A stretch of DNA of 64,000 bases from positions 46,364-110,363 of IMG/VR virus record IMGVR_UViG_3300033064_001806; one strand, given 5' to 3'. Positions 1 through 64,000 of this stretch are shown here, in pieces. The notes under the pieces are model-generated. The model saw nothing but the letters and a program-made list of their open reading frames with translations. It did no database searches and was not told the DNA's origin. Position numbers and translations under genes: made by a program. Each line of letters opens with the position of its first letter. Position 1 is the first letter of the stretch. The stretch is from a virus.

Positions 1-1187
1 CTGTTAATAAATATTTAGATTATATTGGCATTGGGTGGCCATTTCAAGATAGTGAACCAGACGAAGAAGAAGTTGATGCAAAAGACCCACCAGATGACCC
101 ACCAATAGATGGTGAAGGTGCAGCGGTAAAACCATTTTGGTATATTACAGTTGCAACACTTGTGGATTTTACAAATATGTTGGTAGAAAAGTTTGAAGGT
201 ACAGGGAATGCTACTGCACTTGGCAGAATAATAGAAGTGAGTTGTAACAAGAATTACACACAAGGATATACAGATGGTTCTGTAAAATCGGCATACCCGA
301 TAGATGTTATTTTTCCCAACACCGCCATGGGTTCTTATGGAGATTGCGTACCAGTATATGGTTTAGACGGTCTTTTCGGTACTGGTAATAAAATTTATAT
401 AGATGGTATTTTACTTGGAGTTGACTGGGTTAAAAAGGCGTATGATGAGTTTGTGGTAGACAACGCTGCAAATATACCATATAAGAATATTACAAAGTTT
501 CTTGAAAGTGTATTAAAGCGAATAAATATTGCTTCTGGTGACATATACCAAATATCAGCAGTCTTATGTGAACCACCGAATAATTTTGATGGTGCTGTTA
601 GTGGTGGTATATCAAAAACAATATTATCGATTGAGGACGCAAATATTGGACAAGCTATTACAGAAGCGGTTGACAGTAAGGCAATCAAATTTGAAGCAAC
701 TATATTCAAGCCACTTATAAAATCTGTTAGTATATCATCGAAACCACCTGCAGCAATGACTGCTGCTGCTTATACACAGGTTCGGGGTGGTAAGGCTGCC
801 AATCTTGAAACACCAACTGGTGCGGATGGTGGTAGGAGTTCAGTACTTAATGAAATGAAAAAGGCAGAAGCAAATTTTACAAAAACTGGTTTTAATTTAT
901 CTTGGTGTGAGGCATATCGTGGTTTACAGAGCAAGATGAAAAAATTAGGAAACGGAAAGGGTGATCATTGGATTAATCAAGCGCTGTATCCAGTTGACTT
1001 TACGGTAACTATTGATGGTATTAGTGGATTTAGATTTGGTGATGTTATAAAAACATCGTTAATTCCGTCAGCATACAGTAATGCAGGTTTAGTATTTGTT
1101 GTTACTAAAATAGATCATAAAATTACTGCAGGTGGTTGGGAAACTACATTATCAACTGCTGCCAGACTTACCGGTAAATTAGGATAA
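1..1187 (+). CDS. Probable tail/baseplate hub-type structural protein, 5' end outside window
   Basis: The frame is open from the first bases of the window, so the gene is truncated at its 5' end. The GTG at 162 is only an internal codon. The C-terminal 70 residues (TVTIDGISGFRFGDVIKT, then FVVTKIDHKI and GGWETTLSTAARLTG) have the beta-rich 'W.T.L...R' ending seen in tail hub and baseplate proteins of contractile-tail phages. The visible N-terminal part is rich in Asp, Glu and Pro (DEEEVDAKDPPDDPP). The next gene starts 8 bases downstream, so the two probably share a late transcript. The structural role is well supported; the exact baseplate component is inference. Confidence 0.5.
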   Translation, partial: VNKYLDYIGIGWPFQDSEPDEEEVDAKDPPDDPPIDGEGAAVKPFWYITVATLVDFTNMLVEKFEGTGNATALGRIIEVSCNKNYTQGYTDGSVKSAYPIDVIFPNTAMGSYGDCVPVYGLDGLFGTGNKIYIDGILLGVDWVKKAYDEFVVDNAANIPYKNITKFLESVLKRINIASGDIYQISAVLCEPPNNFDGAVSGGISKTILSIEDANIGQAITEAVDSKAIKFEATIFKPLIKSVSISSKPPAAMTAAAYTQVRGGKAANLETPTGADGGRSSVLNEMKKAEANFTKTGFNLSWCEAYRGLQSKMKKLGNGKGDHWINQALYPVDFTVTIDGISGFRFGDVIKTSLIPSAYSNAGLVFVVTKIDHKITAGGWETTLSTAARLTGKLG

Positions 1188-1195
1188 GGAATACT

Positions 1196-1888
1196 ATGGC
1201 AAAAAGAAGAAAAATATATTATCCCGATGAACAGATAGAGAAAAATCTCTTTACTGCCGGTAGGGAATATATGCTTTTAGATAATTGGCAAGAATATTCT
1301 GGATATTATCATAGGTACGCAGGTAAGGAAGTATTTACTGAAAAGGAATGGGATCCTAACAAATCAAACAGATTAATCCGCTTCAAAGAAGGAACAAATA
1401 CATATTTCAAATATTTGGATTTGAAACAATTTACTGTATTATCAAACGGTGATAAAAGAAAGATAATTGGGGAAACTACTCAATTTTACAGATACCGTGC
1501 ACCAAGAGTTGTTGTAGTAAAACCAACTTCTGAAAACTTGAAGAAAGGGAAGATACTAAGATATTTCGTTTATAAAAGAAATGAACCAGAACGTGTATTT
1601 TTTGAAATAGATGCAAATCAAGTAAAAAATTACTCTTCACTTAATAAAGGAATAAATCATATATTATATGGATTAGTTAACATTACTTGGAAAGTAGATG
1701 GACCAGAATACGATATTTATAGTGGTTCTATTTTAATGAAGCCTGGTGTACACGATACAAATAAAAGAATTGTATTGAGGAATTCAAAAAAATACCCTAT
1801 GTTAGCGAAAGTAGTAACTAACTTTAGAAAATATTCTAAATATGATACTGGCTTATCACAAAGTACCGGTTGTATTAATTGTAAATAA
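1196..1888 (+). CDS. Hypothetical protein, structural neighbourhood
   Basis: This is a 230-residue basic protein starting MAKRRKIYYPDEQIEKNLFT, with many Tyr, Lys and Arg residues and a Cys pair at the extreme C-terminus (GCINCK). There is no signal peptide or membrane segment. It lies 8 bases after the tail/hub-like gene and 6 bases before the polymerase-like gene, so it is probably in the same operon. The motif 'LFTxGxEYMLxDNWxEYxGYYHRY' suggests a conserved phage structural or assembly protein, but I do not recognise a defined family. Function unknown. Confidence 0.6.
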   Translation: MAKRRKIYYPDEQIEKNLFTAGREYMLLDNWQEYSGYYHRYAGKEVFTEKEWDPNKSNRLIRFKEGTNTYFKYLDLKQFTVLSNGDKRKIIGETTQFYRYRAPRVVVVKPTSENLKKGKILRYFVYKRNEPERVFFEIDANQVKNYSSLNKGINHILYGLVNITWKVDGPEYDIYSGSILMKPGVHDTNKRIVLRNSKKYPMLAKVVTNFRKYSKYDTGLSQSTGCINCK

Positions 1889-1894
1889 AATTTT

Positions 1895-3115
1895 ATGTTT
1901 CAAGATAAATCGTGCGTTTGTGTTCCATTACTTTCAAATTGGAACAAACATTCTTCTGATACCGCAGTAATTGGTCTGTACTTTCGATTCACCGATGGTA
2001 CAGATAGGTATATTAACTTTACACATCCAGATGAACTAGATTCCGATATTCAATTAACTCAGATTAAGTTATCCTCAACTTCTCTTGTGTTTAACAAGAA
2101 GGCAATGCTTTATCATGGGTTCAATGAAGGTATTGATTTGAATTCATACTTACATTATTACGCTGGTGATAGTATTAATCCAAGAGAATTTTATCCAAAG
2201 GGGATGGAAGTTTTATCCACTAAGTTCTTTAGAATAGAAGATTTAGGTCATGTTATACCGTTGGCGAATCAATTGGAGTGGGCAAAGAAGATTGGGGAAT
2301 ATGTTTTGGGGTTTGAACAGTTTAGAAGTGAAATGACAATAACTGAACAATGTATTGATTATTGCAATGACTTTACTAATGTTTTTTATGAAATAGAAAA
2401 GAATGAAATTCTTGTTGGTGATGAACGTAAAAAGCAAAACTATATGTGGTATACCGCAACAAGTAGACCGAGCAATGCGTGGAATAACTTTAACTTTTCT
2501 GCATTGAATAAAAAAGACGGTACACGGAATAAAATTCACTCAAGATTTGAAGGTGGGAAAATAGTTCAGTTTGATTATGACGCTTTCCATATTAAGTTAT
2601 TAGCAAAGATTTTAGATTATAAATTCGATTACCACCCATATGAACAAATAAAAGCAGAATTAGGAATGAATGGTGAGTATGACGCATTCAAAACAAGAGT
2701 GTTTCAAAACATCTATGGTAGAATAACACCAGACTTTATTCAACATCCATTCTTCCAACGTGTACAAGTGGTTATAGATCAGTTGTGGGAAGGGTATGAA
2801 AAGGATGGTTATGTTGATTCTCACTTCTATGGCAAACTATTCAGAGGTATTCAAGATCCAACACCGAATAAAGTATTTAATTATATACTTCAATCGTTAG
2901 AAACTGAATATAATGTGAAAAAGATTAAAACTGTTTTACCTGTTATTAACGATAAAAAGTCCATTTTCTCTATGTATTTGTACGATGCGTTCGTGTTTGA
3001 TATACATCCAGACGAAGAAAACCTAATAAATCTATTAAAAAATATTTTTGAAACTGATGGAATGACAGTAAAAGTTTATGCTGGTGATGACTTTGGTGCT
3101 ATTAAAAGAATTTAA
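1895..3115 (+). CDS. Divergent DNA polymerase family A-like palm/fingers protein
   Basis: Residues about 185-375 reproduce the PolA polymerase core in order. A TSRPSN segment (189-194) matches the TGRLSS motif. The 'NFSALN...G.RNKIHSRF' stretch (200-218) matches NLQNIP..G..IR..F. Motif A is QFDYDAFHIKLLA with D227. The O-helix is KTRVFQNIYG with K266, F270 and Y274 at exactly the PolA spacing (K+4 F, +8 YG). Motif C is LYDAFVFDIH with D364. Differences from active PolA are His for Glu and Lys for Arg in motif A, no Arg four residues before K266, and YDA instead of HDE. The N-terminal 180 residues are unrecognised. The gene sits between structural genes, far from the family B polymerase at 22.6 kb. 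Polymerase ancestry is clear; activity and role are unknown. Confidence 0.7.
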   Translation: MFQDKSCVCVPLLSNWNKHSSDTAVIGLYFRFTDGTDRYINFTHPDELDSDIQLTQIKLSSTSLVFNKKAMLYHGFNEGIDLNSYLHYYAGDSINPREFYPKGMEVLSTKFFRIEDLGHVIPLANQLEWAKKIGEYVLGFEQFRSEMTITEQCIDYCNDFTNVFYEIEKNEILVGDERKKQNYMWYTATSRPSNAWNNFNFSALNKKDGTRNKIHSRFEGGKIVQFDYDAFHIKLLAKILDYKFDYHPYEQIKAELGMNGEYDAFKTRVFQNIYGRITPDFIQHPFFQRVQVVIDQLWEGYEKDGYVDSHFYGKLFRGIQDPTPNKVFNYILQSLETEYNVKKIKTVLPVINDKKSIFSMYLYDAFVFDIHPDEENLINLLKNIFETDGMTVKVYAGDDFGAIKRI

Positions 3116-3118
3116 TTT

Positions 3119-3127
3119 GATATTTAT
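3119..3127 (+). promoter_or_regulatory. Candidate late-type box GATATTTAT
   Basis: This is a one-mismatch version of the TATATTTAT box that precedes several structural or capsid-tagged genes in this window. It lies 37 bases before the TTG start at 3164. The promoter role is inferred from recurrence only. Confidence 0.3.
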
Positions 3128-3163
3128 GTAAGTACAATTTATGTAAAAATTGAGAGAGAATTA

Positions 3164-3553
3164 TTGAAAACGCAGTTGGTATGTACTTTTGCTAAAAAAT
3201 ATCAAATAGAAAGAACGCTGGATAATATAAAAGAAAATTTTAATGTATTAAACAACAAAGTTTTCTTATTCCGTTCTTTTGATGTTAAAGATGAATGCAT
3301 CCTTTCTTATAATATTATAATGGATACATATAAAAAGTTTTTACCCAATTCAATCATGGTTCATCAGAAGAAAGAAACAAATACGATATATACGATAAAC
3401 GCTTTAAACGAACTGATTATGAACTTGAATAATGGTGTATTGGATAAAACGTATCCTATTGAATGGGAAAGATATAGAAATTGTGCTTTATTGAAAAATA
3501 AAGACGGTTTCAAGGTTGTTAAAATAATACTAGTTAATATATATAATTTATAA
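3164..3553 (+). CDS. Hypothetical protein (TTG start)
   Basis: This 129-residue protein starts at TTG, preceded by the purine-rich GAGAGAG. No ATG lies near the N-terminus, and conserved-looking sequence (QLVCTFAKKYQIERTLDNIK) begins at once. It is mixed alpha/beta, with 'NKVFLFRSFDVKDECILSYNI' resembling a small phage fold in which a CTF strand is followed by a helix and a CTYN-like strand. Two candidate late-type boxes flank it. Function unknown. Confidence 0.55.
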   Translation: MKTQLVCTFAKKYQIERTLDNIKENFNVLNNKVFLFRSFDVKDECILSYNIIMDTYKKFLPNSIMVHQKKETNTIYTINALNELIMNLNNGVLDKTYPIEWERYRNCALLKNKDGFKVVKIILVNIYNL

Positions 3554-3558
3554 ACAAT

Positions 3559-3567
3559 TATATTTAT
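3559..3567 (+). promoter_or_regulatory. Candidate late-type box TATATTTAT
   Basis: TATATTTAT is followed by AGTATATGTATTA, almost the same downstream sequence as at 45678 (TGGTATATGTATTA). It lies 34 bases before the ATG at 3602. It resembles the host -7 box TATATTTG but with A in place of G, and probably marks a separate promoter class. Confidence 0.4.
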
Positions 3568-3601
3568 AGTATATGTATTACATTATATATTAGAAGAAAA
3601 T

Positions 3602-3919
3602 ATGAAAAAAGAAGAACTTGTAGAAGTAATTACACAGAGAGTACTTGAAACACTCAGCGAACGAATTTCATTATTGGAATCGAGTGGATTTGATATTATA
3701 TTCAGTTCTCTTAGAAAAGAGTTGAATAAAATAACTATACTTCCAGATAATGTAATTGACGCAAGCCAGTATAAAGAACACGAATTAGTCGATGCTTTGA
3801 AGAAAATTGGTTATGAGTATAAAAAACCAATGGGTAATAAACTACATTTTTTTAATAAAAAAACAAGTATAAGTCTTTATCTAATTCAGAAAACTTTGAA
3901 AATAACACTTATGCCATAA
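3602..3919 (+). CDS. Hypothetical protein
   Basis: This 105-residue mostly helical, charged protein begins MKKEELVEVITQRVLETLSE. The amphipathic start ending near L-x-E is weakly like the capsid-targeting tags elsewhere in the window, but it is not counted among them. The C-terminal half has an 'LVDALKKIGYEYKKP' helix and a short beta stretch. It is the first gene after the candidate late-type box at 3559 and is followed 10 bases later by the next gene. No family recognised. Confidence 0.55.
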   Translation: MKKEELVEVITQRVLETLSERISLLESSGFDIIFSSLRKELNKITILPDNVIDASQYKEHELVDALKKIGYEYKKPMGNKLHFFNKKTSISLYLIQKTLKITLMP

Positions 3920-3929
3920 GAGACATTAA

Positions 3930-4799
3930 ATGAAAAAAACACAGACTAAAAAAGTACGTATTATTAAAGAAGATGTTTCTTCTGCAAATATAAGCCCCAT
4001 AAGTTACATGGTGTTTATAGATATTTCTAGTTATCTATCCAAAGGTCGTGGTTTATTAAATTCTATGTTTTCAAGTAAAGCAACTGAATCTATTACAAAA
4101 TGGTTTGGTAGAGTAAAAGAAGACGAAACTTATAAGGAAAATGAAGAGGCATTCAAAGCCATTTCTTCAAGATTTATGGGCAATCCTATTTTGAAAAAAC
4201 TTTATAGTTCAATAGACAAACTTAAAACCATTTCAACTGGCGAAACAGATCAAAGTGAAAGAGATAAAGATATTGAAAACTTATTGGGTAAAATAAGTTT
4301 ATTTATTAAAAATAGACTTACAAAAAAAGACAGGGAACTTATTGGTAAAATTTCAACTGTAGTTAATTCGATTGGTAATAATATTTCTTCTACCATAAAA
4401 TCAGACTTAGAAGTAATGACAAAAGCAGAAGCACCTGCACCAATCCAGTCAAAATCTAATGAAGAAAAACCAAAAGTAGAAGGAAAAGTAAATGAAAGAC
4501 TAAAAAATAAGTTGCGTAAGAAAATCAAAGAAATAATTAGAACTCAGATGCTAACCCCAAAATTAACTAAAGAAACTCCATTGTATGACATTGCAGCCCT
4601 TATTAGGAAAGATTGGAAGAATGTTTATCTCGGTGCTAAACCTTATCTTGATGCAATGAGTAAGCTCACTAATATATCAGATAGACATGGTGCAGATGAT
4701 GCTAAAACTATTGTTCTTTATTTTCTTTCTAATGCTTCTGCATGGAGAGGAGATACAGCAAAGGCAGTAAAGGCTCATCTTAAATCATTAGTCAAGTAA
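3930..4799 (+). CDS. Hypothetical protein, helical, possible virion component
   Basis: This 289-residue Lys-rich protein is preceded by a weak purine tract (AAGAGACATTAA). The N-terminus (KKVRIIKEDVSSANISPIS) is followed by long predicted helices, a low-complexity Glu/Lys/Pro linker at about 165-185 and a more globular C-terminal part ('YDIAALIRKDWKNVYLGAKPYLDAMSKL', 'ADDAKTIVLYFLSNASAWRG'). There is no transmembrane segment. It sits between genes with capsid-targeting-like tags, so a virion or internal-head role is possible, but no family is recognised. Confidence 0.55.
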   Translation: MKKTQTKKVRIIKEDVSSANISPISYMVFIDISSYLSKGRGLLNSMFSSKATESITKWFGRVKEDETYKENEEAFKAISSRFMGNPILKKLYSSIDKLKTISTGETDQSERDKDIENLLGKISLFIKNRLTKKDRELIGKISTVVNSIGNNISSTIKSDLEVMTKAEAPAPIQSKSNEEKPKVEGKVNERLKNKLRKKIKEIIRTQMLTPKLTKETPLYDIAALIRKDWKNVYLGAKPYLDAMSKLTNISDRHGADDAKTIVLYFLSNASAWRGDTAKAVKAHLKSLVK

Positions 4800-4888
4800 A
4801 TATTATTTTACATAACATTATTAAATTAAAGTAAATTGAGAGTGGGTATAATGAAAAAGCAAAAAGACTTAGTGAAAAAAAACAATAA

Positions 4889-5524
4889 ATGTACGTGATA
4901 AAGTTAATAGATATATTAAAAGAAATGGGGATTGATAAAGGTGCGTTCCATGGATTTGGAATGAAACCACAAGATATGCGTGTTGATAGTTGCAATGTGG
5001 AATGGACAAGTCCAGACCAAGATACTGGTTGCCCTGCGTTTTCTGATTCAACTAAAATTACAGAAGAAGATATTACCAAGGCAATCGAATATCTAAATAC
5101 GGAAAAACTAAAAACATTAATAGCATATTCAAGGGGTGGTGCAATATTATTACAAGCGTTATCTATGGGTGCTAAGAAACCATCAACAGTTTATTTAGTG
5201 GCTCCTGCTTGGAATAGACAATGGCCTACTGTGAGTTTAACTGGTTCTGAAGTAAACGGAAGTGGTGCAATAATTCATGGTGGTAGTGATAATGTAGTTC
5301 CATTAAAACATTCTGTAATATTAGCAAAGGCAAGTGGTATGCCATTATATGTGTTCCTTGGAATGAATCATGTTAGCATATTAAAAAACAAAGATAATCC
5401 AACTTCTGGAATACTATTGAAAAATTTAGAAAATGCTATGGAGGTTTTGCCAGATTGGGGTGCAAGTGGAAAAGCAACGGAAGAAGAGTTAAAAATGCAA
5501 GAAGAGTTTATAAATAATATTTGA
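4889..5524 (+). CDS. Alpha/beta hydrolase with capsid-targeting-like N-terminus
   Basis: This 211-residue protein is a compact alpha/beta hydrolase. The nucleophile elbow is AYSRGG with S81 after the strand KLKTLIAY. An acid residue sits in HGGSDNVVPL (D134) and the catalytic His in GMNHVSIL (H161), in the expected order and spacing. The N-terminus MYVIKLIDILKEMGI is an amphipathic peptide ending in L-K-E, the pattern shared by about a dozen proteins here and cut by T4-type prohead proteases at (L/I)xE. Its stop overlaps the start of the ParB-like gene. Substrate unknown; an ester, lipid or small-molecule target injected with the DNA is inference. Confidence 0.75.
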   Translation: MYVIKLIDILKEMGIDKGAFHGFGMKPQDMRVDSCNVEWTSPDQDTGCPAFSDSTKITEEDITKAIEYLNTEKLKTLIAYSRGGAILLQALSMGAKKPSTVYLVAPAWNRQWPTVSLTGSEVNGSGAIIHGGSDNVVPLKHSVILAKASGMPLYVFLGMNHVSILKNKDNPTSGILLKNLENAMEVLPDWGASGKATEEELKMQEEFINNI

Positions 5525-6432
5525 GAAAAATTATCAGTAAATTAAGTGTATTATTAAATGAAGTTAGAGACTTCAGAAAAAATGCAATAGATAATGCTAA
5601 ATTTCGCCTTAGAGAAACATTCATTAATGAAGAAGGTGAAGACAAATCACAAGATGAAATAAAGGCAATTCTGAAAAAAGATTACTCTTCTTTTGTTAAA
5701 GAGTTGGGTGATAATATAAAAGATGAAAAATTTCTAAACGCTATAAAATCACTTTCTAACACATCACCTCTTAAAGTATCAGGAATGTCTCCCGTAGTTA
5801 CAGATTTACAACCAACACAGAATGAAGTTATAATGGATAAATCTTTAAGTTATCCACTAACAGATGTACCAAGTGCCGAACAATACTTAAAAGGTGGAGT
5901 GGTTGCCGTTGCAGGTAAATCAATTATAACATCAGGTGGTGGTAAGTATGTAATAGATGGACATCACAGATGGTCGCAAGTGTTGTGTATCAATCCAGAC
6001 GCTAAAATTAAAGCATTAGATTTAACAGACATTAAAAAACCGATTGAAGCATTAAAAGCAACACAGATTGGAATAGCTGCACAAACAGGTGCAGTTCCAA
6101 CCGCAGCAGGTGGTGGAGTAAACCTTTTTACAGTTGGTGAGGGTGAGTTAAAAAAATATGTTATTGATAAAATAAAAGAACCAGTTGTTGCTGTATTTGA
6201 AAAATATGGTAAAGGTGATACACCAGAAACAATTGCAGATTATATTTGGGAAAATGTTCAAATACTTAAAAAACAATCTCCCCCAGTAGCAGGTGCACCT
6301 AAACGTGATGTGATGCCACAAACAGATGATGCACCACAATGGGTTGACAATACTTTCAATGTAGAACAAATACCAGAAGAATTAACTAATCGATTCAAAG
6401 AACTATTACGGTATAACAACAGAAATAAATAA
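5521..6432 (+). CDS. ParB/sulfiredoxin-like domain protein with capsid-targeting-like N-terminus
   Basis: The TTG start overlaps the stop of the hydrolase gene (TTGA). The N-terminus MRKIISKLSVLLNEVR ends in L-N-E, as in capsid-targeting peptides. A ParB-like core spans about residues 90-190: a 'PVVTDLQPTQNEV' strand, then GKYVIDGHHRWSQVL, where D146-G-H-H-R150 is the family signature for nucleotide or phosphate binding. The remaining 110 residues are a Pro/Ala linker and a helical tail. ParB-superfamily proteins include DNA-binding CTPases, nucleases and phosphotransferases; which applies here cannot be told. Probably co-expressed with, and perhaps packaged like, its neighbour. Confidence 0.65.
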   Translation: MRKIISKLSVLLNEVRDFRKNAIDNAKFRLRETFINEEGEDKSQDEIKAILKKDYSSFVKELGDNIKDEKFLNAIKSLSNTSPLKVSGMSPVVTDLQPTQNEVIMDKSLSYPLTDVPSAEQYLKGGVVAVAGKSIITSGGGKYVIDGHHRWSQVLCINPDAKIKALDLTDIKKPIEALKATQIGIAAQTGAVPTAAGGGVNLFTVGEGELKKYVIDKIKEPVVAVFEKYGKGDTPETIADYIWENVQILKKQSPPVAGAPKRDVMPQTDDAPQWVDNTFNVEQIPEELTNRFKELLRYNNRNK

Positions 6433-6439
6433 AATCACT

Positions 6440-6463
6440 GGGGACAAAATGTCCCCATGTTTA
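6440..6463 (+). terminator. Rho-independent terminator
   Basis: A perfect 6-bp GC-rich stem, GGGGAC/GTCCCC, with loop AAAAT is followed by a T-rich run. It lies just after the ParB-like gene and before the gp32 promoter, separating the tagged-protein operon from the replication operon. Confidence 0.7.
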
Positions 6464-6475
6464 TTTTACATAAGA

Positions 6476-6507
6476 TTTGAATATTAAACATTAAAACATT
6501 ATATTTG
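6476..6507 (+). promoter_or_regulatory. Bacteroidota-type promoter (TTTG-N20-TATATTTG)
   Basis: TTTG at 6476-6479 and TATATTTG at 6500-6507 match the Bacteroidota -33/-7 consensus with a 20-base spacer. It should drive the gp32-uvsX-nuclease-helicase operon beginning at 6568. Confidence 0.75.
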
Positions 6508-6567
6508 TACTAACATATTGAACGATATGAGTTCAACATTATTTATTATTTATTAAGGAGTTACATC

Positions 6568-7338
6568 ATGGCTATCAATCTTGATGCAATTAAAAATCGT
6601 TTGTCTTCATTAAAAAACACAAACAATCGTGTTTCAAACATTTGGAAACCAGAACCAGGTGAACATCAAATCCGAATTGTTCCTTATGTTCACAACTTAG
6701 AAAATCCATTCATTGACCTTTACTTTCATTACAACATAGGAAAGCGGTCTATTCTTTCTCCTGTAACATATGGTCGCCCTGACCCTATTCTTGAGTTTGC
6801 TGAGAAGTTAAAACAAACAGGTGACAAAGAAGATTGGCTAATGGGAAGAAAGCTCGAACCAAAAATGAGAACATATTTACCAGTTATTATCCGTGGACAA
6901 GAATCTGAGGGTGTAAAGTTTTGGGGATTTGGTAAAATGATTTATGAAGAACTTTTAACATTTTTTGCTGATGAAGATTACGGTGATTTATCCGATCCTA
7001 AAAATGGGCGTGATATTGTAGTTACTGTTAAGTCAGCAGAAGAAATCGGTAAGTCTTATGCAGAAACATCTATTCGTGTTAAACCAAAACAAACACCACT
7101 TACAGAAAATGCTGCGGTTCTTGAGAAAGTTAAACAGCAACCAAAAATCAATGAACTTTATCCAGAACCAACTTATGATGAATTAAAATCCCAATTACAA
7201 ACTTGGATGGGAACTACACACGAAGATGTTGTAAAAAGTTCTACAAACAACACATATGGTAAAACCAGTAATTCAGAAGAACATACAAAAGCGGTAACTT
7301 CTTCAACAGTTGCTTCTTCTTTCGATGACTTATTTTAA
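6568..7338 (+). CDS. gp32-like single-stranded DNA-binding protein
   Basis: This 256-residue protein coats ssDNA during replication and recombination. The N-terminal 'LDAIKNRLSSLKN' resembles the gp32 cooperativity segment. The OB-type core contains 'GEHQIRIVPYVHNLENPFIDLYFHYNIGK' and 'VKFWGFGKMIYEELL'. The C-terminus is a low-complexity linker ending in the acidic partner-binding tail SSFDDLF. There is no cysteine anywhere, so the zinc site of T4 gp32 is absent. A good AAGGAG ribosome site lies 8 bases before the ATG. It is the first gene of an operon with uvsX 14 bases downstream. Confidence 0.88.
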   Translation: MAINLDAIKNRLSSLKNTNNRVSNIWKPEPGEHQIRIVPYVHNLENPFIDLYFHYNIGKRSILSPVTYGRPDPILEFAEKLKQTGDKEDWLMGRKLEPKMRTYLPVIIRGQESEGVKFWGFGKMIYEELLTFFADEDYGDLSDPKNGRDIVVTVKSAEEIGKSYAETSIRVKPKQTPLTENAAVLEKVKQQPKINELYPEPTYDELKSQLQTWMGTTHEDVVKSSTNNTYGKTSNSEEHTKAVTSSTVASSFDDLF

Positions 7339-7352
7339 TAGGGATATACGTT

Positions 7353-8498
7353 ATGGCAAAATCAAAGAGTGACTTATCCGATGAACTCGGTGGAGTTATT
7401 GCAGAAACAATAAATAAAAAGTTCAAAGAACAGCATTTTAAAACCGCTTATTTTCTTGAGGGTGATAGTGATGCACCCACGATTGTAAAAGAATGGGTTG
7501 GTACTGGCTCAACAATTCTTGATTTGGCAATTTCAAATCGTAAGAATGGTGGATTTCCAGTAGGTAGAGTGTGTGAAATAACAGGATTAGAACAATCAGG
7601 TAAATCTCTATTAGCAGCACACGCTCTACTAAACACTCAAAGAAAAGGCGGACTTGCAGTTTACATAGACACAGAAAATGCTATCTCTACTGAATATCTA
7701 ACCGCAATTGGTTTGAACCTTAAAGACATGCTCTACATTCCATTGGATACAATGGAAGATGTGTTTGAAGCGGTTGAGGTTATTATTGAGAAGGTTCGTT
7801 CTTCCGATAAAAATAAATTGGTTACAATAGTTATTGATTCTATTGCCGGTGCATCTACTAAAACAGAGATGGCTGCAGATTTTGATAAAGATGGTTATGC
7901 TACTGCAAAGGCACTTATCATTTCAAAGGCAATGAGAAAAATAACAAATTTAATCGGTAGAGAACGCATTTGTCTTATTATCACAAATCAACTTCGTCAA
8001 AAACTAAATGCACCTGCATTTTCAGACCAATGGACTGCACCCGGTGGTAAAGCACTTCCGTTTCATGCTTCCGTTCGTATTCGTCTCTCTTCAATCGGTT
8101 CAATTAAAGTAAAGGTTGAAGGACATGATGAAATCGTTGGTTCAAGAGTAAAGGCTAAATTAGTAAAGAACAGAGTTGGTCCACCACTACGAGAATGTGA
8201 ATACGAGATTTATTTTGATTCTGGCATAGATGACTACAGTAGTTGGCTTACCACGATGAAAGATTATAACCTTGTTGCACAAGCAGGTGCTTGGTATTCA
8301 TGGACAAACAAAGAAACGGGCGAAGTTATTAAATTTCAATCGAAAGATTTTGTTGAAAAAATTATGAATCATCCAAAATTAAAAGAAATGGTTTATGATG
8401 AAATTGCTGATAAAGTAATTATGAAATACCAACAACTTGACTCTGCTCGTATTGATGAAGTAATTATTTCAAATCAGTCAATTGATACAGACGCATAA
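7353..8498 (+). CDS. uvsX: UvsX/RecA-like recombinase
   Basis: This 381-residue RecA-family ATPase acts in homologous pairing and recombination-dependent replication. Walker A is GLEQSGKS (78-85), Walker B lies in VTIVIDSIAG, and the L1/L2 region contains 'ICLIITNQLRQKL' followed by 'TAPGGKALPFHASVRIRL', a RecA/UvsX signature. The length is close to T4 UvsX (about 390). Its stop overlaps the start of the FEN gene (TAATG), and it directly follows gp32, its usual partner. Confidence 0.92.
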   Translation: MAKSKSDLSDELGGVIAETINKKFKEQHFKTAYFLEGDSDAPTIVKEWVGTGSTILDLAISNRKNGGFPVGRVCEITGLEQSGKSLLAAHALLNTQRKGGLAVYIDTENAISTEYLTAIGLNLKDMLYIPLDTMEDVFEAVEVIIEKVRSSDKNKLVTIVIDSIAGASTKTEMAADFDKDGYATAKALIISKAMRKITNLIGRERICLIITNQLRQKLNAPAFSDQWTAPGGKALPFHASVRIRLSSIGSIKVKVEGHDEIVGSRVKAKLVKNRVGPPLRECEYEIYFDSGIDDYSSWLTTMKDYNLVAQAGAWYSWTNKETGEVIKFQSKDFVEKIMNHPKLKEMVYDEIADKVIMKYQQLDSARIDEVIISNQSIDTDA

Positions 8499-9541
8499 TG
8501 AACAAGTATCAGAAACTACTTCAAGAAATAGAAACTGAGAAAGAACTACAAGGTAATTTACACCGCGATAGTAAGGTTTTGATTGTAGATGGGATGAACT
8601 TATTTATAAGAACATTCTCGGCTATTCCTTCATTAAATGAAGATGGTCAACATATTGGTGGTCTATCTGGCTTTCTCAAATCACTTGCTGCAACAATTCG
8701 TATGACGAATCCAACACGAGTCGTGATTGTCTTTGATGGGAAGGGTGGTTCACTAAGAAGAAAGAAAATATATTCAAATTACAAGGAAGGTAGAGCAAAT
8801 AAATCTAAATTAAATAGGGTTGCGGGTTTTGAGAATCTTGAGGATGAACAAAAGTCTATGAGGTTTCAACTGTTTCGTCTGTTTACTTATTTACAGAATT
8901 TGCCATTAACCATTATATCGATGGATAATATTGAGGCTGATGATGTTATTGCCTACCTTTCTTTTTATTTGAAAGAAAAATCTGTTATATTATCGAATGA
9001 TAGAGATTTTTTACAGTTGGTATCAGAACAAGTTTCTGTGTATTTACCAACGAAAAAAAAGTTATATACACCAGAAAATCTATTAGAAGAAACTGGAGTA
9101 TGGTGTGAGAATTTTATTTTATTCAAAGCATTATTAGGCGATAAGAGTGATAACATTAAAGGTATTAGTGGGTTTGGTGAAAAAACAATATTGAAACACT
9201 TCCCAATACTTTCAGAAAAAAGAAAAATTGATTTAGATATGTTCGTAGAATTTTGTAAATTGTATGATAATAAATCTAAAGCAATCAATGAACTCAAAAA
9301 TAACATTAGTGTATTAGAAACTAACTATAAGCTTATGCAATTACACGATGTTGATATTTCACAAAGTTTTAAATCATCTATACGTGGCATGGTCGATGGT
9401 GAAATCCAAAAACTAAATAAAATTGAATTGGACAAATTATTTATAGTAGATAAATTATACTCTGCTATACCTAATTTTGAACACTGGTTACAAAGAAATT
9501 TTGGAAATCTAAATACGATTCGGAATATATATGCAGGATAA
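8498..9541 (+). CDS. 5'-3' exonuclease / flap endonuclease (T4 RNase H-like)
   Basis: This 347-residue PIN/FEN-family nuclease removes RNA primers and flaps. The acidic metal-binding residues appear in order: VLIVDGMNLF, VVIVFDGKGG, DNIEADDVIAYL, ILSNDRDFLQL, and the helix-hairpin-helix GDKSDNIKGISGFGEKTI. The basic 'RRKKIYSNYKEGRA' matches the arch. The first 25 residues are an extra helical extension. Translation is coupled to uvsX, and the stop overlaps the helicase start by 11 bases. Confidence 0.9.
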   Translation: MNKYQKLLQEIETEKELQGNLHRDSKVLIVDGMNLFIRTFSAIPSLNEDGQHIGGLSGFLKSLAATIRMTNPTRVVIVFDGKGGSLRRKKIYSNYKEGRANKSKLNRVAGFENLEDEQKSMRFQLFRLFTYLQNLPLTIISMDNIEADDVIAYLSFYLKEKSVILSNDRDFLQLVSEQVSVYLPTKKKLYTPENLLEETGVWCENFILFKALLGDKSDNIKGISGFGEKTILKHFPILSEKRKIDLDMFVEFCKLYDNKSKAINELKNNISVLETNYKLMQLHDVDISQSFKSSIRGMVDGEIQKLNKIELDKLFIVDKLYSAIPNFEHWLQRNFGNLNTIRNIYAG

Positions 9542-10883
9542 TTTATCCCAATACGGTCAAACGTTTCAAACAAAAGTAATTATTTCACTATTGAAAGATA
9601 GAGAATTCTTACAACAAGTGTCAGACCTTATAGATCCAACTTATTTTGAATCACAGGCAAACTCTTGGTTAGTTGAGAAGATTATTTCTTATTATGAGAA
9701 ATATAAAAGCCCACCAACATCAGATGTATTCAAATCTGAATTACTAGTGGTAGAAGATAAAATATTGAAAACAACGGTAGTTGATGCACTTAAACAAGTA
9801 AAAAAGTACACAGACAATTCAGATGATGAGTATGTTAAAAATACTGTACTTGAATTTTGTAAAAATCAAAAGATGAAAATAGCGATATTAGAATCAGTTG
9901 ATTTGTTAAGAAGTGGTAAGTATGATTTGATTAAAAAGAAAATTGATAATGCACTTAAAGCAGGAGCGGATAAAGATATTGGACATGAATATAAAATTGA
10001 TGTAATATCTCGCTATGCAGAAGGTGCGAGAGTGTGTGTTCCAACTGGTTGGAATATTATAAATGACATTATGTCAGGTGGGTTAGCAGAAGGAGAACTT
10101 GGTGTACTAGTTGCACCAGCAGGTGGTGGTAAGTCATGGGGCTTAGTGAGTGTTGCTGCAAATGCAGTTAAAGCAGGTAAACGTGTTATTTATTATACAC
10201 TTGAATTGAATCAACATTATGTTGCAAGAAGATTCGATGCTTACTTCACAAAGATTGCTTTTCAAAACTTAGGCGAAGAACACGCACAAGAAAAAATTAA
10301 ATCGGCAATGGAGAACTTAAAAGGTGAATTGATTGTTAAATATTATCCAACAAAAACTCCATCGATTAACACACTCACTTCACATATCGAGAAATGTATT
10401 AGTCAAGGCAAACCACCCGATTTGATTATTGTTGATTACGCAGACTTGATTAAACCCGCAAAAGCAGGTGATAAGAGATTAGAGTTAAACGATATTTACG
10501 AAGACCTTAGAGGAATTGCAGGTTTATATCAACTTCCAATTTGGACTGCTTCACAAGCAAATCGTTCTTCATTGGAAGACGATGTTATCGAAGGTGGTAA
10601 GGTTTCAGAATCATATAATAAAATGATGATTGCTGACTTTGTAATGTCACTATCAAGGAAGTTAGATGACAAAGTTGGTGGCACAGGTAGATGGCATATT
10701 ATTAAAAATAGGTTTGGTCCAGATGGCATGACGTTTCCAAGTAAGGTAAACACAATGACTGGCCATATAGAAATATACGAACCTAACTCCGATATGGGTA
10801 AAACTGTAACGGTTACTATGAAAGGTGAAAAGAATGTAAAGAAAGCACTTTCACAGAAATTCAAAGAATTAGAAGGATTCTAA
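9531..10883 (+). CDS. Replicative DNA helicase, DnaB/gp41-like
   Basis: This 450-residue RecA-fold hexameric helicase has an N-terminal helical domain (1-150), Walker A APAGGGKS (195-202), the family 'GKRVIYYTLELNQHYVARRFDAYF' stretch, Walker B PDLIIVDYADLIKP and the Q/N switch 'LPIWTASQANRSS'. It unwinds the fork ahead of the family B polymerase and should recruit a primase that is not in this window. It is the last gene of the gp32 operon; a strong terminator follows at 10987. Confidence 0.92.
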   Translation: MQDNLSQYGQTFQTKVIISLLKDREFLQQVSDLIDPTYFESQANSWLVEKIISYYEKYKSPPTSDVFKSELLVVEDKILKTTVVDALKQVKKYTDNSDDEYVKNTVLEFCKNQKMKIAILESVDLLRSGKYDLIKKKIDNALKAGADKDIGHEYKIDVISRYAEGARVCVPTGWNIINDIMSGGLAEGELGVLVAPAGGGKSWGLVSVAANAVKAGKRVIYYTLELNQHYVARRFDAYFTKIAFQNLGEEHAQEKIKSAMENLKGELIVKYYPTKTPSINTLTSHIEKCISQGKPPDLIIVDYADLIKPAKAGDKRLELNDIYEDLRGIAGLYQLPIWTASQANRSSLEDDVIEGGKVSESYNKMMIADFVMSLSRKLDDKVGGTGRWHIIKNRFGPDGMTFPSKVNTMTGHIEIYEPNSDMGKTVTVTMKGEKNVKKALSQKFKELEGF

Positions 10884-10893
10884 TACTTATACA

Positions 10894-10962
10894 ATGCTAT
10901 GTTATAAAGCAGAATTACCTAATTTTGAGTGGTGGGACGGTGAAAAATGGGTTATGAAATAA
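10894..10962 (+). CDS. Possible 22-residue peptide
   Basis: A short ATG frame encodes a peptide with sequence PNFEWWDGEKWVMK at its end, rich in Trp and not low-complexity, between the helicase and its terminator. No ribosome site lies at good spacing. It could be a real micro-protein or chance. Confidence 0.25.
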   Translation: MLCYKAELPNFEWWDGEKWVMK

Positions 10963-10986
10963 TTTTATTAAAACCCAATTTTTTTA

Positions 10987-11026
10987 ATCAAAACCATATA
11001 CTTATTCGTATATGGTTTTGATTTTT
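10987..11026 (+). terminator. Strong Rho-independent terminator
   Basis: A perfect 15-bp stem (10987-11001 with 11008-11022), loop TTATTC, is followed by TTTT. It ends the replication operon and insulates the ribonucleotide reductase gene. Confidence 0.85.
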
Positions 11027-11070
11027 ATAATAAAAATGACGTTTTCAATAAAAAAATGATGGAGAAATAA

Positions 11071-12924
11071 ATGAATATTAGCAATAGAATTCTTTCTGAG
11101 ATAACAGTATATATGAAATATGCTCGTTACTTACCAGAAGTAAATAGAAGAGAAACTTGGACGGAGTTAGTAACAAGAAACAAAGAAATGCACCAACGTA
11201 AATACCCTAAACTAGTAGATGAAATTGAAAATGTCTATAAGTTTGTTTATGATAAAAAAGTACTTCCATCTATGCGTTCTTTACAATTTGGTGGTAAGCC
11301 CATTGAAATTTCACCAAATAGAATTTACAACTGTGCGTATTTACCAATTGATGATTGGCGCGCATTTGCTGAAGTAATGTTTCTTTTACTTGGCGGTACA
11401 GGTGTAGGTTATTCAGTTCAAAAGCACCATGTAGAACAACTTCCTCCTATTCATAAACCAAAATCTAAAGAACGTCGTTATCTTATTGGTGATTCAATTG
11501 AAGGTTGGGCTGATGCGATAAAGGCACTTCTAAAGTCTTATTTCACAGGCGGTTCATCTATTCGCTTTGATTATTCAGATATTCGTCAGAAAGGTGCTCG
11601 TTTAATTACAAGTGGTGGTAAAGCACCTGGTCCTGAACCACTTAAAATTTGTATTGAAAAAATTCGTGCTATTCTTGATTTGAAAGGCGATGGTGAACAA
11701 CTCTCACCAATTGAAGTACATGATATAGTTTGCCATATTGCAGACGCAGTTCTTGCAGGTGGTATTCGTCGTGCTGCTCTCATTTCTCTTTTCTCCGCAG
11801 ATGATGACGATATGATTTCGTGTAAGTTTGGAAACTGGTGGGAATTAGATCCACAACGTGGTAGAGCAAATAATTCTGCCGTTCTTCTTCGTAGTAAAGT
11901 ATCTGAAGAATTCTTCAAATCACTTTGGAAGAAAATAGAATTATCTAATGCAGGTGAACCTGGTATTTATCTTTCAAACGATAAAGATTGGGGCACGAAC
12001 CCCTGTTGTGAAATTGCACTTCGTCCTTTCCAATTTTGTAACCTTTGTGAAGTAAATGTATCAGATGTTGTTGACCAAGAAGATTTAGAAGCAAGAGTAC
12101 GTGCTGCTACATTCATTGGTACACTTCAAGCGGGTTATACAGACTTCCATTATCTTCGCCCTATTTGGCAAAGAACTACCGAGAAAGACGCATTACTTGG
12201 AATTGGTATGACAGGTATTGGTTCTGGTAAAGTAACGAAACTGGATTTGAAAGCAGCCGCTAAAGTATCAAGAGAGGAAAATGAAAGAGTTGCTTCCATA
12301 CTTGATATTAATAAATCTGCTCGTACAACAACAATTAAACCAGCAGGTACATCATCTTTAACTCTTGGGTGTTCATCTGGTATTCATGCATGGCACAATG
12401 ATTTTTATTTACGTAGAGTGCGTGTTGGAAAGAATGAAGCAATTTATTCTTATCTTGCAATCAATCATCCAGAGTTGGTTGAGGATGAATACTTCAGACC
12501 ACATGATACTGCTGTGATTGGTGTTCCACAAAAGGCACCAGAGGGGTCGATTCTTCGTAGTGAATCACCATTGCAATTATTAGAAAGAGTAAAATTGTTT
12601 AATCAACAATGGATAAAACCAGGACATAGAACTGGTATGAACACTCATAATATTTCCGCAACAGTTAGTATCAGAGAAAATGAATGGCCTGCGGTAGGTC
12701 AATGGCTTTGGGATAATCGGGAACATTACAATGGACTTTCTGTATTGCCACATGACGGAGGATCTTATATCCAGAGCCCATTTCAGGATATTACAAAAGA
12801 AGAATACGAACGATTGATGGAAACACTACACGATGTTGATTTATCAAAGATTGTAGAAATGGATGATAATACTGATTTGTCTAATGAATTAGCTTGTGCA
12901 GGTGGTGCATGTGAGATAAAATAA
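11071..12924 (+). CDS. nrdJ: Adenosylcobalamin-dependent (class II) ribonucleotide reductase
   Basis: This 617-residue enzyme makes deoxyribonucleotides from ribonucleotides using coenzyme B12. Characteristic segments are 'LPSMRSLQFGG', 'RIYNCAYLPIDD', the 'GGTGVGYSVQ' loop, 'NPCCEIALRPFQFCNLCEVN' with the thiyl-radical Cys region at about 321-326, 'TIKPAGTSSLTLG' and the C-terminal redox pair C609-AGGA-C614. It is shorter than the 739-residue Lactobacillus enzyme. The apparent tag-like 'ILSE' at the start is part of the normal N-terminal helix. A ribosome site (GGAG) precedes the ATG. The thioredoxin at 17.4 kb could re-reduce it. B12 dependence implies a host that makes or imports cobalamin. 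Confidence 0.88.
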   Translation: MNISNRILSEITVYMKYARYLPEVNRRETWTELVTRNKEMHQRKYPKLVDEIENVYKFVYDKKVLPSMRSLQFGGKPIEISPNRIYNCAYLPIDDWRAFAEVMFLLLGGTGVGYSVQKHHVEQLPPIHKPKSKERRYLIGDSIEGWADAIKALLKSYFTGGSSIRFDYSDIRQKGARLITSGGKAPGPEPLKICIEKIRAILDLKGDGEQLSPIEVHDIVCHIADAVLAGGIRRAALISLFSADDDDMISCKFGNWWELDPQRGRANNSAVLLRSKVSEEFFKSLWKKIELSNAGEPGIYLSNDKDWGTNPCCEIALRPFQFCNLCEVNVSDVVDQEDLEARVRAATFIGTLQAGYTDFHYLRPIWQRTTEKDALLGIGMTGIGSGKVTKLDLKAAAKVSREENERVASILDINKSARTTTIKPAGTSSLTLGCSSGIHAWHNDFYLRRVRVGKNEAIYSYLAINHPELVEDEYFRPHDTAVIGVPQKAPEGSILRSESPLQLLERVKLFNQQWIKPGHRTGMNTHNISATVSIRENEWPAVGQWLWDNREHYNGLSVLPHDGGSYIQSPFQDITKEEYERLMETLHDVDLSKIVEMDDNTDLSNELACAGGACEIK

Positions 12925-12929
12925 TTTTA

Positions 12930-12938
12930 TATAGTTAT
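12930..12938 (+). promoter_or_regulatory. Candidate late-type box TATAGTTAT
   Basis: This is one mismatch from TATATTTAT and is followed by TGTATATGTA, the downstream sequence shared with the boxes at 3559 and 45678. It precedes the tagged gene at 12979. Confidence 0.3.
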
Positions 12939-12978
12939 TGTATATGTAAACATCACAGTAATTAATATGGAGAATATA

Positions 12979-13338
12979 GTGAGAGATTTAGTTAATGAAG
13001 GCAGAGAACTGCAAAATAGAGTAACAAGTAAATTTTCAAAGATGGTAAAAGAAGCCGCTCAAGAAGAAGTTTCTTCACCAATAAGAAATCTTGTGAATAA
13101 AATGGAAAAATTTACAGATAATAATCAACATACCGATACATTGAGTGAATTGGCAAAACATTTAAAATCAAAAAAACATCAACTTTTGTTGCAAGCAATT
13201 GATGATATTCATGAAGTAGAAGGTTCTCTACCAAGTGAAATTAGTAAATATAGAGATCGTATATACAATGAATTGACAGCACTCGCTAAAAAAAGTATGA
13301 ATGCTAAAGAGTATTCTGCTATTATGGGTTCGATGTAA
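12979..13338 (+). CDS. Small helical protein, paralogue of the gene at 14216
   Basis: I chose the GTG at 12979 because the upstream ATG (12967) lies on the ribosome site itself (ATGGAG), giving GGAG six bases before GTG. The protein then starts MRDLVNEGREL, a capsid-targeting-like peptide (L-V-N-E). It is entirely helical and charged. The C-terminal half ('LAKHLKSKKHQLLLQAIDDIHEVEG' ... 'AKKSMNAKEYSAIMGSM') aligns with that of the 14216 product ('LAKLVGDKKYQKVLEAVKEI' ... 'EQFSSQEFGVIYSAIG'). The two are diverged duplicates. Possible internal-head protein; function unknown. Confidence 0.6.
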   Translation: MRDLVNEGRELQNRVTSKFSKMVKEAAQEEVSSPIRNLVNKMEKFTDNNQHTDTLSELAKHLKSKKHQLLLQAIDDIHEVEGSLPSEISKYRDRIYNELTALAKKSMNAKEYSAIMGSM

Positions 13339-13390
13339 ATTAAATAGTTAAAGGTGTTATAGTTCTTTGGAATAATGAAGGAGTATAGTT

Positions 13391-13663
13391 ATGGATATTA
13401 CATCATTTTTTATGGGTATATGTGCAGTTACAGTTTTAACGGCAGTTGCAGTTGTAGTTGTGGGTATGTTCAGAATTAGTAAATTAAACAAAGAACTAAA
13501 TAATTTAGTTAGAAACCAAGATACGATGGATAGAATTATTGTTGATAATGAAAGAGAAATCAGAAGAACAATAGATTCCAGAATTGACAGTTTCGGTTCA
13601 AAGATTGAAAAAGAAATAAAATTCATACATGAAAGAATTGATGGATTGAATAAAGTAAAATAA
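13391..13663 (+). CDS. Membrane-anchored coiled-coil protein
   Basis: This 90-residue protein has a single N-terminal transmembrane helix (about residues 6-27, FFMGICAVTVLTAVAVVVVG). A charged coiled-coil follows (SKLNKELNNLVRNQDTMDRI ... KIEKEIKFIHERIDGLNK). The ribosome site GAAGGAG is well placed. The topology suggests a cytoplasmic or periplasmic rod tethered to the inner membrane. A spanin-like or superinfection role is possible but not supported by a motif. Confidence 0.6.
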   Translation: MDITSFFMGICAVTVLTAVAVVVVGMFRISKLNKELNNLVRNQDTMDRIIVDNEREIRRTIDSRIDSFGSKIEKEIKFIHERIDGLNKVK

Positions 13664-13729
13664 ATAATAATTTTTAAAATGAATTCATAGAACTATAACA
13701 CACATTTTTTATAAGTTAGGAGACTTGTT

Positions 13730-13909
13730 ATGAATAAACAAGAATTATTTGAACAGATTTCAAATTTGTTCAATGAGTTTGTGGCAGCACACAACTCAAC
13801 AAAAAAGAAAGACGCTGCAATTGCTCGTAAAGCAGCAGGTGGAATTAAGAAATTAGTTACACCTTATAACCAAGCGTCTGTGACGGAAGCTAAGGTAGCA
13901 AAGCAATAA
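13730..13909 (+). CDS. Small basic protein, faintly histone H1-like
   Basis: This 59-residue protein has an AGGAG ribosome site (13719-13723). It has an amphipathic N-terminal helix (QELFEQISNLFNEFVAAHN) then a basic stretch 'KKKDAAIARKAAGGIKKL'. That order recalls the Bacteroidota Hc1-type small histone-like proteins, in which an acidic helix precedes a 'K..AA..R.RK....LK.L' segment. A nucleoid- or head-DNA-binding role is inference. Its own terminator follows immediately. Confidence 0.6.
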   Translation: MNKQELFEQISNLFNEFVAAHNSTKKKDAAIARKAAGGIKKLVTPYNQASVTEAKVAKQ

Positions 13910-13939
13910 AAAAGGGTGATGGAAACATCACCCTTTTTT
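13908..13939 (+). terminator. Rho-independent terminator
   Basis: The stem AAAAAAGGGTGAT/ATCACCCTTTTTT with loop GGAAAC overlaps the stop codon of the small basic protein. It is perfectly paired and ends in a T run. Confidence 0.85.
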
Positions 13940-13947
13940 ATTTATCC

Positions 13948-13956
13948 CATATTTAT
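13948..13956 (+). promoter_or_regulatory. Candidate late-type box CATATTTAT
   Basis: This is a one-mismatch TATATTTAT box just after a terminator and 50 bases before the membrane-protein gene at 14007. It would drive the operon containing the 899-residue structural-like protein. Confidence 0.35.
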
Positions 13957-14006
13957 ATTTACAATAGTATTTTTCACATCAAGGCAAATATAAATGGGAT
14001 GGCGTA

Positions 14007-14213
14007 ATGTCAGTAAAAAAACCAAGAGAATACAGAAGTGTATTGGCAAAAATATGTTTAGTACTTGGGACATTCTTCAATCCTCTTGGATTCGATGCGG
14101 CTTTTGCTTTAATGATGAAATTTACAGGGAGCTACATACTTACCGATATTATATTTTATTCGGTAGCTCTATTATTTTTTGGACTTTATTTTATCTTATC
14201 TCGTAGGAGTTAA
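14007..14213 (+). CDS. Small membrane protein, two transmembrane helices
   Basis: This 68-residue protein has a basic N-terminus (MSVKKPREYR) followed by two hydrophobic helices (about 12-34 and 41-63), ending SRRS. An overlapping frame from 13994 covers the same DNA, but its product is not coherent and I rejected it. The stop is 2 bases before the next start. Two helices with a charged tail would suit a holin or small inner-membrane protein, but nothing identifies it. Confidence 0.55.
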   Translation: MSVKKPREYRSVLAKICLVLGTFFNPLGFDAAFALMMKFTGSYILTDIIFYSVALLFFGLYFILSRRS

Positions 14214-14215
14214 AA

Positions 14216-14569
14216 ATGAACATATCATCAAGAAAACAACTGTTAGCAGAAGCAGGTGATGTATTAAAAAAGATTCGTGAAGAAGTTGAAGGCCTCGATA
14301 AAAAAGTAGAAACTTCTGTTAAAAAAATAATTAAGTTCTGTGAAGAAGATAAAGACATGGTATCAGGACTTCTTGAACTTGCAAAATTAGTTGGTGATAA
14401 AAAATACCAAAAAGTATTAGAAGCGGTAAAAGAAATTGTAAAAGCAGAAGAAGGCTCACACTATTTCATCGATCAATATATAACAGAAATTAAAAGTATA
14501 TTATTATCTGCTGCAAAAGAACAATTTAGCTCACAAGAGTTTGGTGTAATATATTCTGCAATCGGCTAA
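14216..14569 (+). CDS. Small helical protein with capsid-targeting-like N-terminus
   Basis: This 117-residue acidic/basic helical protein starts MNISSRKQLLAEAGDVL, with L-L-A-E a (L/I)xE candidate cleavage site. The remainder is long amphipathic helices, paralogous to the product at 12979 over about 65 C-terminal residues. The ribosome site AGGAG lies in the preceding gene's end. Probable virion-internal or scaffold-like protein by context; no known family recognised. Confidence 0.6.
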   Translation: MNISSRKQLLAEAGDVLKKIREEVEGLDKKVETSVKKIIKFCEEDKDMVSGLLELAKLVGDKKYQKVLEAVKEIVKAEEGSHYFIDQYITEIKSILLSAAKEQFSSQEFGVIYSAIG

Positions 14570-14592
14570 TTCAAATTCAATTATAGGTAGTT

Positions 14593-17292
14593 ATGAGAAG
14601 AAACATTACATACTTAAATGGTGTTACTGTTCAACAAGAAGATTTAGTACAAGATAAAAATGGTGCTATTATTTGGAATGGGATTGAATACGGTAATCCT
14701 GTTTTCTCTGGTATGCAAGCACTCAATGGAAATGGAGATATTGTAGATGTTTATAATATAACTTTATCTTTCTGTGAAAATACAAGATGGAAAGAAGTTG
14801 ATAGAGAATTTACCAAAGATGTTTTGAAATATAGACCAGTTGGATTTTATAAATATAGATTAAAATTTACATACGATAGAGAAACTGCAAGAATACGCGG
14901 CACTTCTCAAAATGTAATAGTTGAAGATTTCACAAAAGAAACTTCAAAAATATATAAAATCATGATAATAGATAACTATCGTCAATTACCGTTGGAAGAA
15001 GGAGTTCATTATACTATTGCACCAAATGGTTATGTTTGGTTTTTAGGTACTTGGCCATATCCTGAATTGAAAATAATGATTGATTGGCTTGATACCACTA
15101 CAAACGAAACAAAGACCACAGAATATATAACCAATACGATAATAGATAATGGTTATAGTGGAGCAGCAGAAAAAAGAAGTAATGTGTTTACTATTACACA
15201 AAGTGGACAATCCGTTCTGTTTAGTGAGAACTTAAATTTTGTTGCAAGTCTTTATTCAACTCCTGGTATAAATTCAATAATTGCATCCAATCCACTTGGT
15301 ATGTGGAGAGAACCACTTATATACACTATAAATGGTGGTGAGTGTTATGTGGAAGTGGGTATTGATGGTTCATTAAAATATTTAGATTCCAATAAAATAG
15401 AAACAACAGCAGAAGAAATACGGAAAAAAAGTTTATATCGTAATCCATTTGGCACTGGATTAGATTTAACACACAAGAGTGTAAGGGAATTTGAAACTGG
15501 TGAAAACATTTCTGGTAAACCTGCAATTGGCTTATTTCAGATAGTAGAGCCGTACATTCCAGGATTAAATTTTAATATTAAAAACAAGAATTTAGCAGCA
15601 ACATCTGGCATAAGAACAGTTGATGTACAACCAAAAGGTCTTGCTTTCAGAACATATTTTCCAATACCAGTAAATACACCAGACGCACCACTTCAAGTTG
15701 GTATGAGAATGTTCGTAGATAATAGAAGGATAGAAGCTGTTCCATATAGAAGGTGCTTTGAAGGACTTAGAACTGAGTATAGTTTGAATGAAGAATTCAT
15801 TGTTTATTTTGAAAAGGAAGAGCCTTGTTTTTCTGACTCAGCAGGAGCACCTGCAATGCAATTTTCTTCTAGTATTGAATTAGAAGAAGGTGTAGTTATT
15901 GATTGGGAAGGGCAAACAGTCAACAAAGAGTTACCAGATTGTGAATGTTTACGAGTTAGAGTTATAAGAGAACCATATGAAGAGCAAAGAACAGACTGTG
16001 GATGTAGACAAGTAACACGTTCTGACATTTATGAAATTTGTCCAGAATCAACACCACCTGCTATTTATGCTGATTATGAATCAAGAATAAGAACAGATGG
16101 TTCTACTATTTTTACAGTTCCACCAACTGGACTTACTCCGATAGTTTCAAGAGTAGAAAGAATTGAAAAATGTAAAGATAAACCATTGTTTGAAAGAACG
16201 GATTTTACTTACCATAAAATTCCAGATAGTGATATTATAATTGGAAACATACAAAGTGTAATCGGTGGAATGTTTAGTGCAGAAGAATCAGTTGATTGCT
16301 ATGTTACTAATTCAATTCAAACTGGTTCCAATGATTATTATTATAATATTACTGGCTGTAATACGTGTGGTAGTAGTTCTTATTTTACCGTTTCTTACGG
16401 TCATTCCGAAGGTTCTGGCTCAACATATGATTCACAATATGAATATAAATCACCAACAAAAGTAATATACAGTAAGTATAGATTAACGGCACTTGAATCA
16501 CCAGAAACAAATTTTAGTTTTTATTATACAGGAAGTATAGAAACACCAAAGGATATTTATAGTATAAATTTTTATCGTGAATCATACGGTGATAGAATAG
16601 ATCCAGGTAATTTTGAAATATCATTACAAGAACTAAATGGAACTGCTTATCCAAATATGTATTATACTGGTAGTAATGTTCAACCAAGTTCTTCAAATAA
16701 GATTATAAGTTTAGTAGATAATTCAGAATATATAAATGAATCAAATTGCGAAGAAGATCCGTATGCTTCCTATGATTTAGTAAGTGGTTCATTGATTCGT
16801 GGAATTTACAATACAGGTACAGGTAGTATTACTACAAATACACAATACACAACATACGGTAAAGTTTATCCAACCCTTGGTTTAATTGTATTAAATGGTA
16901 ACAGATTGAATGGAGAAGTATCATTCAATAGTGTGAGTGGTAGTAACATAGATGGCGATAATTCATTAAAGATATTTACCGCAATAAGTGGTGCTGCTTC
17001 GCTTGGTTATTCAATAAGAGCTAGAAAAGTAAAAGAACGAGGTGTATCACATTATATAGTTAGAGTACCTGCATCAGAAGCAACCTATACAAATAACCCA
17101 AGTGCCATAAATTCAATTGGTAGATTAAAATACGATTGTATGTCTGAGCAACCAATAACGTATGTTACAACCGTTGGTTTATATAATGATGATAAAGATT
17201 TAATAGCAGTTGCTAAATTTAATAAGCCTATAAAGAAAGAACACGATGATGATTTATTTATAAAAATAAAGATGGCTAAGCAAGATATATAA
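14593..17292 (+). CDS. Large probable virion structural protein
   Basis: At 899 residues this is the largest protein in the window. It is beta-rich and Tyr/Gly/Ser/Thr-rich throughout, with no signal peptide or membrane segment, as in tail, neck or fibre proteins. A cysteine-rich insert at about 450-490 (PDCECLRVRV, TDCGCRQVTR, YEICPEST) and a second at about 590-600 (GCNTCGSSS) are unusual and might bind metal or form knots. It follows two tagged helical proteins and the candidate late-type box at 13948. A host-like promoter follows it. No specific family recognised. Confidence 0.6.
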   Translation: MRRNITYLNGVTVQQEDLVQDKNGAIIWNGIEYGNPVFSGMQALNGNGDIVDVYNITLSFCENTRWKEVDREFTKDVLKYRPVGFYKYRLKFTYDRETARIRGTSQNVIVEDFTKETSKIYKIMIIDNYRQLPLEEGVHYTIAPNGYVWFLGTWPYPELKIMIDWLDTTTNETKTTEYITNTIIDNGYSGAAEKRSNVFTITQSGQSVLFSENLNFVASLYSTPGINSIIASNPLGMWREPLIYTINGGECYVEVGIDGSLKYLDSNKIETTAEEIRKKSLYRNPFGTGLDLTHKSVREFETGENISGKPAIGLFQIVEPYIPGLNFNIKNKNLAATSGIRTVDVQPKGLAFRTYFPIPVNTPDAPLQVGMRMFVDNRRIEAVPYRRCFEGLRTEYSLNEEFIVYFEKEEPCFSDSAGAPAMQFSSSIELEEGVVIDWEGQTVNKELPDCECLRVRVIREPYEEQRTDCGCRQVTRSDIYEICPESTPPAIYADYESRIRTDGSTIFTVPPTGLTPIVSRVERIEKCKDKPLFERTDFTYHKIPDSDIIIGNIQSVIGGMFSAEESVDCYVTNSIQTGSNDYYYNITGCNTCGSSSYFTVSYGHSEGSGSTYDSQYEYKSPTKVIYSKYRLTALESPETNFSFYYTGSIETPKDIYSINFYRESYGDRIDPGNFEISLQELNGTAYPNMYYTGSNVQPSSSNKIISLVDNSEYINESNCEEDPYASYDLVSGSLIRGIYNTGTGSITTNTQYTTYGKVYPTLGLIVLNGNRLNGEVSFNSVSGSNIDGDNSLKIFTAISGAASLGYSIRARKVKERGVSHYIVRVPASEATYTNNPSAINSIGRLKYDCMSEQPITYVTTVGLYNDDKDLIAVAKFNKPIKKEHDDDLFIKIKMAKQDI

Positions 17293-17321
17293 TGGTATCT
17301 GAAATATTTTTCGTATATTTG
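17291..17321 (+). promoter_or_regulatory. Bacteroidota-type promoter (-7 TATATTTG)
   Basis: TATATTTG at 17314-17321 is followed by TATAAATAATAG. The -33 region is weak. It is positioned to drive thioredoxin and the nucleotide cassette. The predicted start lies just before the hairpin at 17343. Confidence 0.65.
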
Positions 17322-17342
17322 TATAAATAATAGATTTTCAAC

Positions 17343-17361
17343 CCGTGACAATTTGTCACGG
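17343..17361 (+). promoter_or_regulatory. 5'-leader hairpin
   Basis: A perfect 8-bp stem CCGTGACA/TGTCACGG with a 3-base loop is followed by TTTCACT. Because it sits downstream of the promoter at 17314 and upstream of thioredoxin, it would form at the 5' end of the mRNA. It could act as a stabiliser, an attenuator or a leftover terminator; the T run is weak. Confidence 0.55.
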
Positions 17362-17395
17362 TTTCACTACCATCTATTTTCATTTAAGGACGAAC

Positions 17396-17653
17396 ATGAT
17401 TACCATTAAACATTACACAGCCTCTTGGTGTATGCCATGTAAACAACTTAAACCCATTATGAGTGAAATCTTACTTAAACGTCCAAATGTCAATTATAAA
17501 CTTATTGATGTGGACAATAATCCAGATGAAGCATCGATGCATGGTGTTCGTGGAGTTCCTACTGTAATATTTATGAAAGATGGGGTTGAAGTAAATAGAA
17601 TTATTGGTTTGGTTTCTAAAACAAATTACGAAATGGCAATTGATAATTTATAA
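17396..17653 (+). CDS. Thioredoxin
   Basis: I chose the ATG at 17396, which has AAGGA at good spacing; the open frame extends upstream but runs into the promoter leader. The 85-residue protein starts MITIKHYTASWCMPC, with the redox site W11-C-M-P-C15, the cis-Pro loop GVRGVPTVIFM and the typical beta3-alpha2 'NYKLIDVDNNPDEA'. It is a short phage-type thioredoxin that probably re-reduces the class II ribonucleotide reductase. First gene of the candidate nucleotide-modification cassette. Confidence 0.92.
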   Translation: MITIKHYTASWCMPCKQLKPIMSEILLKRPNVNYKLIDVDNNPDEASMHGVRGVPTVIFMKDGVEVNRIIGLVSKTNYEMAIDNL

Positions 17654-17662
17654 TGGTGATAT

Positions 17663-18361
17663 ATGACAGTTATAGAAGCGGTTTCTCCCGGTGACGCTTG
17701 GGTAAAAGTTTCTAAGCATTTGTTAGAAAAAGGGGAAAAAGTCGGTGAATTAATTGAAGAATTAAATGTAATGATGGAAATTACTCAATTTGAAAGTGAT
17801 GATTGGTTTGATTCACACTTCAGAGAAATAATGGGTGATGATAGAATTGATTTTGCTTCTTCGGTTACTTTCGTAGAACCTAAACATAAAAAACCAATTA
17901 ACGATTTCTTTCAAGTAGAAGAAGGATTAGAATATCAGTTCATTAAAGACCATTGGCATCAGTCCTATTGGGGAAGAATGATTAGTTGGCAAGGTACGTT
18001 TAATCAAGTTGAAAACGTTATTAAGATTTTGAAACAAGGTAAAGCAGTTAAACGTTGTGAGTTAATTATATTTGACCCATCACGTGATTCACGCAATCCG
18101 TATTCTCAACCTTGTATGTTAATGATTGACTTGAAGCCACGGAATGGTAAGTTGTATTTAACTTCTGTTTTACGTTCCAATAGAGTTTCTAAAAGTGGTT
18201 ACGCTGATTATTCTGCTTTAGTTAGTATGGGTAAGTTTTTAGCAAAAGAAAGTGATTTGGAATTAGGAAAGGTTAGTGTATTAGCATGTTCCTGCCACAT
18301 CGGTAAGATGAACAATGAACTTAAAAAAACAAAAGAATTATTAAACATACTCAATAAATAA
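17663..18361 (+). CDS. Thymidylate synthase-fold enzyme with dCMP-type active site
   Basis: This 232-residue protein preserves the TS core. YWGRM (102-106) matches the TS 'YG..WR' region; 'NQVENVIKILKQG..VKRCELIIFDPS' matches the 'dQ...i..Lk..p.sRR......p' stretch. The nucleophile is in QPC with C151. Exactly 20 residues later comes R171-S, as in E. coli TS (C146 to R166). Eleven residues after that is D182, where TS has Asn177. Asp at this site is the hallmark of dCMP-specific members such as T4 dCMP hydroxymethylase. 'SCHIG' (H212) fits the later His. It lacks some conserved TS residues, so it may make 5-substituted dCMP rather than dTMP. It precedes an amidotransferase and a PLP-type protein. 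Confidence 0.7.
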   Translation: MTVIEAVSPGDAWVKVSKHLLEKGEKVGELIEELNVMMEITQFESDDWFDSHFREIMGDDRIDFASSVTFVEPKHKKPINDFFQVEEGLEYQFIKDHWHQSYWGRMISWQGTFNQVENVIKILKQGKAVKRCELIIFDPSRDSRNPYSQPCMLMIDLKPRNGKLYLTSVLRSNRVSKSGYADYSALVSMGKFLAKESDLELGKVSVLACSCHIGKMNNELKKTKELLNILNK

Positions 18362-18362
18362 T

Positions 18363-19868
18363 ATGTGCGGTATAATAGCAACCGTCGGTTATACTAAAAC
18401 TGACGTTGATAATATGTTGGAAACCATCGCTCACCGTGGTAAAGATAACCGTGGTATAAAAGAATTTTCTTGGGGCGATAGAAAAGTTATACTTGGACAT
18501 AATCGTCTTGCCATTAACGATACTTCTGCCGCAGGCAATCAACCGATGGAATGGGAAGGTATTCACTTAGTAGTTAATGGCGAAATATGGAATTATCCTG
18601 AACTAAGAAAAGAATACGAAGAAAGGGGATATAAGTTTAAATCAAATTCAGATTCAGAACTTATACTGTTTGTGTACAAAGAACAAGAATTGAAAAGACT
18701 TAACGGTATGTTTTCTTTTGTTATTTGGGATAACGGAAAGCTAATTCTTTCACGTGATTGGGTTGGTAAGTTACCACTCTATATTTTTAACAATAACACT
18801 TACATTATTGCAAGTGAAATAAAATCTATTGTTAAACAATTACCGAACGCTGACATTAAGTTTGTACCGAAAAATTCTTTGATTGAAATTGATCTGAGTA
18901 CCGATAAAATAATAGTTCATAAAGATTACTATTTTAACTTTTCAAACGAAACAACTTCACCCGAAACACATGAAGAATGCAGTACAACAACGTACAATCT
19001 ACTGGAGAACGCGGTAAGTAAAAGATTGTTATCTGATGTACCTATTGCAACTTCGTTGTCTGGTGGGATTGATTCCGCTGTTATAACGTATTTGTTATCT
19101 ACTAAAATACCAAACTTAAAAGCCTATACAATTGCTTTTGATGAAGATTCACCTGACTTGAAATATGCAAGAATAGTTGCAAAACATTTAGGTGTTCAAT
19201 TGGTTGAAGTTTTAGTTCCAAGAAACGTGGAACTCTTGAAGCAAAGATTTTTAGAATCAATACGAGTTATTGAATATCCATCTACAGTTCAAATGCAAGT
19301 TGGTATTCTACAATCGTTTATAGCAGAACAAATGGCAAAGGATGGAATAAAAGTTGCGTTTAGTGGTGAAGGTTCTGATGAAGCGTATGGTTCTTATGGA
19401 ATGATACGGATGTTTAGTAAGAAGCCAGACTGGTCGGATATTAGAAAGAAATTATTTGAAAAGCAATACTATGGTAATTTATTACGCGGTAATACTGTTT
19501 TCATGTATTACGGAACAATAGAATTACGTTGCCCGTTTTTCGATATTGATTTTTTAGATTACACTACTAACTTAACGAACGAATTTTTATCTGATAAATC
19601 TCAATGGAAACTTCCACTCGCAGATGCATTTAGACCGTACTTGCCTAAAGAAGTTATTGAACAAGAGAAACGTGCTTTTCAAAAAGGTACAAACTTCAAA
19701 GGATATATTGAAGATATAATTCTAAATGATAAAGAAATAAACTTTCGTAATAGAAAAAAGATGCTTCATGTAATTGGTGATAACTTTGAAAAGATTCATG
19801 GATTTTCACATAAGAAAATGAAGGGCGAACTTATTGGTAATAATAGTGGAATATTCAAATGGATTTAA
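18363..19868 (+). CDS. Glutamine-dependent asparagine synthase-like amidotransferase
   Basis: This 501-residue class II glutamine amidotransferase has a free N-terminal Cys2 (MCGIIATVGY), HRGKD and NGEIWNY in the glutaminase domain, and a synthetase domain with the PPi loop SLSGGIDSA (about 231-239) and FSGEGSDE. It has all the catalytic parts of AsnB. Cellular AsnB makes asparagine from aspartate. Next to a dCMP-type TS homologue and a PLP-fold protein in a virus it may instead amidate an acidic group on a nucleotide or DNA base; this is inference. It starts 1 base after the preceding stop and overlaps the next gene by 10 bases. Confidence 0.85.
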   Translation: MCGIIATVGYTKTDVDNMLETIAHRGKDNRGIKEFSWGDRKVILGHNRLAINDTSAAGNQPMEWEGIHLVVNGEIWNYPELRKEYEERGYKFKSNSDSELILFVYKEQELKRLNGMFSFVIWDNGKLILSRDWVGKLPLYIFNNNTYIIASEIKSIVKQLPNADIKFVPKNSLIEIDLSTDKIIVHKDYYFNFSNETTSPETHEECSTTTYNLLENAVSKRLLSDVPIATSLSGGIDSAVITYLLSTKIPNLKAYTIAFDEDSPDLKYARIVAKHLGVQLVEVLVPRNVELLKQRFLESIRVIEYPSTVQMQVGILQSFIAEQMAKDGIKVAFSGEGSDEAYGSYGMIRMFSKKPDWSDIRKKLFEKQYYGNLLRGNTVFMYYGTIELRCPFFDIDFLDYTTNLTNEFLSDKSQWKLPLADAFRPYLPKEVIEQEKRAFQKGTNFKGYIEDIILNDKEINFRNRKKMLHVIGDNFEKIHGFSHKKMKGELIGNNSGIFKWI

Positions 19869-20698
19869 TACAAACACCGATTGAGGAATACGAACTCAAA
19901 GGAAAGAAAGTTTGGGTTAAACGTGATGATTTAATAGGTGATGGGATAAATTATCCAAGGTGGGCAAAGATAGAAGGAATTAAACAAATTCTAAGAAGCC
20001 CTGCTGTTGATAAAAACAAACCATTAACTCACCTTTCAGTATACGGTAGTTGGACAGGCTGGGTTTTATCTAAACTTTGTAAAGAAGAAGGTATAGAATT
20101 TATTTCTTCTTATCCAGATACAAAGAAATTCCCACCGAGTTTAATTGAAAGAGTAATGGCAAATGGTGGAAAATTAAATCCACTTAAACCAAACATAATG
20201 GCAATACTAAACAATCGTGTAAAGAAACAGGCAATAGAAAACGGGTGGCAAATGTTACCATATGCGTTCAATCATCCAATGTACATTGCACACATGGGTA
20301 GTAGAATGAAAGAAGTATTGGCGGATAATGATTTTGACCACTTGGTTGTTTCAATGGGAAGTGGTGTAACGTGTTCTGGACTTATAAATTCATTCTTACA
20401 TTATACAGATTGGCGAGATGTTGTTAGTAACAGAAGGCAAGTTCATGGTATTACAATGTCATCGATAAAATCAACAAGAAAAATATTAGAACAAAATGGA
20501 GCAGGTGGTAATAATAATATTCACATTTATAAATCACCATTTGCTTTTGACGATATGATGTTGGATTATTCAGTACCGTTTGATTGTAATGAGTTTTGGG
20601 ATAAAAAAATGTGGTTCTGGTTAGAAGAAAACATTGGGAAATTAGACGGAAAAGTATTATTTTGGAATATTGGCGGTTCATATTTACAATCGATTTAA
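19859..20698 (+). CDS. PLP fold-type II protein, ACC deaminase/D-cysteine desulfhydrase-like
   Basis: This 279-residue protein resembles the tryptophan-synthase-beta fold family. It has 'VWVKRDDLIGDGINYPRWAKIEGI' (family V.KRDDL.G....GNK.RKLE), 'LSVYGSWTGWVLSKLC' (family GG..SNH..A.A) and the glycine loop 'VVSMGSGVTCSGLINSF' that would hold the PLP phosphate. By alignment, the canonical Schiff-base Lys of GNK falls on Arg (YPR); the nearest Lys is three residues later (AKIE). So it may use an altered lysine or be a non-PLP binding protein. It overlaps the amidotransferase gene by 10 bases, which suggests a shared pathway. Confidence 0.65.
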   Translation: MDLIQTPIEEYELKGKKVWVKRDDLIGDGINYPRWAKIEGIKQILRSPAVDKNKPLTHLSVYGSWTGWVLSKLCKEEGIEFISSYPDTKKFPPSLIERVMANGGKLNPLKPNIMAILNNRVKKQAIENGWQMLPYAFNHPMYIAHMGSRMKEVLADNDFDHLVVSMGSGVTCSGLINSFLHYTDWRDVVSNRRQVHGITMSSIKSTRKILEQNGAGGNNNIHIYKSPFAFDDMMLDYSVPFDCNEFWDKKMWFWLEENIGKLDGKVLFWNIGGSYLQSI

Positions 20699-20720
20699 TA
20701 TAAATAAAGGAGTTATGAAA

Positions 20721-21227
20721 ATGGCACAGACGTGGCAAAGAAGATGGGATGAGAGTTTGGCTGAGGAATCATTTAAGAACAGATTAAATTTACCTATTAC
20801 GTATGTAAAGTTAAGTCCAGACGCAGTTAAACCAGAATACTCACAAGACGGTGATGCTGGTATGGATTTAACAGCGACTTCATTTAGAGTTACAGATACT
20901 TTTATGGAATTTGGAACTGGTATTGCGGTACAGATTCCAGCGAATCATGTTGGACTTTTATTTCCAAGAAGTTCAATTACAAAAGCAGCAGCAGGAGTTT
21001 CATTGAAAAATTCTGTTGGTGTTATAGATTCAAATTATCGTGGTGAAATCCTTGTGAGATTTGAATTGCCTTATTCAGGAGCGGTGGGTGGAACTATTCC
21101 AGTTGTTGGCGATAGAGTTGCACAATTGGTTATTATTCCGTATCCAAGAGTAAAATTCGTAGAAGTAGAGAAACTATCCGATACAAACCGTGGCCAAGGT
21201 GGGTTTGGTTCAACGGATAAACAATAA
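20721..21227 (+). CDS. dut: dUTP pyrophosphatase
   Basis: I chose the ATG at 20721 because AAGGAG ends 8 bases upstream; the ATG at 20715 is only 2 bases from it. All five trimeric dUTPase motifs are present: DAGMDLTA, PRSSITK, GVIDSNYRGEI, GDRVAQLVI and the C-terminal RGQGGFGST. The enzyme hydrolyses dUTP to dUMP, keeping uracil out of DNA. It ends the cassette that starts with thioredoxin. It is a plain dUTPase with no dCTPase partner seen in the window, so exclusion of unmodified dCTP, if needed, would rely on another gene. Confidence 0.93.
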   Translation: MAQTWQRRWDESLAEESFKNRLNLPITYVKLSPDAVKPEYSQDGDAGMDLTATSFRVTDTFMEFGTGIAVQIPANHVGLLFPRSSITKAAAGVSLKNSVGVIDSNYRGEILVRFELPYSGAVGGTIPVVGDRVAQLVIIPYPRVKFVEVEKLSDTNRGQGGFGSTDKQ

Positions 21228-21231
21228 ATTA

Positions 21232-21240
21232 TATATTTAT
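21232..21240 (+). promoter_or_regulatory. Candidate late-type box TATATTTAT
   Basis: An exact TATATTTAT ends 34 bases before the tagged gene at 21275. It is followed directly by the inverted repeat AGTAAAC-AAATTC-GTTTACT (21241-21260), which would be at or just after the transcription start. Confidence 0.4.
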
Positions 21241-21260
21241 AGTAAACAAATTCGTTTACT
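21241..21260 (+). promoter_or_regulatory. Short inverted repeat in leader
   Basis: Perfect 7-bp arms AGTAAAC/GTTTACT with a 6-base loop lie between the candidate late-type box and the gene at 21275. It is either an mRNA hairpin or an operator. Confidence 0.4.
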
Positions 21261-21274
21261 CATAGAGAAGCATT

Positions 21275-21904
21275 ATGTCAAAACTAAGTAACATATTAAA
21301 AGAAAGTGGTTTATCGAGATTGGTTTACCACATGGAAATGCACGATTGCGGTACAATTACAGCCTTCCGCTCTAAAGAAGGGTGTGGTTTACCTGAAGAT
21401 TTACCGTATGCTCTACAAGATAACAAAAAAAGAAATGCACAATTAAAAGCAAAACTTGAAATGATGGGGTATGGAACAACAGCAGTTAAAGGTGCTTACA
21501 TTGAAAACTACGGAACACCTGAAGCAATTGAAGTACGTGAAGATGTTTTCTTTGTTGTGGATTTACAAGATAAAGGAAAACTTGAAGCAGATTTAAGAAG
21601 ATTGGGTGAAGAGTATATGCAAGATTCTATTTTGCTTATACCAAGGGGCGGTGATGGTTCTATTCTAATCGGTACAAACCAGTGTTCAGATTATCCAGGA
21701 TATGGAAGAACAATGCAATTCAATGATAGACAAATGGGCAAAGGTGGGCAATTCATGACAAAAGTAAAAGGCAGACCTTTTATATTTGAATCTGACTTGC
21801 TTGAACAAATTGGAAACCATAACTATTATAGTGTTGCAAACAACATGGGTAAGTGGGCAATGAAAACTATTGCAAATAAAAATTGGAAAGATATACAAAT
21901 TTAA
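21275..21904 (+). CDS. Tagged protein of unknown function (HDCGTITAFR family-like)
   Basis: This 209-residue soluble protein begins MSKLSNILKESGL, a capsid-targeting-like peptide (I-L-K-E). The body contains 'YHMEMHDCGTITAFR', a region with 'AQLKAKLEMMGYG' and 'EDVFFVVDL', and 'ILLIPRGGDGSILIGTNQCSDYPG'. It reads as a compact enzyme-like alpha/beta fold, but I do not recognise the family. Together with the tag and the candidate late-type box upstream, the best guess is a packaged protein. Confidence 0.6.
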   Translation: MSKLSNILKESGLSRLVYHMEMHDCGTITAFRSKEGCGLPEDLPYALQDNKKRNAQLKAKLEMMGYGTTAVKGAYIENYGTPEAIEVREDVFFVVDLQDKGKLEADLRRLGEEYMQDSILLIPRGGDGSILIGTNQCSDYPGYGRTMQFNDRQMGKGGQFMTKVKGRPFIFESDLLEQIGNHNYYSVANNMGKWAMKTIANKNWKDIQI

Positions 21905-21926
21905 TTTTAATATTAAAGGTATTACT

Positions 21927-22211
21927 ATGAGTCGTTCATATAGAAAAACTTCCATAATTGGAAATGCTGGTTCTTCTGAAAAAATGGATAAAATTATAGC
22001 ACATCGTAAGAGTAGAAAACATATTAAAGACCATATTACAGCAACACATTGTAATTTAGAATTGTTAGAAGAAATAATGATGCCAAAAGACGATTATTTT
22101 TCTAATCCTTGGAATTCATCGAAAGATGGAAAAACTTATTGGGATATAACTGAAAATGAAAATGATGAAGATTGGCTAAAAAAATTAAAGAAAAAAATCA
22201 TGAGGAAGTAA
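21927..22211 (+). CDS. Small conserved phage protein (RSYRKT-type)
   Basis: The start at 21927 gives MSRSYRKTSIIGNAGSSEK, a basic N-terminus (S.RSYRK..I.GN) found in many small phage proteins. The longer open frame upstream lacks a ribosome site. It is a 94-residue basic protein with an acidic central part and a Lys-rich end. Function unknown; RNA or DNA binding is plausible from charge. Confidence 0.55.
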   Translation: MSRSYRKTSIIGNAGSSEKMDKIIAHRKSRKHIKDHITATHCNLELLEEIMMPKDDYFSNPWNSSKDGKTYWDITENENDEDWLKKLKKKIMRK

Positions 22212-22216
22212 TTGTT

Positions 22217-22516
22217 ATGGAAGTTTTATTAGTAGAACCGAAAACAAATAAGTTTACTGCTTATTTGTATGATGGTACAACCGCAGCAGCAAATGAAGCA
22301 TGCTTAAAGTGGCCATGTGTTATGACTGCAAGTAACAGTTATAAAGATAAATGGGTTTTGAAGTTTGAAGCATCGAGGGAAGAGTGCTTACCTGGTCAAT
22401 ATATTGTTAACGAAAGTAGAGGGTATTCCATTTATTCACAAAAGCAATTCTTAGAAAAGTACGAAGTGGTTTACGATAACCGAAATAAAATTGGTAACTT
22501 TTTAGCAGAAGATTAA
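22217..22516 (+). CDS. Hypothetical protein
   Basis: I chose the ATG at 22217 with GAGGAAG upstream. It encodes a 99-residue beta-rich protein (MEVLLVEPKTNKFTAYLYDG ... 'CVMTASNSYKDKWVLKFEAS'). It has three Cys residues and no membrane segment. It lies 5 bases after the previous stop, in the run of small genes leading to the DNA polymerase. No family recognised. Confidence 0.5.
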   Translation: MEVLLVEPKTNKFTAYLYDGTTAAANEACLKWPCVMTASNSYKDKWVLKFEASREECLPGQYIVNESRGYSIYSQKQFLEKYEVVYDNRNKIGNFLAED

Positions 22517-22528
22517 TATAGGAATGTT

Positions 22529-22630
22529 ATGTATTTAGATTACTTTGACAAGTTCAAAGGAATGAGTCCTTACCTTGCGATTGATAAAGCAAAATTTGCA
22601 GAACCAATGTGGATATTCAAAAAGGCATAA
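22529..22630 (+). CDS. 33-residue peptide coupled to DNA polymerase
   Basis: A small frame with AGGAA upstream encodes MYLDYFDKFKGMSPYLAIDK and ends KAKFAEPMWIFKKA. Its TAA is followed immediately by the polymerase ATG, so translation would be coupled. The sequence is not low-complexity and looks coding. It may be a small protein or a translational coupler. Confidence 0.45.
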   Translation: MYLDYFDKFKGMSPYLAIDKAKFAEPMWIFKKA

Positions 22631-25147
22631 ATGTATCAAAATATATTTGTTAAAACAAATACAAAAGAAGCATGGGTATGGGATGATGCTAAAGGACTTT
22701 TGTATTTTAACTATACTCCATATGCCTACCGTAGAGATTCAAACGGTAAGTTTGTTTCATTGTATGGCGATAAATTATCTAAGATAACTCAATTCACAAA
22801 GAATGATCCAGACTTATTTGAATCTGATGTTGCTGAAACTACGCGCATTCTTGTTGATATGTACCATGAATCCGATATTCCATCGAAAGGAATTGTTACA
22901 ATGACATTCGATATTGAGGTTGAAATGATTACAGGTACACCAGATGCAACTGAGGGTAACAATGAAATAACTTCTATAGCTTACCATGATTCAGCAACTA
23001 ACCATTACACTATGTTAGTGTTGGATAAACAGAAGCGATTGAAAAATAGAACTACGGATAATAAAACAATAGTTTCTTGTCCAGATGAAAAAACACTTCT
23101 ACTTAAATTCTTAGCAGGAATAGAAGAAATTCAACCGCACATTATGACTGGTTGGAATTGTGATGCATTCGATATTCCATATTTGCATAACAGAATAAAG
23201 AGAGTTCTTGGTAAGAAGCAAGCACATCGTATGTCACCTATAAATGAAATGTATTTTTCGCCTTATAGAAATCGATGGAGCATTGCTGGTATTTCTGTGT
23301 TGGATTACATGACTGTTTATAAAAAGTTCTCTTATAAAGAACTACCATCGTATGCACTTAATGCGGTTTGTATGACTGAGTTAGGACGTGGTAAGGTTGA
23401 GTATGAAGGTAACTTAGATGATTTGATGGAAAACGATATTGAAACTTTTATAGAATATAATATAACTGACGTTGAACTTGTTCTTGAATTAGACAAGAAG
23501 TTGCAGTATATAGACTTAGTGCGTGGTATTTGTCACGTTGGTCATGTTCCATACGAGGATTTTGTTTACTCTTCAAAGTATCTTGAGGGTGCTTTGTTAT
23601 CGTACCTTAAAAATGTTGGAAGTGTTGTAGCACCGAATAAGCCAGCTGATAGACAAGAGAAGATGGCAGAGTTACGAGAGAGTGGTCAACAAGGTTTTAT
23701 TGGTGCTTTTGTTAAAGACCCAATTCCCGGCCGCTACGAATGGATGTATGACTTGGATTTAACTTCTCTGTATCCATCCATTATTATGACTTTGAATATT
23801 TCTCCAGAAACAAAGATTGCTAAAATCGATAACTGGTCTGCTGAAGATTTTATTCGTGGTAACATTGAAGAATATTCCGTTGCTGGTGAAATGGTTTCAA
23901 AAGAAAAGTTAAAAGCGTTTTTGGATAAATACAAATATACCGTTGCTTCCAATGGGGTGATGTATAGTTCCGATAAGGTTGGATTGATTCCTGCAATTCT
24001 AAGTGATTGGTTTGACAAGCGGGTTCAGTATAAAGATGAAATGAAAAAATGGGGTAAAGAAGGTGATACAGCGAAGTATGAATTCTATAAGAAAAGACAA
24101 CTTGTTCAAAAGATTCTACTCAACTCACTCTATGGTGTGCTTGGTTTGCCTGCATTTCGCTTCTATGATATTGATAATGCGGAAGCAGTTACACTTTCTG
24201 GTCAGACTGTAATTAAGAAAACAGAAGCAGCGATTAACATGAAATATAACAAAGAACTGATAACAGATAATATTGATTACGTACAATATGTTGATACCGA
24301 TTCTGTCTTTGTTTCTTGTTTACCGTTGGTAAAGAATAGATTTCCTGATATTGATACTAACGATATTGAGTTGATGACTCCAAAGATTTATGAGATTGCA
24401 ACCGAAGTTCAAGATTATGTAAATGAGTTCTACAATATATTTGCAAAGAAAGTATTCAACACGGATAAACATCGCTTAGAAATTAAACAAGAGATGATTG
24501 GACGTACAGGTTTCTGGCAAAAGAAAAAGCGATATGCATTATGGATTATTTCTGACAACGGTGTTCCGATGGACAAGTTGGAAGTTAAGGGATTGGATAT
24601 TGTTCGCTCTTCATTTCCAAAATCATTTCAGAAGTTTATGAAGGCGGTACTAATTGATATTCTGAAAGGTAGAGATAAAGTAGAATTAGATGAAGATATT
24701 ATAAAATTCAAACGAGATTTAGGTACAGTTCTGTATGGTGAGTTGGCAAAGAACTCTTCTATAAAAGATATTAAGAAATATCAAGAACGTTTAACAGTTG
24801 ATGTTTTGGGTAAGTTTGGAAAAGGAACGCCTGCTCATATTAAAGCAGCGATGAATTATAATAACCTATTAAAGTTATTTAATTGTCCACCGAAGTTTCC
24901 AGCAATTAAAAACGGTGATAAAGTTAAGTGGGTATATTTAAAAAATAACTCATACGGTTTAGAACTATTAGCATTCAGAGGAGATTCAGATCCAGTAGAA
25001 ATTATAGAATTTATTAAAAATTACTTTGATGCAAACGAATTATTTGTATCGGAGTTGGATGGTAAACTAAGAGGTTTCTATGAATCAATGAAGTGGGAGT
25101 TCCCAACGGAAAGTAAAAAGGTTGCACAAAAGTTTTTTACTTTCTAA
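22631..25147 (+). CDS. Family B DNA polymerase (T4 gp43-like)
   Basis: This 838-residue replicative polymerase is intact. Exonuclease motif I is FDIEVE (D94, E96), followed by 'MTGWNCDAFDIPYLHNRI' (Exo II) and 'YNITDVELV' (Exo III). Polymerase motif A is DLDLTSLYPSI (about 374-384), motif B is KILLNSLYGVLG (about 493-504) and motif C is YVDTDSVF (about 553-560). It therefore has both proofreading and synthesis activity and is the main replicase, with the clamp gene just downstream. Confidence 0.95.
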   Translation: MYQNIFVKTNTKEAWVWDDAKGLLYFNYTPYAYRRDSNGKFVSLYGDKLSKITQFTKNDPDLFESDVAETTRILVDMYHESDIPSKGIVTMTFDIEVEMITGTPDATEGNNEITSIAYHDSATNHYTMLVLDKQKRLKNRTTDNKTIVSCPDEKTLLLKFLAGIEEIQPHIMTGWNCDAFDIPYLHNRIKRVLGKKQAHRMSPINEMYFSPYRNRWSIAGISVLDYMTVYKKFSYKELPSYALNAVCMTELGRGKVEYEGNLDDLMENDIETFIEYNITDVELVLELDKKLQYIDLVRGICHVGHVPYEDFVYSSKYLEGALLSYLKNVGSVVAPNKPADRQEKMAELRESGQQGFIGAFVKDPIPGRYEWMYDLDLTSLYPSIIMTLNISPETKIAKIDNWSAEDFIRGNIEEYSVAGEMVSKEKLKAFLDKYKYTVASNGVMYSSDKVGLIPAILSDWFDKRVQYKDEMKKWGKEGDTAKYEFYKKRQLVQKILLNSLYGVLGLPAFRFYDIDNAEAVTLSGQTVIKKTEAAINMKYNKELITDNIDYVQYVDTDSVFVSCLPLVKNRFPDIDTNDIELMTPKIYEIATEVQDYVNEFYNIFAKKVFNTDKHRLEIKQEMIGRTGFWQKKKRYALWIISDNGVPMDKLEVKGLDIVRSSFPKSFQKFMKAVLIDILKGRDKVELDEDIIKFKRDLGTVLYGELAKNSSIKDIKKYQERLTVDVLGKFGKGTPAHIKAAMNYNNLLKLFNCPPKFPAIKNGDKVKWVYLKNNSYGLELLAFRGDSDPVEIIEFIKNYFDANELFVSELDGKLRGFYESMKWEFPTESKKVAQKFFTF

Positions 25148-25164
25148 ATAATTCAGTATATTTG
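25134..25164 (+). promoter_or_regulatory. Bacteroidota-type promoter (-7 TATATTTG)
   Basis: TATATTTG at 25157-25164 is followed by TGG. The -33 position 19 bases upstream is T-rich (TTTT) rather than TTTG. It lies in the gap between the polymerase and the clamp gene. Confidence 0.65.
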
Positions 25165-25195
25165 TGGAAATTATTATTATAAAAGGATTCGTGTT

Positions 25196-25915
25196 ATGGA
25201 AAAATCAAAGTTATTAAACTTCATTAGTAAATATCACTTGGGTAAATTAGTTCAATCTGTTGCTTGGAATGCAAACGGTGGATTAGCAACTCGTTTTATT
25301 TCTGATGACAAATGCGTAGTAGGAGAAGTTAAGTTAAAAAGTTTCAGCGGTCAAGTAGCAAAGTTTGGTGTGTATGATACAAACTTACTTACAAGTCTTC
25401 TTGGTGTTCTTGGTAACACTATTGAATTTAAAATCAATGGTGCAGACGATAAAGCATTCGCTTTAACATTAAGTGATAAATCCACAACTGTTAATTATAT
25501 GTTAGCTGATTTGGCAGTTATTCCACCGGCACCGGAGTTGAAAGAACTTCCACCATTTGAATTAGAAATGTCAATTACAAAAGATTTTATTGATAAATTT
25601 ATCAAAGCTAAATCTGCTTTATCTGATATTGAGAAGTTTACTATTCTTAAAAACGGTAAGACTAATAAATGGCAAATTGTAATTGGTTATGCTAACATAA
25701 ACTCCAATAGAATTTCAATTGATATTGATTGTATTTGTGAACAAGATTTTGAACCAATTTCTTTTTCAGCAAAGTATTTCAAAGAAATTCTATCAGCAAA
25801 TAAAGATTTGAACGGTGGTTCAATGAAAGTTTCCTCACAAGGTTTAGCAAAAGTTGAATTTGATATTGACGATTTTGAATCAAGATATTTCTTAGTAAAA
25901 TTGGAAAACAATTAA
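25196..25915 (+). CDS. DNA polymerase sliding clamp (gp45-like)
   Basis: This 239-residue protein has the length and beta-alpha-beta pattern of T4-type trimeric clamps (MEKSKLLNFISKYHLGKLVQ, 'GVYDTNLLTSLLGVLGNTIEF', 'KYFKEILSANKDLNGGSMKV', 'GLAKVEFDIDDFESRYFLV'). It tethers the polymerase. It lies after the polymerase gene and has its own promoter. In T4-like phages it also acts in late transcription, which fits the idea of phage-specific late promoters here. Its stop overlaps the methyltransferase start (TAATG). Confidence 0.85.
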   Translation: MEKSKLLNFISKYHLGKLVQSVAWNANGGLATRFISDDKCVVGEVKLKSFSGQVAKFGVYDTNLLTSLLGVLGNTIEFKINGADDKAFALTLSDKSTTVNYMLADLAVIPPAPELKELPPFELEMSITKDFIDKFIKAKSALSDIEKFTILKNGKTNKWQIVIGYANINSNRISIDIDCICEQDFEPISFSAKYFKEILSANKDLNGGSMKVSSQGLAKVEFDIDDFESRYFLVKLENN

Positions 25916-27549
25916 TGAAAAAGTATTTCTATGAAAAAAGTGATATTCTGTCCTGGCCATCAAACATAACGTATGGTGAACTGGTTACATTTGACGATAA
26001 CAGGTTTTATGAATGGGCAGAAGATTTACGAATGAGGATTCTAACTGATTGGGATAACAATGGGAAACCGCCAGTCGTTGGTAGAACTGAGGAAGAGATT
26101 AATCAATCATTCTCGAAACTCCGTCAGTTCAACGCTTCATCTATTTTTCATAGTGTGGAAGACGGCAATGACTCTGATATGATTGGAGTCATTGCTAATT
26201 TCACAAAAATTGGTTCTGCTGCAAATCAATTCTTTCCAACAATGCTAAAAACTAAAATTGCATCTGGCATGGGAAGTGATTCTGGTAAATCGATTTACGA
26301 TTATTTTACAGACTCTATGAAAGAAACATTTCATCATATTATGAAGAGAAGTGTTTACAACGATTCTATGTATTTGTACAGTAAGTCTTTATCTTCAAAT
26401 CAAGTAAAGAATCCTTACTTCAAAGAAGGTGAAACTCTTCGTGATTTCTTCATGGCGTATAAAAATGGTGATGGAAGATTCGATGGACAAGGTGTTCGTA
26501 TTTCTAAAATATCATGCACTCTACAAACTCAAAGTAAAAAATACAAAAAGTATTTAACTATAAAGGTAGATGAGATTAGACAGTTCTTAGCGGAAGGTTT
26601 GATTGATGACTTCATGTTATTTACTTTGGGTAGTCCAGCGGATTTAACTGATACATTTAATATACAAAAAGAAGGTTCGGAACCGAGGGCAAATGTTTAT
26701 ATTGTTCGTGTTTACGAAAAGAATATAAAACTATTTCCAAGTGCAATACAAGTATTTCGTATGTCATTTTGTCAACCGGCTGTAAACTTTCCACCTATGA
26801 CCGCAAAGTTTATTTATGAACACTTTACAAAACATATACCTGCAAGTGAAACAGTAACGGTATATGATCCAAGTTCTGGTTGGGGTGGAAGGATACTCGG
26901 TGCTATGTCTGTTGGCCGCCCAATGCATTATGTTGGAACAGACCCAAATACAGATAACTTTATTGATGAATTAGGAATAAGTCGTTATGAATACCTTGCA
27001 GACTTTTTTCTAAAATCAATAGGCGAGCGAGGCACAAATATATCTTCAAACTTCTTTGTTACAAATGAAAATCATACATACGAACTTTTTCAAGATGGTT
27101 CAGAAACAATTCAATTCAATCCTAAATTTCAAAAGTATAAAGGTAAGTTAGATTTTGTTTTTACTTCACCACCATACTTTAATAGAGAAATGTATTCCGA
27201 TGATGCAACTCAATCGTATAAAGCACATAGTGAGTATGCGGATTGGCGTGATAACTTTTTACGCCCAACATTAGAAACTGCGGTTGCTTATTTGAAATCA
27301 GACCGTTACCTTTGTTGGAATATAGCTGATATTAGAATTTCAACTAACAAAATAGTTCACCTTGAAAAAGATTCAATTGATATATTAGAATCATTGGGAA
27401 TGGAGTATGTAGGTAAATTTGGAATGGCAATGGGTAGAATGATTGGTAACTCTGACCAAGAAAAATTGGCTGAAAGAACTTCTAATAAAGTTTTTCATAA
27501 AGGTCAATGGTGGAAACAAGAACCTATTTTTATTTTCCGGAAACCATAA
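25915..27549 (+). CDS. SPPY-type DNA methyltransferase (probable N4-cytosine/N6-adenine)
   Basis: This 544-residue SAM-dependent amino-methyltransferase has motif I DPSSGWGGRILGA (about 318-330) and catalytic motif IV FTSPPYFNRE (about 416-425). SPPY is typical of N4-cytosine enzymes and some N6-adenine ones. A 300-residue N-terminal region precedes the catalytic part and could recognise DNA. It shares the 'KLRQFNASSIF' segment and overall order with the next gene, its shorter paralogue. No restriction partner is adjacent, so protection or modification of phage DNA is likely. Confidence 0.75.
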   Translation: MKKYFYEKSDILSWPSNITYGELVTFDDNRFYEWAEDLRMRILTDWDNNGKPPVVGRTEEEINQSFSKLRQFNASSIFHSVEDGNDSDMIGVIANFTKIGSAANQFFPTMLKTKIASGMGSDSGKSIYDYFTDSMKETFHHIMKRSVYNDSMYLYSKSLSSNQVKNPYFKEGETLRDFFMAYKNGDGRFDGQGVRISKISCTLQTQSKKYKKYLTIKVDEIRQFLAEGLIDDFMLFTLGSPADLTDTFNIQKEGSEPRANVYIVRVYEKNIKLFPSAIQVFRMSFCQPAVNFPPMTAKFIYEHFTKHIPASETVTVYDPSSGWGGRILGAMSVGRPMHYVGTDPNTDNFIDELGISRYEYLADFFLKSIGERGTNISSNFFVTNENHTYELFQDGSETIQFNPKFQKYKGKLDFVFTSPPYFNREMYSDDATQSYKAHSEYADWRDNFLRPTLETAVAYLKSDRYLCWNIADIRISTNKIVHLEKDSIDILESLGMEYVGKFGMAMGRMIGNSDQEKLAERTSNKVFHKGQWWKQEPIFIFRKP

Positions 27550-27552
27550 TAT

Positions 27553-28632
27553 ATGAGACCTAACGGCGATAGTTTAAGTAAATTTTTTGATGTTGATCAG
27601 CTAGAAGTTCGTTTGTGGAAAGAAACAGGTGAATACTTTGCAGGTAAGAGAGAATTGGATGATACAATAGATTGTATCTTTCAGTATTACCGCAAACATG
27701 GTTATCCGTATATGAAAATCACCGAACAAGAAAAACATGAACACATGAGAAAACTTCAACAATTTAATTATGATTCTATTTTCAAAGACGGTGATATAAT
27801 TCAAACTATGAACGGACTTCGTTTGGCATGGTCTTACTTTCCACATGGAATGGAAATCAAGTGTGGTAATTCTAAAATGTCTCCTATGGATAATTTTTTA
27901 AATGACCAAACATTCAAAATGACTATTCGTAAATGTTTGAAGTGGTTGTGGAAACATTTGGGTGGTTCTTTTCAAGAGAATCGTCTTCGTCAATCACTTA
28001 AAATATATTCCGGTGTTCAAGGTGTTTCTAATTTCAGACCAACTGCTGCAGGTGCTATTTATAAAAGATTTGGTGGTGATGGTGTGATGTGGGATATGTC
28101 TTGTGGTTGGGGTGGTAGATTAGTCGGTGCACTTGCTTCACCGTATATCAAAACTTATATCGGAACAGAACCATCTACCAAAACATTTGAAGGTCTATGT
28201 AAACTTCGTGATGACTTTGCGTATCTTGGGAAAGATATTCAATTGAATATGATGGGTTCAGAAGATTATCTACCAGAAAAAGAAAGTTTAGATTTATGTT
28301 TCACTTCACCTCCGTATTTTGATACAGAAAAGTATGCAGATGAAGAAACTCAATCGTATAATAAGTTTTCAACTCGTGATACTTGGGGTTCTGGTTTCTT
28401 ACAAGAAACATTTAAGAATTGTTTTCATGGATTAAAACCGCATGGTTATATGTTGATAAACATTTCAAATACACCAAAGTATAAAGACTTGGAAGAAATG
28501 ACAATTCATTATGCAAAAGAAGTGGGTTTCATATATGAAGGTAAAATTAATCTAATTCTATCATCAGTTATGGGTGCTGGGTATAAAAGAGAACCTGCAT
28601 TTATTTTTATAAAACCCTTGGCAGTCTCATAA
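27553..28632 (+). CDS. SPPY-type DNA methyltransferase, second copy
   Basis: This 359-residue protein has motif I DMSCGWGGRLVGA (about 181-193) and motif IV FTSPPYFDTE (about 250-259), then 'YADEETQSY', matching 'YSDDATQSY' in the preceding gene. 'KLQQFNYDSIF' also matches. It is a tandem, diverged paralogue with a shorter N-terminal region, separated by 3 bases. The pair may recognise different sites or act as a heterodimer. Target base and sequence cannot be read from the gene. Confidence 0.75.
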   Translation: MRPNGDSLSKFFDVDQLEVRLWKETGEYFAGKRELDDTIDCIFQYYRKHGYPYMKITEQEKHEHMRKLQQFNYDSIFKDGDIIQTMNGLRLAWSYFPHGMEIKCGNSKMSPMDNFLNDQTFKMTIRKCLKWLWKHLGGSFQENRLRQSLKIYSGVQGVSNFRPTAAGAIYKRFGGDGVMWDMSCGWGGRLVGALASPYIKTYIGTEPSTKTFEGLCKLRDDFAYLGKDIQLNMMGSEDYLPEKESLDLCFTSPPYFDTEKYADEETQSYNKFSTRDTWGSGFLQETFKNCFHGLKPHGYMLINISNTPKYKDLEEMTIHYAKEVGFIYEGKINLILSSVMGAGYKREPAFIFIKPLAVS

Positions 28633-28648
28633 AAAATTTGTATATTTG
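28618..28648 (+). promoter_or_regulatory. Bacteroidota-type promoter (TTGG-N19-TATATTTG)
   Basis: TTGG at 28618-28621 and TATATTTG at 28641-28648 have an exact 19-base spacer. It overlaps the end of the methyltransferase gene and drives the clamp-loader operon at 28678. Confidence 0.8.
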
Positions 28649-28677
28649 TACTATAATATAAATCACAAGGTTATAAT

Positions 28678-29622
28678 ATGTTTAATGCAACTCACACAAT
28701 TTGGAACGAAAAGTATCGTCCACAGACACTTGACACGTATGTAGGTAACGAAACTATCAAGACAACATTTAAACAATACATAGAAAACAATGATGTACCT
28801 CACTTATTGTTGTATGGCGATGCTGGTAGTGGTAAAACAACACTCGCTAAGATTGTTGCGAACTCTATCGCAAAAGATAATTATATTTACATTAATGCGT
28901 CAGACGAAAACTCCGTAGATACTGTTCGTGATAAAATCAAACAGTTTGCTTCTTCAATTGGATTTGGTGGATTGAAATTGATTATACTTGATGAAAGTGA
29001 TTATCTTACACCCAGTGCTCAAGCAGCACTTCGTAATGTAATTGAAACATTCAGTAAAACTACTCGTTTCATTTTAACGTGTAACTATGTTGAAAAGATT
29101 ATTGACCCGATTCAATCTCGTTGTCAAATCTTTAACATAGTACCACCATCAAAGAAAGAAGTTGCACAACACATCGTAAGCATTTTGGAGAGCGAGAAAG
29201 TTACATACAACAAAGAACACCTTGTTAGTATTATCAATTCAAACTATCCTGATATTCGTAGAGTTATTAATACAACTCAACGATGCGTAATCGATGGTAA
29301 ACTGAAATTAGATGAATCAACATTAGTGGAAACTAATTACTTTTCAACTATTGTTGATTTACTGAAATCAAATAAAAACAAAAAAGAGAAGTTTGAAGGT
29401 ATTCGTCAGATACTTGCAGATAATCATGCGAGAGATTTTAATCAACTGTTTCGTTATCTCTATGATAATGTAGATAGTTACGCAAGCGGTTTTGTATCAA
29501 CTATTATTTTAATCATCGCAGAAACACAATATAAAGATAGTTTTGTGGTTGACCACGAAATAAATGCAATGGCAATGTTTATTCAAATTATTATGGAAAT
29601 TGAACAAAGGAGGAAAGGATGA
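28678..29622 (+). CDS. Clamp loader large subunit (gp44/RFC-like AAA+ ATPase)
   Basis: This 314-residue AAA+ protein loads the sliding clamp. It starts with the RFC-box 'WNEKYRPQTLDTYVGNE', then Walker A GDAGSGKTT (47-55), Walker B LIILDESDY (D105, E106) and the sensor/arginine-finger SRC motif in DPIQSRCQ (147-149). The length matches T4 gp44 (319). It has its own promoter; the next start overlaps its stop (ATGA). Confidence 0.92.
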   Translation: MFNATHTIWNEKYRPQTLDTYVGNETIKTTFKQYIENNDVPHLLLYGDAGSGKTTLAKIVANSIAKDNYIYINASDENSVDTVRDKIKQFASSIGFGGLKLIILDESDYLTPSAQAALRNVIETFSKTTRFILTCNYVEKIIDPIQSRCQIFNIVPPSKKEVAQHIVSILESEKVTYNKEHLVSIINSNYPDIRRVINTTQRCVIDGKLKLDESTLVETNYFSTIVDLLKSNKNKKEKFEGIRQILADNHARDFNQLFRYLYDNVDSYASGFVSTIILIIAETQYKDSFVVDHEINAMAMFIQIIMEIEQRRKG

Positions 29623-29888
29623 GTGTATTTGATATTAATGGAGGTGGGCAACCACCAGGGCAAGAACAACAAAGAATTAATGTTGACTTAAATCAAGCAA
29701 GTGATATTGTTTGTTCTAATTGTGGCGGGAAGTTTTTTCATGCAGTAACATTCTTTAAGAAGATTTCTGCATTACTTTCACCAACTGGACAAGAAGGAAT
29801 TATTCCAATTCCAACATATGCTTGTCTTGAGTGTGGAAATATTAATGAAGAATTTTTACCATCAAAAAGACAACAACTAAACGATTAA
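29619..29888 (+). CDS. Small zinc-ribbon protein
   Basis: This 89-residue protein has two CxxC knuckles, VCSNCGGKF and ACLECGNI, separated by about 40 residues, forming a probable zinc ribbon. The N-terminus is Gly/Gln/Pro-rich (GGGQPPGQEQQ). It is wedged between the two clamp-loader genes and overlaps the first. This position suggests a replication or transcription accessory, for example a clamp- or polymerase-binding factor; that is inference. Confidence 0.65.
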   Translation: MSVFDINGGGQPPGQEQQRINVDLNQASDIVCSNCGGKFFHAVTFFKKISALLSPTGQEGIIPIPTYACLECGNINEEFLPSKRQQLND

Positions 29889-29901
29889 TAGGATTTCAAT
29901 A

Positions 29902-30357
29902 ATGTCTGCTAAGAATATATTCGACCATTTAAAAGGTGTTACACTTCGTAAGACAAAGTGGGAAGACTTATCTGAAGAAGATAAGAAGAGTTGGAGTAAT
30001 TATATGATTTCACGTTTCTTCTCTATGGAGCCGGAACTTGTGGAAGTTATAAATGAATTTCAAAAATACTCGAACGGAATATTATCATCAGAAGATTATT
30101 ATAAACTATTATCGGATACTCTACCAAAGCATTCGTTCTTTCTAAAATATGTTAAAGCTAAGAATAGAGTTAACATAGAACCAGAAATGATTACTTTATT
30201 TTGTAACCATTTTCAACTTGGAAAGAGCGAAGTGTTTGAGTATATTCGTTTTCTGAAAACTACTAATCCAACTGAACTTACTACTATACTAAAGAAGTAC
30301 GGTACTAAAGAAGACGCAATAAAAGATTTTGAAAAGAAATTGAAGACTATAAAATGA
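29902..30357 (+). CDS. Clamp loader small subunit (gp62-like)
   Basis: This 151-residue helical protein starts MSAKNIFDHLKGVTLRKTKW, the start pattern of gp62-like proteins in T4-related marine phages. It contains 'YMISRFFSMEPELVEVINEFQ' and 'LPKHSFFLKYVKAK'. T4 gp62 is about 187 residues. It lies 279 bases downstream of gp44, as in other T4-like clamp-loader operons, and should form the loader with it. Its stop is close to the next start. Confidence 0.7.
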   Translation: MSAKNIFDHLKGVTLRKTKWEDLSEEDKKSWSNYMISRFFSMEPELVEVINEFQKYSNGILSSEDYYKLLSDTLPKHSFFLKYVKAKNRVNIEPEMITLFCNHFQLGKSEVFEYIRFLKTTNPTELTTILKKYGTKEDAIKDFEKKLKTIK

Positions 30358-30365
30358 GGAATAAA

Positions 30366-30737
30366 ATGTCAATTAAAGAAATAGACTTAGGTAGAAAACA
30401 AAATAGTGTTGTTTCTGAAATGGAAGAAAAGTTTCCTACTATGACTAAAGAATTTAAACGTATTCAACAAGAACAGTACGAACTATTCTGTGCAAAACAA
30501 AAAAACTATGGTCCAGATAATATATCAATGGGTACAACATTAGAAAGAGAGGAAGACAGAAAACTTTCTTTACAAGGTTTATTCTTTCGTATTAACGATA
30601 AAATAAACAGATACAAACAAATGATTATGTTTGGTTCACAAGATGCAGTTGGTGAATCCTTATATGACACATTCAAAGATATTTCTGTTTATGGAATTAT
30701 CGCACAACTTGTTCAATCTGGTAAATGGGGGAAATAA
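30366..30737 (+). CDS. DUF1599-like (nucleotide-modification-associated) protein
   Basis: The start at 30366 is preceded by AGGA; the in-frame GTG/ATG codons further up overlap that site. The 123-residue protein carries 'LFCAKQKNYGPDNI' and 'GLFFRINDKINRYKQMI', then 'VGESLYDTFKDISVYGIIAQLV', which match the DUF1599 family, a group that has been linked by context to phage nucleotide modification. The Asp/Glu/Lys-rich helices recall MazG-like nucleotide-binding folds. It lies directly before SAM synthetase. Biochemical role unproven. Confidence 0.65.
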   Translation: MSIKEIDLGRKQNSVVSEMEEKFPTMTKEFKRIQQEQYELFCAKQKNYGPDNISMGTTLEREEDRKLSLQGLFFRINDKINRYKQMIMFGSQDAVGESLYDTFKDISVYGIIAQLVQSGKWGK

Positions 30738-31894
30738 TGAGTACATATATATGGACTTCGGAATATGTAAGTGAAGGTCATCCTGATAAAATAGCTGACC
30801 AAATTTCAGATGCAATTCTTGATTGGTATTTACAAAGAGATCCAGACGCAAAGGTTGCGTGTGAGGTTATGGTAAAGGATAGTGATGTTTATGTTTCTGG
30901 TGAAATAAAATCAACGGTTGATAAAGATAAAAGAACTTTAGAATTATCACTAACTAGATTAATTAAAGGACTTATAAAAGACATTGGCTATACAATAGAA
31001 GAATCACCATTCTTCAATTCAGAGTATTGCCGTATTCACTTTAATATATCAACTCAATCATCAGAGATTAATCAAGCGGTTGATAAAGGTGATGTTGTTA
31101 CAGCAGGAGACCAAGGTATTATGTTTGGTTACGCTACTCGTGAAACTCCAACATATATGCCGATAGCAATTTACTTGGCTAAAAAACTAATTGACGTTGC
31201 AACAGATATTAGAAAAAAAGGTAGTAAATTAGGTCATGTACAGAAACTTCGTCCCGATATGAAGAGTCAAGTGTCTGTTACGTATAAAGATAATAAAGCA
31301 GTAGGTATTCATTCTGTTGTATTTTCAACTTGTCATTCTGAAATGATTTCACTTGAACAACTTAGAAAGTATTTCCATTCTGATATTTTACCAACGGTAT
31401 TAGAAAGTATTCCAGAAGAACTTGCGGAACTATTTACAGATAAAACTGTTTACCATATAAATCCAGCAGGTGAATGGAATGTTGGTGGTCCAGTTTCTGA
31501 TTGTGGATTAACAGGTAGAAAGATTGTAGTTGATCAATACGGTGCTGATTGTGAAATTGGCGGTGGCGCTTTCTCTGGCAAAGACCCAAGTAAAGTTGAT
31601 AGAAGTGCAGCGTATATGGCTCGTCATATCGCTATAACAACACTTCATGAAAATGAAGAAGCAAATAAAATTAAAGTTCAATTGGCATATGCAATCGGTG
31701 AAGAGTTTCCTGTTTCATATCGTATATTTGATCCAACAACTTGCAAAGAATATGGACTTGGTAAATTTACTCACGCTGATTTAACTCCAAGTAGAATCAT
31801 TGAAAGATTAAAATTAAAAACTCCTATTTATTTACAAACTGCCAAGTATGGTCATTTTGGAAATAAAGATTTAGAATGGGAGAAAATTGGATGA
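30737..31894 (+). CDS. metK: S-adenosylmethionine synthetase
   Basis: This 385-residue enzyme makes SAM from methionine and ATP. Conserved MetK motifs are present: EYVSEGHPDKIADQISDAIL, TAGDQGIMFGYA (family GAGDQG), GGGAFSGKDPSKVDRSAAY and DCGLTGRKI. Length is normal (E. coli 384). ATG overlaps the previous stop (TAATG); GGGGA lies upstream. A viral metK supplies SAM for the two adjacent-region methyltransferases, or as an aminocarboxypropyl or other group donor for base modification. Confidence 0.93.
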   Translation: MSTYIWTSEYVSEGHPDKIADQISDAILDWYLQRDPDAKVACEVMVKDSDVYVSGEIKSTVDKDKRTLELSLTRLIKGLIKDIGYTIEESPFFNSEYCRIHFNISTQSSEINQAVDKGDVVTAGDQGIMFGYATRETPTYMPIAIYLAKKLIDVATDIRKKGSKLGHVQKLRPDMKSQVSVTYKDNKAVGIHSVVFSTCHSEMISLEQLRKYFHSDILPTVLESIPEELAELFTDKTVYHINPAGEWNVGGPVSDCGLTGRKIVVDQYGADCEIGGGAFSGKDPSKVDRSAAYMARHIAITTLHENEEANKIKVQLAYAIGEEFPVSYRIFDPTTCKEYGLGKFTHADLTPSRIIERLKLKTPIYLQTAKYGHFGNKDLEWEKIG

Positions 31895-32382
31895 AACTAA
31901 AAGACTTGATAATGGAAGCATTTACTCTTAGTGGTAGAGTTATGTTATATCACTTTTCAAAAGAAGATTTAGGAAATGTAGCAGTTCTCGATCCGGCATT
32001 ATCAAGTCAACGTCCATCTTCTTGGTCACGTAACGATTATAAATTATCGAAAGTACCAAGAGTATTTTACTATACAGACTTAACAAAAGTTGAGCATATG
32101 GTTAAAACTAATAATTTATATGCAGCAGAATATGATGGTACTAAAATACTAAACGTATCGCAGGTATTGAAGGAGTATCAAACAAATCCAGATTCACTTG
32201 CTATCAAAAATCCAAACGCTTTCAAAATAATGCAATCGTCCGTAAACCAATATGGTGTATTAGATTACGATGCTATGTTAAGAACAGCCGGCCAATTCTT
32301 TAGTGGTGTATTCTACGATACTGGTAACTTACCAATTGTCAATTTATTCGTACCATTAAGGGCAAAAAAACAAAATGTCTGA
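31891..32382 (+). CDS. Tagged protein, possible ADP-ribosyltransferase-like fold
   Basis: The ATG at 31891 overlaps metK's stop (ATGA). The 163-residue protein starts MKLKDLIMEAFTL, a capsid-targeting-like peptide (L-I-M-E). The body has 'RVMLYHFSKEDLGNVAVLDPAL', 'SSWSRNDYKLSKVPRVFYYTDL' and 'NNLYAAEYDG'. The 'LYH.S' then 'PRVFYY' order recalls phage proteins related to ADP-ribosyltransferase folds, but catalytic residues are not certain. Probably packaged; activity unknown. Confidence 0.5.
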   Translation: MKLKDLIMEAFTLSGRVMLYHFSKEDLGNVAVLDPALSSQRPSSWSRNDYKLSKVPRVFYYTDLTKVEHMVKTNNLYAAEYDGTKILNVSQVLKEYQTNPDSLAIKNPNAFKIMQSSVNQYGVLDYDAMLRTAGQFFSGVFYDTGNLPIVNLFVPLRAKKQNV

Positions 32383-33286
32383 TAAAAAAATATCATTTTC
32401 ACAATATCAAATGTGGAAAGGTTGTTCTCACCGATGGAAACTTGTTTACAAAGATAAGGTTGGTATTTTTACCCCAAACATAGCAATGTTGTTTGGAACG
32501 GTAATGCATGAAGTTCTACAAGAATATGTAAAGACTATATATGAAAAGTCAATAAATGAAGCTAATGCCTTAGAATTAGATACTATGCTTCAGAATGGTT
32601 TGAAGGAACATTATAAAAAAATACTTACTGAAACAAATGGTGTACATTTCTCAAATCAAAATGAACTTGCTGAGTATTGTAATGATGGTATTGAAATTCT
32701 AAAATGGTTCAAGGCACATAGAGCAGACTTCTTCTTAAAGAAAGATTATGAGTTAGTTGGAATAGAATTACCTATTAATATAATTCCACTTGAAACTCAT
32801 TCAACTGTAAGACTTGTTGGATTTTTGGATTTGGTAATAAAGAATACAAAAACAGATGAGATTTATATTTACGATTTCAAAACAAGTACTGGTGGATGGG
32901 GTAAATATCAAAAGAATGATAAAGCAAAAGTATCGCAACTTGTTTTGTATAAAACATATTACGCAAAACAATACAATGTTAGTCCAGAAAATATTCACAT
33001 TGAATATCTTATTCTAAGAAGAAAGATACGGGAAGATGCTGAATATGAAGTAATGAAAAAAAGAGTTCAACGATTTGAACCATCGCACGGAAAAGTTTCT
33101 CAGAATCAAATTCAAAAAGAAATACACGAATTTATAACCACCAACTTTACAGAAGACGGTGAATTTAAGTTAGATGTTGTTTATACACCAGAAGGTGGTA
33201 ATGACTATTATAATTGTAAATTTTGTGATTTCAACAAGTCTGAAGAACTATGTCCAAAAGAAAAAAGAAATACCCTACCGTTCTAA
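32375..33286 (+). CDS. PD-(D/E)XK nuclease, RecB/Cas4-like
   Basis: This 303-residue protein has the RecB-family nuclease order: 'SFSQYQMWKGCSHRWKL' (first Cys), GTVMHEVLQE with motif-I His, VGFLDLVIKN (catalytic Asp) and IYIYDFKTSTGGW (D-x-K). A C-terminal Cys cluster (YNCKFCDFNKSEELC) with the N-terminal Cys would hold an iron-sulfur cluster, as in Cas4 and AddB. It is likely a DNA-end-processing or recombination nuclease, comparable to phage-encoded Cas4-like proteins. It overlaps the previous gene by 8 bases. Confidence 0.82.
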   Translation: MSDKKISFSQYQMWKGCSHRWKLVYKDKVGIFTPNIAMLFGTVMHEVLQEYVKTIYEKSINEANALELDTMLQNGLKEHYKKILTETNGVHFSNQNELAEYCNDGIEILKWFKAHRADFFLKKDYELVGIELPINIIPLETHSTVRLVGFLDLVIKNTKTDEIYIYDFKTSTGGWGKYQKNDKAKVSQLVLYKTYYAKQYNVSPENIHIEYLILRRKIREDAEYEVMKKRVQRFEPSHGKVSQNQIQKEIHEFITTNFTEDGEFKLDVVYTPEGGNDYYNCKFCDFNKSEELCPKEKRNTLPF

Positions 33287-33290
33287 AATA

Positions 33291-33320
33291 TTTTCTACTA
33301 TTTTCTACTGTTTTCTATAA
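33291..33320 (+). repeat. Three tandem 10-bp repeats (TTTTCTACTA-type)
   Basis: TTTTCTACTA, TTTTCTACTG and TTTTCTATAA follow each other exactly in 10-base steps, about one helical turn each. They lie upstream of a ribbon-helix-helix-like regulator gene and next to a palindrome. The arrangement fits a cooperative protein-binding operator. Confidence 0.65.
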
Positions 33321-33324
33321 TTAG

Positions 33325-33342
33325 TACATACTTATGTATGTA
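33325..33342 (+). promoter_or_regulatory. Palindrome TACATAC-TTAT-GTATGTA
   Basis: Perfect 7-bp arms with a 4-base centre lie 5 bases after the tandem repeats and 30 bases before the ribbon-helix-helix gene. It is a likely operator, possibly for autoregulation, or an mRNA hairpin. Confidence 0.5.
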
Positions 33343-33371
33343 TGGAATTCATATAAACATTGGAGAAAATC

Positions 33372-33530
33372 GTGGATGAAAAATCAAAATATTCAAGTAT
33401 TCAAATTAGAATGCGAATAAAAGAAGAAATGTTAAATTACTGTAACAGTAATGGATACAAAGTTAGTGGTCTTTTAGAAAAACTAATTCAGAATCACCTA
33501 TCGGGAAGTTACGTTACGAATACTATATAA
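33372..33530 (+). CDS. Ribbon-helix-helix-like transcription regulator (GTG start)
   Basis: This 52-residue protein uses GTG at 33372 with GGAG six bases upstream. 'SSIQIRMRIKEEMLNYCNSN' followed by 'KVSGLLEKLIQNHLSG' matches the Arc/CopG pattern: a short beta strand that enters the DNA groove, then two helices. It should act as a dimer or tetramer. The tandem repeats and palindrome just upstream would be natural binding sites. It stands at the border between replication genes and the sugar cluster, so it could control the switch into the latter. Confidence 0.65.
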   Translation: MDEKSKYSSIQIRMRIKEEMLNYCNSNGYKVSGLLEKLIQNHLSGSYVTNTI

Positions 33531-33555
33531 GTATATTATTAATAAAAGGTTATGT

Positions 33556-34986
33556 ATGGCAAAGAAAAAGATACTATTATTATCAGATGATTTAAGATTA
33601 ACATCTGGAATTGCAACTGTGTCTCGTGATTTAGTTCTCGGCACAGTAAGAGATTTTGATTGGGTGCAAGTTGGTGCAGCAATTAATCATCCAGATAAAG
33701 GTAAAATATTTGATTTATCACAAGATGCTAAAGAACGAAGCGGTGATGATACGGCAAATATAAAAATATATTGTAACGATGGATATGGTGATCCATTTCT
33801 TATTCGTAGAATAATGGATGCGGAAAAACCAGACGCTATATTACATTTTACAGACCCAAGATTTTGGGGATGGTTATATAACATGGAACATGAGATTCGT
33901 AAAAAAATGCCGTTGATGTATTTGAATATATGGGACGGTGCAGGATTGGTTGGTGATACAGCAACAGACCCTATGTGGAATAAAGAAGCGTATGCTAGTT
34001 GTGATTTATTACTGGCAATTTCAAAACAAACATACGGTATTAATTACAGAGTGTTGAAAAAATTCGGTGAAGAAGTTCCAAAGCATAGAATAACTTATAT
34101 TCCGCATGGAATAGATACTGATATATTTTATCCTATAAATGAAGCATCAACCGATAATCAATGGAATGAATTACAAGAAGAACGTAATAAACTTCGTAAT
34201 GGCAATGATGATAAGTTCGTTGTTATGTGGAACAACCGAAACATTCACCGTAAGCATCCAGGTGATGTTGTTCTTGCTTATAAACATTTCTGTCAACTTG
34301 TAGATAAAAACGGTGGGAATGCTGCAGAAGATTGTGTATTACTAATGCACACCCAACCCATGGATCCAAATGGAACAGACTTAGTTGCTTTAGTTGGTGA
34401 ACTTTGTGGTGAGTATACTGTTTTATTTGACGATAAAATAGTTCCATCTACAAAATTAAATGTTCTATATAATGCAGTTGATGTTGTTCTTAACATGGCT
34501 TCAAATGAAGGTTTTGGTTTAGGAACAGCAGAAGCACTTGCAGCAGGTACTCCGATTGTAGTAAACGTTACCGGTGGGTTACAAGACCAATGTGGTTTTA
34601 TAAATCCAACAACTGGTAAATACTTTACAGAAGATGATTATTTGAAAATACATACACTCCATAGAAAAGATGAATGGGGACATTTAGAACATGGTGAGTG
34701 GGTCAAACCAGTTTGGCCATCAAACATTTCATTACAAGGTTCAGTACCAACTCCTTATATTTTTGATGATAGAGCAGATTTTAGAGATATTGGAAAAGCG
34801 TTGTATGATTGGTACATAACTTCAAAGGAAGAAAGAACATTTGCAGGATTAAAGGGAAGAGAATTTATTATGAATGTAGAAGTTGGCATGTCAAGAAATA
34901 ATATGTGTGAGCGAATTTCAACAAGTATCAACGATACATTTGAAAATTTCGTACCACGAAAAAGTTTTGAATTACATTTAGTGTGA
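33556..34986 (+). CDS. GT-B glycosyltransferase (family 4-like)
   Basis: This 476-residue protein starts MAKKKILLLSDDLRLTSGIATVSR, a typical GT-B N-terminal Rossmann start. It has 'ITYIPHGIDTDIFYP' and the donor-binding EGFGLGTAEALAAGTPIVV (E-x7-E) in the C-terminal domain. It transfers a nucleotide-sugar-donated sugar; acceptor unknown. It is the first gene of a 12-kb carbohydrate cluster, with 7 bases before the second glycosyltransferase. It could glycosylate virion protein, modified DNA bases or host surface polysaccharide. Confidence 0.82.
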   Translation: MAKKKILLLSDDLRLTSGIATVSRDLVLGTVRDFDWVQVGAAINHPDKGKIFDLSQDAKERSGDDTANIKIYCNDGYGDPFLIRRIMDAEKPDAILHFTDPRFWGWLYNMEHEIRKKMPLMYLNIWDGAGLVGDTATDPMWNKEAYASCDLLLAISKQTYGINYRVLKKFGEEVPKHRITYIPHGIDTDIFYPINEASTDNQWNELQEERNKLRNGNDDKFVVMWNNRNIHRKHPGDVVLAYKHFCQLVDKNGGNAAEDCVLLMHTQPMDPNGTDLVALVGELCGEYTVLFDDKIVPSTKLNVLYNAVDVVLNMASNEGFGLGTAEALAAGTPIVVNVTGGLQDQCGFINPTTGKYFTEDDYLKIHTLHRKDEWGHLEHGEWVKPVWPSNISLQGSVPTPYIFDDRADFRDIGKALYDWYITSKEERTFAGLKGREFIMNVEVGMSRNNMCERISTSINDTFENFVPRKSFELHLV

Positions 34987-34993
34987 GGAAATA

Positions 34994-36295
34994 ATGAGTT
35001 ATAGACCAAAATTAGCTTTTTGTGGACCAGTTACAACTATGAGTGGTTATGGTTCTCATGCGAGAGATTTACTTTTATCACTTATAGAAATGGATAAGTT
35101 TGATATACAAGTAATATCAATAAATTGGGGCGATACACCCATGGATGTATTGGATTCAGATAATGTAGATATGAAAAAAATTAAAGATTTAATAATTCCA
35201 GGTTTACAATCACAGCCAGACATTTGGATGCAATGCACTATTCCAAATGAATTCCAAGCAGTTGGTAAATATAATGTTGGAATTACAGCAGGTGTGGAGA
35301 CTGATGCTTGTTCTCCCGAGTGGGTTGATGGTTGTAATCGTATGAACTTGATTATTGTTCCATCCAAACACGCTAAGTGGGTATTTGATAATACTCAATA
35401 CGATAAAATGGATAAACAAACAAATCAGAAAATAGGAAGTCTTAAAATAACTACACCAGTTGAAGTCTTACATGAAGGTGTTAGAACTGATATATACAAC
35501 AAGGATAATACTTTAGAAAAAAATATAACAGAAGTATTAGATTTGATTCCAAACAATTTCGTATATTTGTTTGTTGGACATTGGCTTAAAGGAGACTTCG
35601 GTCAAGATAGAAAAGATATTTCTGGACTGATTTACACTTTCTGCGAAACATTTGGTGATACAGTAAATCCACCAGCACTTCTTTTGAAATGCACAAGTGG
35701 AACATTCTCTGTCTCGGATAGAAGTAGAGTAATGGATAAAATAAATCTTATTAAGCGAATGAGTAAAAAGAAAAATCTACCAGAGATTTATTTACTTCAC
35801 GGTGAATTAACTGATAATGAAATGAATTCTCTTTACAATCATAAGAAAGTAAAGACGATGGTTTCATTTACGAAGGGTGAAGGGTATGGTAGACCAATTG
35901 CAGAATTTATGGCGTCTGGTAAACCTATTATCGTTTCGGGTTGGAGTGGACACATGGATTTTATAAATGAGAAATCTCATATTCCATTAAAAGGCACTCT
36001 ATTAGAAGTTCATCCAAGTGCGGTTTGGGATACAATTATAAATAAAGGAACACGCTGGTTTACAGTAGATTATCAATCTGCAGCAGAAACTATGAATAAA
36101 GTTCATAAAAATTATAATAAATACTTACAAAATTCTAAAATAGGTATTCGTGAACTAAAAAGTATTTGGTCATATAGTTCTATGTGTAGAAAATTTGAAA
36201 CTATGTTAGATGAAAAACTACCAAAGTTTGCAGACAGAATTGCTCTTAGTTTACCTAAACTTAAAAAAATTAGTAGTCCAGGGGAAACTAAATGA
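34994..36295 (+). CDS. GT-B glycosyltransferase
   Basis: This 433-residue protein has an N-terminal 'LAFCGPVTTMSGYGSHARDLL' and a C-terminal 'TMVSFTKGEGYGRPIAEFMASGKPIIVSGWSGH', the E-x7-E donor site of GT4-type enzymes. 'VEVLHEGVRTDIY' precedes the C-terminal domain. It is probably a relative of the preceding gene, acting on the same glycan. The stop overlaps the next start (ATGA). Donor and acceptor cannot be told. Confidence 0.78.
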   Translation: MSYRPKLAFCGPVTTMSGYGSHARDLLLSLIEMDKFDIQVISINWGDTPMDVLDSDNVDMKKIKDLIIPGLQSQPDIWMQCTIPNEFQAVGKYNVGITAGVETDACSPEWVDGCNRMNLIIVPSKHAKWVFDNTQYDKMDKQTNQKIGSLKITTPVEVLHEGVRTDIYNKDNTLEKNITEVLDLIPNNFVYLFVGHWLKGDFGQDRKDISGLIYTFCETFGDTVNPPALLLKCTSGTFSVSDRSRVMDKINLIKRMSKKKNLPEIYLLHGELTDNEMNSLYNHKKVKTMVSFTKGEGYGRPIAEFMASGKPIIVSGWSGHMDFINEKSHIPLKGTLLEVHPSAVWDTIINKGTRWFTVDYQSAAETMNKVHKNYNKYLQNSKIGIRELKSIWSYSSMCRKFETMLDEKLPKFADRIALSLPKLKKISSPGETK

Positions 36296-36915
36296 TTTCG
36301 TACACTATTACTGCTTGTAATGAACACACTCAGTTAAATACTTTATTAAATTATCTTAGTTCAAGAATATCTAAAAATGATGAAATCGTGTTACAGATGG
36401 ATAGTTTATCTGTAACTAACGAAGTAATAGAAGTTGTTAACCAATGTAAAGGAAAGCTACAAAACTTAATCGTTGTTGAATTTCCATTAAACAATGACTT
36501 CTCTAGCTTCAAGAATAATTTGAAAAAGCATTGTACTAAAAAATGGATTTTCAATATTGATGCAGATGAAATACCAGCTGAAAATTTAATGGTAGATATA
36601 CATGAAATTCTAAACGAGAATCAAGAAGTTGATATGTTTTTAATTCCAAGATGGAATACTGTTGATGGTATAACTGAAGATCATATAAAGCAGTGGAACT
36701 GGAACTATGATAAAGAAGGTAGAGTTAATTGGCCAGATTTACAAACAAGAATTTATAAGAATAACGAATCTATTGTTTGGAAAAACAAAGTACATGAAAG
36801 GTTGAGTGGTTTTACTACGTATGCCGTTCTACCAGAAGAAATAGAATATTGTCTGTTCCATCCCAAAACGATAGAACGTCAAGAAAAACAAAATGAATTT
36901 TATAGTCAGATATAG
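36292..36915 (+). CDS. GT-A glycosyltransferase (family 2-like)
   Basis: This 207-residue protein starts MISYTITACNEHTQLNTLL and has the metal/nucleotide DxD motif in WIFNIDADEIP, then 'VWKNKVHERLSGF', a common ending in GT2 proteins. It is coupled to the GT-B gene before it. Residues after about 185 are short, so it is a minimal GT2. Acceptor unknown. Confidence 0.75.
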   Translation: MISYTITACNEHTQLNTLLNYLSSRISKNDEIVLQMDSLSVTNEVIEVVNQCKGKLQNLIVVEFPLNNDFSSFKNNLKKHCTKKWIFNIDADEIPAENLMVDIHEILNENQEVDMFLIPRWNTVDGITEDHIKQWNWNYDKEGRVNWPDLQTRIYKNNESIVWKNKVHERLSGFTTYAVLPEEIEYCLFHPKTIERQEKQNEFYSQI

Positions 36916-36923
36916 GAATTGTT

Positions 36924-38108
36924 ATGAAAAAAATACCCTTATTCAAAGTATTCATGTCTGAAACTGCACCGAAGGCAGTTACAGAAGTTCTTACAAGTGG
37001 ATTCATCGGGCAAGGTCCAAAGGTAGAAGAGTTAGAACGTAATCTAACTTCTTACTTTGGAACTACATCGTCTCAAGTTTTAACCCTTAACTCAGCAACT
37101 TCAGCAGAACATTTAATTTATCACCTCCTCAAGAAGCCATCAAGACTTACAACAACATATGATGTGGGTGAATCTTGGTACGATTGGAGAGGCTTACAAG
37201 AAGGGGATGAAGTTCTAACAACACCACTAACTTGTACAGCTACAAATTGGCCAATATTAGCAAACGGTTTGAAAATTAAATGGGTTGATGTTGATCCAAG
37301 CACAATGAATATATCTTTAGAAGATTTGAAATTAAAGTTATCGGAAAAAACAAAGATTGTTGTTGTTGTTCATTGGGGTGGTTATCCTGTTGATTTGGTT
37401 GAACTTGAAAAAATTAGACGAGATTTTCATACTAAGTACGGTTTTCCATTTATGATAGTAGATGATTCCGCACACGCATTTGGTTCTAAGTTGGACAACA
37501 AATTAATTGGTACATTCGATACCATTTCAACTTTCTCAATGCAAGCGATTAAACACATAACTTCAATTGATGGTGGATTCTGGTTGTGTCCTTATAGCGA
37601 GTTAAACAAACGTGGTAAGCTACAAAGGTGGTATGGTATTGATAGAGAAGGATCAAGAGGAGATTTTAGATGTGAAAGTGATATAGAAGAGTGGGGATTT
37701 AAGTTTCACATGAATGATGTTTCTGCTGCGGTTGGTATAGAAAATCTAAAACACGCAAATGATATAATCAGAAAACATAGAGATAACGCTGAGTTTTATA
37801 ACAAAGAATTACAAAATATAAGTGGTGTAACACTATTAGAAAACTCTCCAAGAAAAAAATCTGCTTATTGGTTATATACAATGCGAGTAGAAAGGAGAGA
37901 CGAGTTTATGCGTTATATGAACAATTGTGGTATTGTTACAAGTAGAGTACATGAAAGAAACGATAAACATACTTGCGTTAAAGAATTCGTTACTGAATTA
38001 CCGAATATTGAAATGGTAACTAAAGATATGATATGCATTCCTGTTGGGTGGTGGGTTACAGAAGAGCAACGTGAATATATTGTTGATTGTATTAAGAGAG
38101 GTTGGTAA
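36924..38108 (+). CDS. DegT/DnrJ/EryC1/StrS sugar aminotransferase
   Basis: This 394-residue PLP-dependent aminotransferase of nucleotide-sugar biosynthesis has 'IPLFKVFMSETAPKAVTEVL', 'GFIGQGPKVEELE', 'DDSAHAFGS' (PLP-ring Asp/His region) and the Schiff-base Lys in FSMQAIKHITSIDGG. It would convert a keto-sugar nucleotide to an amino sugar. With the acyltransferase at 38338 it could yield an N-acylated amino sugar. The next ATG overlaps its stop (TAATG). Confidence 0.87.
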   Translation: MKKIPLFKVFMSETAPKAVTEVLTSGFIGQGPKVEELERNLTSYFGTTSSQVLTLNSATSAEHLIYHLLKKPSRLTTTYDVGESWYDWRGLQEGDEVLTTPLTCTATNWPILANGLKIKWVDVDPSTMNISLEDLKLKLSEKTKIVVVVHWGGYPVDLVELEKIRRDFHTKYGFPFMIVDDSAHAFGSKLDNKLIGTFDTISTFSMQAIKHITSIDGGFWLCPYSELNKRGKLQRWYGIDREGSRGDFRCESDIEEWGFKFHMNDVSAAVGIENLKHANDIIRKHRDNAEFYNKELQNISGVTLLENSPRKKSAYWLYTMRVERRDEFMRYMNNCGIVTSRVHERNDKHTCVKEFVTELPNIEMVTKDMICIPVGWWVTEEQREYIVDCIKRGW

Positions 38109-38335
38109 TGCAACATAATACTCCGGTAGATTTAAAATCATCTGTTAGTGATGTTGTTGGAAATTATGTAACTCAAATAATTCATTTTATTGGTGGAGAT
38201 AAAAGAACATTTCACAATATAGAATCTGCTAGTATTCGCCAAGGGCAATTCACAAAATTCAAACAAAAAGATGGCACTTGGATAATGATTAATGATAGAA
38301 ATGTTTTATGTATAGAAGTTTTTAATCAGGAATAA
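38108..38335 (+). CDS. Small hypothetical protein in sugar cluster
   Basis: This 75-residue protein uses ATG overlapping the aminotransferase stop; an earlier TTG is possible. 'HFIGGDKRTFHNIESASIRQGQFTKF' and 'GTWIMINDRNVLCIEVF' suggest a small beta fold that binds a ligand, perhaps a regulator or an accessory subunit. No known family recognised. Confidence 0.5.
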   Translation: MQHNTPVDLKSSVSDVVGNYVTQIIHFIGGDKRTFHNIESASIRQGQFTKFKQKDGTWIMINDRNVLCIEVFNQE

Positions 38336-38337
38336 CA

Positions 38338-38904
38338 ATGATTGGATGGAATGAAGAAATAAAAAAAGAATTAGGGTACTGTGGTAATAATGTATTTATA
38401 GGACATAATGTTGTATTCACAAATCCAAAAGAAGTTTACCTAAGTGATAATGTTAGAATAGATCCATTTACCTTAATAACAACTAAATTAAAAGTTGGAA
38501 GTTATGTTCAAATTTGTTCTCATGCAGTTCTTGGTGGTGGTGCTTCTCACACAATTACGTTAGGTGATTGGACTTTCATAGGGTATGGTTCTAAATTATT
38601 CTGTGCTTCTGAAGATTATAGTGGGGAATTTGGCCCAGTCAATGAGTTTTGGGGAAGTAATAAAATATTCAGAGGTGATATTACGTTGAGTAATCACTCA
38701 GGTATTGCTTCCGATACAATGTTATTTCCAGGTGTTCATCTTCCAGAAGGATGTACAATCGGTGCTAAAAGTTTTGTTTATCCTAAAGTTGAACTAACCG
38801 AATGGAGTGTTTGGATTGGAAATCCTTTGAAGTTTCATAAAACAAGAAACAAAGAGAACGTACTTAAATTTGCACAAGATGATGAATTTTTAAAGAAACA
38901 TTAG
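38338..38904 (+). CDS. Left-handed beta-helix (hexapeptide) acyltransferase
   Basis: This 188-residue protein has hexapeptide-repeat rhythm ('NNVFIGHNVVFTNPKEVYLSDNVRI', 'GSYVQICSHAVLGGGASH', 'HLPEGCTIGAKSFVYPKVEL') and ends with the common WIGNPLKFHK. Such trimeric enzymes transfer acetyl or formyl groups to sugars. The putative catalytic His lies in 'HAVLGGGASHTI'. Following a sugar aminotransferase, N- or O-acylation of an amino sugar is the likely step. Confidence 0.85.
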   Translation: MIGWNEEIKKELGYCGNNVFIGHNVVFTNPKEVYLSDNVRIDPFTLITTKLKVGSYVQICSHAVLGGGASHTITLGDWTFIGYGSKLFCASEDYSGEFGPVNEFWGSNKIFRGDITLSNHSGIASDTMLFPGVHLPEGCTIGAKSFVYPKVELTEWSVWIGNPLKFHKTRNKENVLKFAQDDEFLKKH

Positions 38905-38914
38905 AATAAAATAT

Positions 38915-39661
38915 ATGAAGTGTTGTAAAGTAATATGCTTTTGGTTTGGTTGGAGAAGAAAAAGTAGTAATAATGTTGAGAATATTACTCAGCTAGTTCC
39001 TGCAATAATAGATACGGAACTTAATATAGAAAATGGAATTGATACTGATGTTTTGTTTGTTGTGAATAAATCTAATACAGAACTAGATAACTCACTTGAT
39101 CAGTATGAAGGAATGAAAACAAAGAATGGTACTATTAAAGTTATTAAACGAGATAACATTGGTTTGTCATTTGGTGCATATCTTACAACATTTTCAAAAT
39201 TGAAAGATGAATATGATTATTGGTTTTTCTCTGAAGATGATGTAATAATTTATCACGAAAATTATATGAAATCATTCGTAGATTTTTGGGAAAAAAATAA
39301 AGAGCAATTGGGATTTATCGCTTTAGCACCTATAAGTAATTACGGAAAATTACATTGTGGTGGTGGATGTGGATTGGTTTCTACCGATTGGATGAAACAA
39401 ACATATACTGATTCTGATATAGACCGTATTATAGATTCGTATTCCAAGTTTGAAGAACAGTATGATATTGCAGATTCTACATTGGGTAGTGAAAATGTGG
39501 AGATACGTTTTTCAAATGCATTTGTTCACGATGGAAAAACTATAATGAATCATTCCGAATATTCACCACTCGCAGCTAATTACAGACACCATAATAGTCA
39601 AAGAGCGTTTGAAAGCGCAGAGAATTTAAGTAAAACTTTTATATACACAGTTGGGGATTGA
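38915..39661 (+). CDS. Glycosyltransferase-like protein (GT-A fold)
   Basis: This 248-residue protein has 'VIKRDNIGLSFGAYLTTFSKLKDEYDYWFFSEDDVIIYHENY', a GT-A pattern in which EDD replaces the usual DxD, and 'GFIALAPISNYG ... HCGGGCGLVSTDW' for the acceptor region. Its basic Cys-containing start (MKCCKVICFWFGWRRK) is unusual. It is probably a further glycosyltransferase in the cluster; donor unknown. Confidence 0.65.
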   Translation: MKCCKVICFWFGWRRKSSNNVENITQLVPAIIDTELNIENGIDTDVLFVVNKSNTELDNSLDQYEGMKTKNGTIKVIKRDNIGLSFGAYLTTFSKLKDEYDYWFFSEDDVIIYHENYMKSFVDFWEKNKEQLGFIALAPISNYGKLHCGGGCGLVSTDWMKQTYTDSDIDRIIDSYSKFEEQYDIADSTLGSENVEIRFSNAFVHDGKTIMNHSEYSPLAANYRHHNSQRAFESAENLSKTFIYTVGD

Positions 39662-39662
39662 T

Positions 39663-40535
39663 ATGAAAAATTATTTCACAGAAAAAACAGCAATGGATAT
39701 TCCTTGGATTGAATCTCCTTTTTTTGAAAAAATATTAAACAATTCAGATTACACTGAAGAAGAAAGAGAAACTTTAATAAAGTATAATAAAGATGGGTAT
39801 ATTGTAATTGATTTAGAATTAGATGATAATTTTATTAGTAATTTAATTAGTGGCGTTCAAGATGAATTAAATAAATTACCAACTCAAGATTCAAGATACC
39901 ACTACTCAGATTCACCTAGAGTTTTTGAAGCATGGAGAATTAACCCGTATGTTTTAGATTTAGCAAAGCATCCTAAGATATTGAAAACACTTGAGTTTCT
40001 TTATAATAAAAAACCAGTTCCGTTTCAAACTATAAATTTTTTGAAGGGTAGTAATCAACCATTACATCAAGACTCTATTCATTTTTATACTCAACCGGAA
40101 AGATGGATGGTTGGAACTTGGACTGCGTTAGAAGATATGAGTGAACTAAATGGTCCATTGAATATAGTACCAGGTAGTCACAGACATCCACATTACAACT
40201 TTCAAAACTTAAATTTACCAGTGGTTGAGTTTGGAAATCAATTTGAAAATTACGCTGAGTATGAAAACTTTCTTATTCATTTAGTAGAAACAATGAGTGA
40301 GAACAAGAAACAATGGATAGGTAAAAAAGGTCAAACATTAATTTGGGCTGCTAATTTATTACACGGCGGTGCTGAAATTATTGATAAAAATTTAACACGT
40401 CATTCACAGGCTACTCATTTTTACTTTGAAGGTTGTAACCATTACTACTCTCCTTTATTCTCAGACGCTACTAACGGAATATATTCAGATAAAGACTTAA
40501 CAAACAAAGATATATTAAATCATATAATTGGGTGA
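39663..40535 (+). CDS. PhyH-like Fe(II)/2-oxoglutarate dioxygenase
   Basis: I chose the ATG at 39663 with GGGGA upstream, overlapping nothing essential. The 290-residue jelly-roll oxygenase has the iron ligands H135-x-D137 (LHQDSIHF) and distal H234 (NLLHGGAEI), with R246 to bind 2-oxoglutarate. 'GPLNIVPGSHRHPHY' is typical of phytanoyl-CoA dioxygenase-like enzymes. It would hydroxylate a small molecule, sugar or lipid precursor within this cluster; a DNA-base substrate is possible but speculative. Confidence 0.82.
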   Translation: MKNYFTEKTAMDIPWIESPFFEKILNNSDYTEEERETLIKYNKDGYIVIDLELDDNFISNLISGVQDELNKLPTQDSRYHYSDSPRVFEAWRINPYVLDLAKHPKILKTLEFLYNKKPVPFQTINFLKGSNQPLHQDSIHFYTQPERWMVGTWTALEDMSELNGPLNIVPGSHRHPHYNFQNLNLPVVEFGNQFENYAEYENFLIHLVETMSENKKQWIGKKGQTLIWAANLLHGGAEIIDKNLTRHSQATHFYFEGCNHYYSPLFSDATNGIYSDKDLTNKDILNHIIG

Positions 40536-40538
40536 TGT

Positions 40539-41180
40539 ATGGCAAAGATAGTTTTTTTAGGCGGTACAGGTGGACTTGGTTCAAAAGTTATAGAACATTT
40601 AGGAACACATACTATAAAGCCAGTTGGTTCTAGGTTGGTTAATCTTGAAGAAGAATTAGAAATACAAAAATACTTTAACAGTAATACAGATTTAGATGTA
40701 CTTGTTATTTTTTCCAATTATAACTTTAATTCTTTCCTGCATAAGTACAAAGAAAATCAACAAGAGTTAAACAAACAGATAGCAATAAATATTGGAGGTG
40801 TTACTACTTGTATAGCAAACGCACTACCAAATATGAGAGAAAGAAATTTCGGTAGAATAATCCTTGCTTCAAGTATAACGGTTGATAATAATGTTATTGG
40901 TACATCCTTATATGCAGCAGCAAAAGCATACTATGAAAATATTGTAAAAACAATTTGTATTGAAAATGCACAAAAAGGAATAACTGCAAACTGCATTCAG
41001 TTGGGGTATATGGACGGTGGATTAACATATACATTGGAAGAAGAATTTCTAAAGAGTACTATTAAATCAATACCTACTAAAAGACTTGGTACACCAGAAG
41101 AAATAGCAATGACTATTGAATTTCTAATAAATAATCCGTATATTAATGGGACTACTATTAAATTAACAGGTGGTTTATAA
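40539..41180 (+). CDS. Short-chain dehydrogenase/reductase
   Basis: This 213-residue Rossmann enzyme has the NAD(P) motif GGTGGLGS (about 8-15), active-site Ser in IILASSITV and YAAAKAYYENI (Y-x3-K), then 'RLGTPEEIAMTIEFLI' near the end, all classical SDR marks. It would oxidise or reduce a sugar or related intermediate. The stop overlaps the next start (TAATG). Confidence 0.88.
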   Translation: MAKIVFLGGTGGLGSKVIEHLGTHTIKPVGSRLVNLEEELEIQKYFNSNTDLDVLVIFSNYNFNSFLHKYKENQQELNKQIAINIGGVTTCIANALPNMRERNFGRIILASSITVDNNVIGTSLYAAAKAYYENIVKTICIENAQKGITANCIQLGYMDGGLTYTLEEEFLKSTIKSIPTKRLGTPEEIAMTIEFLINNPYINGTTIKLTGGL

Positions 41181-42157
41181 TGTTGTATTATCGTATACTA
41201 GATGATAAAGTTGTAGTGACGGATGAAGTTCATTACTTATTGTTTTCCAAAGAAGATAAAGAAAAACATTCTGTTCCAGGATTACCAGACGATTATGATG
41301 GATGGTTTCCTTTTTTAAGAATGTGCCACACTATTGGAGATTACGCAATAACAAGTGGAATCTTTGAAGCGTTGAAAACAAAATATCCTAAGATACAAAT
41401 AGCGTTACCAACTGATGAATATTTATTTAAGTTTTTTGGTGAAGCGGGTTTGGAATATTATTCATCTGGAACTAATAATGGTTTACAAAATTTTCATATT
41501 GTTAATGCTAATAATCCACATATAGATTATTATTATAACTTCGGAGAATTTGAAAATATATTTACAGATCACGAAAGATGTTATACGAGTTTAGTTAAAA
41601 GACCAAATGGTGATATTCGTTCATGTGATGAACCTTTAGCAGAGCAAATACTTCGTAGGTTTGGGTTCACAGAAGAAGAGTTAAAAACCATTGATAGCAG
41701 ACCTAAGTTATACTTTTCCAATGAAGAAAAAGAAAAGGGTGATGCATTTATTAAATCACATATGGGAAATTCTGAGTATGGTTGTTTATTATTTTCTGCA
41801 AGAATAGAAGAGTATCGTAATGAATGGGAATACGATACTGAGTTATTCAATGCGTCTGAACAATATTCCGATTATCCTGTGTTTTATTATGCCAACGCTT
41901 TTGATTTAGAAACAACAAAGTGGAAGAAACGATTTAATACTGCTATTGATTTCTCTAAAACAGATTTAACAATACGTGAACAACTTTATGTTAAGAGTAA
42001 AGCAAAATTTAATATCGGTTATCAAGCAGGAGTTACCGATGCAATATCAGGAACAAATACAGAATGTCATGTTCTAACTCCATACTATAACATTGCGGAA
42101 TGTTGTATTAGAGGAGTTACTTATTATTTCTCAGACGGTTCAATTAAAAGGTTTTAA
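41180..42157 (+). CDS. GT9-like (heptosyltransferase-fold) protein, copy 1
   Basis: This 325-residue protein has 'LRMCHTIGDYAITSGIFEALKTKYPKIQIALPT', the N-terminal signature of ADP-heptose/GT9-type transferases (L...G.GD...s......k..P....). Near the C-terminus, 'SKAKFNIGYQAGVTDAI' would be the donor region. It is clearly paralogous to the next gene. Sugar specificity unknown. Confidence 0.6.
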   Translation: MLYYRILDDKVVVTDEVHYLLFSKEDKEKHSVPGLPDDYDGWFPFLRMCHTIGDYAITSGIFEALKTKYPKIQIALPTDEYLFKFFGEAGLEYYSSGTNNGLQNFHIVNANNPHIDYYYNFGEFENIFTDHERCYTSLVKRPNGDIRSCDEPLAEQILRRFGFTEEELKTIDSRPKLYFSNEEKEKGDAFIKSHMGNSEYGCLLFSARIEEYRNEWEYDTELFNASEQYSDYPVFYYANAFDLETTKWKKRFNTAIDFSKTDLTIREQLYVKSKAKFNIGYQAGVTDAISGTNTECHVLTPYYNIAECCIRGVTYYFSDGSIKRF

Positions 42158-42159
42158 TT

Positions 42160-43071
42160 ATGGCGATTTTTTATAGAATATATGATAACACAATTAGACA
42201 CGCATTTGAAACTGACAAACTTGGTTTTGATGTAAATGATCCATCTTATATACCAGATGAATATTTAGAAAATAAAAAGTTCATTGTATTAAGAACTTGT
42301 AACTCATTGGGTGATTGGGGAATTATATCAGCAATGCCTCGATTGTTAAAGAAGAAATATCCAGATTGCGAAGTGTATGTACCATCTGTTAATTTATTAA
42401 CTAATATGTTTGCAGGTAGAAACACATGGAATCAATGGAATAATCCATTTGAGAATGTTGAGCAAATATTTCATAACAATCCATGGGTTGATGGATTCAT
42501 AGATAATATAGATGATGAAGTTTTCCACGATCATTATAGAATATATGATTTAGATAATCCAGAAGTGCCACTTGTAAAACAAATGTTAAAGTTTTGGCAA
42601 TTCACAGATTCAGAAATGGAAGATTATTTACCAGAGATTTATTTCACACAGGAAGAAATACAATTAGGAAATGAAATAATAAATTCTTATATTGGTGGAA
42701 ATGAGTTTGGATCATTGTTATTGGCTAATACTACACAAGATTTTTATGACGATAATATAAATGAATTACTTATTAGTGCTTTAGAATTATACAAAGATTT
42801 ACCTTTCTTCTATTATGGAAGTAAAGACATAAATGAAACTATGTTTAATTTTGTTAATGTTAAAGGAAACTTCAAGGATATAGAAATTCCACTAAGAGTT
42901 CAGTTATATATAAAGTCAAGAGCAATTGTTAATATTGGTTATCACAGCGGTATTAATGATATATTATGTAGATACACAAATGTAATATGCACACCAATGT
43001 ACCCAACGAGCAAAGAAACTATAAGAGAAAATTATTTACACACTATAAATTATTTACGTTATGATCTTTAA
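42160..43071 (+). CDS. GT9-like (heptosyltransferase-fold) protein, copy 2
   Basis: This 303-residue protein has 'LRTCNSLGDWGIISAMPRLLKKKYPDCEVYVPS' and 'SRAIVNIGYHSGINDIL', matching the same two regions of the preceding gene at low identity. It is separated by 2 bases and overlaps the methyltransferase start. Tandem duplication within the cluster is clear; function is inferred only from the fold. Confidence 0.6.
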   Translation: MAIFYRIYDNTIRHAFETDKLGFDVNDPSYIPDEYLENKKFIVLRTCNSLGDWGIISAMPRLLKKKYPDCEVYVPSVNLLTNMFAGRNTWNQWNNPFENVEQIFHNNPWVDGFIDNIDDEVFHDHYRIYDLDNPEVPLVKQMLKFWQFTDSEMEDYLPEIYFTQEEIQLGNEIINSYIGGNEFGSLLLANTTQDFYDDNINELLISALELYKDLPFFYYGSKDINETMFNFVNVKGNFKDIEIPLRVQLYIKSRAIVNIGYHSGINDILCRYTNVICTPMYPTSKETIRENYLHTINYLRYDL

Positions 43072-43618
43072 TGAACCAAATATTGAATCGAGTTATTCTA
43101 TAAATAATTTAGGGCGTACCATTTACCAAACAGTTTTGGATTACAAACCAGAACGAGTTATTGAATTTGGTGCACTCTATGGTTATTCTACTATTTGTAT
43201 TGCGTCTGCTCTGAGGGAACTTGGTAGGGGTAAACTTGTATGTTATGACATTTGGGACAAGTATCAATACAAACACGCATCTATAAATGAAACTTATGCT
43301 AATGTTATTAAGTATGATTTAACTGACTATGTTGAATTACAGGAAATGGATTTTTATGAATGGGTATCGAACCCAACTGATTTTGATTTAATGCATTTGG
43401 ATATTTCTAACGATGGTTCTACAATTGAATTAGTTCATGATTCACTTATTAAGAACAGAAAGTCCGGTGTAGTTTTATTTGAAGGTGGTACGGTTGAACG
43501 AGATAATGTTGAATGGATGATTAAGTACAATAAAAAACCATTCAGTTCAATACAGAAAAAAGTTCAGTATGAAATTGTTAACCCTATGTTTCCTTCACTT
43601 TCCAAAATAGTTTTATGA
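43061..43618 (+). CDS. Class I SAM-dependent methyltransferase-like protein
   Basis: This 185-residue Rossmann protein has motif I VIEFGALYGYSTICIASAL and the following 'GKLVCYDIWD', then 'FDLMHLDISNDGSTIEL' as motif IV-like strand. The order fits small class I methyltransferases used on sugars or lipids (Methyltransf_24-like). It overlaps genes on both sides. It is probably a glycan-modifying methylase. Confidence 0.7.
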   Translation: MIFNEPNIESSYSINNLGRTIYQTVLDYKPERVIEFGALYGYSTICIASALRELGRGKLVCYDIWDKYQYKHASINETYANVIKYDLTDYVELQEMDFYEWVSNPTDFDLMHLDISNDGSTIELVHDSLIKNRKSGVVLFEGGTVERDNVEWMIKYNKKPFSSIQKKVQYEIVNPMFPSLSKIVL

Positions 43619-44532
43619 AAATAGCGTTCTTTACAGAAATGGAGTTCAACGGTAAGATACTAAGAACACATGAAAATATGAGAACTGAATTTGCTTGGAT
43701 GTGTGCATTGAATGCAACTCATTATACCATTGGTCAAATTCCAAATGAAGAATATGATTTGGGTGTAATTATTATTCCTAAGAATAATCCAAACTTTAAT
43801 ATAGATGACTTAAAATCAAGTTGTAAGCAAGTAGCAATAATGCAAGAAGGACCAAATTGGTTCTGGCAAGATTATGATTTAGCAAAACAGATTTGGTATT
43901 TTAACACATTAACTTCAGCAGATATTATATTTACTCACAATAAAGTTGATCAAACGTATTATCAAGGATTAACTTCCCATCCCGATGTTCGTGTGTTACC
44001 ATCACTCATGATAGAAGAAGCAGTTGGTAATATTCCAAGTGTAGAAAGAAGTGGTGTTATAATAGGTGGTAATTTTGTATCTTGGTATGGTGGATTTGAT
44101 TCATATATAATTGCTTCTGATTTAAGTGATGAAATCCATGCACCATCTATGGGCAGACGGCAAGAAGGTGAAGAAAATTTAATCAAACACTTACCTTACA
44201 TGAATTGGAAAGAATGGATTCACACACTAAATAAATTTAAGTGGGGTGTTCATTTAATGCGAACTCATGCAGCGGGTACGTTTTCATTGAATTGTTCTTA
44301 TCTTGGTATTCCTTGTATTGGTTATAACGGATTAGACACGCAAGAAATACTTCACCCAAACCTTACAGTTGATATTGGAGATTTACAAACAGCACGTAAG
44401 TTAGCATTAGAATTAAAGAAAGATAGCGATTTTTATAAAGAGCAGAGTGATATTACTAAAAAAATGTATAAGGAGTTTTATAGTGAAGATAAGTTTTATT
44501 CAACCTTCAAGAAACAATTTAAAATATCTTAA
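43615..44532 (+). CDS. GT-B-like protein of sugar cluster
   Basis: This 305-residue protein starts MKIAFFTEMEFNGKILRTHENM and has 'TFSLNCSYLGIPCIGYNGLD' and 'DTQEILHPNLTVDIGD' in its C-terminal part, a pattern like the donor-binding half of GT-B enzymes or spore-protein-type glycosyltransferases. The canonical E-x7-E is not obvious. Probably another glycosyltransferase; moderate certainty. It overlaps its neighbour by 50 bases. Confidence 0.55.
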   Translation: MKIAFFTEMEFNGKILRTHENMRTEFAWMCALNATHYTIGQIPNEEYDLGVIIIPKNNPNFNIDDLKSSCKQVAIMQEGPNWFWQDYDLAKQIWYFNTLTSADIIFTHNKVDQTYYQGLTSHPDVRVLPSLMIEEAVGNIPSVERSGVIIGGNFVSWYGGFDSYIIASDLSDEIHAPSMGRRQEGEENLIKHLPYMNWKEWIHTLNKFKWGVHLMRTHAAGTFSLNCSYLGIPCIGYNGLDTQEILHPNLTVDIGDLQTARKLALELKKDSDFYKEQSDITKKMYKEFYSEDKFYSTFKKQFKIS

Positions 44533-45667
44533 ATGGTCGTATGATGCAATAAGAAAAAATCAAGGAAACCATACAGTAGAAATATGTGTAGCAGATGACT
44601 TTAGTAATGATGGTACATGGGAATGGTGTAAAAAGAAAATGGAAGTTGATTCTAACTTCAAAGCCATTCGTAATGATGGACCAACAAGAATTGGTCATAC
44701 AATTTTATACGATAAATTAATTAATGAAGTTTCTTCACATGATATATGTATGATTTATCATGCCGATATGTACCTGTGTCCAGGTGCGTTGGATTCTATT
44801 GAAAAGTATATAGCACCTAAAACTATTGTTTCACTGACGAGAATTGAACCACCACTACATCCTAAAGGTCCAGAAAAAGTTTTATTGGATTGTGGAATTG
44901 AACCAGAAGAATTTAATGAAGAAAAATTATTATCCGAATTAAATTTATTACAAATTGGTGAAAAAATAACGGAAGGTATATTCGCACCGTGGGCATTTAT
45001 GAAAGCTGATTTTCAAGAAATTGGTGGCCATGATCCATTGTATGCTCCTCAATCAAAAGAAGATAGTGATATTTTCAATAGGTTTCAATTGAACGGTGTT
45101 AAATTTATTCAAACATGGCAGGGGTTTGTATATCACATGACTTGCAGAGGAAGTAGATTTAATCCAACATTAACTGAACCAGGCAAGAATAGTTCAGAAT
45201 GGGAAGAACAAAACTTACGTTCAACTAGAAACTTTATTCGTAAGTGGGGTAGTTTTGTTTTGCATGATGAACTATTGAAACCAATAATTACTCACAAATA
45301 TGATATTGGTATAGTTCTACGTAATTGTACATTACCATTATTAGAACTGTCTGAAATATTCTGTTCAAACATTTATGTAGATTTAGATTCAGAATTGATT
45401 AAAAGCTACATAGTTAAGGAACAACCAAATACTAAGTTTGCTTTATCATATAGAATCCGTTCGATTGATGCAGAAAAAGATAATGATATTGTCTTTGAAT
45501 TTGATGGAAATAATTGGACACAACAGGTAAGAGATATGATAATACACTTACCAAATGTTTTAACTGCAAATGAAATAGAAATCGGTGAATATGAACTTGA
45601 TTTCTGTAATGTAAGTGTTAAAAAGGTAAAATACTACGAGAATAATTTGATAAAGTTGCATCAATAA
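44483..45667 (+). CDS. GT-A glycosyltransferase (family 2-like), GTG start
   Basis: I chose the GTG at 44483, seven bases after AGGAG, giving MKISFIQPSRNNLKYLKWSY, the usual GT2 start. 'VEICVADDFSNDGTWEW' holds the first Asp pair, 'MIYHADMYLCPGALD' the D-x-D, and 'GIFAPWAFMKADFQEIGGHDPLY' the acceptor region. It is 394 residues; the last 120 are an extra domain of unknown role. It is the last gene of the sugar cluster. Confidence 0.78.
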   Translation: MKISFIQPSRNNLKYLKWSYDAIRKNQGNHTVEICVADDFSNDGTWEWCKKKMEVDSNFKAIRNDGPTRIGHTILYDKLINEVSSHDICMIYHADMYLCPGALDSIEKYIAPKTIVSLTRIEPPLHPKGPEKVLLDCGIEPEEFNEEKLLSELNLLQIGEKITEGIFAPWAFMKADFQEIGGHDPLYAPQSKEDSDIFNRFQLNGVKFIQTWQGFVYHMTCRGSRFNPTLTEPGKNSSEWEEQNLRSTRNFIRKWGSFVLHDELLKPIITHKYDIGIVLRNCTLPLLELSEIFCSNIYVDLDSELIKSYIVKEQPNTKFALSYRIRSIDAEKDNDIVFEFDGNNWTQQVRDMIIHLPNVLTANEIEIGEYELDFCNVSVKKVKYYENNLIKLHQ

Positions 45668-45677
45668 TAATTCATTA

Positions 45678-45686
45678 TATATTTAT
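45678..45686 (+). promoter_or_regulatory. Candidate late-type box TATATTTAT
   Basis: An exact TATATTTAT is followed by TGGTATATGTATTA, shared with the 3559 box. It lies 34 bases before the ferritin-like gene at 45721 and after the end of the sugar cluster. Confidence 0.4.
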
Positions 45687-45720
45687 TGGTATATGTATTA
45701 AAAAAATATGAGAGACATTG

Positions 45721-46077
45721 ATGCATCAAGTAGCAGCGCAATTAGTTCAAGTTGAAACACAGCTTCGTTTTTTTCATTGGCAAACCAAGTCATATGCACG
45801 TCATAAAGCATACGGAAAAACTTATGATGCAATTACTGGCAAGATTGATACATTTGTGGAAGTATTGATGGGTAAATATGGACGTGTTCCTGCGATGCCT
45901 ATGAAGATTTACAATAGCAATGAGAAAGATATAAATTCGTTTATAGAAGAAACCATTACATTTTTGATTGGGTTTTCTACTATGTTCGATCCAAATACTG
46001 ATTCAGATTTATTGAATATAAGAGATGAAATGTTAGCAGAGTTTAATAAGCTCAAATATTTGATTACATTAAAATAA
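45721..46077 (+). CDS. Dps/ferritin-like helical protein (DUF5856-like)
   Basis: I chose the ATG at 45721; an in-frame TTG precedes it by one codon. This 118-residue helical protein has 'VETQLRFFHWQTKSYARHKAYGKTYDAITGKIDTFVEVLMGKYGRV', the LHW-K-H-YD-E pattern of Dps-like four-helix bundles. These are common in T4-like phages. Metal or DNA protection in the head or early infection is possible; ferroxidase residues are only partly visible. Confidence 0.6.
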   Translation: MHQVAAQLVQVETQLRFFHWQTKSYARHKAYGKTYDAITGKIDTFVEVLMGKYGRVPAMPMKIYNSNEKDINSFIEETITFLIGFSTMFDPNTDSDLLNIRDEMLAEFNKLKYLITLK

Positions 46078-46091
46078 TAAGAGGTGTTATG

Positions 46092-46271
46092 ATGAATGAA
46101 GAAATTAGAAACAAAGAATCAAAGGGGTTCGGTGATACTATTGCTAAAGTTACAAATGCATTAGGTTTAGATAAAGTTGCTGAAACAGTAGCACATGCAG
46201 TTGGTAAAGAAGATTGCGGTTGCAATAAAAGAAAAGAAAAATTAAATGATATGTTTCCATACAATAGATGA
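46092..46271 (+). CDS. Small CGC-motif protein
   Basis: A 59-residue protein; ATG 46092 lies five bases after GAGGTG, and ATG 46089 is an alternative. 'GFGDTIAKVTNALGLDKVAETVAHAVGKEDCGCNKRKEKLNDMFPYNR' has the CGC..RKE.LN..FPY ending that recurs in small phage proteins. The paired Cys could bind metal. Function unknown. The next gene overlaps its stop (ATGA). Confidence 0.6.
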   Translation: MNEEIRNKESKGFGDTIAKVTNALGLDKVAETVAHAVGKEDCGCNKRKEKLNDMFPYNR

Positions 46272-46462
46272 CACCTAAATCTATACATAAGATAGCTACT
46301 AAGATGGATGTAGCATGGGATGGCGATAAAAATTTTATGTCATGGTGTCAGACAATTGTTGGTAAAGAACATTTAGATGATATGTCAGAAGTTGAACTCA
46401 TTATGATTTACAATAGATTAAAAAATGGTAAATTTCCAGAATCACTAAGAGCAAATGAATAA
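46268..46462 (+). CDS. Small hypothetical protein
   Basis: A 64-residue helical protein (MTPKSIHKIATKMDVAWDGD ... MSEVELIMIYNRLKNGKFPE) overlaps the genes on both sides. The 'W' and 'MS..EL..IY..L' spacing looks like a small helix-turn structure. No family recognised. Confidence 0.5.
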   Translation: MTPKSIHKIATKMDVAWDGDKNFMSWCQTIVGKEHLDDMSEVELIMIYNRLKNGKFPESLRANE

Positions 46463-46886
46463 TATCAATTACATAACACCTGAAGAATTGTCTAATATAA
46501 AGAAGCCAGCAGCGTCAGGTGTACTTGTTATGAATAGTGCCGATGAGTTTCTTTTAACAAAAAGAACTTCAAAAGCACAATATCTTGGTGGGTATTGGTC
46601 AGTACCGTCTGGCGAATCAAACGTAAATGAATTAGAATCTTTAGAAGATTGTGCTCGCAGAGAGTTCTTTGAAGAAACAACACACACTATACCAAAGAAT
46701 GAAAAAATAATATGTATTGATAGATACTACGCTGATGAAAGATTATACTTTCTTTTTTTATACAGAACTAAAAGTAGATTTTTTATAAAGATAGATTGGG
46801 AACATGAAGATTTGGGTTGGTTTACCAAAGACAATTTGCCGCAACCGATTGCTCCTCAAATTTTAGATGGAATTAATAGGATATAA
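46455..46886 (+). CDS. NUDIX hydrolase
   Basis: This 143-residue protein carries a Nudix box: G-E-S-N-V-N-E-L-E...C-A-R-R-E-F-F-E-E, i.e. G-x7-E-x7-REFFEE (two residues longer than usual before the first Glu). 'GYWSVPSGE' precedes it. Such enzymes hydrolyse nucleoside-diphosphate-linked compounds (dNTPs, NDP-sugars, caps). Substrate unknown; sanitising or nucleotide-modification roles both fit the window. Confidence 0.85.
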   Translation: MNNINYITPEELSNIKKPAASGVLVMNSADEFLLTKRTSKAQYLGGYWSVPSGESNVNELESLEDCARREFFEETTHTIPKNEKIICIDRYYADERLYFLFLYRTKSRFFIKIDWEHEDLGWFTKDNLPQPIAPQILDGINRI

Positions 46887-46887
46887 A

Positions 46888-47232
46888 ATGAAAAATAAAA
46901 ATCCATATAAAGAAATTAATGACGCTAATTATATAATAGATATGATGAGAGAGGATGTATTTGGACATAGAGTAACTATGGTAACTGCTAAAGATACTAA
47001 CAAATTGAAAAATAAGTTATATCAGCCAACTACTGATGCAGAGAAAGAAGATTTTGTTGCAATAGTCGAACCGATTATGAATAGAAAATCTTACATTTCA
47101 AAGGAAAGAGATCCAAACTTAGATTCATTTATAGATATTGATACGAGAGTAAGTCAACAAGATTTTACAGGTGAACCTGATATGGATGAATTAGATTTTG
47201 ATGAATTGCTTGGTGATGAAGATTTAGATTAA
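46888..47232 (+). CDS. Acidic-tailed hypothetical protein
   Basis: I chose the ATG at 46888 with AGGA upstream; the longer open frame overlaps the NUDIX gene. It is a 114-residue protein with a basic first half (KNKNPYKEINDAN, DTNKLKNKLYQ) and an acidic C-terminus (PDMDELDFDELLGDEDLD). An acidic tail often mediates protein contacts, as in RNA-polymerase-binding or scaffold proteins. No family recognised. Confidence 0.5.
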   Translation: MKNKNPYKEINDANYIIDMMREDVFGHRVTMVTAKDTNKLKNKLYQPTTDAEKEDFVAIVEPIMNRKSYISKERDPNLDSFIDIDTRVSQQDFTGEPDMDELDFDELLGDEDLD

Positions 47233-47238
47233 GATGTA

Positions 47239-47269
47239 TTGTTTATTTAATAAATTTTTAGTATATTTG
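47239..47269 (+). promoter_or_regulatory. Bacteroidota-type promoter (-7 TATATTTG)
   Basis: TATATTTG at 47262-47269 with TTGT at the 19-base-spaced -33 position. It lies between the acidic-tailed gene and 47290. Confidence 0.65.
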
Positions 47270-47289
47270 TAACCTCATTGGAGAGTATA

Positions 47290-47871
47290 ATGAGTGAAAT
47301 TAAAAAGTTCGTAATAAAAGAAATACGAGATGTATTGCGAGAAGAAAAACACAAACAGAAAATTAAAGAATTATCTGGCATACTTTTTGAAGCAATTGAA
47401 ACAGCAAATGTTGTTAAGAGTAATCCAAAAAGATTTGCAATTGCAAAAAAAATTATTAAAATAACAGAGGGTGATTTAATAAAAGAATATCATAAAGAAG
47501 GTGAAGGTAAAATGTTCAAAGCTCAATTACTTTCTATTATGCATAATGCAAAACAGATTTATGAAATGATCGATGAGCATGATGAGTTTGAAGATTGGTT
47601 ACAATCAAAAGTTACAATAGCAGAAGATTATTTAAGAGCAATTCACGGTTATATTAAGTATTATAATGGAGACGAAGACATGGGTACTGAGTTTGAAGAC
47701 GAGATTGAATTAGACGGTGAGAAGGCGAACTTCAGCGATGAAGAATCAGCAGAGTATTCAGATGCCGCATTTGATGAAGATGGTGTAGTTTATGGTGATG
47801 ATGAATGGGAAGATGATGACGAAGCCTTTGATTACTTCATAGAAGATGAAGAAGACACTTTAGCATTATAG
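47290..47871 (+). CDS. Acidic protein with capsid-targeting-like N-terminus
   Basis: I chose the ATG at 47290 with GGAGAG upstream. The 193-residue protein starts MSEIKKFVIKEIRDVLREEK, an amphipathic tag-like helix (V-L-R-E). A helical middle (60-120) is followed by a strongly acidic tail (EDEIELDGEKANFSDEESAE ... DDEWEDDDEAFDYF). It is unusual among tagged genes in having a host-like promoter. Scaffold or DNA-mimic activity is possible from the acidic tail. Confidence 0.55.
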   Translation: MSEIKKFVIKEIRDVLREEKHKQKIKELSGILFEAIETANVVKSNPKRFAIAKKIIKITEGDLIKEYHKEGEGKMFKAQLLSIMHNAKQIYEMIDEHDEFEDWLQSKVTIAEDYLRAIHGYIKYYNGDEDMGTEFEDEIELDGEKANFSDEESAEYSDAAFDEDGVVYGDDEWEDDDEAFDYFIEDEEDTLAL

Positions 47872-47877
47872 GAAACT

Positions 47878-48084
47878 ATGATAACTACATTTTTATTTTC
47901 GGACGGTTGGCGTTTTATTTCTAGTGATGGTAGTTATATAAGCATTTCAAAAGATGAATTGGAAAATTATAGACTCAACGAAATTACAGACGATGAGATA
48001 AAAGCGTTATGTTATGGTTATATTACTGGAAAATCATTTTTGAATTTTTCAACAGAAGGAATTGAACAGAGTTATGAATTTTAA
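47878..48084 (+). CDS. Small hypothetical protein
   Basis: A 68-residue beta-start protein (MITTFLFSDGWRFISSDGSY) ending NFSTEGIEQSYEF, preceded by AGGAA. Overlaps the next gene by 11 bases. No family recognised. Confidence 0.5.
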   Translation: MITTFLFSDGWRFISSDGSYISISKDELENYRLNEITDDEIKALCYGYITGKSFLNFSTEGIEQSYEF

Positions 48085-48361
48085 TACAAGAACTATTATT
48101 GATTTAATTACCCTTGACGATGACTTAAAAGATAAATTAAATAGAATAGTAGATGATGAGAAGTTATTCTTACTTAGTATGGGTGACAGTTCAATTGATG
48201 AAGCTGAATTTATTGCCTCGGTCTCTCCATTAATACATGATAATCTTAAACGATACGTTAAACTCGATTTAAGAAGTACGGATTTAAGTTTTTTGAAAGG
48301 AATAATTAATCTAAATAAGGTTGATTACAAATTGGTTTTTGAAAGTATCAAACAGGTTTAA
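48074..48361 (+). CDS. Small hypothetical protein
   Basis: A 95-residue protein from ATG 48074 inside the end of the previous gene; an upstream TTG at 48062 is an alternative. It is helical ('TIIDLITLDDDLKDKLNRIVDDE') with a basic end. No family recognised. Confidence 0.45.
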   Translation: MNFNTRTIIDLITLDDDLKDKLNRIVDDEKLFLLSMGDSSIDEAEFIASVSPLIHDNLKRYVKLDLRSTDLSFLKGIINLNKVDYKLVFESIKQV

Positions 48362-48366
48362 TTGTT

Positions 48367-48534
48367 ATGTTAAATAAAATATTTGAATTTATTGGTGTTG
48401 GTATATTAACACCTATATTATATACAATGTATTTTCTGATGGTTGTTATCGCTACATTTATATTCGCATTACCGATTGGTGTTGGCATATATATAATTGA
48501 TTTAACAATAAAAAGATTCTTTGGTGGTTTTTAG
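48367..48534 (+). CDS. Small membrane protein
   Basis: A 55-residue protein with one long or two short hydrophobic helices (residues 9-45, 'GVGILTPILYTMYFLMVVIA' then 'IFALPIGVGIYIIDL') and a basic end (KRFFGGF). Start ATG 48367 lies 5 bases after the previous stop. Probably inner-membrane; function unknown. Confidence 0.5.
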   Translation: MLNKIFEFIGVGILTPILYTMYFLMVVIATFIFALPIGVGIYIIDLTIKRFFGGF

Positions 48535-48724
48535 TTATGCCATCTATGATTTTAAGTGTGAAGAATGTGGAAATATAAAAGAGTATTATGTTCCATCAAC
48601 AACTTCAATTCCAGAAAATTGTTATTGCGGTAAGAAATGTGAATTAATAAAAGTGGAATCGTTCAGTTCAAGTAAACCCATACTAAAGGGAAACGGATTT
48701 TACGAAACCGATTATAAAACATAA
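48521..48724 (+). CDS. FmdB-like zinc-ribbon protein with apparent N-terminal frameshift
   Basis: The continuous frame begins at TTG 48521 but has no good start. The ATG at 48537 begins M-P-S and then goes out of frame. One extra T between 48545 and 48546 would give MPSYDFKCEECGNIKEYY, the canonical start of FmdB-type zinc-ribbon proteins. CxxC pairs are CEEC and a C-Y-C-GKKC cluster. So it is probably a real zinc-ribbon gene with a one-base deletion, sequencing error or unusual initiation. Confidence 0.6.
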   Translation: MVVFSYAIYDFKCEECGNIKEYYVPSTTSIPENCYCGKKCELIKVESFSSSKPILKGNGFYETDYKT

Positions 48725-48736
48725 AATGAGGTTGTT

Positions 48737-49069
48737 ATGAATTATCCTAAATATAGGACAAGTAAAAGCATTCAAGTAAAATTAGCACCACAAGTTGCTG
48801 TTATGGGATGTGAATATAAACATTTAGTTAGAGCGTTTGGTAATCCAAATTTGGCGGCAGATTATGGTGACGAGTTTGATGGTGTAGAAAAATGTGCTTG
48901 GCATATTCAATTTGAAACAGGTCAGGTTGCTATAATTTCAGATGTTCGACCATTTGGTATTCATGACATGGATTATAGAATTGTAAAAGAATGGAGAGTA
49001 AACGCACATGACACACTAGTTTACGATTGGATAAAAGAGATAGTTAGGGATATGAACCCAAACGCATAA
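48737..49069 (+). CDS. Hypothetical protein
   Basis: This 110-residue protein contains 'LVRAFGNPNLAADYGDEFDG' and 'CAWHIQFETGQVAIISDVRPFG', a beta-rich pattern (FG.PN...DYGDEFDGVEKCAW.I.F..G..A.I.D) that looks conserved and enzyme- or ligand-binding-like. AATGAGG lies upstream. No named family recognised. Confidence 0.55.
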   Translation: MNYPKYRTSKSIQVKLAPQVAVMGCEYKHLVRAFGNPNLAADYGDEFDGVEKCAWHIQFETGQVAIISDVRPFGIHDMDYRIVKEWRVNAHDTLVYDWIKEIVRDMNPNA

Positions 49070-49097
49070 ACAATATTAATTAAAAAAGGAGTCAATT

Positions 49098-49259
49098 GTG
49101 AAAAGTATTATATTTCTAATAGTATTATTATGCTGTATTACGGCACATTCAAACGAAAATCCAATTAAGTCTAAACAACATAAAAAAGATCATTCGTGTT
49201 GTAAAAAAGATACAACAAATAATAAATCAAATAAACAAGATATACCAAAGTTTCAATAA
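49098..49259 (+). CDS. Small secreted Cys/Lys-rich peptide (GTG start)
   Basis: A 53-residue protein with GTG six bases after AAAGGAG. MKSIIFLIVLLCCITAHS is a signal peptide; the mature part is very basic and polar with a Cys pair (DHSCCKKDT). It is the first of three consecutive signal-peptide genes. It may be a periplasmic or surface peptide; no family recognised. Confidence 0.5.
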   Translation: MKSIIFLIVLLCCITAHSNENPIKSKQHKKDHSCCKKDTTNNKSNKQDIPKFQ

Positions 49260-49282
49260 ACATTTAGAAGGAGTAAAACACA

Positions 49283-49711
49283 ATGAAGTATATCATTGTA
49301 GTGTTTCTCGCAGTTATGTCAATGACTGCAGGAGACACACAACCATATCTATTGAAAAAAATAGTTAGTGGTGGAAACGGTAATGCAACTCTCGGTCAAG
49401 TAGTTGCTGGTTATAAGAATGGCTATCATGTTGGAATACGCACACCAAGGGTACTTACAACTTCTGTGAACGAACCAATTCCAATGAAATTATCAGGATT
49501 AGCGTTTCCTAATCCAACATCAGATGGAATAGTAAGAATAGATGTGCCAAACCCAATGCGAATTGAAGTGTCTGATTTGAAAGGATTTACAATCGGTGAT
49601 GGAATTGATTTATTATCAAAACAAATTCAACTTCCATATAGGGGCTCATTCTTTGTAAGAGTTATTACAACAGACAATCAAGTTTACAAAACAATAGTTA
49701 TTTTTAATTAA
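49283..49711 (+). CDS. Secreted protein with T9SS-like C-terminal sorting domain
   Basis: This 142-residue protein has a signal peptide (MKYIIVVFLAVMSMTAG), a short linker and then, from about residue 72, 'LAFPNPTSDGIVRIDV', 'RIEVSDLKGFTI' and 'YRGSFFVRVITTDNQVYKTIVI'. PNP..., then 'G...G.F.VRV', then a final beta strand is the type A sorting domain of the Bacteroidota Por/type IX secretion system. It would use the host's machinery to reach the cell surface. A phage gene for this is unusual. Confidence 0.72.
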   Translation: MKYIIVVFLAVMSMTAGDTQPYLLKKIVSGGNGNATLGQVVAGYKNGYHVGIRTPRVLTTSVNEPIPMKLSGLAFPNPTSDGIVRIDVPNPMRIEVSDLKGFTIGDGIDLLSKQIQLPYRGSFFVRVITTDNQVYKTIVIFN

Positions 49712-49725
49712 TCAATGAGGGAAAG

Positions 49726-50901
49726 ATGAAACAAGTTTTTTTAGCAATATTTGCTTTATTATCGGTTACATTATCGGCACAAACAAATCTTCAGTATCAA
49801 GCACACGTTCCTGCTGGTACACCAACAGAATCTAAGTTTTCGGTTTATATTGCGAATGAAACATTCGATGAAAACTCACATTTGAATTCATCTGCTTTCT
49901 GGTATCGTGAAAATAGAGAAGTAGAAATTCAAAACGGTATATTAAATTATTTACTTGAAAGTGTACCCGATAGTGTATTCATCAACAATTATGGTAAACC
50001 ATTATTTGTATACGCATACGTAAACGGTGTAACACTCGGTAGATTAAGAATTCAATCTGTACCGTATTCTTTACTGTCTAAATATTCTTTAGAAGCAGCA
50101 GAAGCAAGAACTGCTAACTTTGCAGAAAGAGCTAACCTTGCAAAGAGAGCAACCCTATCTGATACAGCAACATTCTCACGTAGTTCAATCAGAGCAGTAT
50201 ATTCAGATACCGCATTAGTTTCAGATACAGCGAACCATGCGAGGCACGCTAATACATCAGATTCTTCTATCTCGTCTGCATACTCTGATTTGGCTGGGTA
50301 TTCGGCAAATTCTACACATTCCTTGAAATCAGATACAGCAAAGTTTGCATTGAAATCAAAACAATCTGCATACTCAGATACCACTTTATATTCATTACAA
50401 TCTGGTATTTCATTATATTCAGAAACAAGTGCTTTTGCAATGAACGCAAAACATGCTTCTGTTACAGACACGGCTAGGTTTCTTAGAGATTCACTTCTTT
50501 TTCCAAGAAATTTCACACGTGGTTCAGTTACCATTCTTTCACTTGATGGTGCAGAGACCGCTCAAGTCGGTTCAACTCTCACACGTGGAACTAATGGAAT
50601 TTCGTGGGAAGTTAATCAACACCACAGAACAAGTAGTGTTTCCATTTATACGTCCGCTCCAGCGAGTTTACCTTCGAGTTCAAGATGGATTGTTTCCCGC
50701 GTTGCTGTGGATTATAACTTGGTCACGGTATCAAACCCAGTTATCGGTCAACTCGTTACAATCTACAATGGTTCAACTGCAAATACAGTTACACTAAATA
50801 ATAATACGTGGATAATCGATACAGCAATTAGTTGTGTGATTTTACCAAATCAATCGAGAACACTTTGGTTCAATGGTGGGTTTTGGATTGTAGTACAATA
50901 A
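49726..50901 (+). CDS. Secreted repeat protein, tail-fibre/adhesin-like
   Basis: This 391-residue protein has a signal peptide (MKQVFLAIFALLSVTLSAQ). The N-terminal domain (NLQYQAHVPAG ... 'VNGVTLGRLRIQSVPYSLLS') resembles the Bacteroidota 'YQA...F.....VPYAL.A' module. Residues about 118-255 are Ala/Ser/Asp/Thr repeats ('AERANLAKRATLSDTAT', 'YSDTALVSDTANHARHANTS') of 6-7 residue period, like the stalks of trimeric fibres. A globular C-terminus follows. It may be a secreted decoy, adhesin or surface fibre. Confidence 0.6.
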   Translation: MKQVFLAIFALLSVTLSAQTNLQYQAHVPAGTPTESKFSVYIANETFDENSHLNSSAFWYRENREVEIQNGILNYLLESVPDSVFINNYGKPLFVYAYVNGVTLGRLRIQSVPYSLLSKYSLEAAEARTANFAERANLAKRATLSDTATFSRSSIRAVYSDTALVSDTANHARHANTSDSSISSAYSDLAGYSANSTHSLKSDTAKFALKSKQSAYSDTTLYSLQSGISLYSETSAFAMNAKHASVTDTARFLRDSLLFPRNFTRGSVTILSLDGAETAQVGSTLTRGTNGISWEVNQHHRTSSVSIYTSAPASLPSSSRWIVSRVAVDYNLVTVSNPVIGQLVTIYNGSTANTVTLNNNTWIIDTAISCVILPNQSRTLWFNGGFWIVVQ

Positions 50902-50930
50902 TCAAGTAATATATTAGTTAAATTATAAAG

Positions 50931-50958
50931 TCGCCAGATATTATGTCTGGCGATTTTT
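50931..50958 (+). terminator. Rho-independent terminator
   Basis: Stem TCGCCAGA/TCTGGCGA (50931-50938 with 50946-50953) with a 7-base loop is followed by TTTTT. It ends the secreted-protein group. Confidence 0.85.
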
Positions 50959-50976
50959 GTTTATTTTAATTTTTAT

Positions 50977-50985
50977 TATATTTAT
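50977..50985 (+). promoter_or_regulatory. Candidate late-type box TATATTTAT
   Basis: An exact TATATTTAT followed by TGGTATG, between a terminator and the tagged structural-like gene at 51021. It is the cleanest example of the second box because the terminator isolates it. Confidence 0.45.
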
Positions 50986-51020
50986 TGGTATGTTCCTCGT
51001 TTACATTGGAGATATTTTAA

Positions 51021-52268
51021 ATGAATAGGTATAAAGTACTATTAGAAAATGAAAGAAAAATACTCACTTCTGTTAACAGATTAATAAGTGAAGGTAGCAA
51101 ATTAACCGATGCTGAAAAGGCAGAAAGAGAAGCTGAAAAAGCAAGAATAAAGGCTGAAAAAGAAGCTAAAAAAGCAGACAGATTAACTGCCACAGAATCA
51201 GAAGATGTTATAGTTGATATGTGGAATACCGCTGTCAAAGGTAAAGATATACCAAAGAAATATGCAGATAGAGGATTTGAACCATTGTTCAATTCTGTAA
51301 AACCGTATGCTAAAAGTCCAGCTACTGTATATGGAAAAAAGAAGTTAGCAACTTCTGATTTATGGAAAGATGTAACTGGTAAGAAGACTGATACTTCGAA
51401 AACGGATGTTATTGGAGACAAAAACTATTCAGTTAAGTATGGACCAGCACAACTAATGTCAGGAGCACCAAACGAAGCAATAGCAACTTTACTCGCTGCT
51501 TCAGATAAGTGTGGACTTTCTGATGCGGCACAACAAAAAGCACATGATTTATTAGATGAATTAAAGGGATATTCAATAAGAACAATTGGTGAAACAATGA
51601 ATCTTGCAGCTATTAGAAAACTTGGGGATAAAGAATCGATTACTAATGCATTAAATAAAAAGGCATACGGCTTTATTACAAAGGGAGAAGAACTTCAAAA
51701 AAAACTAACAAGCGAAATGCAAAGTATGTTTGATAGTAGTCAAGAATTTGAATTAGAATTTATATATGAAGCAATGACTGGTGCAGCAAAATTCACAGAT
51801 GCAAGCGCAATAGCAGATACAATGTTGTGTATTGATAAAGATGCAACAAGTATAAAAATAGAATCTGTTGCTGACTCTTCAAGTCCTTACGTAAAAAAAG
51901 TTATGGGTGCAACTACTATAAAAGCAAGTTATAAAGGAAGTTCATATACCTTGAAAACCGGTGTTACTGGATATACATTTAATACTGCGTTGAGGTTAAT
52001 TACTAAAGATTTAACCAAAGCAACAAATGAATGTATAATAGCTGTTAATTCGTACAACGGTAATATTATCAATGAAAATTTCTTTGATTTTGTTAAAAAA
52101 GCATGGGACAAGTTGAAAAATGTTTTTAATAAGATAAAACAATTTATAGTAAAATCTATTGAGTTTATTAAATCTGGATTTAAAAAATTACTTGAATTCT
52201 TCGGAATAGATGTTAACGTGGAAGGTTGGCAGGAATTGGATACTATTGATTTATATGATGTAGCATAA
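51021..52268 (+). CDS. Tagged virion-like protein
   Basis: This 415-residue protein starts MNRYKVLLENERKILTSVNR and then LISEGSK; both L-L-E-N and I-S-E are possible cleavage sites. A Lys/Glu/Ala coiled-coil follows (residues 28-55). The region 'EFELEFIYEAMTGAAKFTDA' recurs in structural or internal proteins of T4-like marine phages. Amphipathic helices lie near the end ('FFDFVKKAWDKLKNVFNKIK', 'SIEFIKSGFKKLLEFFG'), possibly membrane-active. The candidate late-type box at 50977 precedes it. Probable packaged protein; function unknown. Confidence 0.6.
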   Translation: MNRYKVLLENERKILTSVNRLISEGSKLTDAEKAEREAEKARIKAEKEAKKADRLTATESEDVIVDMWNTAVKGKDIPKKYADRGFEPLFNSVKPYAKSPATVYGKKKLATSDLWKDVTGKKTDTSKTDVIGDKNYSVKYGPAQLMSGAPNEAIATLLAASDKCGLSDAAQQKAHDLLDELKGYSIRTIGETMNLAAIRKLGDKESITNALNKKAYGFITKGEELQKKLTSEMQSMFDSSQEFELEFIYEAMTGAAKFTDASAIADTMLCIDKDATSIKIESVADSSSPYVKKVMGATTIKASYKGSSYTLKTGVTGYTFNTALRLITKDLTKATNECIIAVNSYNGNIINENFFDFVKKAWDKLKNVFNKIKQFIVKSIEFIKSGFKKLLEFFGIDVNVEGWQELDTIDLYDVA

Positions 52269-52270
52269 TT

Positions 52271-52552
52271 ATGTTAAATTCGTTTTGGGCAAGTTTAGAA
52301 ATAGATGATGTTTCCGATTTGAAATATACAGACTATGTTCAGTATAAAACGTCGGAACAAAAAGAAGAAGTATTGGAAAAAATAGATTGGGTAATACTTA
52401 AATTACATAAGATTAAAGATATTAGAAAGTATGACTTTGATATTGTTAGTAGGATGAAAGATAAAATTAAATATGGCGATAGTTCTCTCACTTTAAAAGG
52501 TGTAGAATATTTGAATTTAATAACGGTAGATTTGAAACAAGATACATTTTGA
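52271..52552 (+). CDS. Small hypothetical protein
   Basis: A 93-residue helical, charged protein (MLNSFWASLEIDDVSDLKYT ... KLHKIKDIRKYDFDIVSRMK) starting 2 bases after the preceding stop and 10 bases before the DHH gene. It is probably in the same operon; no family recognised. Confidence 0.5.
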   Translation: MLNSFWASLEIDDVSDLKYTDYVQYKTSEQKEEVLEKIDWVILKLHKIKDIRKYDFDIVSRMKDKIKYGDSSLTLKGVEYLNLITVDLKQDTF

Positions 52553-52562
52553 GGAAGATAAA

Positions 52563-53981
52563 ATGATAAAATTAAAAGACCTGTTGACAGATGCAAAGCA
52601 GACGCTTACAGAAACAGGAATCCGAAACATTAACGCATTAACAGCAACGAGAAACGAGGCTGTTATGTACTTTCACATGGACTTAGATGGTGTAACAACT
52701 GCAATCGGTATGAAAGCATACTTAGAAAAATATGGTGTTAAGTTAATAAAATGTGAAAAAATTCAGTATGGTGGTATGGAATTTGCAGTTCAAAAACCAG
52801 CACCTGGTTTATTAGTCGTTATCGTTGACTTTGCCCACGGTAAACCAATGGTACACATTCATACCGATCATCACCAATCACAAGCAGGTGTTGCTCCAAC
52901 TACATCGGGTGCATTCAAACACGCACCTTCAAATGTTGCAGCAATGTCTCAGGAAATTTCACCAACTGATTTATTTCCTACACAAGATATTCAAATTATA
53001 TCAACAGTTGATTCCGCTGACTTTGCTTCACAAGGTATTAATCCAGACCAAGTAATGCGTTCAGTATTTGAGTTCGATCCAACTATGTCTGCTGTACCAA
53101 ACCGTTTAGCAATGGGATTGGTAGTTAATAAAGTTCTTCTTGCATTCAAGAATAAACCTGGCTTCTTAGAAGCGTTAGTAATGAAAGCACGTCCTTCACT
53201 TGTTTCTATCTACAATGTAATTAAACACGAAGTTACAGCACGTGGTTTATCATGGGCAGATTTACCTGCTAAAACAGCATCATACCTTGCTTCACAAGCA
53301 CCTGGTATTAAGTTAAAACAAATAACAAGCCCACGGGAAATACAATCACTCGGTAGTGGTCAATACGCAATGTTTGGAACTTGCTTAGTTCAATACGGTG
53401 GTGGTACAATGACTAAAGGTGGATATGATAGATACACTCCATTCAAGATGAACCCAACTGCTGAGTACCTTGTAATTGGCTGGCCAATGGGATTGGTACA
53501 AGCAGCGAAGAATCCATTCAAGAAAGGTACAAATCCAATTAACTTGGGTGAGTTAGCGATGGGTATATTGAATAAGCACAAATCAGAACTTCAAGCAATG
53601 CAACTTACAATAGGTGATGTTAAGAGAATGATGGAAATGGATATTGCTAAAAAAGGAAGTTCAGAATCTGTTGGTTTCACTATGGATGACTTCATGGCTT
53701 TATTCGGTGAGGTTGCTATGAATTTACCTAAGAGTCCAGGATTTCAAAATATGGTAAAAGATATTGCAGGTAAACAATATAAATTCCTTTCATCAAAGCA
53801 AAAATCAATACTCGATGGTATAACAACAACGGTGTATGATGTTATAGTAAAAGGCTCAGGTGGGCATCGTGATATTACAAATATATCTGGTTTGAATTTC
53901 ATTGGTAAAGGTTACACAACATTCCTCAAACAATTGATGGGTGAGTTAGCGGAAGCGTTGGCAGACGCTCGATTACAATAA
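52563..53981 (+). CDS. DHH-family phosphoesterase with capsid-targeting-like N-terminus
   Basis: This 472-residue protein starts MIKLKDLLTDAKQTLTETG, the tag pattern (L-T-E). DHH motifs follow: motif I FHMDLDG (38-43), motif II IVDFAHG (V88-H92), motif III HTDHHQSQ (102-104) and motif IV TVDSADFA. DHH proteins cleave phosphodiesters in nanoRNA, c-di-AMP, ssDNA (RecJ) or pyrophosphate. The C-terminal 300 residues are large and unfamiliar ('GTCLVQYGGGTMTKGGYDRY' may be the DHHA1-like substrate domain). A packaged enzyme that destroys host cyclic-nucleotide signals is an attractive but unproven idea. Confidence 0.75.
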   Translation: MIKLKDLLTDAKQTLTETGIRNINALTATRNEAVMYFHMDLDGVTTAIGMKAYLEKYGVKLIKCEKIQYGGMEFAVQKPAPGLLVVIVDFAHGKPMVHIHTDHHQSQAGVAPTTSGAFKHAPSNVAAMSQEISPTDLFPTQDIQIISTVDSADFASQGINPDQVMRSVFEFDPTMSAVPNRLAMGLVVNKVLLAFKNKPGFLEALVMKARPSLVSIYNVIKHEVTARGLSWADLPAKTASYLASQAPGIKLKQITSPREIQSLGSGQYAMFGTCLVQYGGGTMTKGGYDRYTPFKMNPTAEYLVIGWPMGLVQAAKNPFKKGTNPINLGELAMGILNKHKSELQAMQLTIGDVKRMMEMDIAKKGSSESVGFTMDDFMALFGEVAMNLPKSPGFQNMVKDIAGKQYKFLSSKQKSILDGITTTVYDVIVKGSGGHRDITNISGLNFIGKGYTTFLKQLMGELAEALADARLQ

Positions 53982-53998
53982 GAAATTAATAATAGAAA

Positions 53999-54031
53999 AA
54001 AGCATCACTAATTAGTGAGGCTTTCTTTTTT
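53999..54031 (+). terminator. Bidirectional terminator between convergent genes
   Basis: Arms AAAGCATCACT and AGTGAGGCTTT (one mismatch) with loop AATT have A-runs on one side and T-runs on the other. It lies between the + strand DHH gene and the - strand gene ending at 54037, so it can serve both. Confidence 0.75.
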
Positions 54032-54036
54032 ATCTT

Positions 54037-54234
54037 TTATTGGAAATAGATATTTGAAATAAAAGAAACAAACTCTGGATTTATTAAGTTTGAAACACCA
54101 ACTGCTCTTTTAATTGCGTTCTTGTGCGAGTTGGCAACTACCGTAACAATTTCTGTTGCTTTTTCTGGACCAAATTCACCTTCTTCGATACCGCTAACAA
54201 CTACGTCAAATTCCTTTTCTCCAACTCTTTTCAT
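54037..54234 (-). CDS. Small hypothetical protein, only minus-strand gene
   Basis: A 65-residue protein (MKRVGEKEFDVVVSGIEEGE ... VANSHKNAIKRAVGVSNLIN) on the minus strand. The start is fixed by a leader that matches the + strand genes here: TATCTTTG, then ATGTAAGATTAAGAACAACC, AAGGA and ATG. The overlapping + frame at 54124 is a shadow. 'TVVANSHKNAIKRAV' looks like a small helix-containing fold common in phage accessory proteins. Function unknown. Confidence 0.7.
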   Translation of the reverse strand: MKRVGEKEFDVVVSGIEEGEFGPEKATEIVTVVANSHKNAIKRAVGVSNLINPEFVSFISNIYFQ

Positions 54235-54250
54235 AACTTATTTCCTTTTT

Positions 54251-54270
54251 GGTTGTTCTTAATCTTACAT
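54251..54270 (-). promoter_or_regulatory. Conserved transcribed leader (GTAAGATTAAGAACAACC)
   Basis: Minus-strand copy of the leader found after six + strand promoters (54749, 55004, 55287, 56274, 62655, 63046). Conservation on both strands in front of unrelated genes implies a functional leader, perhaps a transcription-start, stability or translational element. Confidence 0.7.
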
Positions 54271-54271
54271 A

Positions 54272-54302
54272 CAAAGATAGTGAATTTATTTGAAATACCA
54301 AA
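54272..54302 (-). promoter_or_regulatory. Bacteroidota-type promoter, minus strand (TTTG-N19-TATCTTTG)
   Basis: On the minus strand TTTG (54299-54302) and TATCTTTG (54272-54279) have an exact 19-base spacer, followed by the conserved leader at 54251-54270. It is divergent from the + strand promoter at 54316. Confidence 0.85.
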
Positions 54303-54315
54303 GTTATTTTTTTAG

Positions 54316-54346
54316 TTGGTTGTGAACAGAAAAAATCGTATATTTG
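54316..54346 (+). promoter_or_regulatory. Bacteroidota-type promoter (TTGG-N19-TATATTTG)
   Basis: TTGG at 54316-54319 and TATATTTG at 54339-54346 with an exact 19-base spacer; a small hairpin (GTGTT/AACAC) follows in the leader. Drives 54377. Confidence 0.8.
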
Positions 54347-54376
54347 TGTGTTGATGTTTAACACTATTAGGAAACG

Positions 54377-54595
54377 ATGAAAAACGCATTTAATATCTTT
54401 ACACTTGGTTTAACTCTTGGAGTTGTAATAACGTTGGTTATCTGTTATCAGAACCACGTGTTAGGTAGCGTGATTAACACTAATGACTTAAATAAAAAGT
54501 TGAGAGTTCTTCAAGCAGCTTCACGTAAGTCGTTGGTAGAGGAAGTAGTTCAATCTGCTCCTCGTGTTTATAATTCAGAATATATTTCTAAGTAA
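54377..54595 (+). CDS. Small single-pass membrane protein
   Basis: A 72-residue protein with one transmembrane helix (residues 6-24, 'IFTLGLTLGVVITLVICY') and a charged helical tail of about 45 residues. AGGAA precedes the ATG. It may be an inner-membrane effector; function unknown. Confidence 0.6.
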   Translation: MKNAFNIFTLGLTLGVVITLVICYQNHVLGSVINTNDLNKKLRVLQAASRKSLVEEVVQSAPRVYNSEYISK

Positions 54596-54616
54596 TTTAT
54601 GTATAAGGATTTAGGT

Positions 54617-54712
54617 ATGAGTAAGATTAAGGATTTAGCAATGGGTATTGGTATGGCAATATTATTTTATTGTGTACTTTACTTTTTTATGATGTTTGAT
54701 GTTATCGGATAA
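54617..54712 (+). CDS. 31-residue membrane peptide
   Basis: ATG 54617 follows AGGATTTAGGT; an in-frame ATG at 54599 is an alternative. MSKIKDLAMGIGMAILFYCV followed by LYFFMMFDVIG is a single hydrophobic helix. A probable small inner-membrane peptide. Confidence 0.45.
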   Translation: MSKIKDLAMGIGMAILFYCVLYFFMMFDVIG

Positions 54713-54715
54713 TTT

Positions 54716-54746
54716 TAGGATATTAACGAATAATTTCGTATATTTG
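54716..54746 (+). promoter_or_regulatory. Bacteroidota-type promoter (-7 TATATTTG)
   Basis: TATATTTG at 54739-54746; the -33 position has TAGG. The conserved leader follows at 54749-54784, here with the unit TTAAGAACAACCAA repeated twice in tandem. Confidence 0.75.
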
Positions 54747-54748
54747 TA

Positions 54749-54784
54749 ATGTAAGATTAAGAACAACCAATTAAGAACAACCAA
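54749..54784 (+). promoter_or_regulatory. Conserved transcribed leader, duplicated unit
   Basis: ATGTAAGATTAAGAACAACC, then a second copy of the AACAACCAA-type unit, ending in the AAGGA ribosome site. The same duplication is at 63061-63085. Confidence 0.7.
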
Positions 54785-54799
54785 TAAGGAAAAAATATC

Positions 54800-54970
54800 A
54801 TGGAAATAATTGATGCAATTATGAACATTGAATGTAATAATGAATGTACAGAAGAACTTTATATTCAATCATTTCAAACACTAATAGATAGTGGACATAT
54901 TTGGGGATTACAGGGCTTCTATGGTAGAACTGCAACTGACCTGATTGATGCAGGTTTGTGTACCAGATAA
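54800..54970 (+). CDS. Small conserved phage protein (LQG-YGR type)
   Basis: A 56-residue protein too short for many gene callers, with AAGGA upstream and a full promoter/leader. 'ECTEELYIQSFQTLIDSGHI' then 'WGLQGFYGRTATDLIDAGLC' is a compact helical pattern that recurs in small phage proteins (L.G.YGR.A..LI..G.C). Function unknown; the position suggests an early host-takeover gene. Confidence 0.65.
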   Translation: MEIIDAIMNIECNNECTEELYIQSFQTLIDSGHIWGLQGFYGRTATDLIDAGLCTR

Positions 54971-54971
54971 T

Positions 54972-55002
54972 TTTGTTATATCCAAAAAATTTCGTATATT
55001 TG
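54972..55002 (+). promoter_or_regulatory. Bacteroidota-type promoter (TTTG-N19-TATATTTG)
   Basis: TTTG at 54972-54975 and TATATTTG at 54995-55002, spacer exactly 19. The conserved leader follows (55004-55024). Confidence 0.85.
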
Positions 55003-55003
55003 T

Positions 55004-55024
55004 ATGTAAGATTAAAAACAACCA
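55004..55024 (+). promoter_or_regulatory. Conserved transcribed leader
   Basis: ATGTAAGATTAAAAACAACC-type sequence between the promoter and the AAAGG ribosome site of 55039. Confidence 0.7.
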
Positions 55025-55038
55025 AAAAGGAAAATGTT

Positions 55039-55251
55039 ATGATAAGAAAGAAAACGAATGGTCCATTAGTTATTGATTTAACAGGTCCCCAAGGAAATGC
55101 TTATTTTCTACTTGGAACAGCAAACAATATCGCAAAACAATTAGGCCTTAATCCGAATGAAATCACAAATGAAATGAAGGCTGGTAATTATGAAAATCTT
55201 CTTCAAGTCTTTGATAGATATTTTGGAGAATATGTTGTTCTTGAAAAATAA
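55039..55251 (+). CDS. Small conserved phage protein (GPQGNAYFLLG type)
   Basis: A 70-residue protein from ATG 55039 with AAAGG upstream; the longer open frame runs into the leader. 'LVIDLTGPQGNAYFLLGTAN' and 'EITNEMKAGNYENLLQVFDR' match a small protein common to many unrelated phages (GP.GNA..LLG.A....K.LG). Function unknown. Confidence 0.65.
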   Translation: MIRKKTNGPLVIDLTGPQGNAYFLLGTANNIAKQLGLNPNEITNEMKAGNYENLLQVFDRYFGEYVVLEK

Positions 55252-55254
55252 TGA

Positions 55255-55285
55255 TTTGATTATATTCAAAAATTCCGTATATTCG
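55255..55285 (+). promoter_or_regulatory. Bacteroidota-type promoter (TTTG-N19-TATATTCG)
   Basis: TTTG at 55255-55258 and TATATTCG at 55278-55285 (one mismatch), 19-base spacer. The leader GTAAGATTAAGAACAACC follows (55288-55305). Confidence 0.75.
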
Positions 55286-55287
55286 TA

Positions 55288-55307
55288 TGTAAGATTAAGA
55301 ACAACCA
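55288..55307 (+). promoter_or_regulatory. Conserved transcribed leader
   Basis: GTAAGATTAAGAACAACCAA, an exact copy of the core, ahead of AAGGA and the gene at 55323. Confidence 0.7.
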
Positions 55308-55322
55308 AAAGGAACAAAAGTT

Positions 55323-55709
55323 ATGTTAAGAGAAATTAAAAAATTCGTTGAAATATTGGAACAAGTTCGTAAAGAACACTATGATACTGCGTTTGGCTTA
55401 CAACCATTTCCCGAACATTTACGTGAACACATAGAAGTTAAATTTGGTAAAAAATATGCTAAACTTGTGTGTGTTAATAAGAGTGGTAATGTTGCCTCTG
55501 CTTGGGGATTCATAGCTCTTGAGGATGGTTCTATCAATGGCCATAAACATTGTGTAGGTGACTTACTTAAACCCGCTTCATTCAGTAGACCCACTGCTAT
55601 CTCCCGTGGTTCAATATGTGTAACGATTGGTGAGAAGAAAGGTGCGCCCGCTTCTTTCAATGTATACGGCCCAGACTACGTGAAATCTTTAAAATCTGTA
55701 AACGGATAA
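55323..55709 (+). CDS. Hypothetical protein
   Basis: A 128-residue soluble protein. 'KKYAKLVCVNKSGNVASAWGFIALEDG' and 'GHKHCVGDLLKPASFSRPTAISRGSICVTIG' show a beta-rich domain with the repeated pattern seen in small phage proteins of this type. The first 30 residues form a charged helix. Function unknown; the promoter/leader places it with the early-type accessory genes. Confidence 0.6.
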   Translation: MLREIKKFVEILEQVRKEHYDTAFGLQPFPEHLREHIEVKFGKKYAKLVCVNKSGNVASAWGFIALEDGSINGHKHCVGDLLKPASFSRPTAISRGSICVTIGEKKGAPASFNVYGPDYVKSLKSVNG

Positions 55710-55715
55710 TATGAG

Positions 55716-55750
55716 AATAGAGTAATAATTTATTTGGTTATTACTCTATT
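55716..55750 (+). terminator. Long hairpin, probable terminator
   Basis: Perfect 13-bp arms AATAGAGTAATAA/TTATTACTCTATT with a 9-base loop lie after the stop of the 55323 gene. The T-run is weak and a possible promoter (TTGG-N20-TATATTAG, -7 box at 55758) overlaps it. Confidence 0.6.
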
Positions 55751-55789
55751 ATTTAGTATATTAGTAGATGAAATATAAAGGAGTATAAT

Positions 55790-56128
55790 ATGTTATGGCA
55801 ATTAAAAACAGGTAAATGGCTTGCTGATGGTGAAGTTCTAAAAAATCAGACGTTATTTAAAAACAAATCACGTGCTATGCAAGAAGTGTTTAGAAAAGTA
55901 AAGGAAATGAAACAAGATGGAATACCGCTAATTCAAGTAGTTAATGGTTTGAGTGGACACTTAATGTGGCAGACATGGAACTACAAGGACAATGATGTTT
56001 TCATTGAACTAAGACCATTGGTTAAAACGGAACGAAGAAAAATACTTAATAAAAAATCTGAACACACTACAGCATGTGAATCGAAAAATTCAAATTATAT
56101 GAATCATACGGTAGAAGTATGGAGATAG
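55790..56128 (+). CDS. Hypothetical protein
   Basis: A 112-residue basic protein (MLWQLKTGKWLADGEVLKNQ ... 'NGLSGHLMWQTWNYKDNDVFIELRPL') with AAAGGAG upstream. It has several Trp residues and a polar C-terminus. No family recognised; it overlaps the membrane-peptide gene that follows by 10 bases. Confidence 0.5.
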   Translation: MLWQLKTGKWLADGEVLKNQTLFKNKSRAMQEVFRKVKEMKQDGIPLIQVVNGLSGHLMWQTWNYKDNDVFIELRPLVKTERRKILNKKSEHTTACESKNSNYMNHTVEVWR

Positions 56129-56238
56129 GTTTATACTTGATTGCTTTTCTATTTGTTGCAGCAATGGCATCGAATATATGGACACTCGTAAAGGCGTTAT
56201 ATGATTTATACACAACTATGAAAAACAAACAAAATTAA
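56119..56238 (+). CDS. 39-residue membrane peptide
   Basis: ATG 56119 overlaps the end of the previous gene. MEIGLYLIAFLFVAAMASNI then a basic tail ('WTLVKALYDLYTTMKNKQN') is a single transmembrane helix. Probably real but short; function unknown. Confidence 0.45.
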   Translation: MEIGLYLIAFLFVAAMASNIWTLVKALYDLYTTMKNKQN

Positions 56239-56241
56239 CAG

Positions 56242-56272
56242 TTGGTTGTTATAAATAAAGTTCGTATATTTG
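56242..56272 (+). promoter_or_regulatory. Bacteroidota-type promoter (TTGG-N19-TATATTTG)
   Basis: TTGG at 56242-56245 and TATATTTG at 56265-56272, exact 19-base spacer. The leader is a variant with repeated AAACAAACAAAC before ACCAA (56274-56303). Confidence 0.8.
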
Positions 56273-56319
56273 TATGTGAGATTAGTAAACAAACAAACAA
56301 CCAATTTAGGAACTTAGTT

Positions 56320-56550
56320 ATGAAAAACAATTTATATATCGATGAAAAACTTAATCAAGCAAAAGAAGATTTTATTACATATAGTAGACGTGTTAGACTT
56401 GGTGGAGTACCAGAAGAACAGTTAAATGATTATAAAAGAATTCTTGAAGAATCGATTAATAATTTTCAAATATATTCTCAGATTATAGAAGAAGTGAAAA
56501 GCATTAGAAAAACAAAAATTAGAATTCAACGTAGTTTGGTAGGAGTTTAA
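56320..56550 (+). CDS. Small hypothetical helical protein
   Basis: I chose ATG 56320 because the upstream open frame lies in the promoter/leader. The 76-residue protein is charged and helical ('LNQAKEDFITYSRRVRLGGV', 'LNDYKRILEESINNFQIYSQ') and ends basic. No family recognised; likely early-type accessory gene. Confidence 0.55.
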   Translation: MKNNLYIDEKLNQAKEDFITYSRRVRLGGVPEEQLNDYKRILEESINNFQIYSQIIEEVKSIRKTKIRIQRSLVGV

Positions 56551-56551
56551 T

Positions 56552-56746
56552 ATGCGTAGTGCAATGAAAAATTTACAATGGTATTTGTTAGGATTGCATG
56601 ATTCAAAAGCAACGAGCGAAGAATGTAAAGAATTACTAAGTATGATTCTTGATAGGATAGCTGATGAATATATAAAACAAGAAGCAGAAATCATGCAAGA
56701 ACATGAAATGGATGATTATAATTTTTACCCGGACACAGATTTATGA
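56552..56746 (+). CDS. Small hypothetical protein
   Basis: A 64-residue helical protein (MRSAMKNLQWYLLGLHDSKA ... 'ELLSMILDRIADEYIKQEAE') 1 base after the previous stop and overlapping the HAD gene start (ATGA). It is co-translated with both. No family recognised. Confidence 0.5.
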   Translation: MRSAMKNLQWYLLGLHDSKATSEECKELLSMILDRIADEYIKQEAEIMQEHEMDDYNFYPDTDL

Positions 56747-57099
56747 ACAGACCTAAAACAATAATACTCGATATTGATGGTACATTGGTTGAACACGCTA
56801 TTCCAACTGATGCTCAAACATTTAGACACACCATGAAATTGTTACCTGGCACTATAGAAAAAATTCTTGAGTGGGATACGAAAGGGTACAATATTATTTT
56901 ACTAACAGGTAGAAGAGAAAGTGTGCGTAGGCAAACCGAAAGACAGTTGGATGAGGTTGGTATTATTTATGACCAACTAATAATGGGCGTTGGTGGTGGT
57001 GCAAGAGTTTTAATTAATGATAAGAAAGTAGATGGAACTTCAACTGCATTCTGTTTTAATCCAGATAGAAACGAAGGTATATCGGAGATTTCTATATGA
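56743..57099 (+). CDS. HAD-family phosphatase
   Basis: This 118-residue minimal HAD fold has motif I ILDIDGTLV (nucleophile and general acid Asp), motif II ILLTGRRES and 'ARVLINDKKVDG' as the motif III/IV region. 'LPGTIEKILEWDTKGYNIIL' is the core helix. It resembles phage HAD phosphatases and the phosphatase half of T4 polynucleotide kinase, but no kinase domain is present. Substrate may be a nucleotide or 3'-phosphate end. Confidence 0.82.
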   Translation: MNRPKTIILDIDGTLVEHAIPTDAQTFRHTMKLLPGTIEKILEWDTKGYNIILLTGRRESVRRQTERQLDEVGIIYDQLIMGVGGGARVLINDKKVDGTSTAFCFNPDRNEGISEISI

Positions 57100-57158
57100 T
57101 AGAAGACTTTATTATTGGCGTAGGTATTATTAACGCTATTATATTTATGCTTATTTAG
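57096..57158 (+). CDS. Possible 20-residue membrane peptide
   Basis: An ATG overlapping the HAD stop (ATGA) opens a hydrophobic peptide, MIEDFIIGVGIINAIIFMLI. It might be a real micro-membrane protein or chance; the overlapping start supports the former. Confidence 0.3.
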   Translation: MIEDFIIGVGIINAIIFMLI

Positions 57159-57167
57159 GATTTAGTT

Positions 57168-57500
57168 ATGATTACAAAAGAAAGTTTTATGTATTGGGCT
57201 GATGAATTAAATGAAGAAATCATTCGTCTTGGGCATGTTTCTAATTATATAAAAAAACTTTATTACTTAGAAGACAAAATAACTTCAGATTTACATGAAG
57301 ATTTGGATGATAAGGTAGATTTTGAAATTGAAAAGCGAATGATAATAACAGACTTTATTATGAATGCGATTGATGTGATTGATGGTTTTAAACATACACC
57401 GATTGGTACACTTTCAGTTACTCACTCAAGAATAAACGAAGATATACAAACGGAAATTAATTCCATATTAGATACAGAAAGTTCAATGAAAGAAAAATAA
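57168..57500 (+). CDS. Hypothetical helical protein
   Basis: A 110-residue acidic helical protein (MITKESFMYWADELNEEIIR ... 'DDKVDFEIEKRMIITDFIMN') with AGGA upstream. No family recognised. Confidence 0.5.
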   Translation: MITKESFMYWADELNEEIIRLGHVSNYIKKLYYLEDKITSDLHEDLDDKVDFEIEKRMIITDFIMNAIDVIDGFKHTPIGTLSVTHSRINEDIQTEINSILDTESSMKEK

Positions 57501-57517
57501 ACATTTTATACTACCCT

Positions 57518-57526
57518 TATATTTAT
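57518..57526 (+). promoter_or_regulatory. Candidate late-type box TATATTTAT
   Basis: Exact TATATTTAT 35 bases before the gene at 57562, in a gap after the 57168 gene. Here the downstream gene is not structural, so it weakens a strict late-only reading. Confidence 0.3.
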
Positions 57527-57561
57527 ATACGTTATGTTATATATTCTTAGGATATAGTGTT

Positions 57562-58260
57562 ATGAATGAAAGGCACGGAAGACCGCCTATTAGTCTAACC
57601 GAATCTCAATTGCGTTATGCAATGGAAAACTCATTCGGTAATAAAGACGCTGCAAGATTTCTCAATATAGATTACCGTACATACAAAAAGTATGCTAAAA
57701 CATTTATTGATTCAGAAACAGATAAAACCTTATTTGAAATTCACTCCAAAGTTGGTGTAGGAATTAAGAAAATACAAAAGGATCATAAATGGAACGGTAA
57801 AAATTTTGATTGTAACAAAGGTTACACAGAAAGATTAGAGGATATATTGGATGGAAAACATCCAGGTTATGATTCAAAGAAACTACGAAAAAGATTATTA
57901 CTATCGGGTTGGGTCCCGTGTGTTTGCGCTGCTTGTGGATGGGACGAGCCAAGGATGACTGATGGTAATTATCCCCTATTGATAGACTTCATAGATAATA
58001 ACTGGATAAATACCACGTTAGAAAATCTAAGGTTACTTTGCTTTAATTGTTATTTTAACTTAGTTAGAACACCTTCAACTTCTTATCAGGGTTGGACTTA
58101 TGGAACTGCTAGTAAAATACCATGGTATGGTGAAAGCAGAAAACACGATGGTAGATATAGACGTAGGTTAGAAGAAAGAATAAAACAACAAGAAGAAAAG
58201 AAGAAAGCAGAACAAGAAAAGTTTTTTGATTGGAACGAAGAAAAACAATTGGATGTTTAA
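57562..58260 (+). CDS. HTH plus degenerate HNH-like protein
   Basis: This 232-residue protein has an N-terminal helix-turn-helix ('GRPPISLTESQLRYAMENSF', 'NKDAARFLNIDYRTYKKYAK'). A zinc-framed HNH-like core follows (CAACGW ... 'LLIDFIDNNWINTTLENLRL' then LCFNCYFNLV). Both catalytic His positions look lost: DFID replaces DHID and NCY replaces NCH, while the Cys knuckles stay. So it is probably DNA-binding rather than cutting. The C-terminus is a Lys/Glu coil. Possible transcription regulator. Confidence 0.65.
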   Translation: MNERHGRPPISLTESQLRYAMENSFGNKDAARFLNIDYRTYKKYAKTFIDSETDKTLFEIHSKVGVGIKKIQKDHKWNGKNFDCNKGYTERLEDILDGKHPGYDSKKLRKRLLLSGWVPCVCAACGWDEPRMTDGNYPLLIDFIDNNWINTTLENLRLLCFNCYFNLVRTPSTSYQGWTYGTASKIPWYGESRKHDGRYRRRLEERIKQQEEKKKAEQEKFFDWNEEKQLDV

Positions 58261-58279
58261 ATTAAAATTAGTATATTTG
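58249..58279 (+). promoter_or_regulatory. Bacteroidota-type promoter (TTGG-N19-TATATTTG)
   Basis: TTGG at 58249-58252 and TATATTTG at 58272-58279, exact 19-base spacer, overlapping the end of the HNH-like gene. Drives groES-groEL. The AAGGAG ribosome site follows at 58292. Confidence 0.85.
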
Positions 58280-58304
58280 TAGATATTATTTAAGGAGACG
58301 TTAT

Positions 58305-58598
58305 ATGAGATTAGCACCATTGCAAGATCGTGTGGTTATTAGTCCTAGAAAAGAAAAAGAAGTTACCGTCGGTGGAATTATCCTACCAGAATCACAAGAA
58401 GCCGGTGCTGTAAGAGGAGAAATTATTGCAGTAGGTCCAGGTAAGAGAGACGATAAAGGAAATTTAATTCCAATGGAAACGAAGGTTGGTGATAAGGTTA
58501 TTTTTGGAACTAAACTTTATGGAACAACTATTGCCATGGATGGAGAAGAAGTTGTAGTAATGCATGAATCGAACATATTAGCAATTATAGAAAATTAA
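58305..58598 (+). CDS. groES: GroES co-chaperonin
   Basis: This 97-residue protein caps the GroEL folding chamber. 'LAPLQDRVVISPRKEKEVTVGGIILPE' is the conserved N-terminus and roof strand, followed by the mobile loop (~17-32) and GEIIAVGPGKRDDKG. It ends 'VVVMHESNILAIIEN', as in cellular GroES. The length is normal, and unlike T4 gp31 it is clearly cellular-type. AAGGAG precedes it, and groEL starts 21 bases downstream. Confidence 0.95.
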   Translation: MRLAPLQDRVVISPRKEKEVTVGGIILPESQEAGAVRGEIIAVGPGKRDDKGNLIPMETKVGDKVIFGTKLYGTTIAMDGEEVVVMHESNILAIIEN

Positions 58599-58616
58599 TT
58601 TTAGGAGATTATATAA

Positions 58617-60245
<1,629 letters not shown>

Positions 60246-60254
60246 TTATAGAAT

Positions 60255-60282
60255 AAACCCCTTGGATTCAAGGGGTTTTTTG
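60255..60282 (+). terminator. Rho-independent terminator
   Basis: Stem AAACCCCTT/AAGGGGTTT (60255-60263 with 60270-60278), loop GGATTC, then TTTT. It ends the groES-groEL operon. Confidence 0.9.
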
Positions 60283-60289
60283 TTTATAT

Positions 60290-60298
60290 CATATTTAT
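60290..60298 (+). promoter_or_regulatory. Candidate late-type box CATATTTAT
   Basis: A one-mismatch TATATTTAT box ends only 4 bases before ATG 60303, so transcription from it would give an almost leaderless mRNA. It may be chance. Confidence 0.2.
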
Positions 60299-60302
60299 AG
60301 TT

Positions 60303-60533
60303 ATGATAAAACTACTAAACATATTAACCGAAATAAACTTGATTCTAAAAGATAGAAGAGGTTTGCCCATTGGTATAGTTTCAATAGATAAAGATAAAAA
60401 CCAAACTCTAAGAAATAGAGCAGGTAGAATTCTTGGCTATTATAATAGTAAGCAAAACATAACAAGAGATCATACTAAAACTATTGTTGGTAAAGGTAAT
60501 TTACTAACATACTTAATAATAATATATAAGTAA
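60303..60533 (+). CDS. Small tagged protein
   Basis: A 76-residue basic protein starting MIKLLNILTEINL, a capsid-targeting-like peptide (I-L-T-E). The rest ('LKDRRGLPIGIVSIDKDKNQ', 'LRNRAGRILGYYNSKQNITR') has repeated 'G.I' strands, suggesting a short beta structure. Candidate internal-head protein of unknown function. Confidence 0.5.
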   Translation: MIKLLNILTEINLILKDRRGLPIGIVSIDKDKNQTLRNRAGRILGYYNSKQNITRDHTKTIVGKGNLLTYLIIIYK

Positions 60534-60537
60534 CGCC

Positions 60538-61317
60538 ATGTCAATACCATCATTAGCATCGTTAATAAAAAGAAGAGATTTAAGTGGAGTAGTATCTGAT
60601 ACTGTTTCATATTTGGCTTCTTATCAACAAAAGAAAGTTCTATTTTTAACTACATCAACACGTTATCCATTTAACACCGGATATGATAAAGGTGGTGTAG
60701 AAGATGAACTACCTAAGTCAACTGAACTTGCTTTATTTATTACAGATAATATACCGAACAAATCAAGTTGGATTGATATTCCTCAGCTCAAAATTGTATC
60801 ATGTGAAGGGAATGTATCACATAAAACTGGTAATTCATGTGGGGTAATGGATTCGGTACTTAAAGATAAAAAGAAGAATCCAAGTGGAAATCACAGATGC
60901 TGGGCAAGTGTTAATGATAAATCAGACCAACTTTGGAAAGTATCTGATGAAATATTCAATGCAGATATTATATTATTCTTTGGCTCTATTCGTTGGGGAC
61001 AAACAAATGCACAATATCAAAAGCTCATTGAACGCCTAACTTGGTTAGAGAATCGCCATACTTCATTGGGTGAATCGAATTTACTTATGGGAAAACAAGC
61101 AGGATTTATTTGTATAGGGCAAAATTGGAATGGAGCAAACGTAGTTGGTGTACAGAAAAATGTATTGAACTTCTTTGGATTTGATACACCTGATAATCTA
61201 TTTTGGAATTGGCAATATACAACCGATGTAAATGATGAAACTCAAGAATCATATAAAATGTCTGATAAACAATTTCATTTAGATTTGGGAATACCAATGG
61301 AGATAAATTATGATTAA
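60538..61317 (+). CDS. Flavodoxin-like/NADPH-FMN reductase-like protein
   Basis: This 259-residue protein has 'KVLFLTTSTRYPF' at the first strand, 'ADIILFFGSIRWGQTNAQYQKLIERLTWL' and 'KQAGFICIGQNWNGANVVGV', the flavin-binding strand order of NADPH-dependent FMN reductases and flavodoxin-like quinone reductases. A Cys-containing insert (HKTGNSCGV, NHRCWASV) is unusual. It could supply reducing power to another phage enzyme. It overlaps the next gene by 8 bases. Confidence 0.7.
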   Translation: MSIPSLASLIKRRDLSGVVSDTVSYLASYQQKKVLFLTTSTRYPFNTGYDKGGVEDELPKSTELALFITDNIPNKSSWIDIPQLKIVSCEGNVSHKTGNSCGVMDSVLKDKKKNPSGNHRCWASVNDKSDQLWKVSDEIFNADIILFFGSIRWGQTNAQYQKLIERLTWLENRHTSLGESNLLMGKQAGFICIGQNWNGANVVGVQKNVLNFFGFDTPDNLFWNWQYTTDVNDETQESYKMSDKQFHLDLGIPMEINYD

Positions 61318-61903
61318 GTTAAAAAACTTATTAGAAAACATGATGAGTGAAGATATACACAAAATGACTGATAAGGTGAAAAACTTTAAGCAGTTTGTAA
61401 ATGAACAAAAAATAAACGAAGATTTAGATTTATCTAAAGATTACGCTATACGAAATTTGTTTAGTAACTACGAAAAACAATATGAAGATGAATATAACGA
61501 AGATAATTGGGTAAAATACCATTATGGTAGTGAACATAAAGGTGGAGTTGATGCACTTAAAGAATCACTTGAATTAATAGGTGATGGTGAGATAACCGAT
61601 AAAGGTAATAAAAGTTTTATGTATAAGGAAATGTTAAAGAATGATTCATTAATTTTAGTGGTTCACGGCAGTTTAACAAAATCACCTTATGGTGGTATGG
61701 AAGGATATAAATATAGTTTAGGTGTATATAGAAATAATCCAAGAACACAACAAATTGGTGGCGGTTATGGTGCAAGTGGCATAATGAGTATTGAACATAC
61801 TAGATTATTGTCTTATGATGACTCATATATGATATTGTACAATCGTAATATTATATCAAAAGTATGTGATGATATTAAAAAATATGCGGTGAAAAATTTT
61901 TAA
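61310..61903 (+). CDS. Tagged protein with shared 32-residue N-terminus (copy A)
   Basis: This 197-residue protein starts MIKLKNLLENMMSEDIHKMT followed by DKVKNFKQFVNE, nearly identical to the start of the gene at 61996 (91 of 96 bases). Two (L/I/F)xE-type sites (LLENMMSE, FVNE) fit a double capsid-targeting/cleavage segment. The remainder ('LILVVHGSLTKSPYGGMEGY', 'GASGIMSIEHTRLLSYDDSY') is unrelated to the other copy. Body function unknown. Confidence 0.6.
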   Translation: MIKLKNLLENMMSEDIHKMTDKVKNFKQFVNEQKINEDLDLSKDYAIRNLFSNYEKQYEDEYNEDNWVKYHYGSEHKGGVDALKESLELIGDGEITDKGNKSFMYKEMLKNDSLILVVHGSLTKSPYGGMEGYKYSLGVYRNNPRTQQIGGGYGASGIMSIEHTRLLSYDDSYMILYNRNIISKVCDDIKKYAVKNF

Positions 61904-61995
61904 AAAGTGTTGTATTTGATAAATTAGGAATATCCATAGACCTTTTACCTGGATGGAAATACTATAAGTATAGAAAAAATTATTGGAGATAGATT

Positions 61996-62562
61996 ATGAT
62001 TAAGTTAGTAGACTTATTAGAAAACATGATGAGTGAAGATATACACAAAATGACTGATAAGGTTAAAAACTTTAAGCAGTTTGTAAATGAGAATTTAAGT
62101 AAAGAAATAGACACAGACTTGCGTGAATATGCTCAAGAATTTGTTTCTGACGAGTATGATTCAGATTTTGAACAAGAAGAAGCGTTAGAAAATATTTATT
62201 CTTTTATAGATAGTAAGTTCCCGTGTGGATTACAAAATATGCCAAGTAGTATTTTATTATATAGAATTTTAGATGTTAATATTAAAGATTTGAATAAAAA
62301 AAATATAGGTCAGCATTTTGTTGGGGACAAAAACAAACTGAAAGATGAAGTTTTTTTGAATTCAATTGAATTTATTGATAAATCCGAACTTCCATATAAA
62401 GTAAAAGAATATGGTACTATAGTAACAGTATCGGTAAACTTTTCTGATATTGATTTGTATGAAACAATTAGGACAAAAGGAAATTATCTAAACGAATGTG
62501 AATATACTGTTCGTAATATGAATTATGTTATTAAAAATGTTGAAAAAGCTAAATTAAGATAA
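61996..62562 (+). CDS. Tagged ADP-ribosyltransferase-like protein (copy B of the tag)
   Basis: This 188-residue protein shares the 32-residue tag with 61310. The body has 'SSILLYRILDVNIKDLNKKN', then 'IGQHFVGDKN', 'TIVTVSVNFSDIDLYETI' and 'NYLNECEYTVRNMNYV'. Arg in LYR followed far downstream by E-C-E (ExE) is the R-S-E order of arginine-type ADP-ribosyltransferases such as T4 Alt/ModA. The middle Ser-Thr-Ser is not obvious. T4 Alt is packaged and injected, so the tag fits. Activity is inferred. Confidence 0.5.
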   Translation: MIKLVDLLENMMSEDIHKMTDKVKNFKQFVNENLSKEIDTDLREYAQEFVSDEYDSDFEQEEALENIYSFIDSKFPCGLQNMPSSILLYRILDVNIKDLNKKNIGQHFVGDKNKLKDEVFLNSIEFIDKSELPYKVKEYGTIVTVSVNFSDIDLYETIRTKGNYLNECEYTVRNMNYVIKNVEKAKLR

Positions 62563-62574
62563 GGAGATTATAAT

Positions 62575-62613
62575 ATGATTAAGTTAGTAGAATTCTATTG
62601 GATGGGTAAATAA
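62575..62613 (+). pseudogene. Truncated third copy of the tag start (12-codon remnant)
   Basis: AAGGAG precedes ATG, and the first 17 bases (ATGATTAAGTTAGTAGA) equal the start of the 61996 gene. The frame then stops after MIKLVEFYWMGK. It is probably a remnant of a third tagged gene, or a deliberate leader peptide. Confidence 0.5.
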
Positions 62614-62619
62614 TAGCAC

Positions 62620-62650
62620 TTTGATTGTATTGAAAAAATCCTTATATTTG
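62620..62650 (+). promoter_or_regulatory. Bacteroidota-type promoter (TTTG-N19-TATATTTG)
   Basis: TTTG at 62620-62623 and TATATTTG at 62643-62650, exact 19-base spacer. The leader variant GTTAGATTAATAACAGCCAA (62655-62674) and AAGGA follow. Confidence 0.85.
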
Positions 62651-62654
62651 TTCT

Positions 62655-62674
62655 GTTAGATTAATAACAGCCAA
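62655..62674 (+). promoter_or_regulatory. Conserved transcribed leader variant
   Basis: GTTAGATTAATAACAGCCAA has the same layout as the consensus with four differences. Confidence 0.6.
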
Positions 62675-62689
62675 TTAAGGAAATAAGTT

Positions 62690-63010
62690 ATGAAAGTATA
62701 TGATGATTCTGTAAATATTAGTGATTACACTGGTCTACTTATTTACAAAGGACATGAGTTCGTTCGTGAAGACATTGAACAGATGTTTTCGGTATTAGGT
62801 AAAAACACTTCATTAAACGTAATGCGATTACAACAATCGAAATGGGATTGGTGGTATGACTCAGAACGTAATGTTATTACATTGCAAGAAGTTATAGATG
62901 ATAATGAATCGGAAAAAATTGAAATGTGTTATGATGATATGTTACATATACTTAACTTTATGGATGAACATCCAGATGTGATAGTTGCTTCATATAAAGA
63001 TTTCCAATAA
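62690..63010 (+). CDS. Hypothetical acidic protein
   Basis: A 106-residue acidic protein (MKVYDDSVNISDYTGLLIYK ... 'QSKWDWWYDSERNVITLQEV') with AAGGA upstream and a full promoter/leader. Short beta strands and a helix at the end (DDMLHILNFMDEHPDV). No family recognised. Confidence 0.55.
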   Translation: MKVYDDSVNISDYTGLLIYKGHEFVREDIEQMFSVLGKNTSLNVMRLQQSKWDWWYDSERNVITLQEVIDDNESEKIEMCYDDMLHILNFMDEHPDVIVASYKDFQ

Positions 63011-63013
63011 TGT

Positions 63014-63044
63014 TTTGTTTATATCCAACAATTCCTTATCTTTG
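63014..63044 (+). promoter_or_regulatory. Bacteroidota-type promoter (TTTG-N19-TATCTTTG)
   Basis: TTTG at 63014-63017 and TATCTTTG at 63037-63044, exact 19-base spacer. The duplicated leader (ACAACCAATTAAAAACAACC at 63061-63080) follows. Confidence 0.85.
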
Positions 63045-63045
63045 T

Positions 63046-63085
63046 AATGTAAGATGATGAACAACCAATTAAAAACAACCAATTA
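63046..63085 (+). promoter_or_regulatory. Conserved transcribed leader, duplicated unit
   Basis: ATGTAAGATGATGAACAACC followed by a second AACAACCAATTA unit and AAGGA; mirrors the arrangement at 54749. Confidence 0.65.
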
Positions 63086-63098
63086 AGGAAAATATTGT

Positions 63099-63296
63099 AT
63101 GAAACTATTTCAAACAGAAGAGATACATGGCGTGGTATCGTATGTAAATCCAGAATACATCATAGATATACGTGATAACTATAATAGACAAAAAATTTCA
63201 GTCGGTAGTAAGATTCATGTTCAAGGTGCTATGGTATCTACATTCTATGATGTTAGAACACCTGAAGAGATTGCTGAGATATTAAGGGCTTTATAG
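63099..63296 (+). CDS. Small hypothetical protein
   Basis: A 65-residue beta-rich protein. 'VVSYVNPEYIIDI', 'GSKIHVQGAMVSTFYDVRTP' and 'EEIAEIL' resemble small FlbD-like folds (VNPE.I..I ... G..I.V.G ... V..T..EI...L). Promoter and leader place it with early-type genes. Confidence 0.55.
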   Translation: MKLFQTEEIHGVVSYVNPEYIIDIRDNYNRQKISVGSKIHVQGAMVSTFYDVRTPEEIAEILRAL

Positions 63297-63304
63297 TATT
63301 ACCA

Positions 63305-63336
63305 CTAACGTTTTGCAGCTAACAGAAGGGCGGGAA
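63305..63336. other. Short GC-richer intergenic island
   Basis: ACTAACGTTTTGCAGCTAAC followed by AGAAGGGCGGGA stands out in an AT-rich genome, between 63296 and 63360. It is too short to code. It resembles intergenic repeats I associate with Bacteroidota chromosomes, suggesting a host-derived scrap, but this is weak. Confidence 0.3.
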
Positions 63337-63359
63337 TTATTAACAAATTAAAATAAAAG

Positions 63360-63812
63360 ATGAAAGATTTGAGAAAGTTTATTAAGACAACAATACGAGA
63401 GTTTTTGAATGAAAACAATCAAAAGTATGAAGTTGTATATAGAGGACAACCTTCCGATGTGGAAGATATTTCACCAAGAGATTCTATTTGGGTTACTTAT
63501 GATTATGATTTTGCGAATGAATATGGAAATGTAAAAGAATACAAACTACCTAAAAATCTTAATATTTTAGATACTGATTATTATAGTGAGTGGGAAAGTT
63601 TGGTAGATGAATTTGATGAAAACGGTGACTATGATGAATATAAATATGAACCAACAGATGAATTTATATTGTTTTTAAGTTCAAAAAAATATAATGGATT
63701 TATGAATGGTGATAATATTTTGATATTTAATAAAGCTTCATTTTATAAACAAATGCTTGTGCAGCCATTTTTGTTAGGTGCTGTTATAGGTAGTAAAATT
63801 TACGGATTATGA
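63360..63812 (+). CDS. Tagged ADP-ribosyltransferase-like protein
   Basis: This 150-residue protein starts MKDLRKFIKTTIREFLNENN, a capsid-targeting-like helix ending F-L-N-E. The body has 'EVVYRGQPSDVEDISPRDSI', 'WVTYDYDFANEYGNVKEYKL' and 'NILDTDYYSEW'. Arg-Gly followed by 'W.T.D...A..YG' is the pattern of small phage ADP-ribosyltransferase-fold proteins. Catalytic Glu is not certain. Possibly injected; target unknown. Confidence 0.5.
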   Translation: MKDLRKFIKTTIREFLNENNQKYEVVYRGQPSDVEDISPRDSIWVTYDYDFANEYGNVKEYKLPKNLNILDTDYYSEWESLVDEFDENGDYDEYKYEPTDEFILFLSSKKYNGFMNGDNILIFNKASFYKQMLVQPFLLGAVIGSKIYGL

Positions 63813-64000
63813 AAGTAGAAACTAAAGAAAATCAGATTATTTTGAAAGAGGTGTATAATTCAATTACACTTGAAACACGAGAAGGAAAGCAATTACATAT
63901 CTGTATGAGAGATATGGGATTTGAAATGAAGATTGATGATGGTGAGTGGCACTTGCTAACTAATGAATCTGATTTTCTGATTAAACCAAAAGGATTTCAA
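63809..64000 (+). CDS. Hypothetical protein, 3' end outside window
   Basis: The ATG overlaps the previous stop (ATGA). The 64 visible codons read MKVETKENQIILKEVYNSIT, then 'LETREGKQLHICMRDMGFEM' and 'KIDDGEWHLLTNESDF', a small beta-rich protein. The gene continues past the window edge. No family recognised. Confidence 0.55.
   Translation, partial: MKVETKENQIILKEVYNSITLETREGKQLHICMRDMGFEMKIDDGEWHLLTNESDFLIKPKGFQ

Follow-up and report, generated by a model that had tools for sequence, protein, structure and literature searches.

A putative modular phage cassette for hypermodified cytosine, combining a cytosine-type TS-fold protein, an amide ligase and a PLP enzyme

The 64,000-nucleotide window analysed here covers positions 46364-110363 of a virus record 110 kb in length, and it carries three closely packed genes for a TS-fold protein, an AsnB-like amide ligase and a PLP fold-II enzyme (Table 1). 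The AsnB-like ORF begins 1 base past the stop codon of the TS-like gene and overlaps the PLP ORF by 10 bases, with thioredoxin and dUTPase genes flanking the trio. This arrangement had been described in a first-pass annotation of the sequence and is borne out by ORF calls and by family searches, in which the TS-like protein matched Thymidylat_synt (Pfam, 3.8e-6), the AsnB-like protein matched GATase_7 (1e-32) and Asn_synthase (2e-42), and the third protein matched PALP (2e-5, which is under the curated PALP cut-off). The thioredoxin is best regarded as a neighbour that probably serves ribonucleotide reductase, and the dUTPase adjoins the trio in the nearest relatives only. No DNA-level relatives were found in phage records.

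Table 1. Cassette genes, neighbours and possible companions in the window.
Feature	Position	Strand	Remarks
TS-fold protein, cytosine type	17663..18361	+	232 aa ORF; C151, R171, S172, D182, R174
AsnB-like glutamine-dependent amide ligase	18363..19868	+	501 aa ORF; Cys2, SGGIDS PP-loop, GEGSDE intact
PLP fold-II enzyme	19859..20698	+	279 aa ORF; K37; M6 gp52 family
Thioredoxin	17345..17653	+	ORF and family match; neighbour gene
dUTPase	20718..21227	+	family match, within ORF 20670-21227
DNA-methylase-like protein, SPPYF motif	25915..27549	+	orthologue position in marine group
Second SPPYF DNA-methylase-like protein, paralogue of 25915..27549	27553..28632	+	possible companion
Nmad1-like protein	30354..30737	+	weak Pfam match below cut-off

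The nucleotide-binding side of the TS-like protein resembles that of enzymes acting on cytosine. The distances from C151 to R171 (20 residues) and from R171 to D182 (11 residues) are identical to those separating C146, R166 and N177 in ordinary TS, so that the spacing claimed in the first-pass annotation is confirmed in a register checked against two true ThyA proteins of relatives. Residues C151, R171, S172, D182, H212, K130 and Y102 are unvarying among 48 intact, distinct homologues reaching down to about 35% identity (a fused copy at locus L043 was excluded), and this conservation is therefore not a matter of chance. Every homologue has Asp in place of the dUMP-type Asn177 of ThyA, and the T4 gp42 features C148 and D179 are matched by C151 and D182 in the entire set. 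Asp at TS position 177 is a cytosine determinant, represented by T4 D179 and MilA D186 (PMC6400193, PMC5175136); the same residue defines MilA, BcmA and T4 dCH (PMC5175136), and it emerged from MetaGPA as a mark of modified-cytosine contigs (PMC8670742). In addition, Ser172 is a deoxyribose-type residue where MilA carries Ala, and K130 is of the MilA type. An ordinary dTMP synthase is ruled out by the Asp at position 177 and by the separate, full-length ThyA encoded in at least four jumbo relatives (G001, G002, G003 and G015), which indicates that the cassette enzyme is not their dTMP synthase.

The Asp had also been taken to signify a dCMP-specific enzyme like T4 dCMP hydroxymethylase. The cytosine part of that claim holds throughout the family, but the likeness does not extend to the folate contacts. 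The equivalent of EcTS Asp169 (T4 D171) is R174 in 46 of the 48 homologues, Ala in the other two and Asp in none, although Asp is kept by all of the folate-type comparators (44RR gp42, AB1I1M, ATCCB, nattely, Sixama, M6 and ThyA). AfhB types also lack this residue and carry Asn instead. Trp or Phe is found at the position of Tyr94, and Gly, Arg or Thr at that of Tyr209, while a clear equivalent of EcTS E58 (T4 E60) is not recognisable, this region being poorly alignable. The cassette protein thus shares the cytosine Asp, the Cys nucleophile and the equivalents of Arg166 and His207 with MilA and T4 dCMP hydroxymethylase, but it is shorter and lacks their folate Asp, Tyr94 and Tyr209. The second substrate or cofactor of the enzyme is probably not the usual folate.

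Different methods place different proteins closest to the TS-like enzyme. An AF2 model of moderate confidence (pLDDT 78) has as its top Foldseek PDB match AfhB with dCMP (E 7e-10); the Glu58 region is modelled with low confidence. The best PDB sequence matches are MilA CMP hydroxymethylase (1.3e-5) and AfhB (0.009), and with hhalign the profile lies nearer to the hmC-type TS of phage ATCCB (5e-9), whose gene adjoins a beta-glucosyltransferase gene, than to AfhB (4e-5). Since the ranking of AfhB, MilA and ATCCB differs between methods, we call the protein cytosine-type and leave its second substrate unnamed. AfhB is described with PDB entries 9iqc and 9iqu as a flavin-dependent dCMP hydroxylase of Escherichia phage HY126. 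It shares with the cassette protein the TS fold, the Cys and Asp for dCMP and the loss of the folate Asp, but identity is only about 23% over 117 residues, position 169 is Arg in the cassette and Asn in AfhB, and the trio includes no glycosyl-type genes. In a maximum-likelihood tree of the TS superfamily, the cassette proteins form their own clade (100/100), apart from the hmC-type/dCH, AfhB-type and ThyA groups, and clustering with AfhB was not seen. In bacterial genomes the TS-like protein had a single weak, partial match, which was uninformative. Because the folate-binding Asp is lost and AfhB is the best structural match, the name "dCMP hydroxymethylase" appears doubtful on sequence and model comparisons.

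The residues checked in the glutaminase and synthetase domains of the AsnB-like protein are all invariant except position 441, and the protein exceeds the NCBIfam asparagine synthase cut-off (292 versus 267 bits). Its best phage relative is gp124 of Streptomyces phage TurkishDelight (32% over 91%), which sits between a C5-cytosine methylase (PF00145) and a relative of CmoA recognised by the CmoA model. The CmoA/CmoX/CmoY system is arranged in this way, and gp124 is by its sequence a putative GATase-bearing ligase of the CmoY type. SpCmoY couples glycine to 5-carboxymethylcytosine in DNA, and the use of ammonia has been proposed for a second cluster of CmoY-type ligases that carries a glutaminase domain (PMC12783734). 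At six loci (L024, L028, L035, L041, L042 and L046) the place of AsnB is taken by a gene for a 308-aa PP-loop protein without a glutaminase domain. This short ligase matches the proven SpCmoY of Synechococcus phage S-B43 (E 2e-4 when searched against the phage collection and 2e-11 in a pairwise comparison), and its other relative among phage records is a ligase of Staphylococcus phage F1, whose gene is flanked by those of a methyltransferase and a cytosine methylase. The AsnB-like protein resembles CmoY-type ligases in its intact synthetase domain and is sequence kin of the ligases of CmoA/CmoX cassettes.

The PLP enzyme belongs to the same family as gp52 of Pseudomonas phage M6 (29-32% identity), and its INPHARED matches at E<=1e-3 come only from M6-like and allied phages. 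The C-terminal FWNIG signature of the family is present, with FWN shared with M6. A loss of the PLP lysine, as suggested by an ACC-deaminase-style alignment, is ruled out by the M6 alignment and by the invariance of K37, which is kept in 70 of 70 PLP sequences. The closest folds to an AF2 model (pLDDT 88) are D-cysteine desulfhydrase, threonine deaminase and ACC-deaminase. M6 gp52 is said to have been recognised as a decarboxylase by Lee et al. in 2021. Decarboxylation of this kind would eliminate the group on which an amide ligase depends, unless both enzymes use different carboxylates or belong to different variants. The SN1/M6 enzyme of this family is part of a thymidine hypermodification cassette (PMC9476957).

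Scans of viral sequences found 46 loci with the TS-like pattern, 80 by alignment to the PLP enzyme and 68 by alignment to AsnB, all on contigs of uncultivated phages. When all components were mapped by tblastn and loci were counted as distinct by sequence, TS, AsnB and PLP genes occurred together at 41 loci; the survey suggested in the first-pass annotation thus reveals the same trio at over 40 distinct viral loci. Another five loci combine TS and PLP with the short ligase, three have TS, AsnB and a radical SAM gene without PLP, and two carry all four of TS, AsnB, PLP and radical SAM. A further 17 contain an AsnB' gene, a 2-hydroxyacid dehydrogenase and PLP without TS. At the other loci at least one component is missing, in most cases where the contig ends. 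A fixed three-gene pathway is ruled out by the existence of variants with the dehydrogenase, the short ligase or radical SAM.

TS and dehydrogenase were never found in one locus among those mapped, and six dehydrogenase-type contigs, which may be fragments, gave no PF00303 match. The lack of a detected TS in this variant counts against reading the cassette as a cytosine-modifying system. PLP enzymes encoded at dehydrogenase loci L167, L189 and L191 share 84-89% identity with those of TS loci, which implies that the PLP substrate is independent of TS. Where 3.5 kb is available on both sides of the PLP gene, a ligase together with either TS or dehydrogenase is present at every locus but one (L173). 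When partner labels are mapped on a tree of 66 PLP sequences, at least five changes are needed for the dehydrogenase and at least two for the short ligase, giving at least seven partner swaps around one PLP lineage and marking the PLP enzyme as the constant part of the cassette. The position of the radical SAM gene also varies: AsnB-rSAM-TS in L244, TS-AsnB-x-rSAM in L245/L258 and L259, HD-rSAM-TS-AsnB-PLP in L030, and MT1-TS-AsnB-rSAM-PLP-HD in L165. The radical SAM ORF of L165 contains a copy of the PLP N-terminus, which suggests that the gene was inserted there at the AsnB/PLP junction. We infer that module exchange of this type is what would be expected for a system under arms-race pressure.

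The genomic context is in keeping with base modification. The cassette lies in a replication region that also encodes RNR, thioredoxin, PolB and clamp, and its TS and AsnB proteins show unusually high conservation from one jumbo relative to another (72-79% identity, versus 56% for PolB). A protein resembling the Pfam family "Nucleotide modification associated domain 1", with a score below the cut-off, is 63-70% identical in two jumbo relatives. In a marine group with the order MT1-TS-AsnB-PLP-HD, an orthologue of the first SPPYF protein lies directly upstream of TS, and this protein is likely to be a companion of the cassette; its paralogue is a possible one. SPPYF methylase-like genes occur within 3 kb at 87 of 94 loci, a count in which loci fetched several times are included repeatedly. 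They were not adopted as a defining component because Twort-like phages commonly carry ordinary relatives of them and a PDB search found none.

Enzymes known to make the handles for such modifications were also sought. Searches of relatives detected neither ADDT (PF18724) nor 5-hmdU kinase (PF18723), and they gave no C5-methylase (PF00145) in seven genomes and no CmoA (TIGR00740) in eight. For ADDT and CmoA the approach is validated by positive controls, since these searches pick up M6, TurkishDelight and S-B43. No kinase for modified dCMP was confidently identified, although G002 encodes an AAA_28 protein and a MazG domain. As far as the partly fragmentary records show, the handle of this cassette would be made by neither described route.

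Two known systems invite comparison. Like the CmoA-CmoX-CmoY system for 5-carboxymethylcytosine (PMC12783734; S-B43), the cassette joins an AsnB-type ligase, in GATase-bearing and short forms, to an enzyme for cytosine C5 modification. However, it has a TS-fold enzyme or a 2-hydroxyacid dehydrogenase in the place of CmoA/CmoX, adds PLP or radical SAM, and has no match to the CmoA or C5-methylase families. The M6/SN1 thymidine cassette (PMC9476957) has in common with ours a related PLP enzyme with the C-terminal FWN. It differs in the TS of M6, which has the uracil-type Asn177 where the cassette has Asp, in the ADDT transferase and 5-hmdU kinase, and in a radical SAM protein that has no BLAST match to that of the cassette. 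Reportedly, in the account of Lee et al. from 2021, the M6 cassette also resembles ours in having a TS-family protein and a radical SAM enzyme, the latter present in some of our variants, near the DNA polymerase gene.

Taken together, these comparisons make it reasonably probable that the three genes represent one form of a modular phage cassette making hypermodified cytosine for phage DNA. The earlier proposal that these genes yield a C5-modified cytosine is thus upheld in its cytosine-type TS, its ligase, a PLP enzyme with kin in hypermodification and its wide co-occurrence, but not in the idea of a fixed trio. Judging from its residues, the TS-like enzyme would bind dCMP through D182, activate C5 through C151 and add a C5 substituent. 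By analogy to its relatives, the AsnB-like ligase would then adenylate a carboxylate of the substituent and amidate it with glutamine-derived ammonia, as proposed for GATase-bearing CmoY-type ligases, while the short ligase of the other variant would attach a different amine instead of ammonia. Finally, the PLP enzyme may build or trim the amino-acid portion of this side chain, with a radical SAM enzyme replacing or supplementing it in some relatives.

It is possible, though we regard it as unlikely, that the TS-like protein is a folate-dependent dCMP hydroxymethylase and that hmC gains an amino acid whose carboxylate is amidated by AsnB. For example, a PLP-catalysed beta-replacement could place an O-seryl group on hmC. 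Asp182 and Cys151 are as in T4 dCH, the profile is nearer to the ATCCB protein than to AfhB, and the PLP model fits the fold-II family of beta-elimination and beta-replacement enzymes. Nevertheless, the Arg or Ala in place of the folate Asp, the replaced tyrosines and the absence of an aligned Glu58 equivalent all argue against folate use.

Alternatively, and only tentatively, the TS-like clade may represent a new C5-substituting enzyme in which the Cys and Asp for dCMP are kept and a carboxylate-bearing electrophile held by Arg174 replaces methylene-folate. Such an electrophile, perhaps a PLP-derived aminoacrylate or a small keto or aldehyde acid, would leave on cytosine a carboxylate handle, which would then be amidated by the AsnB/CmoY-type ligase. 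If true, this would be a third path to carboxylate-handled DNA, free of both folate and CmoX.

We consider it distinctly improbable that the product is a soluble nucleotide or nucleoside, as for MilA in mildiomycin biosynthesis, or a counter-defence amino-acid amide, and not a DNA base. MilA is the closest solved relative by sequence, K130 is MilA-like and one variant has the dehydrogenase in place of TS, but Ser172 is of the deoxy type, the relatives of the ligase and the PLP enzyme reside in DNA-modification cassettes, and the block lies among replication genes. Least credible by far is a set of auxiliary metabolic genes for dTMP synthase, asparagine synthetase and a D-cysteine desulfhydrase-like enzyme, which would suit the NCBIfam score of AsnB and the fold of the PLP model but not the separate ThyA of relatives, the universal Asp at position 177, the replacement of the ligase by a CmoY-like enzyme that lacks a glutaminase domain, or the M6-type kinship of the PLP enzyme.

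No description of this combination of enzymes was found in the open-access literature, and because of that scope the result is no proof of novelty. The reading that we prefer, a modular cassette for hypermodified cytosine, points to an unrecorded group of such modifications in large uncultivated phages, built from interchangeable parts for base activation (TS or dehydrogenase), amide ligation (using ammonia or an amine) and tailoring (PLP or radical SAM). It would connect two phage pathways that have been described separately, those of carboxymethylcytosine amides and of M6-type amino-acid thymidines, and it supplies concrete enzymes to test and potential new tools for placing amides on DNA bases.

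The cassette also occurs in a variant without TS, carried by loci L174, L189 and L167, in which AsnB is diverged (33-35%) and in L174 overlaps an SPPYF methylase-like gene. Relatives of its D-2-hydroxyacid dehydrogenase were sought in INPHARED, and none were found. In L165, another cassette locus, a radical SAM ORF looks as if it had been inserted at the AsnB/PLP junction, because it starts with a copy of the PLP enzyme's N-terminus (MVLIQTPLEKYTLK). The gene for an ATPase-GNAT fusion protein, possibly a further tailoring enzyme, adjoins TS in some jumbo relatives and lies directly upstream of it in L207 and L208.

TS is also found within longer reading frames. The AsnB part of the TS-AsnB ORF in L043 (one and the same contig as L169 and L222) is without the catalytic Cys2, and RNR and PolB are likewise fragmented on this contig; the ORF reflects either an assembly fault or an in-frame deletion. 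The endonuclease-like stretch in L238 is possibly a homing element.

Features in the window and at cassette loci
Feature	Location	Remark
Glycosyltransferase-like, aminotransferase and related sugar genes (large island)	window 33556-45667	judged by eye
SAM-lyase-like protein and SAM synthetase	window 21275-21904 and 30725-31894	same phage genome
PLP enzyme, D-2-hydroxyacid dehydrogenase, diverged AsnB	L174 4539-9088; L189 2911-6810; L167	TS-free
Radical SAM ORF	L165 2447-3865	
ABC-type ATPase fused to GNAT acetyltransferase domain	L088 1784-2953 (jumbo relative G002)	weak Pfam matches
ORF joining TS and AsnB	L043 8001-10133	710 aa
GIY-YIG endonuclease-like stretch in frame with TS	L238 4547-6001	ORF of 484 aa; likeness judged by eye

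In the window itself, the sugar gene island is mostly absent from the jumbo relatives past about 38100. The SAM-lyase-like protein matches PF23780 (1e-10), and together with the SAM synthetase it could reshape the host SAM pool.
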